Below are positions 1-64,000 of a stretch of DNA of 64,000 nucleotides, piece after piece. The notes beneath the pieces are model-generated. The model did no database searches. It saw nothing but the letters and a program-made list of their open reading frames with translations, and was not told the DNA's origin. This stretch comes from an uncultured Lacinutrix sp. (GTDB lineage: Bacteria; Bacteroidota; Bacteroidia; Flavobacteriales; Flavobacteriaceae). Every line of letters starts with the position of its first letter. Positions within the stretch are counted from its first letter, which is position 1. Position numbers and translations under genes: made by a program. The stretch is from the NCBI GenBank assembly GCA_937129145.1, contig CAKZMU010000007.1:1-64000 (forward strand), read 5' to 3'.

Positions 1-1
1 A

Positions 2-829
2 GCGAATCAATATCCCAATATTGTTAAGATTGTTGCCGTTGGTAATGAAGCTATGGTGCATTGGGCTACAAGTTATTTTGTTCAGCCAGGAGTTATTTTA
101 AAATGGGTAAATCATCTTCAAAATTTAAAGGAAAATGGTAAACTGCCTAAGGATTTATGGATAACAAGTTCAGATAATTTCGCTTCTTGGGGAGGTGGTG
201 ATGAGGCGTATCACAAAGAAGATTTAGTTAAGCTGATCAAAGCAGTAGACTATGTTTCAATGCATACCTATGCGTATCATGACACACACTATTCACCACA
301 ATTTTGGATAAACGACACAACAGAATATGACACCGATTTGCAAAAAATTGAAGCCGCAATGCTCAGAGCTAAAACATATGCCATATCACAATATCAAGGT
401 GTTAAGTCTTACTTAAACAAATTAGGCATTAACAAACCAATTCACATTGGAGAATCTGGTTGGGCAACACAATCTAACGGATTGTATGGCAGTAATGGTT
501 CTAAAGCCACAGATGAATACAAAGCCGCACTTTATTACAATCATATTCGTGATTGGACAAAAGAAGAAGGCATCTCTTGTTTCTATTTTGAAGCTTTTGA
601 CGAAAACTGGAAAGATGCTGAAAATCCTGGAGGTTCAGAAAATCATTTCGGATTATTCACCGTTGACGGTAAAGCAAAGTATGCACTTTGGGATGTAGTT
701 GATGAAGGTGTTTTTGAAGGTTTGACTAGAAATGGCAATCCAATTACCAAAACCTACAATGGAAACAAAAAGGAATTAATGAAAGATGTTTTGGTGCCAA
801 ATACTAAAGCCGAAGCAATTAATAATTAA
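2..829 (+). CDS. GH17 family beta-1,3-glucanase, 3' part
   Basis: The reading frame is open from base 2, so the gene starts before the window; the first internal ATG (53) is not its start. It encodes the C-terminal 275 residues of a clan GH-A barrel of the GH17 type. The acid/base motif VAVGNEAM is encoded at about 32-55 and the nucleophile motif IGESGWAT at about 445-470. The GH17 signature ends such as FYFEAFDENWK follow. The family hydrolyses beta-1,3-glucans such as laminarin. The next gene begins 4 bp downstream, and four further glucan genes follow in the same direction, so this is part of a laminarin utilisation operon. The N-terminus is missing, so secretion and exact specificity cannot be judged. 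Confidence 0.85.
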   Translation, partial: ANQYPNIVKIVAVGNEAMVHWATSYFVQPGVILKWVNHLQNLKENGKLPKDLWITSSDNFASWGGGDEAYHKEDLVKLIKAVDYVSMHTYAYHDTHYSPQFWINDTTEYDTDLQKIEAAMLRAKTYAISQYQGVKSYLNKLGINKPIHIGESGWATQSNGLYGSNGSKATDEYKAALYYNHIRDWTKEEGISCFYFEAFDENWKDAENPGGSENHFGLFTVDGKAKYALWDVVDEGVFEGLTRNGNPITKTYNGNKKELMKDVLVPNTKAEAINN

Positions 830-833
830 AAAA

Positions 834-1850
834 GTGAAACAGAATTTACTTTACATATTAGTTTTTTTAAGCATATCTCTAATGTCATGTCAAAGCGAGT
901 CGCAAGTTGATAAAGTATCCATTGTTGAAAGACAATTATTGTTGAATGAAGAACCATATTTAATCAAAGGTATTTGCTATCATCCTGTACCAATTGGCAG
1001 TAGTGCTAGAAGCTTTGAAACCATTGATAAAGATTTATCATTAATGGTTGAGGCTGGAATAAATACTATTAGAGTGTATTCTCCTATTGACGATGTTAGT
1101 GTTCTTGATAAAATTGATACTGCTGGATTAAAGGTTATTATTGGTTTTGGGTATAGTGATCCCAAAGACAAATTTAATATCCAATCAGGCAACTTCATTA
1201 ATTATATTAACTCATACAAAAATCACAACGCCATTTTAATGTGGGAATTGGGTAATGAATATAATTATCATCCAGAATGGTTTGATGGCGACTTAAAAAA
1301 TTGGTATAAAGCAATGAATGATGCTGCGGCAATAATTCATGAAAACGATATGAATCACCCTGTAACAACAGCTCATGGTGATTTGCCAAATAACGAAGCA
1401 TTATCATTAAGTCCAAACATTGATGTTTGGGGAATGAATGTGTATCGCATGGTTGAACCTCAAACAATTTTTTCTGAATGGAAAGCCATTAGTTCTAAAC
1501 CAATGTATTTGTCAGAAACTGGAGCAGATAGTTATATGGCTAAATCTGCTAATGGATATGCTCAGGGAGAAAATCAAAAAGCACAGGCAGATGCCAATAA
1601 AATCATATTAGAAAAAATATTTAATGACAAGGAAATTTGCTCTGGAGTGACTTTGTTTCAATTTACAGATGGCTGGTGGAAAGCAGGTAAAAATGATGTG
1701 CATGATGTTGGAGGTTGGGCGCCTGAAGGCAGTGGTGTTCCTTACGATAGAATTCCAAATGAAGAATATTGGGGCATTGTGGATATGGATAGAAATAAGA
1801 AAAAAACGTTCGATGTTGTAAAACAGAGGTATAAATCATCAAATAACTAA
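834..1850 (+). CDS. clan GH-A glycoside hydrolase lipoprotein (GH2/GH5-like TIM barrel)
   Basis: A GTG at 834, 4 bp after the previous stop, is chosen as start. It gives a lipoprotein signal peptide with a lipobox at SLMSC, whereas the in-frame ATG at 786 lies inside the upstream gene. The mature protein resembles the TIM-barrel catalytic domain of GH2/GH5-type enzymes. WELGNEY (about residue 137) supplies the likely acid/base Glu and YLSETGAD (about 225) the nucleophile Glu. No N-terminal GH2 sandwich domains are present. The position between GH17 and GH30 genes suggests action on beta-glucan or its side chains at the cell surface. The family assignment below clan level is uncertain (GH158 or another beta-glucanase family is possible). 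Confidence 0.75.
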   Translation: MKQNLLYILVFLSISLMSCQSESQVDKVSIVERQLLLNEEPYLIKGICYHPVPIGSSARSFETIDKDLSLMVEAGINTIRVYSPIDDVSVLDKIDTAGLKVIIGFGYSDPKDKFNIQSGNFINYINSYKNHNAILMWELGNEYNYHPEWFDGDLKNWYKAMNDAAAIIHENDMNHPVTTAHGDLPNNEALSLSPNIDVWGMNVYRMVEPQTIFSEWKAISSKPMYLSETGADSYMAKSANGYAQGENQKAQADANKIILEKIFNDKEICSGVTLFQFTDGWWKAGKNDVHDVGGWAPEGSGVPYDRIPNEEYWGIVDMDRNKKKTFDVVKQRYKSSNN

Positions 1851-1855
1851 ACAGG

Positions 1856-3337
1856 ATGATAAAACTAAAACACTATATCGTAGTATTAATTGGGTTATGT
1901 ATGAGCTGTAATTCTAATCAATTGGAAGTAGAGGTGTATGAAACATCGGCATCGGGAAATAAGTTAACAAAAGTTACTGAATTCAACTCTTCAGAGAATC
2001 CTTCAGTGATCACACTCAATCCAGATAAAACCTATCAATCTATCACTGGTTTTGGTGGCTCATTCACGGAGTCTTCGGCCTATTTACTCAATCGATTGAG
2101 TAAACCTAACAGAGATAAAATATTGCAAGCTTATTTTGGAGAAGAAGGTGCTCGTTATTCACTTACGAGAACACATATTGCCTCTTGCGATTTTTCTTTA
2201 AATAATTATACTTATGCTCCAGTTGAAGGAGATATGTCATTGGAAAATTTCTCTATTGATGAAGACCAAGATGATTTAATTCCTATGATAAAAGATGCTA
2301 TGGCAATCTCTAAAGATGGATTTAACATCATCGCTTCACCTTGGACAGCACCACTATGGATGAAAGATAACAAGGCTTATGTTGGCGGAAAACTATTACC
2401 AGAATATTATGATGCCTTTGCTTTGTATTTCAATAAATATTTAGAGGCTTATAAAGCCGAAGGTATTGATATTTGGGGAATTACACCAGTTAATGAACCT
2501 CATGGAAATGGCAACAATTGGGAGAGCATGCACTTTTCACCAGAGGAAGAAACCGATTTTGTTCAAAATCACTTGGGTCCAAAATTAGAAGCAGAAGGGA
2601 AAGGCCATGTGAATATTCTTGGGTATGACCAAAATAGAGCAGGATTAAAAGAATGGGTTGATGTGATGTTTAAAGATGAAGCATCATCAAAATATTTTGC
2701 AGGAACAGCCATTCATTGGTATGAAAGTACGTATGATTATTTCCCGGAAGATTTGCAATATGCCCACAATAAAGCACCAAATAAGTATTTAATAGAAACT
2801 GAAGGCTGTGTAGATTCCGAAGTGCCTAAATGGCAGGATGATGCATGGTATTGGTCTAAAGAAGCTACAGATTGGGGCTGGGATTGGGCTCCTGAAGAGC
2901 AAAAACATTTGCATCCAAAATATGCTCCTGTATATCGTTATGCTAGAGATATAATAGGTTGTCTAAATAATTGGGTTGATGGTTGGGTAGATTGGAATAT
3001 GGTTTTAGACAAGCAAGGTGGCCCAAATTGGTTTGAAAATTGGTGTGTTGCACCAGTTATTGTAGACCCAGATAACGATGAGGTATATTTTACGCCATTG
3101 TACTATACCATGGCTCATTTTAGTCGCTATATACGACCAGAAGCAAAAGTTATAGGTGTTTCAAATACCGATGATGAGTTAATGGTAACTGCTGCAAAAA
3201 ACCCTGATGGAACAATAGCAGTTGTGCTACTTAATCAAGGTTTAGAATCAAAGAATTTTTCTCTTTCATTAGGAGAGAAAAACACAAATATTTCAATCAA
3301 TCCACAAGCTGTTCAAACAATTCTATTAAATAACTAA
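1856..3337 (+). CDS. GH30 family glycoside hydrolase lipoprotein (probable beta-1,6-glucanase)
   Basis: This 493-residue protein has a lipoprotein signal (GLCMSC). The GH30 entry motif ITGFGGSFTES lies at about residues 62-72. The acid/base Glu is in TPVNEPHGN (about 209-217) and the nucleophile Glu in LIETEGC (about 312-318). A C-terminal beta-sandwich follows (VVLLNQG). In marine flavobacteria GH30 enzymes in laminarin operons remove beta-1,6-linked glucose branches, which fits the GH17 neighbours. It starts 5 bp after the previous gene. Glucosylceramidase is the generic annotation for the family, but the operon argues for beta-1,6-glucan. Confidence 0.87.
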   Translation: MIKLKHYIVVLIGLCMSCNSNQLEVEVYETSASGNKLTKVTEFNSSENPSVITLNPDKTYQSITGFGGSFTESSAYLLNRLSKPNRDKILQAYFGEEGARYSLTRTHIASCDFSLNNYTYAPVEGDMSLENFSIDEDQDDLIPMIKDAMAISKDGFNIIASPWTAPLWMKDNKAYVGGKLLPEYYDAFALYFNKYLEAYKAEGIDIWGITPVNEPHGNGNNWESMHFSPEEETDFVQNHLGPKLEAEGKGHVNILGYDQNRAGLKEWVDVMFKDEASSKYFAGTAIHWYESTYDYFPEDLQYAHNKAPNKYLIETEGCVDSEVPKWQDDAWYWSKEATDWGWDWAPEEQKHLHPKYAPVYRYARDIIGCLNNWVDGWVDWNMVLDKQGGPNWFENWCVAPVIVDPDNDEVYFTPLYYTMAHFSRYIRPEAKVIGVSNTDDELMVTAAKNPDGTIAVVLLNQGLESKNFSLSLGEKNTNISINPQAVQTILLNN

Positions 3338-3340
3338 GCT

Positions 3341-4780
3341 ATGACAACTCTTAAGTCAAATAAAGTTCCAATGACACAAAAAATTGCGTTTGGCTTTGGG
3401 ATGCTTGCTAACCAAATGTTTCCAGCTATTATAAGTATTTTTATTGTGGTTCTTGTTGAAAGCTTAGGTTTTCCTGGTTGGATGTGGGGAGTTGTATCTT
3501 TAGTTCCTAGGCTTTTTGATGCTATTACCGACCCAATCATGGGCTTTATTTCTGATAATACAAAATCACGATGGGGAAGAAGGCGTCAGTATGTAATGTT
3601 AGGTGCTATAATTATGGGTATTTCTTTCATAATAATGTGGCAATTATTTAAAGACAATAGTCTAGATTATAATTTTTATTATTTTCTTTTTACATCATTG
3701 GTGTTTTATTTAGGATTGACCATTTTTAGTGTGCCTTATGTTGCCATGGGTTACGAAATGAGTGATGACTTTCATGAGCGTACCAATATTATGGCTATTG
3801 CACAATTTATTGGACAGTGGGCTTGGGTAATTGCGCCATGGTTTTGGATTTTGATGGATGATAAAGATTGGTTTCCATCAAGTGAGGTAGCTGTAAGAGA
3901 ACTAGCGGTTTGGGTTGCAATTATCTGTATGATTTTTGCAATGATACCTGCTATATTTATAAAAAGTAAGTCCACTCTCAATGAAGATTATGAGAGTATA
4001 ACTTTTTCAAGTATTCTTAAAAAACTGCATACTATATTCATAGTTAATTTTGGTGAAGCATTTAAAATGAAGCCATTTAGAAAATTATGTATTGCTACTT
4101 TTTTGGTTTTCAATGCATTTCAAACGGTAGCAGCTTTTACATATTTTATTATCGTTTACTATTTGTTTAATGGTGTTACTGGTCCAGATGGTGCATGGTG
4201 GTGGCCAACTCTTTTTGGTAGTGTAGGCGCATTAGTAACCTCATTTATAGTAATTCCAATTGTGGCAAAAATGTCAAAAATTTTAGGAAAGAAAAAAGCG
4301 TTTATGGTCTCTCAATCAGTATCTATCATTGGGTATATATTGCTTTGGTTTTTATTTATACCTGGTAAACCATATATGTTTTTATTTGCTCTGCCTCTCT
4401 TCTCATTTGGTATTGGCGGTTTATTTACACTTATGATGTCAATGACTGCAGATGTTATCGATTTAGATGAATTGAATACAGGAAAGCGACGTGAAGGAAT
4501 TTTTGGCGCCATTTATTGGTGGATGGTGAAATTTGGTTTTGGTATTGCGGGTGGTTTAAGTGGAGTCATATTTTCAATTATAGGATTTGAATCTGGTGCT
4601 CCTACTCAAACCGAAGAAGCGATTATTGGCTTGAGGTTGTTCTTCTCTGGACTGCCTATTCTAGGAACTTTAATTGCTTTGTATGTAATGTGGGATTATG
4701 ACCTTACAGAAGAAAAGGCAAAAGAAATTAGGGTAGAATTAGATAATCGAAAATTAGAAAAAAATAAAAGTAAAAAATAG
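3341..4780 (+). CDS. MFS transporter, glycoside-pentoside-hexuronide:cation symporter type
   Basis: This 479-residue protein has about twelve hydrophobic segments. It shows the GPH/MFS_2 signature: RLFDAITDPIMGFISDNT in the loop after helix 2, followed by SRWGRRRQY, and FSVPYVAMGYEMS later. Such proteins import sugars or short glycosides with Na+ or H+. It sits between extracellular glucanases and a GH17 enzyme without signal peptide. It probably carries glucose or short laminari-oligosaccharides across the inner membrane. The start at 3341 lies 3 bp after the GH30 stop, so the genes are co-transcribed. Confidence 0.85.
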   Translation: MTTLKSNKVPMTQKIAFGFGMLANQMFPAIISIFIVVLVESLGFPGWMWGVVSLVPRLFDAITDPIMGFISDNTKSRWGRRRQYVMLGAIIMGISFIIMWQLFKDNSLDYNFYYFLFTSLVFYLGLTIFSVPYVAMGYEMSDDFHERTNIMAIAQFIGQWAWVIAPWFWILMDDKDWFPSSEVAVRELAVWVAIICMIFAMIPAIFIKSKSTLNEDYESITFSSILKKLHTIFIVNFGEAFKMKPFRKLCIATFLVFNAFQTVAAFTYFIIVYYLFNGVTGPDGAWWWPTLFGSVGALVTSFIVIPIVAKMSKILGKKKAFMVSQSVSIIGYILLWFLFIPGKPYMFLFALPLFSFGIGGLFTLMMSMTADVIDLDELNTGKRREGIFGAIYWWMVKFGFGIAGGLSGVIFSIIGFESGAPTQTEEAIIGLRLFFSGLPILGTLIALYVMWDYDLTEEKAKEIRVELDNRKLEKNKSKK

Positions 4781-4784
4781 TTAT

Positions 4785-5669
4785 ATGTCACTTAGAGAAG
4801 AAAAATTTTTAGCATTAACTGCTGTAGATTATGATGATGTGTCTATTGATGGATTGAAAAAGACATTTAAAAAAACACTAAACAATGGTATTCATGGTTT
4901 GTGTTTTAGTCCATATATGGATGGTCAAGAACCAGGAGAAGAACTTTCTGAAGCTCAAATAAGACGACGTATTGAAATTATTAAGCCTTATACCAATTGG
5001 ATTCGGTCATTTTCATGTACCGAAGGTAATGAGCTTATTCCAAAAATTGCCAAAGAATATGGACTAAAAACTTTAGTAGGCGCTTGGTTAGGTGATGATG
5101 CAGACATTAATGAGAATGAAATGAAAGGGCTTATTGAACTTTCAAATCAAGGTTATGTTGACGTAGCTGCTGTTGGAAACGAAGTGATGTATCGTGGTGA
5201 TTTAACCGAAGAAGAACTAATAGATTTCATTGTAAGAGCTAAAAAAGAAATTAAAGATGTTCCTGTTGGCTATGTTGATGCGTATTACGAGTTTTCCGAC
5301 CGTCCAGCAATAACAGAAGTTTGCGATATTATTTTAGCTAATTGCTATCCGTTTTGGGAAGGTTGTGACCAAGATTATTCACTGCTTTATATGAAAGATA
5401 TGTACAACCGAGCCAAACGAGCTGGAAACGGAAAGAGAATAATCATCACCGAAACAGGTTGGCCTAATGAGGGCACTAATCTTGAAGGTGCTTTCCCGTC
5501 TGAAAAAAACGCATTAAAGTACTTTATTAATGCACAAAAATGGTCAAAAGAAGAAGATATTGAAATGTTTTATTTCTCCTCATTTGATGAATCATGGAAA
5601 GTAGGGGCAGAAGGTGATGTAGGTGCTTTTTGGGGAATTTGGGATACAAACGAGCAATATAAATACTAA
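4785..5669 (+). CDS. GH17 family glucan hydrolase, no signal peptide
   Basis: This 294-residue protein is a GH17-like barrel, with AAVGNEVMYRG (about 127-137, acid/base Glu) and IITETGWPNEG (about 220-230, nucleophile Glu). It ends with the FYFSSFDESWK motif also seen in the first gene of the window. No signal peptide or lipobox is visible, so it is probably cytoplasmic. It may split short beta-1,3-gluco-oligosaccharides delivered by the adjacent MFS carrier. It is the last gene of the glucan operon, 4 bp after the transporter. Its stop lies only 2 bp from the stop of the convergent gene, with no room for a classical terminator between them. Confidence 0.83.
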   Translation: MSLREEKFLALTAVDYDDVSIDGLKKTFKKTLNNGIHGLCFSPYMDGQEPGEELSEAQIRRRIEIIKPYTNWIRSFSCTEGNELIPKIAKEYGLKTLVGAWLGDDADINENEMKGLIELSNQGYVDVAAVGNEVMYRGDLTEEELIDFIVRAKKEIKDVPVGYVDAYYEFSDRPAITEVCDIILANCYPFWEGCDQDYSLLYMKDMYNRAKRAGNGKRIIITETGWPNEGTNLEGAFPSEKNALKYFINAQKWSKEEDIEMFYFSSFDESWKVGAEGDVGAFWGIWDTNEQYKY

Positions 5670-5671
5670 GC

Positions 5672-6334
5672 TTACTCCTTAATAATAACCAAAGTCGCCT
5701 TATAGCCAGTTCTAATAAGCCACCTATTTGATGCTAAGGTGTTACCGTCTGGGTCTAGCACCATGAGTTGCGCTGTGTTTGGAGAAGACTCTCCTTCATT
5801 TAATGCAATAAAATTAATCGTGTTATAGCCTTCTTTTAAATCGACATCTATCGTGTAGAAATCACCATAAAGCCTTATGTTAGCGTGTATTACAACATCG
5901 TTTACAGTAAGTTTAATTCTATCGCCATCTACATATTCGTGATCGCGACATTTAATAACAATTGTTTTTGACGTGGTCCTTAAATCCCCTAAATAGTAAT
6001 CTTTTTCAAACTGACCCAAATCTTTTCTATCTTCACTAAAACGTTGCTTTATTGTCCATTCCTTATCGACCAAAGTACTTTTTTTGGTCATATCTACCGT
6101 ATATTTCTTTTTGTTGGTTTTTGGTAAAGATTTGTAATTTAATGTATAACGTACGTTCTTATTGGTTAAACCTTTTACAGTAGGAAGCTTAAAAAATTTA
6201 AACGATGTTTTAAAATCAATTTGTGCAGTACTATCCACAGGGTCAATTTTAAACCCTCGACTAAAATCGTTTACTTGAGCCATTGTTAAACTAGCACAGC
6301 ACAAAAAGAATATTAAAGTTGTAAAAAATTTCAT
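5672..6334 (-). CDS. secreted protein of unknown function
   Basis: This 220-residue protein has a clear signal peptide ending at LTMAQ. The mature part is rich in beta-strand-like segments with many Lys/Asp pairs. The C-terminal half (about residues 120-220, with DGDRIKLTVNDVVIHANI and LMVLDPDGNTLASN) resembles a small beta-sandwich or carbohydrate-binding-like fold; this is an impression, not a family match. No catalytic motif was recognised. It is convergent with the glucan operon and divergent from the Crp/Fnr gene, so it appears monocistronic. A periplasmic or outer-membrane-associated role is likely; the function is unknown. Confidence 0.7.
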   Translation of the reverse strand: MKFFTTLIFFLCCASLTMAQVNDFSRGFKIDPVDSTAQIDFKTSFKFFKLPTVKGLTNKNVRYTLNYKSLPKTNKKKYTVDMTKKSTLVDKEWTIKQRFSEDRKDLGQFEKDYYLGDLRTTSKTIVIKCRDHEYVDGDRIKLTVNDVVIHANIRLYGDFYTIDVDLKEGYNTINFIALNEGESSPNTAQLMVLDPDGNTLASNRWLIRTGYKATLVIIKE

Positions 6335-6482
6335 AGCTTATTTAGCATAAGTAATGCTTGGGGTTAAAGATAAATATTTGATTTGTAATTTTTCAATCTA
6401 TAAAGAGATTAACGATACTTTATAACAATTTATGGTAACCTTAACAAAAATTATTCCATAGCAAGATTTTATAAGATTATAT

Positions 6483-6490
6483 TATTTTTG
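6483..6490 (+). promoter_or_regulatory. -7 promoter element TATTTTTG for the Crp/Fnr gene
   Basis: The sequence fits the Bacteroidota -7 consensus TAnnTTTG and lies 32 bp before the ATG at 6523. No convincing TTG element or Crp-type palindrome was found at the matching upstream distance. This promoter therefore does not carry the operator seen before the two sulfur transcription units. Confidence 0.5.
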
Positions 6491-6522
6491 TTTATATAGT
6501 TAACGGTAAATATTAAGTGTTT

Positions 6523-7155
6523 ATGATTGATGGCTTACAAAGTAATTATGCGTATTTATTTGAAGATGCTCTTTTAAATGAAATAAATGAAATAGGGATT
6601 TACAAAGAAGTTCCCGAAGGCTCCATAATAATGGATATTGGCGATTATATTAAAAATATGCCATTAATAATAAGTGGTGCTATAAAAGTGATGCGTGAAG
6701 ATGAACATGGTGATGAGCTAGTGTTATATTTTGTAGAGCAAGGTGATACATGTGCTATGACCATAACTTGTTGTATGGGAGAAACCAAAAGCGAAATTAG
6801 AGCAGTTGCTGAAACTGATACCCAAATTATAATGATTCCTATTCAAAAAATGCAAGAATGGATGCATACCTACAAAAGCTGGCAAAGTTTTATTCTCCAA
6901 AGTTACCATGAGCGTATGACAGAACTTCTCGAAGCCATAGATACCATTGCTTTTTTAAAAATGGACGAAAGACTTTTTAAGTACCTTAAAGATAAAGCAA
7001 TGGCTAATCGAGACGACCATATAAAAACCACACATAAGGAGATTGCTCAAGACTTGCATACATCAAGAGTTGTAGTTTCAAGACTATTAAAGAAGCTCGA
7101 AACCGAAAACAAAATCATATTGCACAGAAGCAGTATTAAACTATTAGATTTGTAG
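6523..7155 (+). CDS. Crp/Fnr family regulator with Cys-rich effector pocket
   Basis: The ATG at 6523 (MIDGLQSNYAYL) is preferred over an upstream in-frame GTG at 6517. The N-terminal half is a cNMP-type beta-roll (IISGAIKVMREDEHGDELVLYFVEQGD). The C-terminus is a Crp winged helix (THKEIAQDLHTSRVVVSRLLKKLE, about 165-190). The phosphate-binding cassette expected in cyclic-nucleotide sensors (FGE...RxA) is replaced by DTCAMTITCCMGETKSE, with three cysteines. This suggests a thiol, persulfide or metal signal, which is inference. It is followed within 80 bp by sulfur-transport genes whose promoter carries a perfect Crp-type palindrome, so it probably controls the sulfur island. Confidence 0.85.
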   Translation: MIDGLQSNYAYLFEDALLNEINEIGIYKEVPEGSIIMDIGDYIKNMPLIISGAIKVMREDEHGDELVLYFVEQGDTCAMTITCCMGETKSEIRAVAETDTQIIMIPIQKMQEWMHTYKSWQSFILQSYHERMTELLEAIDTIAFLKMDERLFKYLKDKAMANRDDHIKTTHKEIAQDLHTSRVVVSRLLKKLETENKIILHRSSIKLLDL

Positions 7156-7170
7156 CCTCATCTTTTTCAG

Positions 7171-7184
7171 GTAACAATTGTTAC
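7171..7184. promoter_or_regulatory. probable Crp/Fnr operator GTAACAATTGTTAC
   Basis: A perfect 14-bp palindrome with five-base arms GTAAC/GTTAC and a 4-bp centre, the geometry of Crp/Fnr-family sites. Its centre lies 28.5 bp upstream of the -7 element at 7206, equal to about -42 from a predicted start site, the class II activator position. The same arms recur at 9980-9993. The adjacent Crp/Fnr gene is the obvious candidate binder. Confidence 0.65.
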
Positions 7185-7205
7185 GTACTTAGTAATATTA
7201 ATTAG

Positions 7206-7213
7206 TAATTTTG
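7206..7213 (+). promoter_or_regulatory. -7 promoter element TAATTTTG for the YeeE operon
   Basis: It matches TAnnTTTG and lies 20 bp before the ATG at 7234. Together with the palindrome at 7171-7184 it forms an activator-dependent promoter layout. Confidence 0.6.
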
Positions 7214-7233
7214 GCAAAAAAAATAATCAGTAT

Positions 7234-7791
7234 ATGGATGTAATATCTCAACCTTGGCCATGGTATGTTGGCGGACCACTTATAACTTTGGTCATGTTTT
7301 TTCTTTACTATTTTGGTAAGAAATTTGGAATCTCATCAAACCTAGAATCTATTTGTGCTATGGGAGGCGCAGGAAAAATCCATGAACATTTTAATTTTGA
7401 CTGGAAAAAAAGCAGTTGGAACTTAATGTTTGTTCTAGGGACTATTATTGGAGGTTTTATTGCCTTTAAGTTCATGACACCAGATCAAGCAATCGTTTTA
7501 AACCCACAAACTGTAAGCGATTTATCTGAAATAGGATTTGAAAATGCTGGAGTACAATACTTACCAGAAGAAATTTTTGGATTAGATGCTTTATTATCTA
7601 TTAAAGGAGGTGCCACTTTAATTATTGGAGGGCTTTTGGTTGGCTTTGGAGCAAGATATGCAGGAGGCTGTACGTCTGGTCATGCCATAACAGGTTTAAG
7701 TAACCTTGAATTACCATCATTATTAGCAGTTATAGGATTCTTTATTGGAGGATTGATTATGACTTGGCTTATTTTACCATTATTATTTTAA
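7234..7791 (+). CDS. YeeE/YedE family sulfur (thiosulfate) transporter
   Basis: This 185-residue membrane protein has about four to five hydrophobic segments. It carries the conserved GGxxxGFGARYAGGCTSGHAITG motif of the YeeE/YedE (DUF395/TsuA) family near residues 132-155, with the family's conserved Cys. Members import thiosulfate or sulfane sulfur. It is half the length of full YeeE proteins and is followed 12 bp later by a second half-size member, so the pair probably forms one transporter. The promoter carries a Crp/Fnr-type palindrome. Confidence 0.85.
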   Translation: MDVISQPWPWYVGGPLITLVMFFLYYFGKKFGISSNLESICAMGGAGKIHEHFNFDWKKSSWNLMFVLGTIIGGFIAFKFMTPDQAIVLNPQTVSDLSEIGFENAGVQYLPEEIFGLDALLSIKGGATLIIGGLLVGFGARYAGGCTSGHAITGLSNLELPSLLAVIGFFIGGLIMTWLILPLLF

Positions 7792-7803
7792 TTCCGACAC
7801 ATT

Positions 7804-8217
7804 ATGAAAAATATTAGATTTATTATTTTGGGTATTCTCTTCGGAATTATATTAAGTAAAGCCGAAGTTATTTCGTGGTATCGTATCTACGAAATGTTTA
7901 AATTCCAATCATTCCACATGTATGGTATTATTGGGTCTGCAGTAGTTTTGGGTATTATATTGTTTTCATTATTCAAGAAAGGAACAATTAAGAATTATCT
8001 AGGAGAAAAAATTGAACTGGAAGCAAAGAAAAAAGGTATCTATAGAACCATTATTGGAGGCATCATTTTTGGTTTGGGTTGGGGATTAATTGGTGCTTGC
8101 CCAGGACCAATGTTCATACTACTAGGGAGAGGCGTTTTATCTATTTTAATAGTGATTTTTGGCGGACTTTTAGGTGTGTTGTTTTATCACGCAATTAAAA
8201 ACAAATTACCTCATTAA
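7804..8217 (+). CDS. DUF6691 / half-size YeeE-type membrane protein
   Basis: This 137-residue membrane protein has about four hydrophobic segments. The motif GLGWGLIGACPGPMFILLG (about residues 95-113) with a conserved Cys is typical of the second, shorter YeeE-like half (DUF6691). It starts 12 bp after the first half and is followed by SulP. The pairing of these two small proteins with MBL-rhodanese genes is a recurring Bacteroidota arrangement. It probably contributes the second pore half of a thiosulfate or sulfane-sulfur transporter. Confidence 0.8.
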   Translation: MKNIRFIILGILFGIILSKAEVISWYRIYEMFKFQSFHMYGIIGSAVVLGIILFSLFKKGTIKNYLGEKIELEAKKKGIYRTIIGGIIFGLGWGLIGACPGPMFILLGRGVLSILIVIFGGLLGVLFYHAIKNKLPH

Positions 8218-8226
8218 TAACTTGCT

Positions 8227-8234
8227 TACCTTTG
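8227..8234 (+). promoter_or_regulatory. possible internal -7 element TACCTTTG for sulP
   Basis: It fits TAnnTTTG and lies 15 bp before the SulP ATG at 8250. No operator palindrome of the GTAAC type is present at the usual distance. It may give extra or constitutive expression within the operon. Confidence 0.35.
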
Positions 8235-8249
8235 TCTGGTAATTAAACT

Positions 8250-9974
8250 ATGAATTTAAAAACCATATTACCAATACTAGATTGGTTGCCAAATTATAAT
8301 AAAAGCTGGTTAAAAGGCGATATTAACGCTGGATTGACTGTTGGTGTTGTGCTTATTCCGCAAGGTATTGCTTATGCAATGATTGCTGGTTTGCCGCCAA
8401 TATATGGGTTGTACACAGCATTAATTCCTCAGGTTATTTATGCTCTTTTTGGTACGTCACGACAATTATCTATTGGTCCAGCAGCCATGGACTCATTAAT
8501 AGTCGCAGCTGGAGTTTCGGTATTGGCAGAAATAGGTACACAACATTTTATAGAGTTTGCAATTCTCCTTTCATTTTTAATGGGTGCCATGCAATTAATT
8601 TTTGGCGTTTTTAAATTGGGGTTCTTGGTTAATTTTCTTTCTAAACCAGTTATTAGTGGGTTTACATCTGCAGCAGCATTAATTATTGGTTTTAATCAGT
8701 TTAAACATTTATTCGGTATTGGTGTTGAACGAAATAATAAAATACACGTATTATTAAATGATACGTTTAATAATATTAGCGCAATTAATATAGCGACTAC
8801 TATTATAGGGATAGCTGCTATTTTAGTATTGATTTTTTTAAGCAGAAGATATAAAAAAATTCCAGCAGCATTAGTTGTTGTTATCATTGGTTTATTAGTA
8901 GTAAGAATATTTAGTCTGGACCAGTTTGGCGTTAAAATTGTAGGCGAAATACCCAAAGGATTGCCTAGTTTTACAATGCCAAGTTTTAGCAAAGATGTAG
9001 TTGTCGATTTGCTTCCAGCTGCTCTTACATTAGCTTTTATAGTATTTCTTGAAGCCATATCCATAGCAAAAGCAATGGAAGCAAAACATACAGACCACAA
9101 AGTAATTCCTAACCAAGAATTAATTGCCTTAGGAATGTCAAATATAGTTGGGTCTTTTTTTCAGGCATATCCAGCATCAGGAGGATTTTCTAGAACTGCT
9201 GTAAACAATCAGGCCAATGCAAAAACTCAAATGGCGTCTTTAATTGCTGCTATTGTGGTTGGGTTTACATTGCTTTTTTTAACACCAGTTTTTTATTATT
9301 TACCTAAAGCAGTTTTGGGCGCTATTATTATTGTTTCGGTATTTGGGTTATTAGATTTTAAAACACCAAAGCTATTATGGCGTTATGCAAAAATAGATTT
9401 AGCAATATTGATTATTACATTACTGGCTACTTCAATGATTGGAATTACCGAAGGTATTTTATGCGGCATTGTAATATCAATAGCAATGCTTATTTATAAA
9501 AGTACAAAACCACACATTGCAATTTTAGGAAGAATTCCAGGAACAAATTACTATCGCAATAAGAAAAGGTTTGAAGATGTTTCTATACACGAAAACATAC
9601 TAATTGTGAGGTTTGACGCGCAATTGCACTTTGCCAATTTGTCTTATTTTAGAGACAAACTTCAAGAGTTTAGTAAAGATAAAGGAGATGCGCTTAAATT
9701 CTTAATCATAGATGGTAGTAGCTTAAATAATTTAGATAGTAGTGCCATTTTTGCTTTAACCGAGATTTGTGCATTTTTTAAGAATAAACAAATTAAGTTA
9801 GCCTTTACAGGTATAAAAGGACCAGTAAGGGACAAAATGGCTAAATCAGGACTTGTAAAAGAAATAGGAGAGGAGTTCTTTTTTATGAGCATTCATGGTG
9901 CTGTAGATTATTATGAAACGAACTTTAAAAAGGACCTTAATTTTAATAAATATATTTATCAGGTTAATAATTAA
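8250..9974 (+). CDS. SulP family sulfate/anion permease with STAS domain
   Basis: This 574-residue protein has the full SulP transmembrane domain. It starts with WLPNYNKSWLKGDINAGLTVGVVLIPQGIAYAMIAGLPPIYGLY, the SulP family signature. A C-terminal STAS domain occupies about residues 440-560 (FLIIDGSSLNNLDSSAIFALTEI). Family members move sulfate, bicarbonate or other anions. Within this island it may export or import sulfate or sulfite formed by persulfide and thiosulfate oxidation; that direction is inference. It follows the two YeeE halves and precedes the MBL-rhodanese gene. Confidence 0.88.
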   Translation: MNLKTILPILDWLPNYNKSWLKGDINAGLTVGVVLIPQGIAYAMIAGLPPIYGLYTALIPQVIYALFGTSRQLSIGPAAMDSLIVAAGVSVLAEIGTQHFIEFAILLSFLMGAMQLIFGVFKLGFLVNFLSKPVISGFTSAAALIIGFNQFKHLFGIGVERNNKIHVLLNDTFNNISAINIATTIIGIAAILVLIFLSRRYKKIPAALVVVIIGLLVVRIFSLDQFGVKIVGEIPKGLPSFTMPSFSKDVVVDLLPAALTLAFIVFLEAISIAKAMEAKHTDHKVIPNQELIALGMSNIVGSFFQAYPASGGFSRTAVNNQANAKTQMASLIAAIVVGFTLLFLTPVFYYLPKAVLGAIIIVSVFGLLDFKTPKLLWRYAKIDLAILIITLLATSMIGITEGILCGIVISIAMLIYKSTKPHIAILGRIPGTNYYRNKKRFEDVSIHENILIVRFDAQLHFANLSYFRDKLQEFSKDKGDALKFLIIDGSSLNNLDSSAIFALTEICAFFKNKQIKLAFTGIKGPVRDKMAKSGLVKEIGEEFFFMSIHGAVDYYETNFKKDLNFNKYIYQVNN

Positions 9975-9979
9975 ACTTT

Positions 9980-9993
9980 GTAACCATAGTTAC
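9980..9993. promoter_or_regulatory. probable Crp/Fnr operator GTAACCATAGTTAC
   Basis: The arms GTAAC/GTTAC are identical to those at 7171-7184, with a 4-bp centre. The centre lies 29.5 bp upstream of the -7 element at 10016. Same arms, spacing and promoter position make a shared regulator likely. Confidence 0.62.
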
Positions 9994-10015
9994 TAAACCT
10001 AGCTGTAATTTTAAT

Positions 10016-10023
10016 TAATTTTG
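10016..10023 (+). promoter_or_regulatory. -7 promoter element TAATTTTG for the MBL-rhodanese gene
   Basis: Identical to the element at 7206-7213. It lies 30 bp before the ATG at 10054 and at the expected distance from the operator at 9980-9993. Confidence 0.6.
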
Positions 10024-10053
10024 CAGTATATTATGAATGAATGAAATTTTGAT

Positions 10054-11475
10054 ATGAAAGTAGAACAATTATTTACAGGATGCCTTGCAGAAATGGCTTA
10101 TTATATTGAGTCTAATGGAGAAGCGGCAATTATTGACCCACTTAGAGAAACTGAGCCATATTTAAGAATGGCTGAAGCAGACGATGCAAAAATAAAATAC
10201 ATTTTCTTGACACATTTCCATGCCGATTTTGTTTCAGGGCAATATGATTTAGCTCAAAAAACTGGCGCAAAAATTGTATTTGGACCTCATGCAACAGCAG
10301 ATTATGATATTTATAATGGTAAAGACGGAGAAGAATTCTCCATAGGTGGAGGTAAAATCACCTTATTGCACACACCTGGTCATACCATGGAATCATCATC
10401 ATATTTAATCACTGATGAAGAAGGAAATACACCTTATGTATGTACTGGCGACTGTTTGTTTATAGGAGATGTAGGGCGTCCAGATTTAGCTGTAAAACAA
10501 GGAAGTGTTACCGAAAGAGATTTAGCAAGTCTTCTATTTGATTCCCTTAGAAACAAAATAATGACATTACCAGACGATATTATTATATATCCAAATCATG
10601 GAGCTGGTTCAGCCTGCGGTAAAAATATGAGCAAAGAGACTTTTGACACGCTAGGTAATCAAAAGAAAACAAATTATGCACTTCGAGCTGATATGACAAG
10701 AGAAGAATTTATCGAAGAAGTCACCACAGGATTAGTGCCACCACCACAATATTTTCCTAATAATGTTCGTATGAACAAATCGGTCAACACTAGTATTGAT
10801 GATATTTTGCATAAAGGAACTACACCACTAGACCCTGCAACATTTAAAGACATGAGCGAGCAAAAAGATATTCTTGTAATAGATACACGCTCAAAGCAAG
10901 CATATACCGAAGAAGGAACTGTTCCTGGAGCTTGGTATATTGGTATAGATGGTAGTTTTGCGCCTTGGGTAGGTGCATTGATTAAAGATATAAATCAGAA
11001 AATCATTTTTATAGCCGATGATGAGCTTCGTGTAAATGAAATAGTAACACGCTTTTCAAGAGTTGGTTACGACAATACTTTAGGTTATTTAAATGGCGGA
11101 ATTAAAGATTGGTTGGCACATGGATATGAGGTAGATGAAATTGGTTCAATGTCTGCAATAGAATTTGCTAAACGATTATCTAATAACACTATGGACAAAC
11201 CTGTTGATGTTCGTAAAGAATCAGAATATTTATCAGAACACGTTGAAGGCGTAGAAAACTTCCCATTGGATTTTATACATGAAAACTTTGCTGAAATTGA
11301 TGCAGATAAAGAGTATTTCTTGCATTGTGCAAGTGGTTACCGCTCGTTAGTTGCATCATCAATTTTCAAAGCAAATGGTGTTAAAAATGTAACGGATGTT
11401 AGAGGCGGGTTTAAAGCCTTGAAAGAAACTGAAGCTCCATTGAGTGATTATGTTTGTCCAACCACTTTATTGTAA
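10054..11475 (+). CDS. MBL-fold persulfide dioxygenase-like protein with two rhodanese domains
   Basis: The N-terminal metallo-beta-lactamase domain has the metal motif THFHADFVSG (about residues 51-60), HTPGHT (about 107) and GDCLFIGDVGRPDL (about 131-144), the ETHE1/persulfide dioxygenase pattern. Two rhodanese domains follow. The first (about 265-365) has Asp-rich ADDELR where the catalytic Cys loop should be, so it looks inactive. The second (about 370-470) has the intact loop HCASGYRS. The enzyme probably oxidises glutathione- or thiol-persulfide to sulfite. It has its own promoter with the GTAAC operator and ends at a bidirectional terminator. Confidence 0.87.
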   Translation: MKVEQLFTGCLAEMAYYIESNGEAAIIDPLRETEPYLRMAEADDAKIKYIFLTHFHADFVSGQYDLAQKTGAKIVFGPHATADYDIYNGKDGEEFSIGGGKITLLHTPGHTMESSSYLITDEEGNTPYVCTGDCLFIGDVGRPDLAVKQGSVTERDLASLLFDSLRNKIMTLPDDIIIYPNHGAGSACGKNMSKETFDTLGNQKKTNYALRADMTREEFIEEVTTGLVPPPQYFPNNVRMNKSVNTSIDDILHKGTTPLDPATFKDMSEQKDILVIDTRSKQAYTEEGTVPGAWYIGIDGSFAPWVGALIKDINQKIIFIADDELRVNEIVTRFSRVGYDNTLGYLNGGIKDWLAHGYEVDEIGSMSAIEFAKRLSNNTMDKPVDVRKESEYLSEHVEGVENFPLDFIHENFAEIDADKEYFLHCASGYRSLVASSIFKANGVKNVTDVRGGFKALKETEAPLSDYVCPTTLL

Positions 11476-11490
11476 GTAATTTTAAAACAT

Positions 11491-11523
11491 AAAAAAAGCG
11501 CCAGAATTCCTGACGCTTTTTTT
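11491..11523. terminator. bidirectional rho-independent terminator
   Basis: The arms are about 14 bp with one mismatch, AAAAAAAGCGCCAG and CTGACGCTTTTTTT, around a 5-base loop, with A and T runs on both sides. It lies between the convergent stops at 11475 and 11534 and can end both transcripts. Confidence 0.85.
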
Positions 11524-11533
11524 GGTAGTTATG

Positions 11534-11947
11534 CTAATTATTTTCTTTAATATAACTCCAGCCTTCAGATTGCTTTAATGCAAGTTCATATATAGCATCT
11601 GGAACAATAATTACGCCTTCTATAAGCTCCGATTTTTTTGTCTTATATCTATTCATTGTACCTTGACAAACCGCAAATGTAACATTATCTTTCTTTGATA
11701 AATCTGCTATTTTGTTTGCATCTACAGACTTCTCTGCTAGTAACATATTTATGGCGCCACCATATATTACTATTTGAAATGTAGATTCTTTATACGCATT
11801 AGATGCATAAGTAATATGTCTAAGTGTCGATTCGTGTACTGCGGTATCTTTACTTGATACATCAAACACAATCTTGACTGGTTTCTCTTGAGCATTAATC
11901 ATGAAACTCATGATTAATGTTATTATTGTTATTATTTTAGCTTTCAT
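11534..11947 (-). CDS. secreted DsrE family protein
   Basis: The start is placed at 11947 (MKAKIITIITLIM...), giving 137 residues and a signal peptide ending at INAQ. A longer in-frame start at 11998 would overlap the upstream gene. The mature protein matches the DsrE/DsrF-like fold: KIVFDVSSKDTAVHESTLRHITYASNA, then a VNKxxDL-like helix and VTFAVCQGTMNR with a single Cys at the position often used by sulfur carriers. It is the last gene of the minus-strand sulfur operon, just downstream of a Tat-exported DsrE-like protein. A periplasmic sulfur-handling role is inferred. Confidence 0.75.
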   Translation of the reverse strand: MKAKIITIITLIMSFMINAQEKPVKIVFDVSSKDTAVHESTLRHITYASNAYKESTFQIVIYGGAINMLLAEKSVDANKIADLSKKDNVTFAVCQGTMNRYKTKKSELIEGVIIVPDAIYELALKQSEGWSYIKENN

Positions 11948-11954
11948 AACTTTT

Positions 11955-12635
11955 TTAATTACCAGCGAAAATATAACCACATCCATGCTCTTGTGCACGC
12001 CCTAAAGCCCAAACTCCAGAAGGCACCCATTGAATTCCTGGTTGTATGGCACCTTTCCATTCTTGATATACTTTTGCTGGGTCTAAATTCATTTTTTGAG
12101 CCACAGCATTACTGTTTACTTTCGCTGCAAGGTCACAAGCGCAGAACATAGCTCCACGTTCTTGTAATTGTTTAATACCTTGAATGACTGGCATTGGAAA
12201 ATCACCATCTTTAGGTTGGTAAAAAGGATTTCTAAGCGATGGTTTTCCTGTAGATTTGTCTATCACTCCAAACATTTCTCCAAGTTTGTATTTAGCCCAG
12301 ATTTCATCTTTTAAAGCAAAGCACATAGCAGAATGGCGTAAAACAGTCATTGCAGTTATATCTTCGTCTTTAGATCCTGTTTCATTGTTTGTTAGATAAA
12401 AAGCCCAATTCCAGATTATTGGAAATCCATCATGAGGTGTTGATCCATCATAAACAATACGATGCTTACCTTTTATGCCTTTAAACCAATCTTCTAAGTC
12501 ATTCATATTGTCATCATTAAAACTAGGTATGTTTGCATAAATTGGGTTGGTAAGTATTGACATCGTACTTGCTGTTGCGCCAAGAGCTATTGCTCCTAAA
12601 AATTTGCGTCTTGAATTGTCATTTGTTGTTTTCAT
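11955..12635 (-). CDS. Tat-exported DsrE-like protein
   Basis: This 226-residue protein begins with a twin-arginine signal (SRRKFLGAIALGA) and so is probably exported folded. The mature region has a DsrE-like layout: HRIVYDGSTPHDGFPIIWNWAFYL, a Cys in HSAMCFALKD, another pair in FCACDLA (about residue 169-175) and a C-terminal VPSGVWALGRAQEHGCGYIF. The four cysteines and gene order next to a TsdA-like cytochrome suggest a periplasmic sulfur-transfer partner. Its family is not firmly recognised. It sits 7 bp after the cytochrome gene and 7 bp before the DsrE gene. Confidence 0.68.
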   Translation of the reverse strand: MKTTNDNSRRKFLGAIALGATASTMSILTNPIYANIPSFNDDNMNDLEDWFKGIKGKHRIVYDGSTPHDGFPIIWNWAFYLTNNETGSKDEDITAMTVLRHSAMCFALKDEIWAKYKLGEMFGVIDKSTGKPSLRNPFYQPKDGDFPMPVIQGIKQLQERGAMFCACDLAAKVNSNAVAQKMNLDPAKVYQEWKGAIQPGIQWVPSGVWALGRAQEHGCGYIFAGN

Positions 12636-12642
12636 AATTTGA

Positions 12643-13686
12643 TTATTTAGTTTTAGTTATTTTATGTTTTTTCTTATAATATTCCATAATGGGTTGAAAA
12701 GGACCCTTTTGGTGCTGTTCTATTGAAAAGTCATCTTCATAAGGAGGGTATGGCGTTGAAACAGGTTTTTTTAATATGTTCGGAAAATCTTGTGCAAGAT
12801 TTGTTTTTTGTGGACGTTGCATTTGATTAATATAACCAGCTACGTCATAGGCCTCTTCATCTGTTAACTTTTGTTCCTCATATAAATTATCAAAAGGCAT
12901 ATTTCCTTTAATAAACTGAGCTGCGGTAATCACTCTAGTCATTCCAGCTCCATTATTGTAAGAATCATCACCCCAAAGTGGAGGGAATTCATACGTATAA
13001 CCATCTGAAGACATAGCTCCTTGCCCATTAATCCCATGACATCGAATGCAAACATTATTAAATATTTGTTTTCCATTATCTAAATCTATTGGTCTGTTTG
13101 GGATTTTTACACTTGTAAATCCTTGACCTTTTACTTTTCCATCTTCTGGTGCATAACGACTTAAAAAAGATAAGTAACTAACTAATGCGGTCATTTCTTT
13201 ACTTGTTGGAGGTAGTATTTTTCCATTCATACTGCGTTCAAAACAGCCGTTTATGCGTTCTTCAATGGTGCCAATTTTATCTTCTCTTCCTCTGTATTGT
13301 GGAAATCTATTTATTATTCCAATAAGTGGTGCTGCATATGGTTTTGTGCCAGAATTTAGATGACAATTATTACACGATAATCTATTCCCAGAAAAAACCT
13401 CATCATTAGCTTCATTATCTGGGCCTAAATATTTTGGTGTATTCTGAAAGAGTTCGTAGCCATATTTAATAATATCATTTTCTGGAGAATCGTCTAGTTG
13501 AGCAATATCATAACTCATATAAAACAAATTATCAAAGTCATCTGTCGAATTATTAAAAGATTCAAAAGAAACTACTCCAAAATACCATAGCATGGTAAAA
13601 ATGCCAAGAATAAGAACACTACCAAAGTAGCCGTAAATTACTCTGATGATGCTTTTGTAATTTTTATGTGTTAATTCAGTTAGCAT
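12643..13686 (-). CDS. tsdA: dihaem c-type cytochrome, TsdA-like thiosulfate dehydrogenase
   Basis: This 347-residue protein has one N-terminal membrane anchor (about 14-38) and two haem motifs, CNNCH (about 105) and CIRCH (about 213). Between them is INGCFERSMNG (about 146-156), which matches the region of TsdA that carries the unusual Cys haem ligand. TsdA couples two thiosulfates to tetrathionate. The gene lies in an operon with DsrE, OsmC and PFOR-like genes and opposite a persulfide dioxygenase, which supports thiosulfate chemistry. The membrane anchor places it in the periplasm facing the respiratory chain. Tetrathionate reduction is the reverse possibility. Confidence 0.8.
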   Translation of the reverse strand: MLTELTHKNYKSIIRVIYGYFGSVLILGIFTMLWYFGVVSFESFNNSTDDFDNLFYMSYDIAQLDDSPENDIIKYGYELFQNTPKYLGPDNEANDEVFSGNRLSCNNCHLNSGTKPYAAPLIGIINRFPQYRGREDKIGTIEERINGCFERSMNGKILPPTSKEMTALVSYLSFLSRYAPEDGKVKGQGFTSVKIPNRPIDLDNGKQIFNNVCIRCHGINGQGAMSSDGYTYEFPPLWGDDSYNNGAGMTRVITAAQFIKGNMPFDNLYEEQKLTDEEAYDVAGYINQMQRPQKTNLAQDFPNILKKPVSTPYPPYEDDFSIEQHQKGPFQPIMEYYKKKHKITKTK

Positions 13687-13696
13687 TCTTTTGTTA

Positions 13697-14512
13697 TTAT
13701 TTTATTCCGCTACAGATTACAAATTCACCTGGAATTTCATAACCGTCTGTGGTTTTAAATTTTTCTATTGATTTAATATATTCTTTTCTGGCTGATTTTT
13801 TTGTTTCTTCATCAAATCTAGAATATGCCATAGCCACAGGACCACCTAAAAAAGATGCATCACATGCTTCTTTACTTGATGAGTATAATAATTTAGTTTT
13901 TATTTTTTGAATCTTAATATCTTTAAACCCTGCATTTTCAAAAGGATATTTTAACACTTCACTTTCTCCTAAATTAAAAAACATTGGACAAACATCTGTA
14001 TTTACTCTTTTATCAACAATTGGAAAAATTTCAGCCCAACCACAGTTCTTTCTTGAGCCCCAAACTGCAACTACAGCTCGACCTCCCGGTTTTAGAACTC
14101 TATGCATTTCTAATAATGCATTATCTGGCTCAGGAAAATACATCAATCCTAGTGCGCACGTTGCAAGATTAAATGCATCATTGTCACTATCAAGATTTTC
14201 AGCATCCTCTCTTTTAAAATTAATGTTCTTTAGCTTTGCATCTAGTGATAAATTATTTCCAATATTTATCATTTCATCAGAAATATCAGTAGCCAATAAT
14301 TTTCCTTTTTCACTAGTTTTATCTAGTAACCTAAATGAGACTAACCCAGTTCCAGCTGCTATATCTATAATAGACTCACCTTCTTGAACATTAGCGGTTT
14401 CAATTAAAAGGTCATGTGCAGGTTTTAACTGTTTTTGCCAACTATTTTCATAATAAGTTGCAGCCTTATCCCAGCCATATCGTTGTACACGTCTTTGTAG
14501 ATTAGGATGCAT
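13697..14512 (-). CDS. class I SAM-dependent methyltransferase
   Basis: This 271-residue protein has motif I IIDIAAGTGLVSFRLL (about residues 46-61), LLATDISDEMI (motif II) and LATCALGLMYFPEP (motif IV). It belongs to the UbiE/Methyltransf_11 type. The start overlaps the end of the OsmC gene by 11 bp, so the two are translationally coupled. The substrate is unknown; sulfur or thiol methylation is possible from context but not shown by the sequence. Confidence 0.8.
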   Translation of the reverse strand: MHPNLQRRVQRYGWDKAATYYENSWQKQLKPAHDLLIETANVQEGESIIDIAAGTGLVSFRLLDKTSEKGKLLATDISDEMINIGNNLSLDAKLKNINFKREDAENLDSDNDAFNLATCALGLMYFPEPDNALLEMHRVLKPGGRAVVAVWGSRKNCGWAEIFPIVDKRVNTDVCPMFFNLGESEVLKYPFENAGFKDIKIQKIKTKLLYSSSKEACDASFLGGPVAMAYSRFDEETKKSARKEYIKSIEKFKTTDGYEIPGEFVICSGIK

Positions 14513-15029
14513 GACTTTGGCTTGTTGTTAGTTTAACTTCACGTTTGCAAGAAATTGCACGACTAAATACGTCTAAATAAGGACTGTGTTTATCTGCTTT
14601 ATCTAAAAAAGCTTCAATCTCTTTCGGAGTTGATGAGCTTTCGATATGAACATTATATCTTATTTCTGAATACCCAGGATATGCACTCGAAGTAGCAAAT
14701 AAAGCACCGTCATCATAGTCTGCTTCTATACTAATCTCTAAAGATTTAATTTCAATATTAAGTTTAGAAGCCCAAAGCATATACCCTGTTGCCAAACAGC
14801 TCCCTAAAGCCGCTCGCCCTAAAACCCCTCCTGTTGGCGCACTTCCTTGCCCTCCAATTTGCTGTGGCATATCCGTTTTCAGGGTCCATTCTCCTTCTTT
14901 TATTTCGCATATTAATCCATCAACTACTCTGGTAGTTGATACACCAGTACTTATGCCTAAATTAGGTTTTAGTGTTAAAGCTTTTTGGTTTCGTTCAAAC
15001 TTGTTTTTTATATTTTTTTGTGATTCCAT
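14502..15029 (-). CDS. OsmC family protein
   Basis: This 175-residue protein shows the OsmC core: GGVLGRAALGSCLATGYMLWA with the peroxidatic-type Cys (about residue 78) and a C-terminal beta-sheet ending in SCKREVKL. The second active-site Cys usually found in a CP motif is replaced by Ser (KHSPYLDVF). A two-cysteine peroxidase cycle at the usual positions is therefore not possible; a sulfur-binding role fits better. It lies between the PFOR-like gene and the methyltransferase and overlaps the latter. Confidence 0.8.
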   Translation of the reverse strand: MESQKNIKNKFERNQKALTLKPNLGISTGVSTTRVVDGLICEIKEGEWTLKTDMPQQIGGQGSAPTGGVLGRAALGSCLATGYMLWASKLNIEIKSLEISIEADYDDGALFATSSAYPGYSEIRYNVHIESSSTPKEIEAFLDKADKHSPYLDVFSRAISCKREVKLTTSQSHAS

Positions 15030-15071
15030 AAATTGTTTATAGCGTTAGTATTTTAATGTGTTATTAATTTT

Positions 15072-18000
15072 TTAATTATCTATCAATGTTGCTCTGTTAG
15101 GAAGATTGGCAGACGCAATGGCTAAATACTTATTAAAACGCTTATCAACTAGAACTTGTAAGTTACGGAAAATATCGTTTGTATTTTGCTTGCTAACCTT
15201 ATCGAAGCGTTTCTGCATCATCATGTAATCTTTTATTTTTATAGATGGCTTTTCAGAATCCAGCTGAAATGCATTTCCTCCTTGATCTTCTTTTCTTGGA
15301 TCATTTCTATATAAAATCCACTGACCTGAATCTACTGCTACTTTATGATATTGTGATGGATTTTTCATATCTATGCCATGAGAACTGCTATGCGTGTATG
15401 CAATAATAATGGATGGTCCATCAAAGCTTTCAGCTTCATTAAATGCTTTTAGTGTTTGTTTTTGGTTAGCACCTATGGCTACTGAAGCTACATAAACATT
15501 GTCATAAATCATAGCCAATCGGCCTAAATCCTTTTTTTGCTTTTGCTTTCCTTTGAATGCAAATTTTGCTGCTGCTCCAAAAGGTGTCGCTTTTGACATT
15601 TGTCCGCCAGTATTATCATATACTTCATTATCCAATACTAAAATGTTGACGTTTTCACCAGAAGCAATTACATGATCAACGCCGCCATAGCCAATGTCAT
15701 AAGCCCAACCATCGCCACCTACAATCCAAACAGATTTGCTAATTAAAGCATCAACAGTTTGAAGCAATTGGTATGCTTCTGGAATATCAATTTTAACTAG
15801 CTCACCCTTAAGTTTTTCAATATTTTCTTTTTGTAATTCTATGTTGTATTCGCTAGCTTGTTTAGCTTCAAGAATATCGTATACCAAATCAAAACTCAAA
15901 AAAGGGGTTAATTTTTTTAATAACTCTGATGCTTGTTTTGCTTGATTATTTAGCGACAATCTAAAACCTAATCCAAACTCAGCATTATCCTCAAATAATG
16001 AGTTTGACCAAGCTGGACCTTGACCTTGTTTGTTTTTTGACCAAGGCGTTGTGGGTAAAGCACCTCCAAAAATGGAACTTGCTCCAGTTGCGTTAGCAAC
16101 TAACAATCTGTTTCCAAACAATTGCGATAACAATTTAAGGTAAGGTGCTTCTCCACAACCTTCAACACCAATTGAATACTTAAATAATGGCTCTTGTAGT
16201 TGTTGTTGACTTAGTTTGCTTGCATCAATCTTTGTACGATCAAATTCAGGAATCGTTTTTGAGAACTCCCAATTTGTTTTTTCTTTTGACTCTGTAATTG
16301 ATTTTTGTGACATGACTAAAGCTTTTGCAGAACATGCATCTACGCAATTATTGCATGATGTGCATTGATCTGAGTGTATACTGATATTGTAATTTAAATC
16401 TTCAAAATCATTAGATTTTATTGACTTAAAGCTTTCTGGAGCTTCTTCTAAATAAATGTCTTCAAACGCTTTAATTCTAAGCACACTTTGAGGGCATGCC
16501 ATACTACATGCGCCACATTGAGTACATAAATCTGATTGCCATTCTGGAATTTCTAGCCCAGTTTTAGTTGTATTATAAATTGATGTATTACTTGGATACG
16601 TGCCATCAACAGGTAGCATGCTTACTGGAACTTCGTTGCCTTTATTTGTTAACAGTTTGCCTAGTAGAGTATTAGAAAACTCAGAATTAAATGGAATAGT
16701 TATTTCTTCTTTTTTGTAGCCAACACTTGTATCTACTTTATATATATAATCGCTAATACCAACGATTTCTTCTGATAAAATAAAATCATTTTTAATCCCT
16801 AAAAAACTAGCATAAAAATTTAAGATTGAGTTTTGCTCTAACTCAAAATAATCTTTCAACATATTTAAGTTAACGATATTTAAGTCAATCTCCTTTTCAA
16901 TAATCTCATATTGAGTATTCGCTGGTAAAGCTTGCCAAAATGCTTTAGTGGAAAGTGAAGAATTCACCAAAAGAATTCCTTTTGGTTTTATCTGATCTAA
17001 TGCATTGTCTTTTGTGATGAAGTATGCATTTTGGCAAGCAATAAAATCAGCTTGATTTATTAAGTAAGGAGCTTTTATAGGTTTGTTGCTAATTCTTAAA
17101 TGCGCAACTTGTCTTGAATTTGACTTTTTATAATCACACTCAGAATACCCTTGTGTATATTTCGTTTCACCAATAAATTTTTGAAGCTCACAAAAATCTT
17201 GAGTTGATGTTGCGCTTTTTTCTTGATAAAATAGTGCTTGATGAATTGAATTATTAAGTTGAATGTTCTTTAAAAGATGTAAGCTTAAATTTTTCACATC
17301 ATCGTTTATCCCAATGGTAAAATTTTGTTTTGGCTGTTCTTGTTTAAGATTGTTGAAAATGGCATGTACCATGCTAGGTGTAAATTCTTTCGAAGACAAG
17401 CCATAACGGCCTCCAATAACTTTCGGAAAAGTGTGAATGGTATTATTTTGAAAAGCTTTAGAGATAGATTGTATTATGTCTAAATATAGAGGTTCACCTG
17501 TTGATCCAGGTTCTTTTGTTCTATCTAAAACAGCGATTGATTTCACCGATTCTGGCAAAGCTTCAATAAGATGTTTGGTACTAAAGGGTCTGAATAATCT
17601 AACCTTTATCAAGCCAAATTTTTCACCTTGTTCGTTTAAATGATTAATAGTAGCTTCAACGGTTTCTGTAGATGATGCCATTGAAATAATAATGTGTTCA
17701 GCTTCAGGGTGGCCTATATAATCGAATAATTTGTAAGATCTTCCAGTAAGTATTTCAAAATAATCCATAGTATTTTGAACAATATTTGGACAATTGTCGT
17801 AATAAGTGTTTATAGCTTCGCGACTTTGAAAAAACACATCTGGCCCTTGTGAAGTGCCTTTTATAACTGGATTATTTGGATTCAGCGCACGATTGCGATG
17901 TCTTTTTACAGTTTTATAGTCTATCATACTGCTAATCACCTTATCTGAAATTGTTTCTATTCTAGAGGATTCATGAGAGGTTCTAAACCCATCAAAAAAG

Positions 18001-18506
18001 TGCACAAAAGGAATTAAAGATTTTAGGGAAGCTACTTGTGCAATTAACGCAAAATCTTGAGCTTCTTGTACTGATGCGCTTGCTAACATTGCATAACCAG
18101 ATTGACGTACTGCCATTACATCACTATGATCACCAAAAATTGATAAGGCATGTGTTGCTATACTTCTTGTAGCAACGTGAATGACATTTGGAGTTAATTC
18201 GCCAGCAATTTTATACATATTTGGCAGCATTAGCAGCAGGCCTTGAGATGCCGTGAATGTTGCTGATAAGGAACCAGTTTGTAAAGCACCATGCATTGTA
18301 CCAGCTGCACCTGCTTCACTTTGCATTTGCATAGCTATTGGAACACTACCAAAAATATTTGGTATGTTTTTAGCGCTCCATTCTTCAATTACCTCAGACA
18401 TTTCTGAAGCTGGTGTAATAGGATAAATAGGGAAGACCTCATTAGTCTTGTATGCTATTTGTGCTACTGCTTGGTTAGCTGTTAATATGTTGTGCTTTGT
18501 TATCAT
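15072..18506 (-). CDS. pyruvate:ferredoxin oxidoreductase-like protein lacking proximal-cluster ligands
   Basis: This 1144-residue single-chain protein has the complete PFOR domain order: YPITPASEMSE at the N-terminus, a ferredoxin domain with two intact CxxCxxCxxxC motifs (about residues 662 and 719), and a TPP domain with GGDGWAYDIGYGG (about 934) and YDNTGGQ. The proximal [4Fe-4S] site is degraded. The usual CxxCGE reads VEGCGE (about 780), ATGCSS reads ATGASS (about 807), and YSPC reads YTHS (about 1039), so three of four ligands are gone. It leads the operon with OsmC, TsdA and DsrE genes. TPP chemistry may persist, but the normal electron path cannot. Its substrate is therefore uncertain. 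Confidence 0.85.
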   Translation of the reverse strand: MITKHNILTANQAVAQIAYKTNEVFPIYPITPASEMSEVIEEWSAKNIPNIFGSVPIAMQMQSEAGAAGTMHGALQTGSLSATFTASQGLLLMLPNMYKIAGELTPNVIHVATRSIATHALSIFGDHSDVMAVRQSGYAMLASASVQEAQDFALIAQVASLKSLIPFVHFFDGFRTSHESSRIETISDKVISSMIDYKTVKRHRNRALNPNNPVIKGTSQGPDVFFQSREAINTYYDNCPNIVQNTMDYFEILTGRSYKLFDYIGHPEAEHIIISMASSTETVEATINHLNEQGEKFGLIKVRLFRPFSTKHLIEALPESVKSIAVLDRTKEPGSTGEPLYLDIIQSISKAFQNNTIHTFPKVIGGRYGLSSKEFTPSMVHAIFNNLKQEQPKQNFTIGINDDVKNLSLHLLKNIQLNNSIHQALFYQEKSATSTQDFCELQKFIGETKYTQGYSECDYKKSNSRQVAHLRISNKPIKAPYLINQADFIACQNAYFITKDNALDQIKPKGILLVNSSLSTKAFWQALPANTQYEIIEKEIDLNIVNLNMLKDYFELEQNSILNFYASFLGIKNDFILSEEIVGISDYIYKVDTSVGYKKEEITIPFNSEFSNTLLGKLLTNKGNEVPVSMLPVDGTYPSNTSIYNTTKTGLEIPEWQSDLCTQCGACSMACPQSVLRIKAFEDIYLEEAPESFKSIKSNDFEDLNYNISIHSDQCTSCNNCVDACSAKALVMSQKSITESKEKTNWEFSKTIPEFDRTKIDASKLSQQQLQEPLFKYSIGVEGCGEAPYLKLLSQLFGNRLLVANATGASSIFGGALPTTPWSKNKQGQGPAWSNSLFEDNAEFGLGFRLSLNNQAKQASELLKKLTPFLSFDLVYDILEAKQASEYNIELQKENIEKLKGELVKIDIPEAYQLLQTVDALISKSVWIVGGDGWAYDIGYGGVDHVIASGENVNILVLDNEVYDNTGGQMSKATPFGAAAKFAFKGKQKQKKDLGRLAMIYDNVYVASVAIGANQKQTLKAFNEAESFDGPSIIIAYTHSSSHGIDMKNPSQYHKVAVDSGQWILYRNDPRKEDQGGNAFQLDSEKPSIKIKDYMMMQKRFDKVSKQNTNDIFRNLQVLVDKRFNKYLAIASANLPNRATLIDN

Positions 18507-18523
18507 TAGTGGTGTTGAAACTT

Positions 18524-18566
18524 ATTAAAAAAGAAAGAGTTATTATTAAGCCAATAACTCTTTCTT
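18524..18566 (-). terminator. rho-independent terminator between small ORF and PFOR-like gene
   Basis: Perfect 14-bp arms AAGAAAGAGTTATT (18531-18544) and AATAACTCTTTCTT (18553-18566) enclose an 8-base loop, with a T run on the minus strand after 18531. It would end a transcript of the small ORF at 18584-18709. It lies only 18 bp before the PFOR-like start codon, so that gene depends on read-through or a start site in this stem. Confidence 0.72.
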
Positions 18567-18583
18567 ATTAATATTTAATATTA

Positions 18584-18709
18584 TTATTTAAATCGTCTTC
18601 TGCTTTGCCATTTTTGACTTCTTGTACATCGAATGCATGCATAAGATTTACCTGTATATAGGTTTTCATTGTTCGAAGGAATTGATGATGTTATTTTTAA
18701 TGTTGTCAT
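18584..18709 (-). CDS. possible 41-residue small protein with CxxC motif
   Basis: An ATG at 18709 opens a 41-codon frame ending in TAA at 18584. The product starts MTTLKITSSIPSNNENLY, has YACIRCTRSQKW and ends in a basic tail RRRFK. No family was recognised. The CxxC and basic residues could suit metal or nucleic-acid binding, which is speculation. The frame is bracketed by two minus-strand terminators (18729-18762 and 18524-18566), so it is an isolated unit between OsmC and PFOR-like genes. It could also be a non-coding RNA or an intergenic accident. Confidence 0.4.
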   Translation of the reverse strand: MTTLKITSSIPSNNENLYTGKSYACIRCTRSQKWQSRRRFK

Positions 18710-18728
18710 AATTTCTAATGTTTTAAAT

Positions 18729-18762
18729 AAAAATGGCTACTACTTTTTGAGTAGCCATTTTT
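18729..18762 (-). terminator. rho-independent terminator after OsmC gene
   Basis: Perfect 13-bp arms AAAAATGGCTACT (18729-18741) and AGTAGCCATTTTT (18750-18762) around an 8-base loop. It begins 9 bp after the OsmC stop at 18771 and can act on the minus strand, with T-rich sequence on both sides. Confidence 0.82.
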
Positions 18763-18770
18763 AATTTGTT

Positions 18771-19325
18771 TTACCCTTTTACAATTTCGATAGTAACAGG
18801 AGTAGGATTGGTAATCATATCAAAAACAGGAGAGAACTTAGCTAAGTTTTCTAATTGCTCTGCAGTTGCATCTGATTTTACTTTTAGTTTGAAGTTAATA
18901 CCATCAAATCCCATGCGTACCTCAGGATCTAACCCTAAGAAGCCGTGAAGATCGCATCCACCTTCTAAAGTAGAAGAAGCGCTTTCAATGTCAATTCCGT
19001 TTGCCGCTGCATGGTAAACCATAGCACCTGTTAAACAAGAACCTAAAGCGTGTAATACTACTTCTGGAGGGGTAGCAGCTTCATTTTCTCCTAATAATAC
19101 TTTGGGATGACTGCATTCCATTGTGAAAGTTTCTTCACGAGATGTGTCTTCTGCGCCTACGCCATAAAAACCCTTAATACTAGAAACGCAATGTCCTCCA
19201 TTAATCCAATTGTTTTTTGATCTGAATTGGAATTTTGCTAATTCTGGGTTTGATTGTACTGCACCAATAGTTTCTACTAATTGATCTACGTTTACTCCGT
19301 TTTTAATGTTTGCTGTTGTAATCAT
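18771..19325 (-). CDS. OsmC family protein
   Basis: This 184-residue protein has the OsmC core with VVLHALGSCLTGAMVYHAAANGIDIES (about residues 89-115) and a C-terminal FSPVFDMITNPTPVTIEIV. The first active-site Cys (GSC) is present. The second is Ser (FSPV), a frequent variant in the family. It has its own terminator and a palindrome-rich upstream region, so it is probably an independently regulated gene. Roles in organic hydroperoxide or sulfur stress are family knowledge; the substrate is not known. Confidence 0.83.
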   Translation of the reverse strand: MITTANIKNGVNVDQLVETIGAVQSNPELAKFQFRSKNNWINGGHCVSSIKGFYGVGAEDTSREETFTMECSHPKVLLGENEAATPPEVVLHALGSCLTGAMVYHAAANGIDIESASSTLEGGCDLHGFLGLDPEVRMGFDGINFKLKVKSDATAEQLENLAKFSPVFDMITNPTPVTIEIVKG

Positions 19326-19407
19326 TGTTTTAGTTTTTAAAATTTAAATTGATTTTTTTTATTGTTTGGGAAGTATAATGCGATTGTCGTGCCAAAACTT
19401 GTAAATA

Positions 19408-19505
19408 CCTAATAATCAAATAAATAAACCGTATTATTGTATTATTAGGCTAACTCAATTTCGTATTATAACGAAATATCGTTACATATTTACGAAATAT
19501 CGTGA
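19408..19505 (-). promoter_or_regulatory. palindrome-rich control region upstream of OsmC gene
   Basis: Several inverted repeats are packed here: CCTAATAAT/ATTATTAGG (19408-19416 and 19441-19449), ATTTCGT/ACGAAAT (19458-19464 and 19471-19477), TAACGAAATATCGTTA (19469-19484) and TTACGAAATATCGTGA (19490-19505). The last two share ACGAAATATCGT exactly 21 bp apart, two helical turns, which suggests paired regulator dimers. The region starts 83 bp before the OsmC ATG and ends just after the neighbouring gene's stop. Confidence 0.5.
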
Positions 19506-19529
19506 GTTTTAAGAATAACAATGTACATT

Positions 19530-20084
19530 TTAAATTGACTTAAAGTTCTTATCAAATTTCAACGTTTTCTTGATATGACCTTGACTGATTTGTATTTTGT
19601 ATTCTTGCTTTTCAATACCGTGCTCTTTATTATAAGTCACGTAATAGGTATTCTTTGTGAATGACCAACCAGGATTTTCTTTTAAAATTAAGACCCTTAG
19701 TTTGTGAGGAATTTTGATATTATAAAACTTTTCTTTCGAGGTTAAAATTCCCCCGTTATTATCATATACTGTAGTGATTCTTGCCTGTTTGTTCTTGAAT
19801 ACAATACGATATGAAGCCTTTTCTGAGTTATCAAAAACCGATGTATTATTAAGGTCGAAATCTGCAATTTTTCGCATCCAATAGTTTACAGTGTTGGATT
19901 CTTGATTTGTTCCTTTTCTTACTAAATAGATTGAATTCTTTCTTTTTAAAGAAACAGAATTAATATGTTTCTTAGCATATTTAAATTCGGTTGGATTTGC
20001 ATCTTGAAATGCCAAGTCATTTTGTTGCCCACTTATAAAGTTTATAGTAAGTACGCTTGCTATTGTTAAAATTAAATTTCTCAT
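19530..20084 (-). CDS. secreted protein of unknown function
   Basis: This 184-residue protein has a signal peptide ending at FISGQ. The mature part is basic and beta-rich. It contains NTVNYWMRKIADFDLNNT, a middle YDNNGGILTSKEKFYNIKIPHKL and LILKENPGWSFTKNTYYVTYN, a pattern reminiscent of small BLIP/PepSY-like or lipid-binding periplasmic proteins of flavobacteria. No family is certain. It is probably monocistronic, downstream of the AraC gene by 127 bp. Confidence 0.65.
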   Translation of the reverse strand: MRNLILTIASVLTINFISGQQNDLAFQDANPTEFKYAKKHINSVSLKRKNSIYLVRKGTNQESNTVNYWMRKIADFDLNNTSVFDNSEKASYRIVFKNKQARITTVYDNNGGILTSKEKFYNIKIPHKLRVLILKENPGWSFTKNTYYVTYNKEHGIEKQEYKIQISQGHIKKTLKFDKNFKSI

Positions 20085-20211
20085 AATATTATATGTTTAT
20101 TGTTATTATGAGACAAAAGTATTGTGTTAAAGGCGCATAGAATTACCTCTAAAGTTCAATTTTATTGGTATAAGGTTCAAAGCCTAAAAAAGTGATTAAA
20201 ACAGAAAATAA

Positions 20212-21081
20212 TTACTTATTGAAGTATGTTTTTCTGTATTGATTTGGTGGAAGTTGATATTTTTCTTTGAATGAACTATTAAAGTGAGACGTGTTTTTAA
20301 AACCACTTTCAAAACAAATATCATTAATATTTAATTCTGGATTTTCGAGTAGTGTTTTTGCATATTCCAACCTTTTATTATTTAGCCATTTTCTCGGTGT
20401 CTCGTTATAATAATTTTGAAAATCTCTTTTAAACGTAGATAAACTCTTGCCATACATTCGTGCAAATTCATTGAGGCTTAAATCACAATGAAAATTTTTC
20501 ATCATGATATCGTTAAGATTCGTTTTTTCTACATGTTTGAGAGAATTAAAAAAACTAAGCAAATCTTTATTTGCAGGGTTTAAAGCAATATTGAATAAGA
20601 GTTCGTTAAACTTAATTTCCACGAGTTCCTTTGGAATGTTACTACTTTGGTTCAAATAATTAAAAACAGATAGAAACAAAGAGTTTAAATTATCCCCAAC
20701 CTTAATGGGAAATATTTGACTATTATCATGACTATTTGTTTTTGTTGCGATTAAATCTTCATGATTTTTTACAAACCGTCTAATAAAATCGTCAGTAATA
20801 AAAAACAACATCACACAATAATCTACTTCAAAATATTGCTTGGTATTATAAACACCTTTATTAACAAATAAAGCTTCGCCTTTTTCTATAGTATAGTTCT
20901 TGTCAAAAGCAGTCCAATCTTTTCTACCACTTATTACATAAGTAATAAAAGGTGTATCTGTCCATAATTTGAAATTCTCTACTTCAATAGGGCATTTATA
21001 CTCAACCATTAAATAATCGTTACCGACTAACTTATTATAGCGAGGATGTTTTAAAAAGTAGTTGTAGATGTCTATTGCCAT
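20212..21081 (-). CDS. AraC family transcriptional regulator
   Basis: This 289-residue protein has an N-terminal cupin-like sensor region (about 1-160). The C-terminal AraC domain has two HTH motifs: LSLNEFARMYGKSLSTFKRDFQNYY and LNINDICFESGFKNTSHFNSSFKEKYQLPPNQYRK, the family signature. The inducer is unknown. It lies upstream of, and in the same direction as, a small secreted protein. The next gene upstream is a cupin protein, so the three may belong together. Confidence 0.85.
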   Translation of the reverse strand: MAIDIYNYFLKHPRYNKLVGNDYLMVEYKCPIEVENFKLWTDTPFITYVISGRKDWTAFDKNYTIEKGEALFVNKGVYNTKQYFEVDYCVMLFFITDDFIRRFVKNHEDLIATKTNSHDNSQIFPIKVGDNLNSLFLSVFNYLNQSSNIPKELVEIKFNELLFNIALNPANKDLLSFFNSLKHVEKTNLNDIMMKNFHCDLSLNEFARMYGKSLSTFKRDFQNYYNETPRKWLNNKRLEYAKTLLENPELNINDICFESGFKNTSHFNSSFKEKYQLPPNQYRKTYFNK

Positions 21082-21192
21082 TACTTCAAATTAATTAATA
21101 TTAGTTTAAAAACAATAAAGGGTTAGTTAGAATGATTTTTTTTACCTGTTTCCAGTTGTATCGTATTTTCCTGAAGAATTTAATCATATAAT

Positions 21193-21750
21193 CTATTTTT
21201 CAATTCCAGTATATTTTTCATAAATGGCACGATAGCCTAAAAGCCTACCTATTGGCGCTAAAAAAGTTGCTAATCCTTTTTGTAAACCACGAGGCAATTT
21301 TGCTAATAATGAAGGGCTGTCTAGGTGTTTTAAAGTGACCATAGCTTGAAGAAAAGGTAATTTACCTTTAGGCATTTTACCATCGTTAATCATGCCGAAT
21401 AGATTTTCAATAAAATAATCAATATCCAGAGCTGGCGAAATAGTTTGTGTGTAAACTACTGGTTCATCATCTGTGTTATAATGGTTGTGAGGAAGGTTTT
21501 TTGGCAGTGTAATTTCGTCTCCTGAGCTTAAATAGTGCTTTTCGTTATTTAAAAAATAGGTTAATCTTCCTGAAGTGACTTTAAATGTTTCGTCTTGTAT
21601 AAGGTGAATGTGATCATCAACAGTTCTGCCTTTACTCTTTAAGGTGACTTCTATTGTAACATGATTTCCATTTGTACTTTTTGCAGTTTCTAAAAATTTG
21701 AAAGAATCACCATTGTACTTATTGGTGAGAATTTGTCCTTGTTCTGGCAT
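21193..21750 (-). CDS. cupin domain protein
   Basis: This 185-residue protein has a single cupin barrel at about residues 30-110: DDHIHLIQDETFKVTSGRLTYFL (motif 1, two His and Glu) and LPKNLPHNHYN (motif 2, His). All typical metal ligands are present. The C-terminal 70 residues, with LLAKLPRGLQKGLATFLAPIGRLLGY, are hydrophobic and resemble a tail seen in putative membrane-associated cupins. The function is unknown. It lies 106 bp downstream of the sigma-54 activator in the same direction. Confidence 0.75.
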   Translation of the reverse strand: MPEQGQILTNKYNGDSFKFLETAKSTNGNHVTIEVTLKSKGRTVDDHIHLIQDETFKVTSGRLTYFLNNEKHYLSSGDEITLPKNLPHNHYNTDDEPVVYTQTISPALDIDYFIENLFGMINDGKMPKGKLPFLQAMVTLKHLDSPSLLAKLPRGLQKGLATFLAPIGRLLGYRAIYEKYTGIEK

Positions 21751-21856
21751 AATTACCTGTTTAGCTGTTAGGTTGTTTTACCATAACAAGTAAATTAAAA
21801 GGCAGGTAGTTTGGTTGCTAAATATGTTCTTAAAGTTAAATAAAATTCTTTCAATA

Positions 21857-23695
21857 TTAAATTGGGCGTTCTATACCTAAGGCTTTAATTCTTGATGCCA
21901 ATGTAGTAGGAGGTAGCTGCAATAAATTTGCAGCACCATTAGCTCCTGAAATTTTCCATTTAGTCTGCCTTAATGCTTTTAAAATATTTGTTCGTTCTAA
22001 ATCAACAAGTTGTTTAGATGTCAATACAGCATCTGTGTTTTCCTGAGCTTTTTGTATTGTAGTTTCATCATTGTTTGGAATGATGTCTTGCCAGTTGATT
22101 ACGCCATTGTTAGAAACTATAATTGCTCGCTCAATTAAATTTTGTAGTTCACGTACGTTTCCTGGCCAAGGATAGTTTGATAGTAATGTTTTATCAGTTC
22201 CTGATAATTCAATTAATGGTTTGCCTAATTTTTTAGAGAACTGTTGCATCATTTCATCTGCTATTAAACAAATATCATCACCACGTTCTCTTAAGGCAGG
22301 AATTTCAATTGGGAATACATTTAGTCTGTAATATAAATCTTCTCTAAATTTACCTTCATTAGCATGTTCCAATAAATTACGATGTGTGGCTGCTATAATG
22401 CGAACATCTACTTTAATAGTTTCTGAACTACCAACTGGGTCAAATTCACCTTCTTGAATAACGCGTAATAACTTTGGTTGCAAGTCAATTGGCAATTCTC
22501 CAATTTCATCAAGAAAAATTGTGCCTTTGTCTGCAAGTAAAAAGCGACCTTTTCTATCAGCAGTTGCACCTGTAAAAGCTCCTTTTTTATGACCAAATAA
22601 TTCACTCTCTATAAGGTTGGCAGGAATTGCTCCACAATTAATTCTAATAAGTGGTTTTTCATTTCTTGGGCTTGCTTTATGAATTGCTCGAGCTATAAGT
22701 TCTTTTCCAGTTCCAGTTTCACCAGTAACCAAAACTGTAGCGTCGGTTTTTGCTACTTGATCAACGTGAGTTAGAACATTGAGCATTTTTACGTTTTTGG
22801 CAATAATGCCATGATTGTTTGTAAGGGCATTAATTTCTTCAGCTAAATACTCAGTTTGAGTGGTTAATAAATTAATTGTGTCTTCAGCAATTAAGCGGTC
22901 TTCGATATTTCTTAAAATAAGCGTGTAAAATACATCCTCATCTATGCCATATTTACTTATAGTGCCCTCATTTAATGAAGCCGTCTCATTAGATCCTATC
23001 ACTTTTATAATCTCAGAAATATATTGAGAGCTGCTTTTTAACCCAGAAGTCACTAGGGACTCAATATGATTAGCGCTATGCTCATCAAAAAAGAATAGAA
23101 CATTACGTTGTAGTACATCATTATTTTCTAAAAGCTTGTCAGCCGAAGGATTTGTAAGTACTATTTTAAAGTTTTTATCAAACATAATAATAGCATCCAT
23201 TGCGCCTTTAATGAGTCCTTTCATTTTTGCACTAGCTAATTCTAAATCATGTTTTGATGTTGCCAAATGTTCTTGAATAGCATCTAATTCACGGTGACGT
23301 TTAATCATTACCGAAAGTATGCCTTGAGCAAATCCACTATCGATTTTCATTAATTCTAAAAACGATTCTCGATTAATTTTTAGAACTTTTGTTCGTTCTA
23401 ATGTAGTGACTGATGCGGACCTTGGCTTATTATCGATTAAAGCATATTCTCCAAAACAATCACCAGTTTTAAGTTCGCCAAAAACGTGATTGTTTTCATG
23501 AATTTTTACACAACCACTAGTAATTATGTACATAGAATCACCTAAATCATCTTTATCGAAGATTGTTTTATTTTTAATAAAGGTTTCTTCAGATAATTCA
23601 CGAGCAAGCTTTTTAAGTGAAGATTCGCTAACTTCAGAAAAGAAGAATACATTTGATAAAAAAGCTAAAAAATCTTCTGATGCTATGTTTGCCAT
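21857..23695 (-). CDS. sigma-54 activator with cyclic-nucleotide and PAS domains
   Basis: This 612-residue protein has four parts. A cNMP-binding domain (about 1-120) carries an intact phosphate-binding cassette FGEYALIDNKPRSASV (about 80-95). A PAS domain (about 155-270) follows. The AAA+ domain has Walker A GETGTGKE (about 325), GAFTGA (about 372) and Walker B TIFLDEIGELP. A C-terminal Fis-type HTH (about 565-612) has GANGAANLLQLPPTTLASRIKALGI. The combination suggests a cyclic nucleotide plus a second signal controlling sigma-54 promoters. It is divergent from two adjacent class III cyclase genes, the likely source of the ligand. Confidence 0.88.
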   Translation of the reverse strand: MANIASEDFLAFLSNVFFFSEVSESSLKKLARELSEETFIKNKTIFDKDDLGDSMYIITSGCVKIHENNHVFGELKTGDCFGEYALIDNKPRSASVTTLERTKVLKINRESFLELMKIDSGFAQGILSVMIKRHRELDAIQEHLATSKHDLELASAKMKGLIKGAMDAIIMFDKNFKIVLTNPSADKLLENNDVLQRNVLFFFDEHSANHIESLVTSGLKSSSQYISEIIKVIGSNETASLNEGTISKYGIDEDVFYTLILRNIEDRLIAEDTINLLTTQTEYLAEEINALTNNHGIIAKNVKMLNVLTHVDQVAKTDATVLVTGETGTGKELIARAIHKASPRNEKPLIRINCGAIPANLIESELFGHKKGAFTGATADRKGRFLLADKGTIFLDEIGELPIDLQPKLLRVIQEGEFDPVGSSETIKVDVRIIAATHRNLLEHANEGKFREDLYYRLNVFPIEIPALRERGDDICLIADEMMQQFSKKLGKPLIELSGTDKTLLSNYPWPGNVRELQNLIERAIIVSNNGVINWQDIIPNNDETTIQKAQENTDAVLTSKQLVDLERTNILKALRQTKWKISGANGAANLLQLPPTTLASRIKALGIERPI

Positions 23696-23727
23696 TTAAA
23701 AGGATATGATTTGCTAAAGATATTAAT

Positions 23728-23808
23728 AATTATTAAGGATTCTTTATGTTGTTATTTCCTATTAGATTCTTAAATTTTAAATGACTAAATTGATCACTCT
23801 TAATAATT
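23728..23808. promoter_or_regulatory. divergent control region with 10-bp inverted repeat
   Basis: The 120 bp between the sigma-54 activator (start 23695) and the first cyclase (start 23816) hold the perfect inverted pair AATTATTAAG (23728-23737) and CTTAATAATT (23799-23808), one near each start codon. It could coordinate the two divergent genes. The region is AT-rich, so chance is possible. Confidence 0.3.
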
Positions 23809-23815
23809 TATCTAT

Positions 23816-25855
23816 ATGTCGCAAAAGAGGCAGCTCTCTGCTATAATGTTTACTGATATTGAAGGCTATACTGCAATGATGCAGTTTGACGAGAAAAAAG
23901 CTATTCTAGTTAGAAATAAGCATCGTGCTATTATGGATGAAATTACAGAAAAGCATGATGGCCAATTAATACAGTATTATGGCGACGGTACACTAAGCAC
24001 CTTTAAAAGCTCAATAGCTGCTGTAAAATGTGGTATTGAGATGCAGAAGGCTTTTATGGAAGCTCCTAATATTCCTGTAAGGATTGGTATTCATGTTGGT
24101 GATATAATTATTACAGAGTCGGATATTATTGGTGATGCTGTAAATATTGCATCTAGAATTGAATCTTTAGCTATGGCTGGGAGTGTTTTGATTTCAGACA
24201 AAATAAATGATGCATTAAGGAATAAGAAAGATATTGAAACTAAGTTTTTAGATGCTTTTGAATTCAAAAACGTTAATAAAGTTATTCCGATTTTTGCCGT
24301 GTCTTCTGATGGATTGATAGTTCCTGAACTAGAAAATATTAAAGGAAAAACTAAGCCAAAGGATAATGAAAATTTTAAAAAATATAAAAGAAAAACTATT
24401 TATGCTTTATCTTTTTTACTCGTTGTTATATTAGCACTAACATACTATATGACGATGACTTCTGGAAGAGTGTTTACAGGAGATAAAATAACATTGGCCG
24501 TTATTCCTTTTGATAATATGAATAATGATAATGAATCTGAAATGTTTGCAGATGGCGTTACTGAGGATATTATAACTCAGTTGTCCAAGATTCAAAACTT
24601 GCAAATTACATCTCGAGCCTCAGCAATGCGTTATAAAGGTACTGAGAAAACAGTTTCTGAAATTGGAGATGAACTTGGAGTAGAACTTATTCTTGGTGGA
24701 AGTGTTAGAAAGCATAATGATCAAGTAAGGATTAATGCGCAGCTGGTTGATGCCACAAATAACAGAAACCTTTGGGCGGATAATTATGATAATGTTTTAG
24801 ATAAAATATTTGAAATACAAACTGAAGTATCTAAAGATATTGCTAATGCTTTGGAAATCACTTTAAGCGATAATGAGCAAGATAGATTAGAAAATTCGCC
24901 AACAAATAACTCAGATGCTTATATGGCTTATAAGCAAGGGCAAATGTTTTTGAATAGAGGAGGTGGAAAAGTAGAAGAGCTAGAACAAGCTGAGGATTTC
25001 TTTAAAGAAGCCATTAGATTAGATCCAAATTTTTGTAGCGCTTATGTTGGTTTAGCAGACACTTATGTAGAGTATATATATTGGGGAAGAGCTGCTCCAG
25101 CTGAGATTTTAGAAAAAGCTTTCAGTCCAACTGTAACTGCTTTATCAATAAATTCAAATGATGGAGGAAGTCATGGTGCTTTAGGGTCATTAAGCTTTTA
25201 TAAGTTTGAGCGTGAAACTGCTGTGTTATCTTTAGAAAAAGCTCTAGAAATAAACCCAAGCTATGTAGGTGCTTATGATAAATTAGCTTGGATTCGCGTT
25301 TTTGATAACGATTTAGAAGGTGCTATTTCTTTATTTGAAAAAGCACTAGAATTGGACCCCTTATCAGTTAAATATTTGGCTAACATTGGTTTTGTATATG
25401 CATATTTCGGTAAATATGATGAAGGATTAAAGGTTTTAAATGAGAATATAGTTAAGTATGCTATAGATGATAATATGTTGTTATGGATGAAGGCAAATAT
25501 TCTCTCATTAAAAGGAGACCATAATGAAGCTGTTGAATTATTCAATTCCAGATCAGATGGTACTAACACCAATTGGATGCTAGGGTATACTTATGCTAAA
25601 ATGGGTAATATAGAGAAAGCTAATGAAATACTTTCTTATCAATTAAATAAAAGCGAAACAACATTTGTTCCTCCGTATATGATTGCTTCAATCTATATTG
25701 GTTTAGGAGATAAAGAAAAAGCTTTGGAATGGTTAGAAAAAGATTATGAATCTGGAGGCTTAGGTTTGTTTTTTTGGTTATTAAAAATAGATGTTAAGTT
25801 TGAATCACTTCAAGATAATCCAAGATTTATTGCGCTTTTAGATAAAGTTAAATAA
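23816..25855 (+). CDS. class III nucleotide cyclase-TPR membrane protein
   Basis: This 679-residue protein starts with a cyclase catalytic domain (about 1-170). The metal Asp residues are in IMFTDIEGYT (about 11-20) and YYGDGTL (about 54-60), and the catalytic Asn/Arg in GDAVNIASRIE (about 107-117). A single membrane helix lies at about 192-214. A FlgO/TolB-like domain (VIPFDNMNNDN to NALEI) and TPR repeats follow to the C-terminus. The residue before YYGDG that normally selects the base is Gln instead of Lys, so the substrate is uncertain. The gene is divergent from the cNMP-domain activator and followed 72 bp later by a paralogue. Confidence 0.87.
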   Translation: MSQKRQLSAIMFTDIEGYTAMMQFDEKKAILVRNKHRAIMDEITEKHDGQLIQYYGDGTLSTFKSSIAAVKCGIEMQKAFMEAPNIPVRIGIHVGDIIITESDIIGDAVNIASRIESLAMAGSVLISDKINDALRNKKDIETKFLDAFEFKNVNKVIPIFAVSSDGLIVPELENIKGKTKPKDNENFKKYKRKTIYALSFLLVVILALTYYMTMTSGRVFTGDKITLAVIPFDNMNNDNESEMFADGVTEDIITQLSKIQNLQITSRASAMRYKGTEKTVSEIGDELGVELILGGSVRKHNDQVRINAQLVDATNNRNLWADNYDNVLDKIFEIQTEVSKDIANALEITLSDNEQDRLENSPTNNSDAYMAYKQGQMFLNRGGGKVEELEQAEDFFKEAIRLDPNFCSAYVGLADTYVEYIYWGRAAPAEILEKAFSPTVTALSINSNDGGSHGALGSLSFYKFERETAVLSLEKALEINPSYVGAYDKLAWIRVFDNDLEGAISLFEKALELDPLSVKYLANIGFVYAYFGKYDEGLKVLNENIVKYAIDDNMLLWMKANILSLKGDHNEAVELFNSRSDGTNTNWMLGYTYAKMGNIEKANEILSYQLNKSETTFVPPYMIASIYIGLGDKEKALEWLEKDYESGGLGLFFWLLKIDVKFESLQDNPRFIALLDKVK

Positions 25856-25927
25856 ACTTTACCATAGTTCATTTTCAATTACTTATTTATCTTAGACAAA
25901 TAATTAATCCATTATTAATAAAATAAT

Positions 25928-27961
25928 ATGTCACAAGACAGAAAGCTTGCAGCTATAATGTTCACAGATATCAAAGGTTATACTGCTTTGATGCAAGAAG
26001 ATGAACAAAAAGCATTTGAGTTGCGCAATAGACATCGTGAAGCTTTTGAAATGACAACTGAAGCCTTTAATGGTGAAATCTTGCAATATTTTGGAGATGG
26101 TACTTTGAGCGTTTTTAAAAGTAGTGTAGAAGCTGTTGAGTGTGCTATTGAGATGCAGCTCGCTTTCTTAAAACATAATATACCTGTTAGAATAGGAATT
26201 CATGTTGGGGATATAATGTTCTCTAAAGATGATATTATTGGAGATGCCGTAAATGTTGCATCTCGCATAGAATCTTGTGCAGACGCTGGTAGTGTATTGA
26301 TTTCAGATAAGGTTCACGACCAAATACGGAGTCATCCTCATATTAAAACTCAATTTTTAGACGCTTACGAGTTTAAAAATGTTGATAATGCCATTCCTAT
26401 TTTTGCCCTAGCCAATAAAGGCCTGGTAGTACCAGATTCTCAAGAATTAAAGGGAAAATTCAAAGAAGAAACAAATAAAAGTTGGAAAAGTAATTCTTCA
26501 AAAAAAATTAATGCATTATTTGCTGCAGTCATAATTGTAGCACTTTCAATATTTGTTTACCTCCAGTTTTCTAAAAACAACAAACCGAATATTAAAAATT
26601 ATTCAATTGCAGTGTTACCTTTTGATAATTTAAGTACAGATGATGACGCCGAAATTTTTAGAGATGGAATGACTGAGGATATTTTAACTAACTTGTCTAA
26701 ACTTAAAGAGTTACATGTAATTTCTCGTACTTCAGTAATGCAATATAAGAATACCGAAAAAACCATTCCAGAGATTGCTAAAGAATTGGGTGTATCGTAT
26801 ATTTTAGAAGGTAGTGTTAGAAAATATGGAGATAAAATAAGGGTTACTGCTCAGCTTATTGAAGCTAGTTCCGATGAACATCTTTGGGCAGATAATTATG
26901 ATAAAACCTTAACAGATATTTTTGCCATTCAAACAGAAGTTTCAGAAGAAATTGTTGAAGCTTTGGAGCTTAATATTTCATTTGAAGAGAAAGAAAGTAT
27001 TACTGAAGTGCCAAAGCATAATATTGAAGCCTATAAACTATTTCTAAAAGGTCGACAAGAAGCAGATAAGCGAAATGCTAAAAGTTTAGACAAAAGTATA
27101 GATTTGTTTGAACAGGCTATAAAAATTGACCCAAATTACGCTGAAGCTTATGCAGAAATTGCTAATTCAATTTATTTACAGACATATTATTCTGGTAGAA
27201 ACTATATAGAAGCTGCAAAAGTAGCTAATGAGTATGTAGCTAAAGCAGAGAATATTGATAGTAGGATCTCGAGGATTTACTCTGTTAAAGGTTTGATTCT
27301 TAATATTGAAGGAAAACGAGACTTAGCAAAAACCGCATTTTCTAAAGCATTAACACTATCTCCTAATGATTTAACTGCGAGACATCAATTTGCCACACTC
27401 CATTATTATACAAAAGAATATGACAAACAATTAGAACAAGCTGAAATGGCGTATCGTTTAGACCCACTATCTTTTGCTTCTGCTAATGCATATTTTACAG
27501 CATTGCTTACAAATAAAAAATACGAAGAAGCTGAGAAGCTTATAAAAAAGATAGATGAAGATGGTATTGAAAATGATCAAATATCTATTTATAGATCTTA
27601 TTTTAGATTATATATGGATTTGCGAGATTATGAAAAAGCTATTTTTTATTCGGAGAAAATAGTTGATGATTTTGCTATTTACAATCGTTTTTTAGGATAT
27701 TGTTATGCTAAAGTTGGAGATATTACTGGAGCCTATAGAATGATAGACGATGTTAAAAAAAGAACACCAGACATGTTTAAAAGTCATCAGCTAGCTGTTA
27801 TTTATTCTGGATTGCAAAAAAGAGATAGTGTATTTTATTATTTAGACCCAACTAGAAATAAAATGAAAGATTTGATTGTCATGGATAGACCAACTTTTTT
27901 CACCAATTTTGAAGGTGATTCAAAATTTATAGAGCTTCTTAAAGCTCATGGAATTGAGTAA
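25928..27961 (+). CDS. class III nucleotide cyclase-TPR membrane protein, tandem paralogue
   Basis: This 677-residue protein has the same architecture and length as the preceding gene. It has a cyclase domain with IMFTDIKGYTALMQEDEQKA, YFGDGTLSVF and GDAVNVASRIES, a membrane helix at about 193-214, a FlgO/TolB-like domain (SIAVLPFDNLSTDDDAEIF) and C-terminal TPRs. The two proteins are clearly similar along their whole length, so they arose by tandem duplication. It also has Gln before YFGDG. It lies directly upstream of the denitrification operon, separated by 184 bp with a promoter. Confidence 0.87.
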   Translation: MSQDRKLAAIMFTDIKGYTALMQEDEQKAFELRNRHREAFEMTTEAFNGEILQYFGDGTLSVFKSSVEAVECAIEMQLAFLKHNIPVRIGIHVGDIMFSKDDIIGDAVNVASRIESCADAGSVLISDKVHDQIRSHPHIKTQFLDAYEFKNVDNAIPIFALANKGLVVPDSQELKGKFKEETNKSWKSNSSKKINALFAAVIIVALSIFVYLQFSKNNKPNIKNYSIAVLPFDNLSTDDDAEIFRDGMTEDILTNLSKLKELHVISRTSVMQYKNTEKTIPEIAKELGVSYILEGSVRKYGDKIRVTAQLIEASSDEHLWADNYDKTLTDIFAIQTEVSEEIVEALELNISFEEKESITEVPKHNIEAYKLFLKGRQEADKRNAKSLDKSIDLFEQAIKIDPNYAEAYAEIANSIYLQTYYSGRNYIEAAKVANEYVAKAENIDSRISRIYSVKGLILNIEGKRDLAKTAFSKALTLSPNDLTARHQFATLHYYTKEYDKQLEQAEMAYRLDPLSFASANAYFTALLTNKKYEEAEKLIKKIDEDGIENDQISIYRSYFRLYMDLRDYEKAIFYSEKIVDDFAIYNRFLGYCYAKVGDITGAYRMIDDVKKRTPDMFKSHQLAVIYSGLQKRDSVFYYLDPTRNKMKDLIVMDRPTFFTNFEGDSKFIELLKAHGIE

Positions 27962-28053
27962 TAAAATGGTTTTTTGCATTTTTCTATTGAATTCTATTCT
28001 TTACTAAAAACAAAAGAACACTAAACAAATATATTCTTCAAATTTATTCATAA

Positions 28054-28067
28054 CTGACTTTTGTCAT
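28054..28067. promoter_or_regulatory. probable Crp/Fnr-type (NnrR/DNR-like) operator upstream of norC
   Basis: CTGACTTTTGTCAT has perfect arms TGAC/GTCA around TTTT. It is centred 29.5 bp before the -7 element at 28090, the same geometry as the operators at 7171 and 9980 but with different arms. NO-responsive Crp/Fnr regulators of denitrification bind similar TTGAC-N4-GTCAA boxes, so a separate regulator encoded elsewhere is likely. Confidence 0.6.
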
Positions 28068-28089
28068 GTTTTTTACATTTTCCGTGAGT

Positions 28090-28097
28090 TATTTTTG
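28090..28097 (+). promoter_or_regulatory. -7 promoter element TATTTTTG of the nor-nir operon
   Basis: It fits TAnnTTTG and lies 48 bp before the norC ATG. It is the same distance from its palindrome as in the two sulfur promoters. Confidence 0.58.
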
Positions 28098-28145
28098 AAA
28101 AAAGATAAAAATGTCTTTTTTAAAATCTAACTAAAACCAATTAAC

Positions 28146-28607
28146 ATGTTATCTAAAAAACAAGCAAGAGCTTTCTTTCTAGGCGGCACTTTAGTAACAT
28201 TTTTAGTATTTATTGGGTTGACTGTGTATTCTTTATCAAAATCACAGGACCAATCCAACCATGAAAACATTACTGAATCTGTTGTACGAGGAAAAAACAT
28301 CTGGGAAGAAAACAATTGTATGGGCTGCCATACAATATTAGGAGAAGGTGCCTACTACGCACCCGAATTAACTAAAGTTATAGATAGGCTTGACCAAAAG
28401 TACGATGGTCAAGGAAGAGAGGTCATTAAAAGTATTTTAATGTCCGAGGTGCCATGGCAACCAAATGGAAGAAAAATGGTAGCCTATAGTATGACCGAAA
28501 AAGAGGCAGAAGATATGATTGCTTTTTTTGAATGGATTGGAGAGATTGACCTTAATGGTTTTGATAGAATTGTATCTCCATTGGCTAAAGATAAAATCAA
28601 TAACTAA
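28146..28607 (+). CDS. norC: nitric oxide reductase cytochrome c subunit NorC
   Basis: This 153-residue protein has one N-terminal membrane helix (about 9-30) and a single haem motif CMGCH (about 58-62) followed by TILGEGAYYAPELTKV, the NorC signature. It passes electrons to NorB, which reduces NO to N2O. It is the first gene of a nine-gene denitrification cluster, with a promoter carrying a TGAC-N4-GTCA palindrome. NorB follows after 11 bp. Confidence 0.92.
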   Translation: MLSKKQARAFFLGGTLVTFLVFIGLTVYSLSKSQDQSNHENITESVVRGKNIWEENNCMGCHTILGEGAYYAPELTKVIDRLDQKYDGQGREVIKSILMSEVPWQPNGRKMVAYSMTEKEAEDMIAFFEWIGEIDLNGFDRIVSPLAKDKINN

Positions 28608-28618
28608 ACTAACTAATC

Positions 28619-29956
28619 ATGAAATATAAATCACAAAAAGTTGCCTATTGGTTTTTTGCCCTTTCAATGTTGCTATTAGTATTACAAATAGTATATGGCT
28701 TTGTAATGGGCTTTGCTAGAATAGGTTTCGACAATTTACACGACTTTGTCCCTTTTAATACAGCTAGAGCAGTGCATACTAATTTATTAGTTGTATGGTT
28801 ATTATCTGGTTTTATGGGAGCCGCATATTATATTATTCCCGAAGAAGCGCAACGTGAATTAGTAAACGTAAAATTAGCATATGTACAATTAATAAGTTTA
28901 GCTGTAGTTGGTGTTGTAGCTATAGTGGGTTACCATTTTAATTATTGGGAAGGAAGAAAATTTTTAGAAATACCAAGACCTTTAGATTATCTAGTGGTAG
29001 CAAACGTACTCTTGTTTTTAGGGCTCATACTTACAACGCTATTTAAAGGAAAGCGAAAAACAACCACAGCTCTGGTGCTTTCTATGGGACTGCTTTTTGC
29101 AGCTTTATTATACTTACCGGGAATGTTGCCTTTTGATAGTCAAGTAACCGATTCATTTTTTAGATGGTGGGTAGTACATTTATGGGTAGAAGGTGTTTGG
29201 GAGTTAATTATGGGAGGTATTTTATCGTTCTTATTAATTAAACTTACTGGAGTAGATAGAGAAGTAATAGAAAAATGGCTGTATGTAATCGTCGGATTAA
29301 CATTTTTATCTGGAGTATTAGGTACAGGTCACCACTACTACTATATTGGTGTAAACAAAATTTGGTTAATCGTTGGAGGCATATTCTCTGCTCTTGAGCC
29401 TTTAGCATTCTTAGCTATGGCATTATTTGCAGTTAATATGTATAGAAAAGGAGAGAAAAAACATCCTAACAAATTAGCATTGTATTGGACCTTAGGAGCA
29501 GCAATAGTATCATTTGTTGGTGCAGGCTTATTAGGTTTTGCACATACATTACCTCAAACAAACTTATATACTCACGGTACACTTGTGACTGCAATGCATG
29601 GTCACTTGGCATTCTGGGGAGCTTACGGTATGATTGTTTTAGCAATTATAAGTTATGCATTACCAAACTTAACAGGACGAAAGTTATATCAAAGTACTAG
29701 AGGTAGGGCTGCATATTGGTTATCAAATATTGGAATGATTGGTATGACAGTAGCTTTTGGAGTCGCTGGAGTAGCACAGGTATATTTAGAAAGAAAATTT
29801 GGAATGGACTTTATGCAAGTGCAAGGAGAAATTAGCGTGCATTTTGTTGTACTAATTTTATGTGCCTCAATTTTTACAACAGGAATAATACTGTATGTAA
29901 TTGACTTTTATAAGCATGGAAAACCAAATGACGAAGCATTAGAAATAGACAATTAA
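28619..29956 (+). CDS. norB: nitric oxide reductase catalytic subunit NorB
   Basis: This 445-residue protein has about twelve membrane helices. The NorB residues are in place: ARAVHTNL (low-spin haem His), VVHLWVEGVWEL (FeB His and the key Glu), GTGHHYYYIG (two FeB His), ALEPL (second conserved Glu) and TAMHGHLAFWGAYG (haem His pair). Length and absence of the N-terminal extension of quinol-type enzymes, plus the adjacent NorC, indicate the cytochrome c-dependent cNOR. It reduces NO to N2O in the inner membrane. Confidence 0.93.
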   Translation: MKYKSQKVAYWFFALSMLLLVLQIVYGFVMGFARIGFDNLHDFVPFNTARAVHTNLLVVWLLSGFMGAAYYIIPEEAQRELVNVKLAYVQLISLAVVGVVAIVGYHFNYWEGRKFLEIPRPLDYLVVANVLLFLGLILTTLFKGKRKTTTALVLSMGLLFAALLYLPGMLPFDSQVTDSFFRWWVVHLWVEGVWELIMGGILSFLLIKLTGVDREVIEKWLYVIVGLTFLSGVLGTGHHYYYIGVNKIWLIVGGIFSALEPLAFLAMALFAVNMYRKGEKKHPNKLALYWTLGAAIVSFVGAGLLGFAHTLPQTNLYTHGTLVTAMHGHLAFWGAYGMIVLAIISYALPNLTGRKLYQSTRGRAAYWLSNIGMIGMTVAFGVAGVAQVYLERKFGMDFMQVQGEISVHFVVLILCASIFTTGIILYVIDFYKHGKPNDEALEIDN

Positions 29957-29968
29957 AATAAAGAAATT

Positions 29969-31435
29969 ATGACAAATTTAAATAGAGTATTATCAAAAGT
30001 AAGTATGTTAATTGCTTCTTTTGTTTTAGTAGTTAGTTGCGGTGATAACGCATCTAAAGATAGTGTAGTAATGCAGGATCCTGCTACAATAGTAATAAAA
30101 GGAACTATGGAAGCTGAACTTACAGCACCACCTTTTGTACCTGCTCCAGTTGGAGATAGACCTGCAAAAAAGTTAATAGTTAATATGGAAATTTTAGAGG
30201 AAGTTGGAACAATGACTGATGGTGTTGAATATGTATATTGGACTTTTGGAGGCTCGGTACCAGGAAGTTTTATTAGAACAAGAGTAGGTGACGAAGTTGA
30301 ATTTACATTATCTAATCACCCAGATAATAAACTACCGCATAATATAGATTTACATGCGGTTACTGGTCCAGGTGGTGGAGCAACATCATCTTTTGTGGCA
30401 CCTGGTCATGAAAAAGTATTTTCTTTTAAAACATTAAACCCTGGATTGTATGTGTACCATTGTGCAACAGCACCTGTTGGAATGCATATTGCCAACGGTA
30501 TGTACGGGTTAATTTTAGTTGAACCTGCTGGAGGTTTACCACCTGTGGATAAAGAATACTATATCATGCAAGGTGATTTCTATACAAAAGGAGAAAATGG
30601 TGCTCCTGGACTACAACCATTTGATATGCAAAAAGCTGTGGATGAAGATGCAGATTACGTTGTGTTTAATGGAAAAGTGGGCGCATTAACAGGTGATGGT
30701 GCTATTACAGCTAACGTGGGCGAAACGGTTCGTTTATATGTTGGTAATGGTGGTCCAAACTTAACATCGTCATTTCACGTAATTGGTGAAATATTTGATA
30801 ATGTTCATGTTGAAGGAGGGTCTATGATTAACAAGGATGTACAAACAACATCAATTCCTGCAGGAGGGGCTGCGATAGTTGATTTTAAAGTAGATGTTCC
30901 AGGAACTTTTATTTTGGTTGACCACGCTATTTTTAGAGCATTTAATAAAGGAGCTTTAGGAATGCTAAAAGTGACTGGAGAAGAAGATAAACAAATATAT
31001 TCAGGTGTAAAGCAAGAAGGTATTTATAACCCAGAAGGTGGTACAATTCAAACTATGCCAAACGATGGCTCACCTGCTGTTGCAGAAAACACTAATAAAT
31101 CATTAAGCGAAAAAATTGCCTCTGGTAAGCAAATTTATACTAAAACGTGTTTTGCTTGTCATCAATCTGAAGGGCAAGGTATACCAAATGCATTTCCTCC
31201 TTTAGCAAAATCTGATTATTTAAATTCAGATGTAAAAAGAGCCATAGGCATTGTTCTAAATGGTTTAACGGGAGAAATTACAGTTAATGGCCAAAAGTAT
31301 AATAGTATCATGACGAAGCAAACTTTAACAGACGAGGAAGTAGCAGATGTTATGACGTATGTATATAATTCTTGGGGGAATAATAAAACAAACGTAACCA
31401 CAATGATGGTTTCTGAAGTTAAAAGTTCTCATTAA
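29969..31435 (+). CDS. nirK: copper nitrite reductase NirK with C-terminal cytochrome c domain
   Basis: This 488-residue protein begins with a lipoprotein-like signal (LVVSCGDN). Two cupredoxin domains carry all copper ligands: [12 protein letters not shown] (type 1 and type 2 His), [16 protein letters not shown] (His, Cys, His, Met at about 163-178) and DHAIFRAF (type 2 His). FHVIGE supplies the catalytic His. A cytochrome c domain with [11 protein letters not shown] (about 393-403) is fused at the C-terminus and may accept electrons directly. It reduces nitrite to NO, the substrate of the adjacent NorBC. It lies 12 bp after norB. Confidence 0.93.
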
Positions 31436-31449
31436 TATAAATTAATAGC

Positions 31450-32223
31450 ATGAAAATCATCATTAGATTGACAATTTGTTTATTTCTGTTTTGGACGGCC
31501 AATTCAAATTGTCAATCTAAAATGGTTAAAATAGATGGAGGAACATATATTCCTTTGTATGGTAGAGATTCATTGGTAGTTACTATTTCAAGTTTTAAAA
31601 TGGATGTATATCCAGTAACTAATGAACAATACTTGGAGTTTGTAAAAAAATATCCCAAATGGCAAAAATCTAATGTAAAGAAACTTTTTGCAGACGATAA
31701 TTACCTTCGAGATTGGAAAACAGACACACTTTTAAATGACAACCAATCGCCTAAAGCAGCCATAACAAATATATCTTGGTTTGCAGCTAAAGACTATTGC
31801 GAATGCCAAGGAAAACGGTTACCAACACTAAATGAATGGGAATATGTCGCAATGGCCAATAAAGAAATTCCAGATGCTAGACGATTAAAAAAGTACAACG
31901 AGTTTATTCTCTCATGGTATGAAAAACCAAAAACTGCTAACAACGATATTGGTTCAACATTCAAAAATTATTGGAATGTGTATGATTTGCATGGTTTAGT
32001 ATGGGAGTGGACTTACGATTTTAATTCCGTTTTAATTTCAGGAGAATCCCGAAAAGATGTAGATGATGATAGTAATTTGTTCTGCGGAAGTGCTGCAGTA
32101 GGCACCACAGATTTAATGAATTATGCTGCATTTATGCGCTATGCCATAAGAGGAAGTTTAAACGCCAACTACACCATGAAAAACCTTGGATTTAGATGTG
32201 TAAAAGATGCAAAACTAAAATAA
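31450..32223 (+). CDS. nirV: NirV-like formylglycine-generating-enzyme-fold protein
   Basis: This 257-residue exported protein has a signal peptide (about 1-22). It shows the SUMF1/FGE-sulfatase fold: MVKIDGGTYIPLYG, MDVYPVTNEQYLEFVK, ISWFAAKDYCECQGKRLPTLNEWEYVA, DLHGLVWEWTYDF and IRGSLNANYTMKNLGFRCVK. FGE-like proteins called NirV often sit next to nirK. Here it follows directly, 14 bp after, supporting that name. The precise role in NirK maturation is not established. Confidence 0.8.
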   Translation: MKIIIRLTICLFLFWTANSNCQSKMVKIDGGTYIPLYGRDSLVVTISSFKMDVYPVTNEQYLEFVKKYPKWQKSNVKKLFADDNYLRDWKTDTLLNDNQSPKAAITNISWFAAKDYCECQGKRLPTLNEWEYVAMANKEIPDARRLKKYNEFILSWYEKPKTANNDIGSTFKNYWNVYDLHGLVWEWTYDFNSVLISGESRKDVDDDSNLFCGSAAVGTTDLMNYAAFMRYAIRGSLNANYTMKNLGFRCVKDAKLK

Positions 32224-32224
32224 T

Positions 32225-32926
32225 ATGAAAGTAATAAAATATATAGTAATCCTTTTAATTCCAGTTTTTCTAAGTTCTTGCAAGGATAATTCAAACAATG
32301 AAATTGCAAGTGTTTATCAATGCCCTATGAAATGTGAAGGAGATAAAACATTTGATAAACCAGGTAGTTGTAGTGTTTGTAATATGGATTTACAACCAAT
32401 AGATATAAATAGTATTTATGAGGCTGAGGTTGATGAAATATCAGAAACTTCAATTTTTAATCTAGATTCTAAATGGAATACCGAAGAAGGTGAAGAAATT
32501 CAACTTGCCGATTTAAAAGGAAAAACGTTAGTAATGGTCATGATTTACACTACCTGCAAAGCGGCTTGCCCAAGATTGGTTGCCGACATGAGAAATATTG
32601 AAAAACAAGTCCCAAACAATAAAGATTTGCGTTACATATTAGTAAGTATTGACCCTGTAAATGACACACCAGAGCGTCTAAAAGCTTTTGCTATAGAAAA
32701 TAAAATGGATGCCGAACATTGGACATTTTTACAAGGAACTGAAAGTACTGTACGCGAATTTGCAAACGTACTTGCTGTTAAATACAAACAAATTTCTCCG
32801 CTGGATTTTTCACATTCAAACATTATAAGTGTATTTAATGATAAAGGCGAGCTAATGCATCAACAAGAAGGATTAGGAGTAGATAACAAAGAAACAATTT
32901 CAACAATATTAGAACTTACAAAATAA
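32225..32926 (+). CDS. SCO1/SenC copper chaperone with N-terminal heavy-metal-binding domain
   Basis: This 233-residue lipoprotein (LSSC at about 16-19) has a heavy-metal-binding motif YQCPMKCEGD...CSVCNMDLQPI (about 31-59). An SCO domain follows, with the copper-binding CxxxC in YTTCKAACPR (about 108-117) and the distal His in DFSHSN (about 194). SCO proteins deliver copper or act as thiol reductants. Its place directly after nirK and nirV suggests copper loading of NirK. The domain fusion is common in Bacteroidota. Confidence 0.87.
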   Translation: MKVIKYIVILLIPVFLSSCKDNSNNEIASVYQCPMKCEGDKTFDKPGSCSVCNMDLQPIDINSIYEAEVDEISETSIFNLDSKWNTEEGEEIQLADLKGKTLVMVMIYTTCKAACPRLVADMRNIEKQVPNNKDLRYILVSIDPVNDTPERLKAFAIENKMDAEHWTFLQGTESTVREFANVLAVKYKQISPLDFSHSNIISVFNDKGELMHQQEGLGVDNKETISTILELTK

Positions 32927-32929
32927 ATT

Positions 32930-33643
32930 ATGATGATAGTAAAAGAAGAAAACACAGTTGCAGAAGTAGTCGTTAACAATATAAAAGCGGCGCACATTTT
33001 TAAAAAACATGGCATAGATTTTTGCTGTGGAGGTGGAATTACCTTAGAAAAAGCTTGTGCAAAAAACAATGCAAATTTCGATAATTTAAAGGCCGAAATT
33101 GAAGCCCTAAATAACACGACCAGCAAATCGTATAATTACGATAAATGGGAATTAGACTTCCTAATAGACCATATTGTTAATATCCACCACGCGTATGTTG
33201 AAGAAAGTATTCCAATTCTTTTAGCCTATGCCAATAAAGTTGCTAAAGTCCATGGACACCATTATACCGAAGTTGTAAAAATAAACAACCTCGTAGAAGA
33301 GGTGGTTAAAGAATTAGCAGCACACATGAAAAAGGAAGAATTAATTTTATTCCCATATATAAAAAAGCAAGTAAAAGCTTTAAAGGAAGGTGTAAAACCT
33401 GAAAAACCACATTTTGGTTCAGTTAATAATCCTATTAATATGATGATGGATGAACATGAAACAGCTGGTAATATATTTAAGGAAATTGCAAAATTGAGTA
33501 ATAATTATACAGCTCCAAAAGAAGCCTGTAATACATTTAAGGCATTGTATTCTAAACTTGAAGAGTTTGAGCAAGACTTGCATCAGCATATTCATTTAGA
33601 AAACAATATTTTATTTCCTAAAGCCATCCAATTAGATAAATAA
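32930..33643 (+). CDS. iron-sulfur cluster repair di-iron protein (RIC/ScdA/YtfE/DnrN family)
   Basis: This 237-residue protein has an N-terminal ScdA domain (TVAEVVVNNIKAAHIFKKHGIDFCCGGG, with the CCGGG motif) and a hemerythrin-like four-helix region. The His/Glu ligands are seen in HIVNIHHAYVEE, LAAHMKKEELILFPY, MMMDEHETAGNIF and DLHQHIHLENNILFP. The family repairs Fe-S clusters damaged by NO. The gene starts 3 bp after the SCO stop, so NO protection is built into the denitrification operon. Confidence 0.9.
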   Translation: MMIVKEENTVAEVVVNNIKAAHIFKKHGIDFCCGGGITLEKACAKNNANFDNLKAEIEALNNTTSKSYNYDKWELDFLIDHIVNIHHAYVEESIPILLAYANKVAKVHGHHYTEVVKINNLVEEVVKELAAHMKKEELILFPYIKKQVKALKEGVKPEKPHFGSVNNPINMMMDEHETAGNIFKEIAKLSNNYTAPKEACNTFKALYSKLEEFEQDLHQHIHLENNILFPKAIQLDK

Positions 33644-33669
33644 TTAGCAATAACATAAAAGATATAATT

Positions 33670-34926
33670 ATGAAAAAAATCTTTTTTTCAGGACTCTTTA
33701 TAGCCTTAATATTCAGTAGCACATACGCTCAGCAACTTGATATTTCAGCCGAATTAAGACCACGCTACGAAAACAAGCATGGTTTTAAAACACTTCTGGA
33801 AACAGATGCCGATGGTTCAAATTTCATATCACAAAGAACAAGATTGAATTTCGATTTTAAGCAAGACAACTTAATCTTTAAACTTACTATGCAAAACGTA
33901 AGAGTGTGGGGAGATGTTGGCACCTTATCTGCAGATGATAACGCAACGGCACTCCATGAAGCTTGGGGTGAAGCATTACTTGGAGATGGAATGTCATTAA
34001 AATTAGGTCGCCAAGAAATCGCCTATGATGACCAAAGAATTTTTGGTAGTGTAGGTTGGGCACAACAAGCACGAAGTCATGATGCATTTTTATTTAAGTA
34101 TGTGCCCAATGCAAATAATAGATTGGACATTGGTTTAGCTTTAAACTCAGACTCGCAAAGTAATATAGATAACTTATACAGTAATGCAGCTGGCTATAAA
34201 ACGTTTCAGTATGCATGGTATCACGGTAATTTTAACAATTTTGGTTTAAGTGTGTTGCTGTTAAATACTGGAATTGAGTATTTGGATATCACAGAACAAA
34301 CTCTAGATTATATGCAAACTATTGGTTCTAGGTTAACGTATAAGTTTGATGACTTTAATGTAGATGGAGCAGCATATCTACAAACAGGAAAGGCTATTGA
34401 TAATAATGTTAGCGCTTCGTATTTCACAGGAAATTTAGCTTATAAAGTATCTAGTGATATTTCTTTAGGATTGGGGTATGAACACCTTTCAGGAAAAGAC
34501 CAAAACGATGTTACTCAAGATATCAACTCGTTTATGCCACTATTTGGAACAAACCATAAGTTTAATGGCTTGATGGATTATTTTTATGTTAGTAATCATG
34601 TTGGCTCTGTTGGATTAAACGATATTAGTTTTACGTTTTCTTATAAAAAAGATAAATTTTCGGCTAAGTTGGTGCCGCATTTGTTTTCTTCGGCAGCTGA
34701 TATTTATGATGGTTCCACTAAAATGGATAATAAATTAGGAACAGAAATCGACCTTGCATTAGGCTATAAAGTATCTAAAGATATTACAATGAATTCAGGT
34801 TATTCTAAGATGTTTGCAACCGATTCTATGGAAATATTAAAAGGTGGAGGAGATAGCAATGAAAATAATTCTTGGGCTTGGTTAATGGTTACATTTAAAC
34901 CAAAATTATTTTCAACACAGCAATAA
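33670..34926 (+). CDS. alginate-export-type outer-membrane porin
   Basis: This 418-residue protein has a signal peptide ending at STYAQ and many alternating beta-strands. It starts with DISAELRPRYENKHGF, has LRLGRQEI-like SLKLGRQEIAYDDQRIFGS, and ends with an aromatic-rich strand WAWLMVTFKP. This matches the alginate_exp/Pfam porin family. Its position inside the nir-nor operon suggests it lets nitrite or a related anion cross the outer membrane. Substrate is inferred from context only. Confidence 0.75.
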   Translation: MKKIFFSGLFIALIFSSTYAQQLDISAELRPRYENKHGFKTLLETDADGSNFISQRTRLNFDFKQDNLIFKLTMQNVRVWGDVGTLSADDNATALHEAWGEALLGDGMSLKLGRQEIAYDDQRIFGSVGWAQQARSHDAFLFKYVPNANNRLDIGLALNSDSQSNIDNLYSNAAGYKTFQYAWYHGNFNNFGLSVLLLNTGIEYLDITEQTLDYMQTIGSRLTYKFDDFNVDGAAYLQTGKAIDNNVSASYFTGNLAYKVSSDISLGLGYEHLSGKDQNDVTQDINSFMPLFGTNHKFNGLMDYFYVSNHVGSVGLNDISFTFSYKKDKFSAKLVPHLFSSAADIYDGSTKMDNKLGTEIDLALGYKVSKDITMNSGYSKMFATDSMEILKGGGDSNENNSWAWLMVTFKPKLFSTQQ

Positions 34927-34940
34927 TAAAATAAAGACAA

Positions 34941-35720
34941 TTGGACACAATAGCACCATTTTATCTCCCAATAGGGAAGGAAGTAGAAGTTTTTGAAAAG
35001 ACCTACCTAAACAAATTACCATTTTTGTTAAAAGGCCCAACAGGAACAGGAAAGTCTCGATTTATTGAGTATATGGCTCATCAATTAGATAAAGAGCTTA
35101 TTACGGTTTCCTGTCATGAAGAAACTTCGTCGACCGATTTAATTGGACGTTTTATAATTAAAGGAGCTGAAACCGTTTGGCTAGATGGTCCTTTAACTTC
35201 AGCAGTTAAAAAAGGTGCTATTTTGTATTTAGATGAGGTTGCCGAAGCGCGACCAGATGTAATTGTAGCCATACACTCCTTAACTGACCATAGACGAGAA
35301 TTGTTTATAGATAAGTTAGGTGAAACTATCAAGGCTCACGAAGATTTTTGTCTAGTCGCATCGTTTAACCCTGGATACCAAAGAGGTTTTAAAGAGCTAA
35401 AACCATCAACCAGACAACGTTTTGTTGCTGTGTCGTTTGATTATCCAGAACCTAAGACTGAAGCTGAAATTTTAGTATCTGAAACTGGAATAGATGCTTC
35501 CATAGCTAAGAAGTTAGTAAACATCGCAACTAAAATTAGAAACCTAACAGAACTTGGATTAACTGAAACAGTATCAACGCGTTTGTTGGTTGATGCTGCC
35601 AAATTAATACATAGTGATTTACCTAAACGCTTATCTGTTCATGTAGCCATAATTGAACCTTTAAGTGATGATCAAGAAGTGATAACTGCTTTAAAAGATT
35701 TATCAGACTTAATGATATAG
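34941..35720 (+). CDS. norQ: NorQ/CbbQ-type MoxR AAA+ ATPase
   Basis: The start is a TTG at 34941; the next in-frame ATG would remove the Walker A motif. The 259-residue protein has Walker A LLKGPTGTGKS (about 29-39), Walker B AILYLDEVAEA (about 92-102), a sensor-type VASFNPGYQRG and a CbbQ C-terminal region. NorQ works with the VWA protein NorD to insert the non-haem iron in NorB. It is directly followed by norD. Confidence 0.87.
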   Translation: MDTIAPFYLPIGKEVEVFEKTYLNKLPFLLKGPTGTGKSRFIEYMAHQLDKELITVSCHEETSSTDLIGRFIIKGAETVWLDGPLTSAVKKGAILYLDEVAEARPDVIVAIHSLTDHRRELFIDKLGETIKAHEDFCLVASFNPGYQRGFKELKPSTRQRFVAVSFDYPEPKTEAEILVSETGIDASIAKKLVNIATKIRNLTELGLTETVSTRLLVDAAKLIHSDLPKRLSVHVAIIEPLSDDQEVITALKDLSDLMI

Positions 35721-35723
35721 TGT

Positions 35724-37496
35724 ATGTTTGAGTTTGAGCCAGATGAATATATATTTACGAAGCTAGCGTACTATTTTAAGCGTAAGAAAAAAGAGAAATT
35801 AGAAAAGATTTCTCATACAGTAAATTTATATGATATTAAACCTAGATTAACGCTGGTAGCTCGAGCAATAACAGGGAAACCAATAGAAATTTATGAAGCT
35901 GAAAGGGAAGGCGGTTATAAAAACAACAATTTCTTCCTTCCTAGTAGCTTTTCAGAATTTAAAGAGGTAGATTTAAATGTGTCCTTTTATCTTTTTAGGG
36001 TATTGTACCTGTCTGTACAAAAGCAGATTAACTTAAATTGGGCTGAAGAAAATCAAGATAATTTAGAGCTTTCAAGACAAAAAGCATTGGAGAATTCCAA
36101 TAAAGTTTTAGAACAGCTTTTTGAAGAATATCCATCCACTAAAAAAATTCACAACGCACTTGTTGAGCATTATAAAAACCAAGTAAAGGATGAATCTAAA
36201 CTAGATTTATCTTTTGTTTACGGTAAATGGATGAAAAATAATCCTGAAGCAGATTCACAAAATACGTTAGAAAATTTTTCAGAAAAGGTAAAAACCAAAG
36301 AGGAAGAAGTTAAAACCATTATTAAAGCAAATGCTGTCGAGGAAATTGTTTCGGTTGAGGTTGCTGAAAAGCAGTTAGAAGATGCAGTATTGCAACATCA
36401 ATTTGAAAAAGTTGAAACAGCCGAAGAGTTTGGAGGTAATTGGCGAGATATGGATGGTGATGATGAGTTAGACGACCACTCAAATGCCTTGGAAGACCTT
36501 AATATGAAATATACGGTTAGGGTTGATGATACAGCACACTCAGTATATCAAGCCGATTTTATTGAGAACACAACCATTTCAGAAAGTGCCGAAACAGATA
36601 CTAAAGGGTTTCATTTAAAATATGATGAGTGGGATTTTAAAACTCGAACCTATAAACCAGATTTCTGTAAAGTGTACCCTAAATCTATTTTAAAAACCAA
36701 TGTCGATTATTACAAAGAAACTATTTCTAAAAACAGCTCGACGCTGTTGGGGTTAAGAAAACTATTATCTAATGTCAATAATAGATATCAACAGCAACGA
36801 CGACAACCACAAGGAAACGAGTTTGATATTGATGCTATAACCGATTTGTTTGTAGATGTGCAAAGTGGACACACACCTTCTGAAAAAATTTATTTATCTA
36901 ATAGAAAGAAAGAAAAAGACTTGTCTATTTTATTACTATTAGACATTAGTTTATCTAGCGATGGTTATGCAGCTGGGAATAGAGTTATAGATATTGAAAA
37001 ACAAGTATCCATACTTTTTGGCGAAATATTAGATGAATTTAATATCGATTTTTCAATCAATTGTTTTTATTCAAAAACCAGAAACTATTCAAATTATATA
37101 ACTTTAAAAGGTTTTGATGAAAACTGGAGCAAAGCAAAATTTAAAGTTGGTGCAGTAGAGCCAAGTGGTTACACTCGTATTGGTTCGGCATTAAGGCATT
37201 CGGGAGCTTTATTGGATACTCGAAACACTAAAAACAAATGGGTGATTTTGATTTCAGACGGAAAACCTAATGATTACGATAAGTACGAAGGAAAATATGG
37301 TATTAACGATGTAAAACAAGCGCTACGTGAATTAAACGAGCGACAAATAAACTCGTATGCATTGGCTATTGAAGCGCAAGCAAAATACTATTTACCTCAA
37401 ATGTTTGGCCAAAATCACTATCAAATTCTAACCACACCTGTTGAGTTGTTGCAATCGTTAGTAAAACTGTACGAAAAAATTAAACACCAAAGTTAG
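35724..37496 (+). CDS. norD: NorD-type VWA domain protein
   Basis: This 590-residue protein has a large N-terminal part and a C-terminal von Willebrand A domain (about 400-590). The MIDAS motif is LLLLDISLSSDG (about 405-416), followed by PSGYTRIGSALRHS and the VILISDGKPNDYDKYEG segment. NorD is the partner of NorQ in activating NO reductase. The gene begins 3 bp after norQ and is the last obvious member of the denitrification operon. Confidence 0.88.
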   Translation: MFEFEPDEYIFTKLAYYFKRKKKEKLEKISHTVNLYDIKPRLTLVARAITGKPIEIYEAEREGGYKNNNFFLPSSFSEFKEVDLNVSFYLFRVLYLSVQKQINLNWAEENQDNLELSRQKALENSNKVLEQLFEEYPSTKKIHNALVEHYKNQVKDESKLDLSFVYGKWMKNNPEADSQNTLENFSEKVKTKEEEVKTIIKANAVEEIVSVEVAEKQLEDAVLQHQFEKVETAEEFGGNWRDMDGDDELDDHSNALEDLNMKYTVRVDDTAHSVYQADFIENTTISESAETDTKGFHLKYDEWDFKTRTYKPDFCKVYPKSILKTNVDYYKETISKNSSTLLGLRKLLSNVNNRYQQQRRQPQGNEFDIDAITDLFVDVQSGHTPSEKIYLSNRKKEKDLSILLLLDISLSSDGYAAGNRVIDIEKQVSILFGEILDEFNIDFSINCFYSKTRNYSNYITLKGFDENWSKAKFKVGAVEPSGYTRIGSALRHSGALLDTRNTKNKWVILISDGKPNDYDKYEGKYGINDVKQALRELNERQINSYALAIEAQAKYYLPQMFGQNHYQILTTPVELLQSLVKLYEKIKHQS

Positions 37497-37562
37497 TATT
37501 GATTTTTTGTAACATTTTAAAATATTTTGCGTCAAACAAGTAATCAATTAAAGACCAAAATC

Positions 37563-37925
37563 ATGAGAAAAGAACATTACATAGCAATGAGAGAAGATAG
37601 ACAACTTATAGTGCTTACGCATTTAAGTCAGTTAATTACGCTAGTTATAGGCTTTGGAAGTTTAATATTGCCACTAATTTTGTGGGCAACCAATAAAGAA
37701 AAGGTCTATGAAATGAATAATCATGGTAAAAACATTGTTAATTTTCAATTAAGCATATTAGTATATTCTATTATATGTATACCAATGATTATTTTCTTGG
37801 GATTAGGAATTTTAGGCCTTATTGCATTAGCAATCATATCATTTGTATTTCCAATTATAAATGCAATTAAAGCTAGTAACGGAGAATTACCAAGTTACCC
37901 AATATCAATACAGTTTATAAAATAA
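37563..37925 (+). CDS. DUF4870 (Tic20-like) membrane protein
   Basis: The ATG at 37563 (MRKEHYIAMREDRQ) is preferred over a TTG at 37527. The 120-residue protein has about three hydrophobic segments and the DUF4870 pattern: LTHLSQLITLVIGFGSLILPLILW, then NNHGKNIVNFQLSI and FPIINAIKASNGE near the C-terminus. Its function is unknown. It follows norD by 66 bp and ends before a strong terminator. Confidence 0.8.
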   Translation: MRKEHYIAMREDRQLIVLTHLSQLITLVIGFGSLILPLILWATNKEKVYEMNNHGKNIVNFQLSILVYSIICIPMIIFLGLGILGLIALAIISFVFPIINAIKASNGELPSYPISIQFIK

Positions 37926-37987
37926 TATATAAAACATACGCATTATCTCTTAGTTTTATTAGTTAGTTAGTTTATACGAGATAAGAA

Positions 37988-38013
37988 AAAAGCCCACCAT
38001 TTGGTGGGCTTTT
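37988..38013. terminator. bidirectional rho-independent terminator
   Basis: The arms AAAAGCCCACCA and TGGTGGGCTTTT are nearly contiguous, so the loop is 2-4 bases. A and T runs lie on both flanks. It lies between the convergent stops at 37925 and 38036 and can end transcription from both sides. Confidence 0.85.
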
Positions 38014-38035
38014 AGTTGTTATAGTATTCAGAAAA

Positions 38036-39154
38036 TTAATTATTTAGCATCACAGGCATTACGAGCATCGTTACGTTTTCACCTTCGTCCAAACCATCAA
38101 TAGGCGTTAAAATTCCCGCTCTGTTTGGTAAGCTCATTTCTAATTGTACGTCGCTTGCATTTAGGTTACCTAGCATTTCACTTAAAAAGCGAGAGTTAAA
38201 CCCAATTTGCATATCATCACCTTGATAATCACAAGTTAAACGCTCTTCGGCTTTGTTGCTGTAATCAATATCTTCGGCAGAAATATTTAATTCCGCACCT
38301 GCGATTTTCAACCTAATTTGGTGCGTCGTTTTATTAGAGAAAATAGACACACGTTTTACCGAGTTTAAAAACTGAGTTCTGTCTATAGTTAATTTATTTG
38401 GATTTTCCTTTGGTATTACGGCTTCGTAATTAGGGTATTTTCCATCAATTAAACGACAAATCAATACAGAACCATCAAACGTGAATTTTGCGTTAGAATC
38501 GTTGTATTCAATTAATACATCGTCATCGCTTCCTGCTAAAATTCCTTTTAAAAGATTTAAAGGTTTTTTAGGCATAATGAATTCTGCTGTTTCATTGGCA
38601 GACACATCACTGCGAGAATATTTCACCAATTTATGAGCGTCTGTTGCTACAAAAGTTAAATTATCTGTAGAAAACTGAAAAAACACACCACTCATTACTG
38701 GTCGCAAGTCGTCATTTCCAGCAGCAAAAATAGTTTTAGAAATAGCAGTTGCCAATACATCTCCAGATAGTGTTGTAGAACTTGGGTTTTCAAGCGCTAC
38801 TGCTTTTGGGAATTCCTCGCCATTAGCATACGCCAAAGCGTATTTACCATGGTTCGAGCTAATTTCAACTGTATTGTTTTCTTCAACAATAAATGTTAAT
38901 GGCTGCTCAGGAAAGGTTTTTAAAGTATCTAGTAATAATTTTGCTGGTATGGCAACACTTCCTTCGCTATCACTTTCAACATTGATTGTAGATGACATCG
39001 TTGTCTCTAAATCGCTAGCTGAAATTGTAAGTTCGGTTTTGTTGAGTTCAAATAAAAAATTATCTAAAATAGGTAAGGTGTTAGAGTTATTTATAACGCC
39101 TCCTAAAACTTGTAATTGTTTAAGTAAATAGGTACTTGATACTATAAATTTCAT
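38036..39154 (-). CDS. dnaN: DNA polymerase III beta subunit (sliding clamp)
   Basis: This 372-residue protein has the three-domain clamp fold. It begins MKFIVSSTYLLKQLQVLGGVI, includes DNDDLRPVMSGVFFQ and ATDAHKLVKYSR, and ends with MLVMPVMLNN, the conserved C-terminal clamp strand. It holds the polymerase on DNA. It lies alone, not next to dnaA or recF, which is usual in Bacteroidota. Confidence 0.95.
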   Translation of the reverse strand: MKFIVSSTYLLKQLQVLGGVINNSNTLPILDNFLFELNKTELTISASDLETTMSSTINVESDSEGSVAIPAKLLLDTLKTFPEQPLTFIVEENNTVEISSNHGKYALAYANGEEFPKAVALENPSSTTLSGDVLATAISKTIFAAGNDDLRPVMSGVFFQFSTDNLTFVATDAHKLVKYSRSDVSANETAEFIMPKKPLNLLKGILAGSDDDVLIEYNDSNAKFTFDGSVLICRLIDGKYPNYEAVIPKENPNKLTIDRTQFLNSVKRVSIFSNKTTHQIRLKIAGAELNISAEDIDYSNKAEERLTCDYQGDDMQIGFNSRFLSEMLGNLNASDVQLEMSLPNRAGILTPIDGLDEGENVTMLVMPVMLNN

Positions 39155-39228
39155 GTAAATATTTCGTATAATTAGTTATTACAAATATATCTTATCGCTG
39201 CTTAAATAAGAAACAAACTTATTAACAA

Positions 39229-41613
39229 CTAAGCAGCGTATTTTTTCTTTCTTATAAAGTTAAATGCGAAGCCAAAAATAGCAAGCAAAACAAGTGGTAA
39301 TGCGATATTTACAATTTGCCATTTGCTCTTTTCTTCACTAATTTTTTCAGGATCCATAAATGCAACAGCTATTTCTTTGGAACGAATGTTTATAAGTCCG
39401 TTGTCATCCAATAAGTAGTTAATGGCATTTAGCAAAAATTCTTTGTTGCCATACATGCGTCCTGTCCAAGCATCAAAACCTAATTCTAATGGACCACTTC
39501 GTCTAATTTCATTCTTAATAACGTCACCATCTGCAATCACAATCATTTTTGTAGGTGCGCTTGTAGATTTGTCATCAGCAAGCTTTAAAGGTTTTACGCG
39601 ATTGTTATAAACCGATGTAAACTCACCTTCCAATAATACTGCAAGCGTTTGATTTCCATTATTATAAGTGCTTCTATCAGGTTCTTGAGTAATGCTTGCT
39701 AAGCTAATTTCTTTAGGCACACCAACCAATTTTGATAATGGTGAACTTTTTAATAATATGGTTTTCTTAACAGAATTTTTTAAAGTGTCTATCTGATTGG
39801 CAAAATCAAATTTCACCAAGTTTAAATTATTACCAATAGGATGGTTGCTATTTCCAGAAGCTAAAGGCGAATATTGCCATTGCACAGGTTGAAATTGCGT
39901 TTCGCTACCTTCACCAACTGCTAACGGAATAGGAGCAGAGTACATATCGTTTACCAACACAGGATTGATACGAACACCATATTTAAAAAAGAAATCGGTT
40001 AAATTTAAGTCTCTTACGGTTGCAAAACTCACTCCAGAATCGTTGTAAAGGCTATCTTTATCCATCGCCACTTTTTCGGTTAACCAAATACTTTTTCCGC
40101 CACTCATGGTGTATTGGTCCAATACGTATTTTTCTTGTTCTGTAAAGGCTTCCGTTGGTTTTGCTGAGACAATTAAATCGTAATTTTTTAAATCGTTAAG
40201 TGTTTTTTGCGGATTCGTAGCAACACTATCCAATGTAAAAGGCGCTGTTAAATAGTATTGACCAATGGTTTTTACAAAATCGGCTATATAACGATTGTCG
40301 AGTTGACCATTGCCTTTTAAAACTGCTACTTTTTTACTTTTTGGATGGATGAGTTTTTTAAATCCATCGGCAAAGGCATATTCTAGATGTTGAATGGAAT
40401 TGGCGACTTTCTCTTCATTGGTTGCACCAATATTGTTTTTTAGCAATGGGATTTTCACCGTTTGCTCATTATAACTTGCCAAAGCCCATGGAAAAATGAC
40501 TTCTTGAGTGGTTCTTCCGCTTTCCTGAACATTCAATTGCATGGGTGTTAATCCTCTTTCAGAAAGCTGTTGTATATTATTGTTTCTACTAGCTTCATCA
40601 GCAATAGGATTTATAAACGCAAAATTGATGTTTTGGTTGGTATTTGAAAACTCTTCCAATAGCTGTTGTGTCTCGGTTTTTAAGCGTCTAAATTCTGATG
40701 GGAAACCATCACCTTCCAAAAACACATCAATAATTATAGGCGAGTTCACATCGGAAACCAATTGTTTTGAAGCCTCACTTAATGTATAGCGTTTATCGGA
40801 TGTTAAATCGAAACGCTTAAACATGGAGTTTGAAAAAATATTTACCACAAAAAGCCCTAATAACAGTACAGATAAGGTTATCCACTCTTTTTTAGCGACA
40901 CTTTTATTGCCAATTTTTATAATGGTTAGTGCTAGAAAAAATATAGTGACACTCACAAAGTAAAGTACGTCCCTTGTATCGATAACACCTCGACCAATAC
41001 TTTTAAAGTGGTAATTCATTCCTAATTGCTCAACGAATGTGCTTGCTGAAAAATCGGCAATGGCATCAAATCCGTAGTAAAAAAAGAAACAGATTGCAAT
41101 AGCTGTAATAAACGCTACAATTTGATTATCGGTTAAAATGGAAGAAAATATACCAATAGAGGTGTAGGCAGCAATAAGAAACAACAACCCAAAATACGAA
41201 CCCATCGTGCTTCCTGCGTCTAAATTACCAACAGGGTTTCCTAGCTGATATACTGTGTAAACGTACAACAACGTTGGTAGTAATGCCAAAAGAATAAGTA
41301 CAAACGCACCAAAATATTTACCGAGAACGATGTTGGTATGCGAAATAGGCTTGGTAAGCAATAACTCTAAGGTGCCTTGTTTTTTCTCGTCACTAAAACT
41401 TCGCATGCATACCGCAGGAATTAAAAACAATAAAATCCAAGGTGCTAAAAAGAAAAACGATGATAAATCGGCAAAACCGTAATCCAACACATTAAACTCG
41501 CTTTTAAACACCCACAAAAACAATCCGTTGGTCAATAAAAAAATAGCGATAACCAAGTAACCAATAGGTGAGGTAAAAAACGACTGAATTTCTTTTTTTA
41601 GTATTGCGAACAT
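39229..41613 (-). CDS. gldFG: fused GldF-GldG gliding-motility ABC transporter protein
   Basis: This 794-residue protein joins two proteins usually made separately. Residues 1 to about 240 are an ABC-2 permease of the GldF type (MFAILKKEIQSFFTSPIGYLV, FSDEKKQGTLELLLTKPIS). From about 245 to 794 it is GldG (FKRFDLTSDKRYTLSEASKQL, an IPLL-rich middle and a C-terminal membrane helix). There is no stop or second start at the junction near 40890. The complex is needed for type IX secretion or gliding in related bacteria. GldA is elsewhere. Confidence 0.88.
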   Translation of the reverse strand: MFAILKKEIQSFFTSPIGYLVIAIFLLTNGLFLWVFKSEFNVLDYGFADLSSFFFLAPWILLFLIPAVCMRSFSDEKKQGTLELLLTKPISHTNIVLGKYFGAFVLILLALLPTLLYVYTVYQLGNPVGNLDAGSTMGSYFGLLFLIAAYTSIGIFSSILTDNQIVAFITAIAICFFFYYGFDAIADFSASTFVEQLGMNYHFKSIGRGVIDTRDVLYFVSVTIFFLALTIIKIGNKSVAKKEWITLSVLLLGLFVVNIFSNSMFKRFDLTSDKRYTLSEASKQLVSDVNSPIIIDVFLEGDGFPSEFRRLKTETQQLLEEFSNTNQNINFAFINPIADEASRNNNIQQLSERGLTPMQLNVQESGRTTQEVIFPWALASYNEQTVKIPLLKNNIGATNEEKVANSIQHLEYAFADGFKKLIHPKSKKVAVLKGNGQLDNRYIADFVKTIGQYYLTAPFTLDSVATNPQKTLNDLKNYDLIVSAKPTEAFTEQEKYVLDQYTMSGGKSIWLTEKVAMDKDSLYNDSGVSFATVRDLNLTDFFFKYGVRINPVLVNDMYSAPIPLAVGEGSETQFQPVQWQYSPLASGNSNHPIGNNLNLVKFDFANQIDTLKNSVKKTILLKSSPLSKLVGVPKEISLASITQEPDRSTYNNGNQTLAVLLEGEFTSVYNNRVKPLKLADDKSTSAPTKMIVIADGDVIKNEIRRSGPLELGFDAWTGRMYGNKEFLLNAINYLLDDNGLINIRSKEIAVAFMDPEKISEEKSKWQIVNIALPLVLLAIFGFAFNFIRKKKYAA

Positions 41614-41675
41614 TCTCTGGTTATCTGTTTATTTATTGATGTACAAAATTAAGACACGAATATATAATTTTATTT

Positions 41676-41705
41676 ACTGAATACTGTAACTAAAAACTGC
41701 GACTG
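41676..41705 (-). repeat. intergenic CAGT tract
   Basis: On the minus strand four CAGT units (plus-strand ACTG at 41676, 41683, 41696 and 41702) are spaced 7, 13 and 6 bp. The tract lies between gldFG and the ABM gene and matches three others at 43916, 55475 and 57662. Confidence 0.5.
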
Positions 41706-41706
41706 A

Positions 41707-42003
41707 TTATTTTAGCGACACAACTTTATTCACGCTCCAAGCTTCTGGTTTATCATTAAACAATATTTTGGTTTTAGACCATACATTTTTAAATAAGTCT
41801 GAAGTTCTATAGTTCTCTAAATCGGCTTCATCATTCCAGTAACTATAAGTAAAAAATATATTGGAATTATTTTTGTCTTGGTACAATTCTAAAAAGCAAC
41901 AACCTGGAAAACTACGTATTGATTCTTTGTTTGAATTAAACACATCTAAAAAACTATCAATCAATTCATTATCAAAACTCATTTTAACTATTCGTACAAA
42001 CAT
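41707..42003 (-). CDS. antibiotic biosynthesis monooxygenase (ABM)-fold protein
   Basis: The ATG at 42003 (MFVRIVKMSFDNEL) is preferred; an earlier one at 42012 overlaps the upstream gene by 8 bp. The 98-residue protein is a ferredoxin-like alpha/beta barrel of the ABM family, with SIRSFPGCCFLELYQDKNN and FFTYSYWNDEADLENYRTS. Members degrade quinols or haem; here the substrate is unknown. It is coupled to the SAM hydrolase gene upstream. Confidence 0.8.
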   Translation of the reverse strand: MFVRIVKMSFDNELIDSFLDVFNSNKESIRSFPGCCFLELYQDKNNSNIFFTYSYWNDEADLENYRTSDLFKNVWSKTKILFNDKPEAWSVNKVVSLK

Positions 42004-42004
42004 A

Positions 42005-42841
42005 TTACTCATTTAAAAAGTTTACTGTTACAGTATCCATAATTGTTAATCCCATGAGTGTTGAGGCACTGCCAACCGTAGTACTATTACTTTTATAGAC
42101 TGCAATTTCTAGATATTTTGAGGAGTTAAAAACGACCAGTTTTTTACCTTCATCGTTTCTTTTGTCTTCTTCTAAACTAAAATCTACAATGTCACTATAT
42201 TTTGAAAGTATGGCCTTGAATTTATAGTTTCTTGCAAAAATCTCGTAAGCCCTTCCTTTTTGTACATCCTCAAAAAAGGCCTTTTTAATATTCGTCACTA
42301 CATTACCATAATTATCAATATAAATAATGCTGCCAATAATCTGATTTTTTTCAGCATTCACAAACGGAATCAAATTTTTAATAGGTTTTATGCTATTAAT
42401 AGATTTCCCTATAACCTCCAATGTGCCGCCTCGTGCGATATGGGACGCAACCTTTACAAATACGTCCAACACAGGAAAACTCGTTTCAATTTTATCGTGA
42501 ATGTTAATCTCCACAATTTTTTCTGGAGCGATTTCGGCACAAATCATACTCATAATACCGTTGTTAGCACAAATAAAATAATGGTCGTCCAATTTTACCG
42601 CAATATGCTTGTTTTCTTGGTTGAGTTCTGAGTCGATTCCAATAATATGAATAGTCCCTTTTGGAAAACTACTGTAGGCATTTTGTATGATATAAGCAGC
42701 TTCCGAAATATTAAACGGAGAAATAGAATGTGAGATATCAACAATTTTCACTTCAGGATGCTCACTATAAATAGCGCCTTTAATTGCGCCAGCAAAGTAG
42801 TCCTTCTCCCCAAAATCTGTTGTTAATGTAATAATTGCCAT
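42005..42841 (-). CDS. SAM hydroxide adenosyltransferase (DUF62)
   Basis: The ATG at 42841 (MAIITLTTDFG) is chosen over an upstream TTG. The 278-residue protein shows the DUF62 start ITLTTDFGEKDYFAGAIKGAIY with the catalytic Asp. FICANNGIMS and YIDNYGNVVTNI follow in the later domain. The family hydrolyses S-adenosylmethionine to adenosine and methionine, a housekeeping or detoxifying reaction. It ends overlapping the ABM gene and is divergent from phoH. Confidence 0.88.
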   Translation of the reverse strand: MAIITLTTDFGEKDYFAGAIKGAIYSEHPEVKIVDISHSISPFNISEAAYIIQNAYSSFPKGTIHIIGIDSELNQENKHIAVKLDDHYFICANNGIMSMICAEIAPEKIVEINIHDKIETSFPVLDVFVKVASHIARGGTLEVIGKSINSIKPIKNLIPFVNAEKNQIIGSIIYIDNYGNVVTNIKKAFFEDVQKGRAYEIFARNYKFKAILSKYSDIVDFSLEEDKRNDEGKKLVVFNSSKYLEIAVYKSNSTTVGSASTLMGLTIMDTVTVNFLNE

Positions 42842-42889
42842 TGGCAAATTTGTTGATATTTTTTTTAACGGTTATGCTAGTAATTTTTG

Positions 42890-42897
42890 TACTTTTG
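42890..42897 (+). promoter_or_regulatory. -7 promoter element TACTTTTG for phoH
   Basis: It fits TAnnTTTG and lies 54 bp before the predicted TTG start at 42952. No operator was seen. Confidence 0.4.
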
Positions 42898-42951
42898 AGA
42901 CATACAAAACTAATAAATCCAAAGTGATTTATCTTATAAAATTTTCAGCAT

Positions 42952-43905
42952 TTGAATGAATTAATTATCGAGCTTGAAGAGATAAGCCCAAAAGAGTTTT
43001 TTGGCGCACAAAATGCCAATATAGAACTTCTAAAAAAGTACTTTCCGAAATTAAAAATTGTTGCACGAGGAAATAAATTAAAAGCTTTTGGTGATGAAGA
43101 ATTACTAGAAGAATTTGATCGCAGATTAACAATGCTCATGACGCATTTCGGAAAATATAATAAGCTTGACGAAAATGTTATTGAACGTGTACTAACAAGC
43201 CAGAGCAGTGATGATTATCAAACATCTAAAGCTAGTGGAGAAGTATTGGTGCATGGTGTAGGAGGCAAGTTGATTAAGGCACAAACTGCCAATCAGCGTA
43301 AACTGGTTGAAAGCATGCGTAAAAGCGATATGGTGTTTGCTATTGGTCCAGCTGGAACAGGTAAAACTTACACAGGTGTTGCACTAGCTGTAAAAGCCTT
43401 AAAAAATAAAGAGGTTAAGCGTATTATATTAACACGTCCAGCGGTTGAAGCTGGTGAAAACTTAGGATTTCTTCCAGGCGATTTAAAAGAAAAATTGGAC
43501 CCTTACATGCAACCGTTGTATGATGCGTTACGAGATATGATTCCGCATGAAAAATTGGAAGGCTATATAGAAAAAGGGATTATACAAATTGCACCTTTAG
43601 CGTTTATGCGTGGTAGAACTCTTGATAATGCTTTTGTGATTTTAGACGAAGGACAAAACACAACACATGCACAAATGAAAATGTTCTTGACCAGAATGGG
43701 AAAAAACGCTAAGTTTTTATTAACTGGCGACCCTGGGCAAATTGATTTACCAAGACGTACTATTTCTGGACTAAAAGAGGCCTTACTTATTTTAAAGGAT
43801 GTGGATGGCGTGGGTATTATTTTCTTGGATGATAAAGACGTGATTCGTCATAAATTAGTTAAGAAAGTTATTGCAGCTTATAAGAATATTGAGAATAGAG
43901 AATGA
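42952..43905 (+). CDS. phoH: PhoH family RNA-binding/helicase-like ATPase
   Basis: A TTG at 42952 is used as start; the ATG at 42956 runs into a stop. The 317-residue protein has an N-terminal KH-like region (about 1-70) and the PhoH ATPase with Walker A AIGPAGTGKTY (about 125-135), LTRPAVEAGENLGFLPGD, Walker B AFVILDEGQNTT and LTGDPGQIDLP. Related proteins act in RNA processing or ribosome quality control. The function here is inferred from family. Confidence 0.92.
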   Translation: MNELIIELEEISPKEFFGAQNANIELLKKYFPKLKIVARGNKLKAFGDEELLEEFDRRLTMLMTHFGKYNKLDENVIERVLTSQSSDDYQTSKASGEVLVHGVGGKLIKAQTANQRKLVESMRKSDMVFAIGPAGTGKTYTGVALAVKALKNKEVKRIILTRPAVEAGENLGFLPGDLKEKLDPYMQPLYDALRDMIPHEKLEGYIEKGIIQIAPLAFMRGRTLDNAFVILDEGQNTTHAQMKMFLTRMGKNAKFLLTGDPGQIDLPRRTISGLKEALLILKDVDGVGIIFLDDKDVIRHKLVKKVIAAYKNIENRE

Positions 43906-43915
43906 TATTAGTATT

Positions 43916-43938
43916 CAGTCTCAGTAGCAGTTAACAGT
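43916..43938 (+). repeat. intergenic CAGT tract
   Basis: CAGT occurs at 43916, 43922, 43928 and 43935, a 6-6-7 bp spacing. It is followed 11 bp later by a GTCATTGCGAG-type palindrome. Confidence 0.55.
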
Positions 43939-43949
43939 AAAAAAAGAAA

Positions 43950-44025
43950 CGTCATTGCGAGCGTAGTGAAGCAATCTGCTAATATTTAAAAAGATTACCA
44001 CGTCGCAAAAGCGACTCGTAATGAC
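43950..44025. repeat. dispersed palindromic repeat, GTCATTGCGAG family
   Basis: The left end reads CGTCATTGCGAGCG...GAAGCAATCT and the right end, as reverse complement, GTCATTACGAG...GTGGTAATCT, forming an imperfect inverted repeat of about 75 bp. Related copies are at 55613-55652 and 57715-57799. It lies between phoH and purC, so it could also fold in RNA as a transcript end. Confidence 0.75.
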
Positions 44026-44038
44026 ATTATAATAAAGA

Positions 44039-44986
44039 ATGAACAACACGATAACAGACACCAATTTTAATTTTCCAAACCAAAAAAGTGTGTATAAGGG
44101 AAAGGTTAGGGAAGTATATAATATTAACGATGAGCAATTGGTTATGATTGCCACAGATAGACTTTCTGCTTTTGATGTGGTTATGCCAAAAGGAATTCCA
44201 TATAAAGGTCAAATATTAAATCAGATAGCCACTAAAATGATGAAAGCTACTGAAGATTTAGTCCCAAATTGGTTGGTGGCAACACCAGATCCAAATGTGG
44301 CTGTTGGTCATTTATGTGAGCCTTTTAAAGTAGAAATGGTGATTCGTGGTTATATGTCTGGTCATGCAGCACGCGAGTATAAATCTGGAAAACGTATGTT
44401 GTGTGGTGTGCCAATGCCAGAAGGTATGAAAGAAAATGATAAGTTCCCTGAACCTATTATAACACCTGCTACCAAAGCAGAACAAGGTGACCATGACGAA
44501 GATATTTCTCGTGAGGATATTTTAGCAAAAGAGATTGTTTCAGAAGAGGATTACATCATTCTCGAAGACTACACACGTAAACTATTCCAAAGAGGTTCAG
44601 AAATTGCAGCCTCAAGAGGATTGATTTTGGTAGATACCAAATACGAATTCGGAAAAACTAAAGATGGGCAAATAGTCTTAATTGATGAAATTCATACACC
44701 AGATTCCTCACGTTATTTTTATGCCGATGGTTACCAAGAACGTCAGGATAGAGGCGAAGTACAAAAGCAACTCTCTAAAGAGTTTGTACGTCAGTGGTTA
44801 ATAAGTAATGGTTTTCAAGGGTTAGAAGGACAAACAGTACCTTTTATGAGTGACGAATATATTGAAACGGTTTCAGAACGTTATATAGAACTTTATGAGA
44901 ATATTACTGGTGAGTCTTTTGTAAAGGCTGATGTAAGTAATATTCAAGAGCGTATTGAGGAGAGTGTTTTAAACTACTTGAAATAA
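44039..44986 (+). CDS. purC: phosphoribosylaminoimidazole-succinocarboxamide synthase
   Basis: This 315-residue protein has the SAICAR synthase signatures: [15 protein letters not shown] near the N-terminus (ATP-binding), [43 protein letters not shown], and [30 protein letters not shown], the catalytic signature. It makes SAICAR in purine synthesis. The length suits the longer, eukaryote-like form seen in Bacteroidota. It stands alone, after a palindromic repeat. Confidence 0.95.
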
Positions 44987-45000
44987 TTTGAAATGCTTAA

Positions 45001-45110
45001 CGTGTTCGTGTTTGATTAGTTGCGTCGTCAAGAACTAAGTTAGGAAAAGAAAACGAACCACAGACAATTTGCGAGATTTCCTAAGTAACCATTTTGCTAA
45101 CAATGAATTA
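45001..45110. repeat. possible degenerate intergenic repeat with inverted arms
   Basis: The stretch between purC and the DUF6090 gene has TTAGGAAA (45040-45047) and TTTCCTAA (45077-45084) as an inverted pair. The nearby GTTCGTG and AAACGAACC form another imperfect pair. It has no reading frame. It looks like a folding intergenic element, but no second copy was found in the window. Confidence 0.3.
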
Positions 45111-45130
45111 GATATATTATTGAGCTTTAG

Positions 45131-45871
45131 TTATTTTTTATTTAGTTCTAGTTCTTTGTCAATTTGAGCAATAATATCTTTAAGACTTTCTTTGTTTATT
45201 ATAAAAGTTCTCCAATAATAAAAATTCTTTGATTGAAAATAAATATTTAGATCAGCTAATAAATATTCATTTGTTATTAAATCGTTAATGTTTTTATATG
45301 GTCTATATGTCATTATGTGAGCGTACTTATAATTTAAATCAGAAGAGCGCTGCCTTAGAATTTCAAATAAATTTTCATTTGTAGGTGCATTAAAAGTATA
45401 AAATCTTTGAATATTTGCATATAAGGTGTCATTTGTTATAAGATCAGAATTACCTTCAGAAATCATTGCACTGAAGGCGCTTATGTGAGATCGAAAAGGT
45501 GCATCATATTCAAATAATGTTGAATAAAATACTTGACTAATAGTATCAAAGTCTGTAAAGGAAGCTGTCTCTTTATAATATTTAAGATTAAATGAAGGAA
45601 ATACTTTTTTAAAGTACATGATCTCATCACCCCAATAAGGTGTTAGTTCTTCTATTATATCTAAATCTTTAGCCATATCTGAACGAATTGCTTCCAAAAT
45701 AGTGACAGCTTTTATTTTGCTTTTTCTATTCTCATTCCAGTTATTAATACTCAAGGCAATTAAAATTCCAATAACTACAAGTACAATTTCTCCAATTGCG
45801 TATTTAAAATATTTTCCAGTTTTATTTTTCTCCATAAGGTCGTGTCGTATTCTTCGAAAGAATTTTATCAT
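45131..45871 (-). CDS. DUF6090 family membrane-anchored protein
   Basis: This 246-residue protein starts with the DUF6090 signature: MIKFFRRIRHDLMEKNKTGKYFKYAIGEIVLVVIGILIALSINNWNENRK, with one membrane helix at about 26-44. The rest is predicted soluble and helical, with no known catalytic motif. The family is common and often present in many copies in Flavobacteriaceae; its function is unknown. The gene is monocistronic. Confidence 0.82.
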   Translation of the reverse strand: MIKFFRRIRHDLMEKNKTGKYFKYAIGEIVLVVIGILIALSINNWNENRKSKIKAVTILEAIRSDMAKDLDIIEELTPYWGDEIMYFKKVFPSFNLKYYKETASFTDFDTISQVFYSTLFEYDAPFRSHISAFSAMISEGNSDLITNDTLYANIQRFYTFNAPTNENLFEILRQRSSDLNYKYAHIMTYRPYKNINDLITNEYLLADLNIYFQSKNFYYWRTFIINKESLKDIIAQIDKELELNKK

Positions 45872-45926
45872 TGTGGCTAGTTACTTGATTACTAAATATA
45901 CAATTTGTTATAAAATTTAACCTATT

Positions 45927-46295
45927 TTACTTTTTCCGTTTCGATTTACTAGCCTTCGCCAAAGGGTTAAAAGCCAAACACAAATCCAGATAATGTGATA
46001 AATCGTCTTCGGTATCAAAACCATCAGGTGTTACAAAAATATAACCACGCATTGGTCGTCCTGTAAAGTCCATTGGTAAACAATGCTCGTTTTTTATTTC
46101 AGCTTTATAAGCATCTTCGCCAATTCTTGCCATAAGCAAACTGTCGCCATATTTTTTATCGATGTGTATGCCACACAACATTTTATTATCGACTTTAAAG
46201 CATAAACCTCCCATCATTTTGAGTTCTTCAAAAGGCGTGCGTTTGCCTTTTAATTGTTGTCGTATCCTGTCTGCTAGGTATTCGTCGTATACCAT
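45927..46295 (-). CDS. TfoX/Sxy N-terminal domain protein
   Basis: This 122-residue protein has the TfoX_N pattern: RTPFEELKMMGGLCFKVDNKMLCGIHIDK, then DSLLMARIGEDAY and a tail FTGRPMRGYIFVTPDGF. Full Sxy proteins control competence, but single-domain forms have no proven role. The C-terminus is lysine-rich. The stop codon of the upstream peptidase and this start are about 1 bp apart, so they are probably co-transcribed. Confidence 0.82.
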   Translation of the reverse strand: MVYDEYLADRIRQQLKGKRTPFEELKMMGGLCFKVDNKMLCGIHIDKKYGDSLLMARIGEDAYKAEIKNEHCLPMDFTGRPMRGYIFVTPDGFDTEDDLSHYLDLCLAFNPLAKASKSKRKK

Positions 46296-46296
46296 A

Positions 46297-47595
46297 TTAC
46301 TTAATAACTAAAATTCGTGGATTTATAGGATACAGCCATTCAATGCCACGTTCGGTTATCACAGCATCATCCTCTAGTGGCACTCGTAATTTTTTACCTC
46401 CCCATTCTGGGATTTTAGTATAAGCAAACAACTCAATAGAAATAAGGTTGGTTGGTTTAAGCTCGTAACCCAAACGCACAGGATTAAAAAACGCAATGGA
46501 TGGTCCAATACCATGTCCCCAATTTCCAACCGAGTGACAACCAATAATGACATCGGTTTTATCAAGATTGGTAAATTTATTAAAGGCCTCCATTTTATTA
46601 AAACCAGCTTTTGTTAAGGCGTCGTACACATTCTTTTCGGCTTCTTTGGCAGTAACATCTGCTTTAATGTTCTTCTTAATAATATCTCTCACTTTTACGC
46701 CTTGGTCAAATGCATTTTGTATACCATTTGGCACTTTTGTTTCACCTTCTTTAAGCACATAAGCCACACGTTTCATATCTGTGTACATATTCATAAGTCC
46801 AACTCCCCAATCTATCATCAGCACATCACCACGTTGTATAATTCTATCAGATGATGTGGCTTCAACGCCATCAGGACCTGTAATATATACCGAAGGCATC
46901 CCAAAAGAAGAGCCCAAATTGTTTTTGAATTGTTGCTCTTTCATCCACCACGCTACATCTTCAAGTGTGGTGACTCCAGGAGTAATCACCTCATTGGAAA
47001 AAGCACGTTCTGCAATGGTGTACGACAGCTCTCCAGCTTCACCATAAATGGCAATTTCACTAGCGACTCGTCGAGACCTAAAGTCGGACACTAACTTTTC
47101 AGCAGATACAAATCTGTCTTTATATTTATTACCAAGAACTTCTGATAATTCTAAATAAGCCGAATGTGTCAATCCATCAGCGCCTCCAAAGTTTTTAGAA
47201 ATATTGAGTCCAATACGTTTTGGATTACGAGCTTCAACAAATGCTTTTAGTTCACTTTGCGAACCAAAATAATCAAAAGCACCACTTCCTTCTAGTAAAT
47301 AGCCACTTATACCAAGTACAGCTCTTTCAATGCGGTCGCCACCTTTATCAGTAAAAATGTAATAACCCGTAGAACCAACATAGCCTTCTCCCATATCAGC
47401 ATATAGAGGGTCAAAATTCCCTTCACGATTGGTTATAATCCACATATCAATGTTGTTTTCACGCATGGCTTCTGGTAGCACCAAATCGAATTTATCGTTT
47501 CTCACTTGGTTCATTTTTCTCCATCTACGATGTGATTCTTGGCTAAAGGAGTTTAAACTTATGATGAATATTAAGAATGAGATTAATAGTTTCAT
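46297..47595 (-). CDS. secreted M24 family metallopeptidase (Xaa-Pro aminopeptidase-like)
   Basis: This 432-residue protein has a signal peptide ending at NSFSQ. An N-terminal creatinase-like domain is followed by a pita-bread fold with metal ligands in VLMIDWGVGLMNMYTDMKRV (two Asp), HSVGNWGHGIGP (His), SIELFAYTKIP (Glu) and EDDAVITERG (Glu). It probably removes N-terminal residues before Pro from periplasmic peptides. It is followed by the TfoX gene. Confidence 0.85.
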   Translation of the reverse strand: MKLLISFLIFIISLNSFSQESHRRWRKMNQVRNDKFDLVLPEAMRENNIDMWIITNREGNFDPLYADMGEGYVGSTGYYIFTDKGGDRIERAVLGISGYLLEGSGAFDYFGSQSELKAFVEARNPKRIGLNISKNFGGADGLTHSAYLELSEVLGNKYKDRFVSAEKLVSDFRSRRVASEIAIYGEAGELSYTIAERAFSNEVITPGVTTLEDVAWWMKEQQFKNNLGSSFGMPSVYITGPDGVEATSSDRIIQRGDVLMIDWGVGLMNMYTDMKRVAYVLKEGETKVPNGIQNAFDQGVKVRDIIKKNIKADVTAKEAEKNVYDALTKAGFNKMEAFNKFTNLDKTDVIIGCHSVGNWGHGIGPSIAFFNPVRLGYELKPTNLISIELFAYTKIPEWGGKKLRVPLEDDAVITERGIEWLYPINPRILVIK

Positions 47596-47658
47596 TATTG
47601 TTTTGGTTTTAAATTATATGTAATAAAACATCTTTTAAAGGTTTTAACTGTCACTAAT

Positions 47659-49464
47659 TTAATTTTTTAAATTATAAAAATCTAATAGTGTGTCTTTAGC
47701 TTTTAATATTTTTCTTTCATTTAAAGATGAAATAAGGTTTATCGTATCTTTCTTTTTTAAGTTAATATTGAATAATTCTTCTTTTTGAGATTTTGAATTG
47801 TACATATATTGAAAAACCTTTCCGTTTTCAGACCATACACATGAATAATAGTTTTTTTCTTGTTGAAAAATGTAGTTGCTGGTTCTTTTAGTAAAAATAG
47901 AATAGCCTCGCCAAGAATTAGGTTTTGGAACATTTAGTAAGTCAGTAATTGTTGGTGCAATATCTAATTGATTATAAAAATTAGATTTTAATTTATGCTT
48001 AGTGTTTAATTTTCCATTAGAATAATCTAATACGATTAAAGGAATTAATGTTTCGCTTAAATAAGTAGAATTTCCATGAGATACCATCCCTTTTTCCCCT
48101 AATGCTTGACCATGATCTGAAGATATAATGACAATAGAATTATGTAAATACCCTTTTTTTCCTAAAACTAAAAATGTTTGTTTTAAATAATCATCCAATT
48201 GAGTCATTCTATTATCATAATCGTTAATCAATATGTGTTTTGGTGTTGTTTTAAGAAAGTTTTTGTGCTTACTGGGTTCATAAACTTTATAATCAGGATT
48301 AAATGCACCTAGTTGATGTGAGGACATATAATGCAAATAAAAGAAGCTAGGTTTGTTGTTGCTTTCAGGATATTTTTTTAAAGTATTTATAATATTTAAA
48401 TCATCATTAATAGACACTTGCGGATTATTTTTTGTTGCATTTAGACCGTCTTGGTAGAAGTCAATACTTTTCCCATAATATTTTTTTAAACCAAAGAAAT
48501 TTGTATGATCTCCACTCAATATAAAATTTATTGTATAATCTTGTTTTTTTAATAAATCATGAATAAAAAAGTTTTGATGCGCTACCGAATAATTTGAAGA
48601 TAAAACGTTTGTTATTCCTATAAAAGACCTAGAGCTAGTAGAAAAAAAGTTTTTAACATTATAGGCATTTTGCAGACTTGAAATTGAATCTAAAAAAGGA
48701 GATGTGTTTCTTATATACCCACTACTACTTAAATGATCATACCTAAGTGCATCACATAAAATTAGGATGACATTTTTTTTATTGAATTTTAGATTTTCTG
48801 GGTAGTTAACTTTTGCTAAATAGTTTTCTTGCCCTGTTCCTTTTGCTATTTCATTTTGTGGGGTAAACTCATATAAAAAGAACGCCACTAAAGGATCGTC
48901 TGTACTAACCCTTTTTTGCATCCATTCTATATTAAAAAATAGTAAAGGGAATAATATATATAACCCTATTCCTGTAAGGATGCTTTTTTTTGTGAAAAAT
49001 GAATCTTTTACTCGTAAAAACTCATTAAAAAACGTTTTTGAATTTAAAATAATTGGAATTATAATCACCATAGAAACTACTGAAAAAGCCAAAAACAGTA
49101 AAGTTTTTGTCATTCTAAAAGGGAGAGCATTTAATAAACTATCAATTTCATTTAAATAAACGATTAAAATATTAAATGTTAGTGGGTGACCCCAATTTTG
49201 ATGAGCTATAAAAAAACCTAGGTAAATGTTAAAAATGAATACATAGAATCCAATAAAAAAAAATGCAATTAGCAATGTTGCAATTTTTTTTGACAAAAAT
49301 TTAGCAGATAAAATGCTTATATAGTAAACGAAAAGCATTCCGTAAGAAATAATCATTACATGTACAGGAATTGCACGAAGTCTAATTTGAAACTTAAAAT
49401 AAAAAACAGTAATAAGTATTGCCGAAATTATTAATGTAAAGACTGCTAAACGTTTTATTGCCAT
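47659..49464 (-). CDS. sulfatase-fold membrane transferase (phosphoethanolamine/phosphoglycerol transferase-like)
   Basis: This 601-residue protein has about five N-terminal membrane helices (1-190) and a periplasmic alkaline-phosphatase-fold domain. That domain has VILILCDALRYDHLSSSGY (metal Asp), the likely nucleophile region FFSTSSRSFIGITNVLSS, IVIISSDHGQALGEKG (metal Asp/His) and SHGNSTYLSETLIPLIV. This matches EptA/LTA-synthase-like transferases that modify lipid A or surface glycans. The acceptor is unknown. It is a single gene with 60-170 bp on either side. Confidence 0.8.
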   Translation of the reverse strand: MAIKRLAVFTLIISAILITVFYFKFQIRLRAIPVHVMIISYGMLFVYYISILSAKFLSKKIATLLIAFFFIGFYVFIFNIYLGFFIAHQNWGHPLTFNILIVYLNEIDSLLNALPFRMTKTLLFLAFSVVSMVIIIPIILNSKTFFNEFLRVKDSFFTKKSILTGIGLYILFPLLFFNIEWMQKRVSTDDPLVAFFLYEFTPQNEIAKGTGQENYLAKVNYPENLKFNKKNVILILCDALRYDHLSSSGYIRNTSPFLDSISSLQNAYNVKNFFSTSSRSFIGITNVLSSNYSVAHQNFFIHDLLKKQDYTINFILSGDHTNFFGLKKYYGKSIDFYQDGLNATKNNPQVSINDDLNIINTLKKYPESNNKPSFFYLHYMSSHQLGAFNPDYKVYEPSKHKNFLKTTPKHILINDYDNRMTQLDDYLKQTFLVLGKKGYLHNSIVIISSDHGQALGEKGMVSHGNSTYLSETLIPLIVLDYSNGKLNTKHKLKSNFYNQLDIAPTITDLLNVPKPNSWRGYSIFTKRTSNYIFQQEKNYYSCVWSENGKVFQYMYNSKSQKEELFNINLKKKDTINLISSLNERKILKAKDTLLDFYNLKN

Positions 49465-49633
49465 CGTAATGTACTGGGAAAATTGTTAAAAAAGAAGAGT
49501 CATTCAATAACGAAGTTAGAAATTAAAAGTACATAATCAATAGTATATATATTAAAAGCACAAGAAATTATTAACATTCTTAATTGTTTCATTCATCTTT
49601 CTTACATTTATAACTTAAACTAACTAAACATTT

Positions 49634-51016
49634 ATGGAATTACTTAACGACTTAACCGCAGCATTTTCAAGTGCGATGTGGGGATTACCACTTTTAATAA
49701 TATTAATTGGAGGTGGACTATACTTACTTGTGCGCTCAAAATTCGCACCTTTCCTCATGCTTGGTCATGCTATTCAAGTGTTAAGAGGTAAATATGATGA
49801 CCCGAATGATCCAGGACAAATAAGTCATTTTCAAGCCTTAACAACAGCGTTATCATCAACTATAGGAATGGGAAATGTTGCTGGTGTTGCGGTAGCTATT
49901 TCTATTGGAGGTCCTGGAGCTGTGTTCTGGATGTGGATAAGTGCTGTAGTAGGTATGTCAACTAAGTTTTTCACATCGACACTAGCTATTATGTTTAGAG
50001 GAAAAGACAGTGCAGGTGAGTTGCAAGGTGGTCCAATGTACTTCATCATGGAAGGTTTAGGGAAGAATTGGAAACCTTTAGCAATTATGTTTAGTTTTTG
50101 TTGTATGATTGGTGCATTGCCTGTGTTTAATGTCAACCAATTAACACAAGCAATTAATGATATTTTATTAGTGCCGAATGGCGTTGAGGTTGGATTTACT
50201 TCAAATTTAGTTATAGGTTTAGCATTAGTTGGTATTACATCCTTAGTGATTCTTGGAGGATTAGGACGCATTAGTAAAACAGCTGCCAAAATGGTACCAT
50301 CCATGGTACTACTTTATTTTGTTTCGGTAGTAATTATTTTAATTGTAAATATTGATGTGGTTCCAAAATATTTGGGATTGATTTTTACTGATGCTTTTTC
50401 TGCGGATTATCTTCCTAAAGACCAAACATTTTTGGGAGGCGTTGTTGGAGCTCTAATTTTATTAGGAATTAAGCGTGGTGCTTTTTCTAACGAGGCTGGC
50501 TTGGGAACAGCGCCTTTAGCACATGGAGCGGCAAAAACTGATGAACCAGTTCGCGAAGGGTTGGTAGCGATGTTGGGCCCTGCGATAGATACGCTAATTG
50601 TATGTACACTTACAGCTTTAGCAATTTTAGTTACTGGTGTCTGGGAAACGACTGCCGATAACGGTGTAAGTTTAACGGCATCAGCCTTTGGAGCAGCAAT
50701 GCCTGGATTTGGTAAATACCTGTTGCTAATTTGTATCGCTGTGTTTAGTATTTCATCGCTATTTTCATATTCTTATTATGGTTCAAAATGTATGTCGTTT
50801 TTAATTGGTGCCGATAAAAAACATTACTACAATTATTTCTATATAGTTAGTATTATTCTTGGTGCTACAACCTCTTTAAGTGCCATGATTAACCTCATTG
50901 ATGGAGTCTTTGCTTTAATGGCAATTCCAACGATGTTATCGACTATTATTTTGGCGCCAAAAGTGGTGAAAGAATTGGTAGCTTATAAACAACGCCTAAA
51001 AGAAAGCAAAGCATGA
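49634..51016 (+). CDS. alanine/glycine:cation symporter (AGCS family)
   Basis: This 460-residue protein has about ten or more membrane helices. The AGCS signatures are QALTTALSSTIGMGNVAGVAVAISIGGPGAVFWMW and GGPMYFIMEGLGKNW, with GIKRGAFSNEAGLGTAPLAHGAAKTDEPVREGL later. It takes up alanine or glycine with Na+ or H+. Its end overlaps the next gene by 4 bp, an unusual coupling to an SSS symporter pair. Confidence 0.9.
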   Translation: MELLNDLTAAFSSAMWGLPLLIILIGGGLYLLVRSKFAPFLMLGHAIQVLRGKYDDPNDPGQISHFQALTTALSSTIGMGNVAGVAVAISIGGPGAVFWMWISAVVGMSTKFFTSTLAIMFRGKDSAGELQGGPMYFIMEGLGKNWKPLAIMFSFCCMIGALPVFNVNQLTQAINDILLVPNGVEVGFTSNLVIGLALVGITSLVILGGLGRISKTAAKMVPSMVLLYFVSVVIILIVNIDVVPKYLGLIFTDAFSADYLPKDQTFLGGVVGALILLGIKRGAFSNEAGLGTAPLAHGAAKTDEPVREGLVAMLGPAIDTLIVCTLTALAILVTGVWETTADNGVSLTASAFGAAMPGFGKYLLLICIAVFSISSLFSYSYYGSKCMSFLIGADKKHYYNYFYIVSIILGATTSLSAMINLIDGVFALMAIPTMLSTIILAPKVVKELVAYKQRLKESKA

Positions 51017-51267
51017 CAAAGCAAAACGCAAAGGCCTACTGGAAAGAAAACTTAAGGTATGTTTTAATATTACTTACTATTTGGTTTTTGGTGTCTTATG
51101 GCGCAGGAATCATTTTTAAAGACGCTTTAAATACTATAAGAATTGGAGGCTTTAAATTAGGGTTTTGGTTTGCACAACAAGGTTCCATTTATGTGTTTGT
51201 CATTCTCATATTCGTCTATGTACGCTTAATGAACAAGTTAGATAAAAAATATGGCTATGATGAATAA
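51013..51267 (+). CDS. DUF4212 small symporter subunit
   Basis: This 84-residue protein has two membrane helices and the DUF4212 pattern: YWKENLRYVLILLTIWFLVSYGAGIIF, then GFKLGFWFAQQGSIYVFVILIFVYVRLMNKLDKKYG. It typically pairs with a VC_2705-type solute:sodium symporter, which follows with overlap. It probably forms part of that transporter. Confidence 0.9.
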   Translation: MTKQNAKAYWKENLRYVLILLTIWFLVSYGAGIIFKDALNTIRIGGFKLGFWFAQQGSIYVFVILIFVYVRLMNKLDKKYGYDE

Positions 51268-52987
51268 AGTATTGTTAATCGAAGCCATGAGTGTACAAAA
51301 TTGGACCTACATCTTAGTAGGTGTTACATTTGCCATTTATATTGGCATTGCCATTTGGTCTAGAGCAAGTTCCACAAAAGAATTTTATGTTGCTGGAGGA
51401 GGTGTTTCTCCTTGGGCAAATGGTATGGCAACAGCTGCCGATTGGATGAGTGCTGCATCCTTTATTGGTATGGCAGGAATCATCTCATTTGCTGGCTATG
51501 ATGGAGCAGTCTATTTAATGGGTTGGACTGGAGGTTATGTATTGCTTGCCTTACTCTTAGCGCCTTATTTAAGGAAATTCGGAAAGTTTACAGTACCAGA
51601 TTTTATTGGTGACCGTTACTATTCCAGTACAGCTAGAGTTGTGGCCGTTTTGTGTGCATTATTGGTGTCATTTACTTATGTGGCTGGCCAAATGCAAGGT
51701 GTAGGTATTGTGTTTTCTAGATTCCTAGAGGTTGACTATAATACTGGTGTTATTATAGGAATGATTATTGTCTTGTTCTATGCAGTTTTAGGAGGCATGA
51801 AAGGAATCACCTATACGCAAGTAGCTCAGTATTGCGTGCTCATTTTTGCATTTATGGTACCTGCAATTTTTATTTCTATTCAAATGACGGGTAATCCAGT
51901 ACCACAATTGGGTTTTGGATCTGAAATGAATGATGGCTCTGGAACCTTTTTGTTAGATAAACTAGATGGATTAAGTACGGAACTTGGTTTTGACGAATAT
52001 ACCGAAGGCTCAAAATCATTGATTGATGTGTTTGCGATAACCTTAGCCTTAATGGTTGGTACTGCAGGATTGCCTCATGTTATTGTTAGATTTTTTACTG
52101 TAAAGAAAGTTAGAGATGCACGAAAATCAGCAGGAATAGCATTGCTTTTAATTGCCGTTTTATATACAACCGCACCAGCAGTAGCTGCATTTGCGAGAAC
52201 TAATCTTATTGAAACAGTTTCTAATCAACCTTATACCGATGTACCACAATGGTTTAAAAAATGGGAAACCACAGGGTTAATCACCTTTATTGATAAGAAT
52301 AATGATGGACTCATTCAATACGTTGCAGACGAATCACAAAATGAGTTAGTTGTAAACAGAGATATTATGGTATTGGCGAACCCTGAAATTGCTAATTTAC
52401 CTAATTGGGTCATTGCATTGGTAGCGGCTGGAGGTTTAGCAGCGGCATTATCAACAGCAGCAGGTTTGTTATTAGTAATTTCGTCATCAGTATCTCACGA
52501 TTTAATTAAAAAAGTATATAATCCAAAAATCTCTGAAAAAGGAGAATTAATTGCAGCACGTATCTCAGCAGTAGGAGCTGTTTGTGTCGCAGGCTATTTT
52601 GGTATTAATCCACCAGATTTTGTCGCAGCAGTCGTCGCCTTGGCATTTGGTTTGGCAGCAGCATCATTTTTTCCTGCTATTGTATTAGGAATATTTTATA
52701 AACGAATGAATAAAGAAGGTGCTGTAGCTGGAATGGTCGTTGGTATTGCCATTATGTTGTTCTATATCGTAAAATATAAATTTGGTTGGCTAGATGATAC
52801 AATGCCTGAAAAAAGCGAATGGTGGTTTGGGATTTCTCCTGAAGGCTTTGGAGCAGTAGCAATGGTTATTAATTTCGTAGTTTCTATAACGGTTATGAAA
52901 TTTACTAAAGCACCACCTAAAGATGTTCAAGAGATTGTTGAGAATATTAGAATTCCAAGTGGAGCAGGAGAAGCTTCCAGTCATTAG
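51251..52987 (+). CDS. sodium:solute symporter, VC_2705/ActP-like (acetate-type)
   Basis: This 578-residue protein has about thirteen membrane helices. It begins MAMMNKVLLIEAMSVQNWTY; the ATG at 51287 (MSVQNWTY) is an alternative start that avoids overlap. SSS motifs are seen in SSTKEFYVAGGGVSPWANGMATAADWMSAASFIGMAG and GTAGLPHVIVRFFTVKKV. It is expected to carry acetate or another short carboxylate with Na+. acs, which activates acetate, lies about 2.7 kb downstream on the same strand. Confidence 0.9.
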   Translation: MAMMNKVLLIEAMSVQNWTYILVGVTFAIYIGIAIWSRASSTKEFYVAGGGVSPWANGMATAADWMSAASFIGMAGIISFAGYDGAVYLMGWTGGYVLLALLLAPYLRKFGKFTVPDFIGDRYYSSTARVVAVLCALLVSFTYVAGQMQGVGIVFSRFLEVDYNTGVIIGMIIVLFYAVLGGMKGITYTQVAQYCVLIFAFMVPAIFISIQMTGNPVPQLGFGSEMNDGSGTFLLDKLDGLSTELGFDEYTEGSKSLIDVFAITLALMVGTAGLPHVIVRFFTVKKVRDARKSAGIALLLIAVLYTTAPAVAAFARTNLIETVSNQPYTDVPQWFKKWETTGLITFIDKNNDGLIQYVADESQNELVVNRDIMVLANPEIANLPNWVIALVAAGGLAAALSTAAGLLLVISSSVSHDLIKKVYNPKISEKGELIAARISAVGAVCVAGYFGINPPDFVAAVVALAFGLAAASFFPAIVLGIFYKRMNKEGAVAGMVVGIAIMLFYIVKYKFGWLDDTMPEKSEWWFGISPEGFGAVAMVINFVVSITVMKFTKAPPKDVQEIVENIRIPSGAGEASSH

Positions 52988-53008
52988 GGTTACTAATCTT
53001 TTATAGTT

Positions 53009-54259
53009 ATGTGTAGGCTAATTTTATTTACTTTTCTAAGTGTAAATTGTTTTCAATTTGCTTTCTGTCAAGATAAAAAACTACTTTTTATTGGAAATAG
53101 CTATACTAATTATAATGATCTACCACAATTAGTTTATGAAGTAGCAAATTCTACTGGCGATGGCTTTATTGTTAGCTCATCTGCTGTTAATGGAACAAAC
53201 TTAGACTTTCATGCGCTTGGTGGTACTACTATGGATAATATAAATTCCGATAATTGGGATTATGTAGTTATTCAAGGTGGTGCTTATGAAGTTGCCTTAA
53301 CAGGCACTCATTTTAATAACAATGTTGCACCTTATGCTGCGCAAATTACTAGTATGATTAAAACTAATTATACATGTTCTCAGCCTATTTTTTATAGAAC
53401 TTGGGGAGTTAAAAATGGTGATAGTGGCATCACTTGTACAAATTATCCTTGGATGTGTACTTATGAAGGAATGGACGATGCTTTAGCCGCAAACTATCAA
53501 GTTTTAGCTGATGCCAATGACGGACTTATTTCACCAGTAGGTGTCGTATGGCGGTATCTTAGAAATCTTCATAGTGAAATAGAATTATATGATGAAGATG
53601 AAACCCATCCATCTCTAGCAGGTTCTTATGCAGCAGCATGTACATTTTACACGATCATTTTGCGTAAAGATCCAACGCTTATTTCTTATAATGCTGGACT
53701 AGACCCTATAGTTGCTAATAATATTAGAGAAGCCACTAAGAGTATAGTTTATAATCAACTTGCCTTATGGAAAGTTGGTGAGTTCGATCCTTTGGCTAAT
53801 TTCACTCATGTAATTAATAGTAATGAGGTAACGTTTACAAATACGTCATCAAATGCTGAAAGTTATGCTTGGGATTTTGGAGACTCAAACTCTTCTACAA
53901 ATGAAAACCCCATTCATACTTACAATACAAACGGAAGCTTTGATGTAGAACTTACCGTAACTAAATGTGGTGTATCACATACTTACGAAACAACAATCAA
54001 CCTTAATTCTTTGGACTTAAATGGTAATGTGTTTGATTTATTAAAAATATATCCTAATCCTTCACGAAATATTATTAAAGTAGAAGGAGTTTCAATTAAG
54101 AGTATTAAACTTTTTAATATATTAGGAAAGAAAATACAGGTTCCTATTAATACTACTAATGGTATTATAGATATTTCAAAACTATCAGATGGAAACTATT
54201 TTGTTGAAATTATTGCCAATAATGATAGCAAAGCTATTAAGAGAATAGTGAAAATGTAA
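53009..54259 (+). CDS. secreted SGNH-hydrolase/PKD protein with T9SS type A sorting domain
   Basis: This 416-residue protein has a signal peptide ending at FAFCQ. An SGNH-like domain (about 23-250) has LLFIGNSYTNYNDLPQ (block I Ser) and EDETHPSLAGSYAAA (catalytic Asp/His). A PKD domain (about 265-340, YAWDFGDSNSSTNENPIHTY) and a C-terminal T9SS sorting domain (LLKIYPNPSRNIIKV to IKRIVKM) follow. It is probably exported by type IX secretion and attached to the surface. It may be a carbohydrate esterase; the substrate is unknown. Confidence 0.85.
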   Translation: MCRLILFTFLSVNCFQFAFCQDKKLLFIGNSYTNYNDLPQLVYEVANSTGDGFIVSSSAVNGTNLDFHALGGTTMDNINSDNWDYVVIQGGAYEVALTGTHFNNNVAPYAAQITSMIKTNYTCSQPIFYRTWGVKNGDSGITCTNYPWMCTYEGMDDALAANYQVLADANDGLISPVGVVWRYLRNLHSEIELYDEDETHPSLAGSYAAACTFYTIILRKDPTLISYNAGLDPIVANNIREATKSIVYNQLALWKVGEFDPLANFTHVINSNEVTFTNTSSNAESYAWDFGDSNSSTNENPIHTYNTNGSFDVELTVTKCGVSHTYETTINLNSLDLNGNVFDLLKIYPNPSRNIIKVEGVSIKSIKLFNILGKKIQVPINTTNGIIDISKLSDGNYFVEIIANNDSKAIKRIVKM

Positions 54260-54283
54260 AGTGTCATAAATAAAAAGTTATCT

Positions 54284-55213
54284 ATGAAATTCGTATTAAG
54301 CATAATATTTTTTGGCTATTTAATAAGCATAAATGCCTTTCAAGTGAAACCTGTTTTAGACATCTTAAAAGATTACGATAAGGTTAGAGATTTTGCGATG
54401 AATAATAACGAAACCGAAGCTTATATATCAGCACAAAGTAACCTTGAAGAAAAGTCGGTTATTCTAAGAATTTCTAAAGAAAATGGAACATGGAATAAAG
54501 TAGGCATTGCTTCTTTTTCTGGTAAGTTTAGAGACTTAGAACCTTTTTTAAGCCCAGATAATTTGAAACTCTTTTTTGTGTCAAACAGACCTTTAACCAA
54601 TGGAGGTGAATTAAAAGATATAGATATTTGGTATGTCGAAAGAACGTCGATAACAAGTGATTGGTCTGAACCAAAAAATATTGGCGCACCAATAAATACG
54701 GAAGCTGATGAATTCTACCCAAGTATAGCAAATAATGGCAATCTATATTTCACGTCTACTGGTCATAACGCTATGGGAGAAGACGATATTTTCGTGAGTG
54801 AGTATAAAAACGGAAAGTATTCAAAGCCTTTAGCACTTCAAGGAGGTATTAATACTAATAGCTATGAATATAATTCTTTTATTTCGCCTAATGATGATTA
54901 CTTGATATTTGGAGGTTATAACAGACAAGATGGTTTAGGAAGTGGCGACTTATATATCAGTTTTAAAAACTCTGATAACACTTGGACTCAAGCCAAAAAC
55001 ATGGGAGATAAAATCAATTCTAAGTATATGGATTTTTGTCCTTTTGTCACACAATCTGGAACACAGATATACTTCACTAGCAGACGTAGTAATATTGAAG
55101 CAAACAAAAATATTACGTCTGTGAAAAATCTATTGAATACATTTAATGGGTATGAAAACGGTTTTAGTAGAATATATATGACAAGTTTTGATGTAAATGA
55201 CTATAAAAATTAA
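54284..55213 (+). CDS. secreted PD40-type beta-propeller protein
   Basis: This 309-residue protein has a signal peptide (about 1-18) and repeated WD40-like/PD40 strands: FLSPDNLKLFFVSNRPLTNGGELKDIDIWYVERT, YPSIANNGNLYFTSTGHNAMGEDDIFVSEY and FISPNDDYLIFGGYNRQDGLGSGDLYIS. It resembles TolB-type propellers that bind peptides or glycans. No enzyme motif was found. It follows the SGNH gene by 24 bp, so the two may be one unit. Confidence 0.82.
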   Translation: MKFVLSIIFFGYLISINAFQVKPVLDILKDYDKVRDFAMNNNETEAYISAQSNLEEKSVILRISKENGTWNKVGIASFSGKFRDLEPFLSPDNLKLFFVSNRPLTNGGELKDIDIWYVERTSITSDWSEPKNIGAPINTEADEFYPSIANNGNLYFTSTGHNAMGEDDIFVSEYKNGKYSKPLALQGGINTNSYEYNSFISPNDDYLIFGGYNRQDGLGSGDLYISFKNSDNTWTQAKNMGDKINSKYMDFCPFVTQSGTQIYFTSRRSNIEANKNITSVKNLLNTFNGYENGFSRIYMTSFDVNDYKN

Positions 55214-55260
55214 AAACTTAATTGCATTAAAATCTTCTAACAGTTTATAATTACTTGAAA

Positions 55261-55456
55261 TTCCGACATAGTCGGAAAACGACCCTTTGAAGAAATAATG
55301 AGCTGTACAAGATTGTTTTAAACAAATAACGAGGATTGAAGTGAAAAAGTTAATTGTGTAATTATGGCTAAATGCACTAAAGCGAATGATACGGAGTAAT
55401 TTCCTCAAAGGGTTATGATTTTTTTGGTTCGTTTTTTCATCAAGGAAAAAATGAAC
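55261..55456. repeat. composite palindromic intergenic element
   Basis: Three inverted pairs lie here: TTCCGAC/GTCGGAA (55261-55277, 3-base loop), ACCCTTTGA/TCAAAGGGT (55282-55290 and 55405-55413) and GTTCGTTTTTTC/GAAAAAATGAAC (55427-55456). The 9-bp pair encloses about 115 bp with no supported gene. It looks like a structured RNA or a decayed dispersed element, in the 501-bp gap before acs. Confidence 0.45.
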
Positions 55457-55474
55457 AAATAGAAAAAAATATTT

Positions 55475-55500
55475 CAGTTTTTCAGTTGGCAGTTGGCAGT
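55475..55500 (+). repeat. intergenic CAGT tract
   Basis: CAGT occurs at 55475, 55483, 55490 and 55497, with 7-8 bp spacing. It lies between the composite palindrome and the GTCATTGCGAG-family copy. Confidence 0.5.
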
Positions 55501-55552
55501 ACTCATTTGTACCTTCTGTTATATTTTTACCCATAAAGTTTAATCATTATTG

Positions 55553-55652
55553 CTCCTCACTTTAGCTAAAGGGAGATGGCAAGAATGAAATTCTTGACGG
55601 AGGGTTTGTATAAGCAGATTGCCACGCTTCATTTTATTCCGCTCGCAATGAC
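55553..55652. repeat. modular repeat with half copy of the GTCATTGCGAG family
   Basis: It begins with a hairpin around CTTTAGCTAAAG inside CTCC...GGGAG (55553-55575), then AAGAAT-GAA-ATTCTT (55581-55595). From 55613 it has AGCAGATTGCCACGCTTC and ends CTCGCAATGACA at 55652, which is the GTCATTGCGAG family on the opposite strand. It has no coding frame. Confidence 0.6.
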
Positions 55653-55714
55653 ACAAAAGATTATTTTCTTACTTTAGTAAACTCATAAAATAACATTATT
55701 AATTTGCAGTTTCC

Positions 55715-57643
55715 ATGAGCAACTACCACATAAAACATCTAGAAGAATACTACCAAGTCTATAGAAAATCTGTTCAAAGTCCTGAAGTATTTTGGGAAGA
55801 AATTGCTGAAGAGCATTTTGTATGGCGAAAAAAATGGGATAAGGTCTTATCGTGGGATTTCACAAAGCCAGAAGTAAAATGGTTTGAAGGAGCACAATTA
55901 AATATTACCGAGAATTGTATTGATAGACATTTAGCGACTCGTGGTGACAAAACTGCCATTTTATTTGAACCTAATAATCCAGGCGAACCAGCAGAACATA
56001 TTACCTACAAGCAATTATATGCAAGAGTCAATAAGTTTGCTAACGTATTAAAAGCTCAAGGGATTAAAAAAGGAGATAGGGTTTGTATTTATGTGCCTAT
56101 GATTCCTGAGTTGGCTATTTCAGTATTAGCATGTGCTAGAATTGGTGCTATACATTCTGTAGTATTTGCAGGATTCTCAGCCACTGCCTTAGCCACTAGA
56201 ATAAACGATTCCGATTGTAAAATGGTCATCACAAGCGATGGTTCTTATCGTGGTGCAAAAACCATTGACTTAAAAGGTATTGTTGATGATGCTTTAGAAA
56301 ATTGCTCTTGTGTTGAAACTGTTTTGGTAGCAAAGCGTATCAATTCAGATATTAATATGGTAGAAGGACGCGATAAATGGTTACAGCCATTATTGGATGA
56401 CGCTTCTGCTGAAGGGAAAGCTGAGGTTATGAATGCCGAAGACCCTCTATTTATTTTATACACTTCAGGTTCTACAGGAATGCCAAAAGGCATGGTGCAT
56501 ACAACTGCTGGCTATATGGTATATGCAGCATTTTCTTTTAAAAACGCCTTTCAGTATACAGAGAAAGATGTGTATTGGTGTACCGCAGATATTGGTTGGA
56601 TTACTGGACACAGTTACATAGTGTATGGTCCATTGGCTAATGGTGCAACCACAGTCATGTTTGAAGGCGTACCTAGTTATCCAGATTTTGGACGTTTTTG
56701 GCAAATTGTAGAAAAACATAAAGTCAATCAGTTTTATACAGCACCAACTGCTATTCGTGCCTTGGCAAAACAAGGCTTAGAAGTCGTTGAAAAACATGAT
56801 TTGTCTTCTCTTAAAGTACTAGGCTCAGTAGGCGAACCTATTAATGAAGAAGCGTGGCATTGGTATAACGATAATATTGGTAAAAAGAATTCACCAATTA
56901 TAGATTCTTGGTGGCAAACCGAAACTGGAGGCATCATGATTTGCCCTATTCCGTATGTAACACCAACCAAACCAACGTATGCAACATTGCCATTTCCGGG
57001 TATTCAACCTTGTTTAATGGATGAAGAAGGTGAGGAGCTAAACGGAAATCAGGTAAGTGGTCGTTTATGTATTAAGTTTCCTTGGCCAAGTATGGCAAGA
57101 ACTATTTGGGGAAATCACCAACGTTATAAAGACACCTATTTCTCGGCTTTTGATGAGATGTATTTTACAGGAGATGGCGCTTTGCGTGACGAAGTAGGCT
57201 ATTATCGTATTACAGGTCGTGTAGACGATGTTATTATTGTCTCTGGGCATAATTTGGGGACTGCTCCAATTGAAGATGCAGTTAATGAGCATCCAGCTGT
57301 GGCAGAGTCTGCTATTGTAGGCTTTCCGCATGATGTAAAAGGAAATGCTTTATATGGTTATGTGATATTAAAAGATACTGGCGAATCTAGAAACCACGAT
57401 AATGTGCGTAAAGAGATTAACCAGATAATTACAGAGCATGTCGGACCAATAGCAAAGTTGGATAAAATCCAGTTTACCGAAGGCTTACCAAAAACGCGTT
57501 CTGGAAAAATTATGCGTCGTATTTTACGTAAAATTGCGCATAACGATACCAGTAATTTAGGTGATACAAGTACCTTGTTAAATCCTGAAGTGGTAGAAAG
57601 TATTATTGAAGGTGCAAAAGATTATAAAAACACGAATTGGTAG
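55715..57643 (+). CDS. acs: acetyl-CoA synthetase
   Basis: This 642-residue protein has the Acs/AMP-forming signatures: LFILYTSGSTGMPKGMVHTTAGY (P-loop), DSWWQTETGGIMICPIPYVTPTKP, YFTGDGALRDEVGYYRITGRVDDVIIVSGHNLGTAPIEDAV and, near the C-terminus, the catalytic lysine motif LPKTRSGKIMRRILRKIA. It makes acetyl-CoA from acetate, ATP and CoA. Dispersed repeats lie on both flanks. It fits with the acetate-type SSS symporter upstream. Confidence 0.95.
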   Translation: MSNYHIKHLEEYYQVYRKSVQSPEVFWEEIAEEHFVWRKKWDKVLSWDFTKPEVKWFEGAQLNITENCIDRHLATRGDKTAILFEPNNPGEPAEHITYKQLYARVNKFANVLKAQGIKKGDRVCIYVPMIPELAISVLACARIGAIHSVVFAGFSATALATRINDSDCKMVITSDGSYRGAKTIDLKGIVDDALENCSCVETVLVAKRINSDINMVEGRDKWLQPLLDDASAEGKAEVMNAEDPLFILYTSGSTGMPKGMVHTTAGYMVYAAFSFKNAFQYTEKDVYWCTADIGWITGHSYIVYGPLANGATTVMFEGVPSYPDFGRFWQIVEKHKVNQFYTAPTAIRALAKQGLEVVEKHDLSSLKVLGSVGEPINEEAWHWYNDNIGKKNSPIIDSWWQTETGGIMICPIPYVTPTKPTYATLPFPGIQPCLMDEEGEELNGNQVSGRLCIKFPWPSMARTIWGNHQRYKDTYFSAFDEMYFTGDGALRDEVGYYRITGRVDDVIIVSGHNLGTAPIEDAVNEHPAVAESAIVGFPHDVKGNALYGYVILKDTGESRNHDNVRKEINQIITEHVGPIAKLDKIQFTEGLPKTRSGKIMRRILRKIAHNDTSNLGDTSTLLNPEVVESIIEGAKDYKNTNW

Positions 57644-57661
57644 TGTTCGGTTAGAAGTATG

Positions 57662-57703
57662 CAGTCGCAGTTTCAGTCACAGTACCCAGTTGCCGTATGC
57701 AGT
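57662..57703 (+). repeat. intergenic CAGT tract
   Basis: CAGT occurs at 57662, 57668, 57674, 57680, 57687 and 57700, that is 6-6-6-7-13 bp apart, the longest tract in the window. It lies just after acs and 12 bp before a GTCATTGCGAG-family palindrome. Confidence 0.6.
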
Positions 57704-57714
57704 AAATCTGTATT

Positions 57715-57799
57715 CGTCATTGCGAGGAGGTACGACGTGGCAATCTGTTGGTTGAACACTTATGCATCATGAGATTGCTTCACTTCGTTCGCAATGACG
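57715..57799. repeat. dispersed palindromic repeat, GTCATTGCGAG family
   Basis: It starts CGTCATTGCGAGGAGG and ends TTCGCAATGACG, with inner arms GTGGCAATCT and GAGATTGCTTC around a short centre, an almost complete inverted repeat of 85 bp. It is related to 43950-44025 and to the half copy at 55613-55652. Confidence 0.75.
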
Positions 57800-57833
57800 G
57801 AAAAGGGCTAATTTTGTCAACAATAATGTAACT

Positions 57834-58118
57834 ATGTCATCAAACAAAAATTCTAAATCTTGGGTTAACATCATCATAGAGCTCTTAGAGGCTTTTTTTA
57901 AAAGCTCAAACTCACGACCAAGAACATGGCACCAACATGTTGTACCTTATGAAGATGATTGGGCTGTACGACGTGAAGGCAACAAACGTATTACCTCTAA
58001 ACACCGTAAGCAAAGCACTGCCATACGCAAAGCCAAAACTTTAGCCAAAAAACATAAAGCCGATGTCATTATACATCGTGCGGATGGGACGATACGCGAT
58101 AGGATTAGTTTTGATTAA
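57834..58118 (+). CDS. DUF2188 domain protein
   Basis: This 94-residue protein has the DUF2188 core: TWHQHVVPYEDDWAVRREGNKRITSKHRKQSTAIRKAKTLAKKHKADVIIHRADGTIRDRISF (about 34-94). The family is small, basic and of unknown function. The last 55 bases of its coding sequence recur at 59493-59552 with a 5-base insertion, so its 3' end has been duplicated. It is downstream of acs and the palindrome. Confidence 0.8.
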   Translation: MSSNKNSKSWVNIIIELLEAFFKSSNSRPRTWHQHVVPYEDDWAVRREGNKRITSKHRKQSTAIRKAKTLAKKHKADVIIHRADGTIRDRISFD

Positions 58119-58119
58119 T
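58065..58119 (+). repeat. direct repeat copy 1 (3' end of the DUF2188 gene)
   Basis: This 55-bp stretch matches 59493-59552 almost base for base (GTCATTATA...CGATACG...GATAGGATTAGTTTTGATTAAT); the second copy has 5 extra bases. It covers the last 18 codons of the DUF2188 gene. Confidence 0.7.
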
Positions 58120-58161
58120 ATTTTAGCTCCAAATAACTAAAATTTACGAGCTAATTAATAT

Positions 58162-59307
58162 TTAATTCTTTTTAGCATGCCACTTCTTCAATAGATCTTT
58201 TTCTCTTTTCATAAAAGACCGTTCACTAGATAATATATTGTCTCGTCTTTCTTGAGAAACAGCACTCGAATTCCACCACTCATTAGTAGCTATAACTGTT
58301 TCAGATAAAGACCTAAATTGGAGGCCTGTCTTAATAGCTTTGCTGTTATCACTTTTTGACATTCCTGCATATTTAGGTAATTGGATAACCCATGGCTGTA
58401 TCCCTATTATACCGTTTTCTTTTAAAAAAGTAAGATCATCAATTTGTATGAAATTGACAGGAGAATTAAAGTTTGAATGCATTCCATGCACAAAGGCATT
58501 TGTTGTCATTTCAAAACCTGGTCCCGAACCGTTATAGATACCTGCTGCTTTATTTTCTAGCAATCTAATCATCCATTCAGCCAAATCTCTAACATCTATG
58601 TACTGTACTACTTCATCCTTATGTCCTGGAATAATCGTGTCACCACCTTTTTTAAGTCTAGCTAGCCAGTAGGGGAAACGATCTGTAGGGTCTCCAGGTC
58701 CAACTATTAGAGTTGGTCTCACTATAATAGATCTTTGTGACCCAAAAGCATTAATAGTTGCTAGTTCTGAAGTTGCTTTCATCACTCCATATTCATAAGT
58801 CGGTTTTTCGTCTTGAGTAGCATCTTTAGGTATTTCTGTAACCAAAGGTCTTTTTTCAGAAAAATCATCTCCTACAAAGGGGTAATAAACACTGATAGAA
58901 GAAGTGTACATATAATAATCAACCTTATCTACTAATAGTTGCGCGGTGTCTTCAGTCCATTTGGTTTTGCGACCTGAGTTATCTATAACAACATCCCATT
59001 TTCTGTTTTTTAAAGCTTCCAGATTATCTTCTCTATCTCCTACTAATTTTTCAACATTAGAAAAGAGTTCTTTATGGATTTTAGGTATAGTTTTACCTCT
59101 TGTGAAGATAGAAACCTTATGTCCTCTTTTTAGAGCGTAAGCGATTTGATGTGGACCTAAAAAACTGGTACCTCCAAGAATGAGAATATTTAATTTCTTT
59201 TCACTCATTTCAATATCAATTAGGTTTTGAAGTGGACTAGCTTTTATCATTTGAGATAACCCAAAAGCCAAAGTGATTCCTAAAAATTCTCGTCTATTGT
59301 TTTTCAT
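58162..59307 (-). CDS. Tat-exported SDR/NAD-dependent epimerase-like protein
   Basis: This 381-residue protein has a twin-arginine signal (NRREFLGITLAFG) and then a Rossmann NAD-binding motif LNILILGGTSFLGPHQIAYALKRGHKVSIFTRG (about 34-66). YMYTSSISVYYPF (Ser) and YEYGVMKATSELA (Tyr-xxx-Lys) form the SDR catalytic pattern. A Tat-secreted epimerase implies a cofactor bound before export. The substrate is unknown. It lies between two copies of the DUF2188 3' end, so it may be an inserted gene. Confidence 0.8.
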   Translation of the reverse strand: MKNNRREFLGITLAFGLSQMIKASPLQNLIDIEMSEKKLNILILGGTSFLGPHQIAYALKRGHKVSIFTRGKTIPKIHKELFSNVEKLVGDREDNLEALKNRKWDVVIDNSGRKTKWTEDTAQLLVDKVDYYMYTSSISVYYPFVGDDFSEKRPLVTEIPKDATQDEKPTYEYGVMKATSELATINAFGSQRSIIVRPTLIVGPGDPTDRFPYWLARLKKGGDTIIPGHKDEVVQYIDVRDLAEWMIRLLENKAAGIYNGSGPGFEMTTNAFVHGMHSNFNSPVNFIQIDDLTFLKENGIIGIQPWVIQLPKYAGMSKSDNSKAIKTGLQFRSLSETVIATNEWWNSSAVSQERRDNILSSERSFMKREKDLLKKWHAKKN

Positions 59308-59492
59308 TTGTATGGTTTAATTTGAACTTACTATATATTCACTTCGAGGTTTTAACTTAAAATTCAATAGCATATAACGTACGTATATGAATCTGTTTTA
59401 ACTGTTTATGAACAATGTCAAACGAAGTTAGCTGTTTTTTATGAGAAAATCAATATGCAATCACACGTATATTATTGCATTAGTGTATGTTA

Positions 59493-59552
59493 GTCATTAT
59501 ATATCGTGCAGATAGGATAGGACGATACGTGATAGGATTAGTTTTGATTAAT
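59493..59552 (+). repeat. direct repeat copy 2 (degenerate DUF2188 3' end)
   Basis: A 60-bp copy of 58065-58119 with a 5-base insertion (GATAGGATAG where copy 1 has GGATG). The frame is shifted, so it is not a gene. It lies 31 bp before the DUF262 gene's stop and 1.4 kb from copy 1. Confidence 0.7.
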
Positions 59553-59583
59553 GATTCTTAAAAGAAGAATTTAATTAAAATAG

Positions 59584-62157
59584 TTATTTTGAACTTTTTT
59601 TTCTGTTTTCATCTGTATGTAAAATTTGAAGATTACTTTTCTCATCTTCACCACCAGTTGCTAAAGAATCTATATGGTCAACCTCAATGTCATCACCAAC
59701 AAAAACTGGTGCGCCTGAAAAAGGGCTAATATTATTCTGTTCTTTAATAAATTCAGCTTTTTCTTCTTCAGTTAATTTTACTTTTCTTTCTTGTTTTTTG
59801 TACTTTTCTTTAAATTCAGATATCATTTTACTAAAAACCTCAAATCCATTATTCTGTTCTTGATTTTCTAATGGTATATCTTTCATATAAGAAAATATAT
59901 CTATCAATTCAGACTTTATCTGTATTCTATGATACTTTACCATTTCAAAATTAACTTCATTCAAAGTAAACCAAAGAATATAGAAGTCTTGCATAGTTCT
60001 TCTGAAAAATTTACTTTCTTTGTTAGCTTTGAAGACTGTATCTAGTTCTTTTTTTAGAAAGTCTTTAATGTCAATATTAACATCTTTATCAATGAGTACG
60101 AATTTTACTTTTTTAATAAATGATTTAATATTTTTTATTGATTTTAAATAGTTTTTATAATTGTTTTCATTTTCACTAATCTCTTGAAAAACACTAGTTA
60201 TATTGGCTTTATTCCCGATTCGTGCATTAATTCTGTCAGTTTTCTGGAAGATATCTAAACCTTTGTAAGAATTAGAATGATTCAATGAATAATCTAGATA
60301 TATTAGAGAGGAAATTAACTCCTCACTTTCCATTCTGTCTCTGTCCGCTTTTCTAGACAGTTGCTTTAAATAAAACCAAGGTTTGAGTTTTTTAGTCAAT
60401 TTTTTTATCTCGTCAATTATTGAATTATCAACCCAACTATTCCACATTTCAAATGAGTTCACTCTTATAGGATATGGTTTGTCGTTGAGTCTAATAAACA
60501 AATCAATTGGGTCAAAATATGGATTTTGATTTTCGTCAATTTCTATAACGTAAAGTTGAAAGTCAAGAATTTTTCCTTGTTGTTCTTCAGTTAGTTGATT
60601 GAATTTTTTTCCGTCTAATTCTTTAAGAATTCTTAGCTTTCTTAAGCTAAAACTATGGTTTTTAGAAACCATAAGTTCGTTATTCTCACCCAAATATTTT
60701 TCCCCAATAAATCCAAGAATTGTTAAAAGCCTTTGTTGTCCATCAATTACTTCGTTGATTCCGTCAGTCCTTTTGTAAACAAAAATAGGTGGTAACTTAA
60801 TGTCCAATAAAATACTTTCAATAATTGAAGATGCTTTTGTTGGATTTATTACTTCTTGTCTTTGATAAGAAGGTCTAATTAAAAACCTTCTTCTTTGCAT
60901 AGTCCTTACAATATCATCAATAGAATTTCTAGATGGTTCTGGTTTATTTAACCTTAGACTTTCGAGTTCTGATAATGCAGTAGTAGTATCTTTAGGCCTT
61001 CTTAATTCTTTTAATTCTTCTTTTTTATCTGTGTTTGCAACAAGATATAAATCAAGTTTTTTGTTAGTCAATTCACTCAAAAATGATGTTGTTGCGTTGA
61101 ACCTTGCTAATACTATTTTATTGAATTGATAATCTTCGGTAGAGTACTCTGAAATATGGTCATTAATATAGTTAGAAGTATTGACGATGAATTCTAGGTC
61201 AAAGTTTATAACGATATCTTCTTGTTCAAGAACACCTAAACCCCAAAGTACTGTTTCCAATGCTAGTCTATTATTTTTTAATTCATTTTTTTCCGAATAC
61301 TCCTTGATTTTTGAAATATAATTTAACTTTTTCAAAAAATCTTCTGTAACTGATTTGCAATCTGTAACATTATTAGAAAACACCTCATATAGTAAAGTTA
61401 ATATTTCTGTTCTACCACCACCACTTGCATAAGATTTAATTGGATACATTGGTAAAACTAAAAACCTTCTTATAAAAGACATTATATCTTCTACTGGTGG
61501 ATTGTCTTTTTTGTTTTTTGTAGGTTTAAAAAAGGTGTTATAAATATTTTTTCTTAATTCTAAGTCATTAGTCAATATCGCTTTAAATTCATTAGATAAT
61601 TCATCTTCATCATATTTAGCATTATCAACTTCCGATTTTTTTAAAGGTGTAATACCTGTATTATACCTAGAAAATATTTCCTTTTTAACTCTATCAGCTA
61701 AATAATCATCAAGAGGTGGTTCATTGACAAGTGTAAAATTGATAATTCTTATTTTTGCGTCTAAAAAGTTGTCTAGTATTTCACTGTCAGTTTTCGCTAA
61801 TTCACTAAATGTTTTTTTTCCTAATTGACGTAAAATTTTCAAACCTTTTGAGCTTAAAGAGAATTGATTATCCATAAATCTGAGGATTGTTTCAAATCTT
61901 TGTCTACCATCAATAATCTCAATGTTTTTATTGTTGTCAAAGAAAATTAATGGTGGAACTTCAGTTCCAATTAAAATACTTTCAATAAAATACGTTGCCT
62001 TATTGTTATCCCAAACATAATTTCTTTGGTAATATGGTTTATAATCTATTCTATTCTTCAATCTAGGACTATATAAACTATCAATTGATTGAGAATAAGT
62101 TTCTATTTTTAAGTGCTGTTTGAATATTTTCTCAAATAATTGTTCTTTATTTTCCAT
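59584..62157 (-). CDS. double-DUF262 protein with C-terminal HNH nuclease motif
   Basis: This 857-residue protein has two DUF262 (ParB-like) domains. The first has PYYQRNYVWD (about 41-50) and IIDGRQRFETIL (about 80-91). The second has PSYQRQEV (about 430-437) and VIDGQQRLLTIL (about 471-482). A C-terminal HNH motif is in IEVDHIDSLATGGEDEKSNLQILH (about 823-846). DUF262 domains act with nucleases in phage defence and modified-DNA restriction (GmrSD type). A self-contained pair with HNH suggests a single-gene defence or DNA-cleavage protein. No methyltransferase, toxin or other defence gene is next to it. Confidence 0.8.
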   Translation of the reverse strand: MENKEQLFEKIFKQHLKIETYSQSIDSLYSPRLKNRIDYKPYYQRNYVWDNNKATYFIESILIGTEVPPLIFFDNNKNIEIIDGRQRFETILRFMDNQFSLSSKGLKILRQLGKKTFSELAKTDSEILDNFLDAKIRIINFTLVNEPPLDDYLADRVKKEIFSRYNTGITPLKKSEVDNAKYDEDELSNEFKAILTNDLELRKNIYNTFFKPTKNKKDNPPVEDIMSFIRRFLVLPMYPIKSYASGGGRTEILTLLYEVFSNNVTDCKSVTEDFLKKLNYISKIKEYSEKNELKNNRLALETVLWGLGVLEQEDIVINFDLEFIVNTSNYINDHISEYSTEDYQFNKIVLARFNATTSFLSELTNKKLDLYLVANTDKKEELKELRRPKDTTTALSELESLRLNKPEPSRNSIDDIVRTMQRRRFLIRPSYQRQEVINPTKASSIIESILLDIKLPPIFVYKRTDGINEVIDGQQRLLTILGFIGEKYLGENNELMVSKNHSFSLRKLRILKELDGKKFNQLTEEQQGKILDFQLYVIEIDENQNPYFDPIDLFIRLNDKPYPIRVNSFEMWNSWVDNSIIDEIKKLTKKLKPWFYLKQLSRKADRDRMESEELISSLIYLDYSLNHSNSYKGLDIFQKTDRINARIGNKANITSVFQEISENENNYKNYLKSIKNIKSFIKKVKFVLIDKDVNIDIKDFLKKELDTVFKANKESKFFRRTMQDFYILWFTLNEVNFEMVKYHRIQIKSELIDIFSYMKDIPLENQEQNNGFEVFSKMISEFKEKYKKQERKVKLTEEEKAEFIKEQNNISPFSGAPVFVGDDIEVDHIDSLATGGEDEKSNLQILHTDENRKKSSK

Positions 62158-62340
62158 AGTGTATTTTATTTATTGTCAATACCATAATTATGAGCTGTAG
62201 TAATTGTTTATACCAGTCAGTAGCTAAACGAAGGTAATGGTTTTGCTCCATAAAATCAATACGTAACAGTACGTATATATTAACAATTGCTAATATGTCA
62301 TGCACAATCCCTATGGCATATTAATTGCCTAATAAACTGC

Positions 62341-64000
62341 ATGCAAGACTTAAAAAAACCACCCACAAAAACAACCAAAAAGAAACCTAAAGTTACCATG
62401 AAACAAGCGTTTAAGACCATTATATGGCCTAGACGTAATTTGGTGTTTATTGGCTTAATACTTATTGTTATTAAAAGCGTTTCTGGATTAGTATTGCCTT
62501 GGCAGAGTAAAGTATTGTTAGACGAGGTAGTACCTAGCAAGGATACAAGTCAGTTATATACCTTAATAGCCATTGTTCTTGGCGCTATTTTATTACAAGC
62601 AGTCACCTCATTTTTGCTAACGCGAATTTTAAGTGTGCAAGCCCAATATTTAATTAGCGAGTTACGTGCAGACGTACAAAAAAAGGTGTTATCACTACCT
62701 ATTAGTTTTTTCGATAATACAAAGTCTGGTGCTTTGGTGTCCAGAATTATGAGTGATGTAGAAGGTGTTCGTAATTTAATTGGTACAGGCTTGGTACAAT
62801 TGGTTGGAGGTTCTTTTACAGCAATAATTTCATTGATTATACTCATTAACTTAAACCCTTGGATGACCTTATTTGTGTTTGTGCCATTATCCATTTTTGG
62901 GTTTATAGCATTAAAAGCCTTTAAATACATTCGTCCCATTTTTAGAAAACGAGGAAAAATTAATGCTGAAGTTAAAGGGCGTTTAACAGAAACGCTTGCT
63001 GGTGTTCGTGTGATAAAAGCCTTTAATTCAGAAGAACAAGAAAATGTGGTGTTCGAAAAAGGCGTAGATAGATTGTATCAAAACGTCAAGAAGAGTTTAA
63101 CTGCTACAGCTATTATGACAAGCTCGTCTACATTTTTAATTGGTGTTGCTACCACAGGAATTATGGCCATTGGTGGATATTATATGATGAATGATGCGAT
63201 GACGACTGGAGAATTTTTATTCTTCACGTTAATTCTTGGGTTTATGATTGCGCCAATTGTACAGATGAGTAATATTGGTAGCCAATTAACGGAAGCATTG
63301 GCTGGATTAGATAGAACTGAGGAGTTAATGAATATGGCTTCAGAAGAAGATGATGAAGACAGAACCATTGAATTAAAAAAATTGGATGGAGACATTGTAT
63401 TTGATGATGTGTCGTTTTCCTATGAAGAAGGCAAAGAAGTATTGCATGATATAAACTTTAAAGCGCCTTCTGGTTCAGTGACTGCCTTAGTTGGGAGTTC
63501 AGGTTCTGGTAAATCGACCATTGCTGGATTATCGGCAACGTTTTTAAATCCTAATTCTGGAAGAATTACGATTGATGGTCAAGATTTATCTAAAGTAAAA
63601 CTTAAAAGTTACAGACAGCATTTAGGTGTGGTATTGCAAGATGAATTTTTATTTGAAGGAACCATTAGAGAAAACATCATGTTTCCAAGACCTAATGCAA
63701 CCGAAGAAGCCTTGCAAAATGCAGTTAACGCTGCGTATGTAAACGAATTTACAGACCGTTTTGATGATGGTTTAGAAACGTTGATAGGTGAGAGAGGTGT
63801 AAAGTTATCTGGAGGTCAGCGACAACGAATTGCCATTGCAAGAGCCATTTTAGCAGACCCAAAAGTGATTATTTTGGATGAAGCAACGTCTAATTTAGAT
63901 ACCGAAAGTGAAGGCTTGATTCAAAAAAGTTTATCTGAATTGACTAAGAACAGAACCACCATCGTTATTGCTCACAGATTAAGTACTATAAAGCGTGCAG
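62341..64000 (+). CDS. ABC exporter (permease-ATPase half transporter), cut by window end
   Basis: The frame opens at ATG 62341 and runs past 64000 without a stop, so the C-terminus is missing. An ABC transmembrane domain (about residues 20-330) is followed by an ATPase domain with Walker A LVGSSGSGKST, Q-loop GVVLQDEFLFEGTI, signature KLSGGQRQRIAIA and Walker B VIILDEATSNLDT. It is a MsbA-like lipid or drug exporter half; the substrate is unknown. The N-terminal extension is Lys/Pro/Thr-rich. Confidence 0.9.
   Translation, partial: MQDLKKPPTKTTKKKPKVTMKQAFKTIIWPRRNLVFIGLILIVIKSVSGLVLPWQSKVLLDEVVPSKDTSQLYTLIAIVLGAILLQAVTSFLLTRILSVQAQYLISELRADVQKKVLSLPISFFDNTKSGALVSRIMSDVEGVRNLIGTGLVQLVGGSFTAIISLIILINLNPWMTLFVFVPLSIFGFIALKAFKYIRPIFRKRGKINAEVKGRLTETLAGVRVIKAFNSEEQENVVFEKGVDRLYQNVKKSLTATAIMTSSSTFLIGVATTGIMAIGGYYMMNDAMTTGEFLFFTLILGFMIAPIVQMSNIGSQLTEALAGLDRTEELMNMASEEDDEDRTIELKKLDGDIVFDDVSFSYEEGKEVLHDINFKAPSGSVTALVGSSGSGKSTIAGLSATFLNPNSGRITIDGQDLSKVKLKSYRQHLGVVLQDEFLFEGTIRENIMFPRPNATEEALQNAVNAAYVNEFTDRFDDGLETLIGERGVKLSGGQRQRIAIARAILADPKVIILDEATSNLDTESEGLIQKSLSELTKNRTTIVIAHRLSTIKRA

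What the first reader, a model, noticed from the sequence alone, without database searches (positions are those of the whole stretch)
15072..18506. PFOR-like protein lacking three of four proximal [4Fe-4S] ligands
Compared with known PFORs (recalled, not aligned here), CxxCGE reads VEGCGE, ATGCSS reads ATGASS and YSPC reads YTHS. The ferredoxin domain clusters and the TPP motifs are intact. Three specific losses at the same site are not random decay. The protein heads a sulfur operon with OsmC, TsdA and DsrE genes, so it may catalyse a different oxo-acid or sulfur reaction, or pass electrons by another route.
Basis: partly seen in the sequence, partly recalled or inferred. Interest (0 to 1): 0.75.

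Follow-up and report, generated by a model that had tools for sequence, protein, structure and literature searches.

The report
Rewired PFOR without its first cluster
Some bacteria of the family Flavobacteriaceae carry a version of the classic pyruvate-oxidising enzyme PFOR that lacks three of the four cysteines of its first iron-sulfur cluster and the motif that binds coenzyme A in its relatives, yet keeps its other cofactor residues, so it likely works by a different route, perhaps together with the thiol protein encoded next to it.

Summary
The window protein (15072-18506, minus strand) is one of 190 proteins, of 275 distinct PFOR-family proteins compared, in which three of the four proximal-cluster cysteines are gone (0 of 190 keep any of the three; 85 of 85 canonical proteins have all four). 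The fourth stays in 189 of 190. The same proteins lack the domain III P-loop that binds CoA in Moorella PFOR (0 of 190). Both ferredoxin-type clusters (8 cysteines, 190 of 190) and the TPP/pyruvate residues are kept. They form one side of one tree branch, occur in 39 of 397 genomes of the window's family, and have dN/dS near 0.1, so they are not decaying. In 42 of 42 variant loci an OsmC gene with an extra cysteine lies upstream, behind a conserved sigma-54 promoter element, usually near a cyclic-nucleotide-binding sigma-54 activator. Likely function: CoA-independent TPP chemistry on pyruvate, with electrons or the acyl group passed on without a proximal cluster. The acceptor is not shown; the OsmC cysteines are my candidate. 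Novelty: new variant of a known kind.

The parts
15072..18506 (-). PFOR-like protein, 1144 aa, lacking three proximal-cluster cysteines and the CoA P-loop
16155..16166 (-). codons of V781-C784 (canonical CxxC of the proximal cluster; only the second Cys is kept)
   Evidence: alignment; codon positions worked out from the ORF start 18506
16080..16082 (-). codon of A809 (canonical third proximal Cys)
15387..15389 (-). codon of S1040 (canonical fourth proximal Cys; Ser in 189 of 190 variants, 1 gap)
17181..17225 (-). residues 428-442, where canonical PFORs have the glycine-rich P-loop GLGxDGTVGANKN
   Evidence: role of the P-loop from a passage of PMC8091585
16332..16526 (-). ferredoxin-like domain, residues 661-725, all 8 cluster cysteines present
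   Evidence: each of 8 positions Cys in 190 of 190 variants
18771..19325 (-). OsmC1, first gene of the operon; Cys46 in 44 of 44 and Cys97 in 25 of 25 copies checked
19380..19396 (-). sigma-54-type promoter element TTTGGCACGACAATCGC in front of OsmC1
   Evidence: TGGCAY at 55-80 bases in 43 of 44 loci
19453..19503 (.). operator repeats (two exact ACGAAATATCGT palindromes at 19471 and 19492 and a degenerate copy), likely sites of the sigma-54 activator
21857..23695 (-). sigma-54 activator with cyclic-nucleotide-binding domain (Reg)
   Evidence: present in 41 of 44 loci
23816..25855 (+). class III nucleotide cyclase with TPR repeats (CycA), divergent from Reg
25928..27961 (+). second class III nucleotide cyclase with TPR repeats (CycB)
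14502..15029 (-). second OsmC-family gene (OsmC2); a relative (73% identity) follows the PFOR fragment in L134
13697..14512 (-). SAM-dependent methyltransferase of the UbiE type
12643..13686 (-). TsdA-like dihaem thiosulfate dehydrogenase
   Evidence: 4wqc, E 5.1e-47
11955..12635 (-). protein with twin-arginine signal (by eye), no Pfam or NCBIfam match
11534..11998 (-). DsrE-like protein, signal peptide by eye

Best explanation
This is a branch of PFOR, found here in Flavobacteriaceae, that lacks three of the four proximal-cluster cysteines and the CoA-binding P-loop but keeps the pyruvate, TPP and ferredoxin-domain residues, and it likely carries out TPP-dependent decarboxylation of pyruvate without CoA, with the acyl group or electrons predicted to go to another acceptor, possibly the cysteines of its partner OsmC1, instead of through a proximal cluster. 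Shown: the residue pattern, its confinement to one tree group, purifying selection, and the constant OsmC1-PFOR gene order behind a conserved sigma-54 promoter element. Inferred: the window protein holds no proximal [4Fe-4S] cluster (one cysteine remains) and does not make acetyl-CoA; PDH, which the genome has, likely does that. Inferred: both ferredoxin clusters are built and used, since all eight ligands are invariant. Untested: that OsmC1 Cys46 and Cys97 meet the TPP intermediate as the lipoamide disulfide does in PDH, or take over the relay between TPP and the ferredoxin domain. Untested: that the activator is switched by cAMP from the neighbouring cyclases.
For: Proximal cysteines: none of the three in 190 of 190 variants, all four in 85 of 85 canonical proteins, no intermediates among 275. 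P-loop pattern GLGxDG[TS]VGANK: 0 of 190 against 76 of 85; by alignment G428, L429, V435 and N438 are 85 of 85 in canonical proteins and in at most 10% of variants. Ferredoxin cysteines 8 of 8 in 190 of 190; Thr31 in 186, Glu64 in 188, Arg114 in 189, Ile812 and Asn965 in 190 of 190. Domain III of Moorella PFOR binds CoA through its P-loop (passage of PMC8091585). In StOFOR1 the cluster was required for oxidative decarboxylation, while neither cluster nor CoA was required for the non-oxidative reaction (passage of PMC5020499). OsmC1 lies upstream of PFOR on the same strand in 42 of 42 variant loci, 49-281 bases away in 41 and 887 bases with a 185-aa ORF between in L130, and near none of the 77 other loci, whose flanks vary in length. 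OsmC1 Cys46 is in 44 of 44 copies but is Asn in 120 of 120 nearest paralogs. Promoter element in 43 of 44 loci against 0.5% of shuffled upstreams; L120 lacks element, palindromes and activator together. PDH E1 alpha in the genome.
Against: No activity, metal content or interaction was measured. Two genomes (G780, G625) keep OsmC1 with Cys46 and the activator but have no PFOR in the locus, so OsmC1 does not depend on the variant; both hold a canonical PFOR elsewhere. The remaining C784 is kept in 189 of 190 and could serve another cofactor or relay. The model of the protein has a wrong domain arrangement (rmsd 30 A to 6cin), so I have no distance from TPP to the medial cluster, and slow direct tunnelling is not excluded. 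Whether Cys46 lies near Cys97 was not shown: the profile alignment to an Ohr starts at position 63, and the OsmC1 model is weak (mean pLDDT 67.8, below 50 at residues 33-45, just before Cys46).
Confidence: 0.42

Rival explanations
1. A plain non-oxidative decarboxylase or carboligase: the variant turns pyruvate into acetaldehyde, acetolactate or acetoin on TPP, and the ferredoxin domain is kept for structure only.
For: Loss of cluster and CoA site is what such a change would allow; StOFOR1 does non-oxidative decarboxylation without cluster and CoA (PMC5020499, passage), and Pyrococcus POR makes acetaldehyde (PMC4030962, passages), though there CoA is needed in a structural role.
Against: All eight ferredoxin-domain cysteines are invariant in 190 of 190, more than a purely structural domain needs. 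Three groups were not typed.
Confidence: 0.2
2. A slow, CoA-independent pyruvate:ferredoxin oxidoreductase: electrons tunnel straight from the TPP intermediate to the medial cluster and water releases acetate.
For: Both the TPP site and the ferredoxin clusters are kept; no extra partner is needed.
Against: In known structures the proximal cluster lies between TPP and the ferredoxin domain (PMC5020499, passages). Does not explain the constant OsmC1.
Confidence: 0.14
3. Another cofactor sits in the emptied site, held by C784 and by residues at the changed positions (Ser1040, and Asp or Glu at 781 or Cys at 1038 in many relatives), and takes over the relay.
For: C784 in 189 of 190 and Ser1040 in 189 of 190 with 1 gap; Cys at 1038 in 140 of 190.
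Against: The window protein has Val781, Ala809 and Thr1038, so one cysteine only; no second good ligand is shared by all members.
Confidence: 0.12
4. A sulfur enzyme: C784 carries sulfane sulfur, and the system works with OsmC, TsdA and DsrE on thiosulfate or persulfides.
For: TsdA-Tat-DsrE are in 10 of 44 loci, in the same direction as OsmC1 and PFOR where laid out, and directly after OsmC1 in the two loci without PFOR; the TsdA relation is clear.
Against: 34 of 44 loci lack these genes; by eye the TsdA-like, Tat and DsrE-like proteins carry export or membrane signals.
Confidence: 0.08
5. Decaying PFOR or a non-catalytic regulatory remnant.
For: Loss of a cluster and of the CoA loop; the deep members L133 and P0121 have very long branches, and L004 has lost the fourth cysteine too and has YPCTP for YPITP.
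Against: dN/dS 0.095-0.133 in six pairs, a seventh saturated; catalytic and cluster residues kept in nearly all 190 proteins; conserved promoter element.
Confidence: 0.04

Closest known systems
Pyruvate:ferredoxin oxidoreductase (PFOR/NifJ; Moorella 6cin, D. africanus 1b0p)
   Same: Same fused domain order, 40-43% identity, pyruvate and TPP residues, two ferredoxin-type clusters
   Different: Lacks three of four proximal-cluster cysteines and the domain III CoA P-loop; Thr to Asn at 960 (Asn in 190 of 190 against Thr in 84 of 85)
Oxalate oxidoreductase (5c4i), an OFOR that needs no CoA
   Same: Related fold (domain I 2.8 A); no CoA used
   Different: Has three clusters and the YPIRP motif (PMC5020499); the variant has YPITP and lacks the proximal cluster ligands
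Sulfolobus OFORs (5b46, 5b48)
   Same: TPP, and pyruvate recognised by Thr and Arg
   Different: The opposite case: only the proximal cluster, no ferredoxin domain (PMC5020499)
OsmC/Ohr thiol peroxidases; nearest solved relative 2opl
   Same: OsmC1 is an OsmC-family protein with the first catalytic Cys (Cys97)
   Different: Ser165 at the resolving-Cys position; extra Cys46 (Asn in 120 of 120 nearest paralogs)
PDH E1 with lipoyl E2 (comparison of mechanism only, recalled)
   Same: The proposed hand-off of a TPP-bound acyl group to a protein disulfide
   Different: No lipoyl protein among the operon genes typed; hand-off not shown

Membership tests
PFOR (TIGR02176) | Full-length model score above the curated cut-off | tested here: met
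   1372 bits against 911.35
PFOR (TIGR02176) | Pyruvate and TPP residues (YPITP Thr, Glu64, Arg114, Ile843, Asn996) | tested here: met
   Window T31, E64, R114, I812, N965; 186-190 of 190 variants
PFOR (TIGR02176) | Four cysteines of the proximal [4Fe-4S] cluster | tested here: not met
   One of four in 189 of 190, none in 1 of 190
PFOR (TIGR02176) | CoA-binding P-loop in domain III | tested here: not met
   0 of 190 variants, 76 of 85 canonical by pattern
PFOR (TIGR02176) | Eight cysteines of the two ferredoxin-domain clusters | tested here: met
   190 of 190 at each position
PFOR (TIGR02176) | CoA-dependent pyruvate oxidation with ferredoxin reduction | not testable with these tools
   Needs purified protein
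Oxalate oxidoreductase | YPIRP motif | tested here: not met
   Window has YPITP; position 31 is Thr in 186 of 190, Ala in 1, gap in 3
OsmC/Ohr peroxidase (for OsmC1) | Peroxidatic and resolving cysteine pair | tested here: not met
   Cys97 kept, but Ser165 at the second position in 25 of 25
OsmC/Ohr peroxidase (for OsmC1) | Catalytic Arg next to the peroxidatic Cys | tested here: inconclusive
   Profile alignment to an Ohr starts at position 63
Sigma-54 activator (for Reg) | Sigma-54 interaction domain with GAFTGA motif | tested here: met
   PF00158 246.7 bits; GAFTGA in the sequence
Thiosulfate dehydrogenase TsdA (for 12643-13686) | Similarity over both haem domains, two CxxCH sites | tested here: met
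   4wqc E 5.1e-47 over residues 86-292; CNNCH and CIRCH

The most novel reading that the evidence does not exclude
A PFOR scaffold rewired for thiol chemistry: the Cys46/Cys97 pair of OsmC1 stands in for both CoA and the proximal cluster, taking the acyl group from the TPP intermediate by reductive acylation as lipoamide does in PDH, while the two ferredoxin clusters exchange electrons with the resulting thiols. That would be a third way, besides PDH and ordinary PFOR, of coupling pyruvate decarboxylation to electron carriers, switched on by a cyclic-nucleotide-sensing sigma-54 activator.
Probability: 0.14. Interest if true: 0.9.

Novelty: new variant of a known kind. Interest (0 to 1): 0.68.

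Why it matters
PFOR is a textbook enzyme, and its three-cluster wire and its use of CoA are taken as standard. Here selection has kept a whole group (190 distinct proteins in this sample), often named PFOR by annotation, that lacks the ligands for the first step of the wire and the CoA loop. Counting them as acetyl-CoA-forming, ferredoxin-reducing enzymes is likely wrong. The branch also offers a natural experiment on what the proximal cluster is for, with a defined partner gene and regulator to test.

Tried and rejected
Rejected: displaced ligands. No cysteine lies within three columns of position 809 in any of 190 variants, and a cysteine within three columns of 1040 (the YCHS one) is absent in 50 of 190, the window included. 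Rejected: chance decay. Rejected: a strict OsmC1-PFOR bond, because two genomes keep OsmC1 without PFOR. A PFOR fragment in G717 looked like an exception; by its residues at 113 and 221 it is canonical, and it is cut by the contig end. Five genomes with a single hit of 48-50% identity (G610, G658, G725, G756, G789) were read and are canonical.

The PFOR model confirms the fold by domains, but its domain arrangement is off by 30 A, so no distances were taken. The OsmC1 model is too weak to place Cys46. Literature searches showed no paper on this branch; only the open-licence PMC library was searched and only listings, abstracts and passages were seen. The Moorella PFOR-CoA paper is not held and is recalled. 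In PADLOC, PFOR had only a weak BrxP match and OsmC1 none; the activator matched RtcR-type and cyclic-nucleotide models, which I take as shared domains.

Limits of the counts: 179 of the 190 variants are among the best 120 hits of two searches, each with about 8000 scored candidates; 76 canonical proteins come (L053 was not read in full) and 9. Of 290 proteins, 15 were dropped because residues 201-600 were identical to another's. One search was a first version whose filter missed 11 loci. The 120 OsmC paralogs are the nearest to one paralog, so other OsmC groups are not sampled. The 55-80 base range for the promoter element was set after looking at the first 25 loci; the 19 later loci all have it. 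No chance rate was computed for the palindromes over the 44 loci. One of seven dN/dS pairs could not be measured for PFOR and Reg (saturated synonymous sites), and three pairs share members. In the tree, L133 and P0121 are long branches that meet, and their place is unsure.
Full report
What is there. The ORF at 15072-18506 (minus strand) encodes 1144 aa. TIGR02176 matches with 1372 bits, cut-off 911.35, and phmmer aligns it with the solved PFORs 6cin, 7plm and 1b0p. A search of the 4.0 Mb genome with that model finds only this gene. The genome also has a PDH E1 alpha above its model cut-off, so acetyl-CoA from pyruvate likely does not depend on the variant.

The proximal cluster. I compared 275 distinct PFOR-family proteins. 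Eighty-five have all four proximal cysteines. No protein lies in between. The names Cys812, Cys815, Cys840 and Cys1071 of the D. africanus enzyme are recalled; the alignment itself comes. The most constant replacement is Ser1040 (189 of 190, one gap). Position 781 is mostly Val, Asp, Glu or Ile, and position 809 is Ala, Ser or Thr.

The CoA loop. Canonical PFORs have GLGxDGTVGANKN in domain III. The pattern GLGxDG[TS]VGANK is in 76 of 85 canonical proteins and 0 of 190 variants; by alignment its glycines and Asn438 are in 84 or 85 of 85 canonical proteins, except one glycine in 78. A passage of PMC8091585 says that domain III of the Moorella enzyme forms a P-loop that binds CoA. The variants therefore likely do not bind CoA in the usual way. 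This loss was not in the finding.

What is kept. All eight ferredoxin-domain cysteines are present in 190 of 190. Thr31 is in 186, Glu64 in 188, Arg114 in 189, and Ile812 and Asn965 in 190 of 190; PMC5020499 (section 7) names Thr31, Arg114, Ile843 and Asn996 as pyruvate residues. Position 960 is Thr in 84 of 85 canonical proteins and Asn in 190 of 190 variants; I recall it as a metal-ligand position, where Asn is usual in other TPP enzymes. The DaPFOR Ala219 position is Ser in 148 and Ala in 35 of 190.

Evolution. In a tree of 61 proteins, 29 variants and 32 canonical proteins fall on two sides of one branch with SH-aLRT 100. Two deep members (L133, P0121) are long branches and their place is unsure. 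Of 397 genomes of the window's family I count 39 with the variant, one of them (G148) split over two contig ends; motifs were read, though the last motif was not printed for every locus. The partner OsmC1 was looked for in 148 genomes drawn from the order and 296 from the phylum, sets that overlap and include some of the same family: at E 1e-20 it rang only in the own genome, in G154 of the same family and, at 35% identity, in one genome of the same class. The PFOR variant itself was not searched there. dN/dS of PFOR is 0.095-0.133 in six pairs; a seventh was saturated.

The operon. In 42 of 42 loci with the variant, an OsmC gene (OsmC1) lies upstream on the same strand; the gap is 49-281 bases in 41 and 887 bases, with a 185-aa ORF in it, in L130. 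None of the 77 other loci has it nearby; 56 of those 80 loci reach 15 kb. Between 55 and 80 bases before OsmC1, 43 of 44 loci have the sigma-54 element TGGCAY (0.5% of shuffled upstreams do); 42 of 44 have at least one and 35 at least two ACGAxxxxTC[GA]T palindromes further up; 41 of 44 have the sigma-54 activator. L120, the one locus without the element, also lacks palindromes and activator in the fetched stretch; L121 lies at a contig end and L153 has no activator within its 14 kb. The genome has rpoN. The operator in the tandem form searched (18-base spacing, up to 3 mismatches) occurs at one place in the genome, so the activator may be dedicated. The activator has a cyclic-nucleotide-binding domain, and class III cyclases often lie beside it, so cAMP control is a fair guess, not shown.

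OsmC1. It is 184 aa; its nearest solved relative is 2opl (E 6.7e-43). Cys97 is the usual first cysteine, and the usual second one is Ser165. Cys46 is present in 44 of 44 copies of OsmC1 but is Asn in 120 of 120 nearest paralogs and in the two paralogs L135 and L139; L140 has Ala there. By eye Cys46 stands next to where Ohr has its catalytic Arg; the Ohr motif is recalled, a profile alignment did not reach that far, and the model of OsmC1 is weak there. In Ohr the Arg loop lies near the peroxidatic Cys, opens on oxidation, and lipoylated proteins are the reductant (passages of PMC5962072). This is the basis of my guess that OsmC1 is a redox or acyl partner of the variant.

Results against this. 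Two genomes of one genus (G780, G625) have activator, OsmC1 with Cys46, TsdA, Tat and DsrE, but no PFOR there; both have a canonical PFOR elsewhere with four cysteines and the P-loop. OsmC1 thus has a use without the variant. Three genomes (G154, G194, G623) have both PFOR types (the canonical copies read).

The sulfur genes. TsdA, the Tat protein and DsrE are present in 10 of 44 loci, among them the window, in the same direction as the PFOR or OsmC1 gene, and follow in the fragment locus L134 together with OsmC2 and the methyltransferase. The TsdA assignment is good. By eye the three proteins carry export or membrane signals, so a direct reaction with the cytoplasmic PFOR is unlikely; a shared regulation is likely.

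Other neighbours. Eleven gene groups not matched to window genes recur within 9 kb in at least 4 of 42 loci. Eight were typed: universal stress protein (10 loci), S13 peptidase (8), LysR regulator (8), DUF3108 (8), M28 peptidase (8), ferritin (5), NUDIX (4) and one without match (7). None suggests a product pathway.

Mechanism. In solved OFORs with a ferredoxin domain the proximal, medial and distal clusters lie in a row from TPP to the surface (passages of PMC5020499), and in StOFOR1 the cluster was required for oxidative decarboxylation while neither cluster nor CoA was required for the non-oxidative reaction. The variant should therefore still bind and decarboxylate pyruvate, should not make acetyl-CoA, and likely cannot use a proximal cluster. 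Why the ferredoxin clusters stay invariant is the open point. I prefer a relay or acyl acceptor outside the polypeptide, with OsmC1 as candidate; plain decarboxylation and slow direct tunnelling are the main rivals. Confidence in the anatomy is high; confidence in the whole account is 0.42.

Noticed in passing
28146-37496: A denitrification gene island (copper nitrite reductase at 29969-31435, 347 bits; the two genes before it read like nitric oxide reductase, by eye) sits between the cyclase CycB and the DUF4870-dnaN genes, which lie close together in several relatives.
   Followed up: partly
23816-27961: Two tandem class III cyclase-TPR genes, divergent from the sigma-54 activator; many relatives have one or both.
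   Followed up: partly
7234-11475: Sulfur-transport and handling genes on the plus strand: two Sulf_transp (YeeE/YedE-type) proteins, a SulP permease and a metallo-beta-lactamase-rhodanese fusion.
   Followed up: no
L189, L190: Absence of the PFOR gene from an otherwise intact activator-OsmC1-TsdA-Tat-DsrE locus in two species of one genus.
   Followed up: partly
L004: A variant that has also lost the fourth proximal cysteine (GSGE) and reads YPCTP for YPITP.
   Followed up: no
own genome, genus g1: Two other genomes of the window's genus (G606, G770) show neither OsmC1 nor the PFOR variant at the thresholds used.
   Followed up: no
19530-21750: A small unknown gene, an AraC regulator and a cupin gene lie between OsmC1 and its activator in the window; an AraC and the unknown gene also lie there in L005, L145 and L146.
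   Followed up: no
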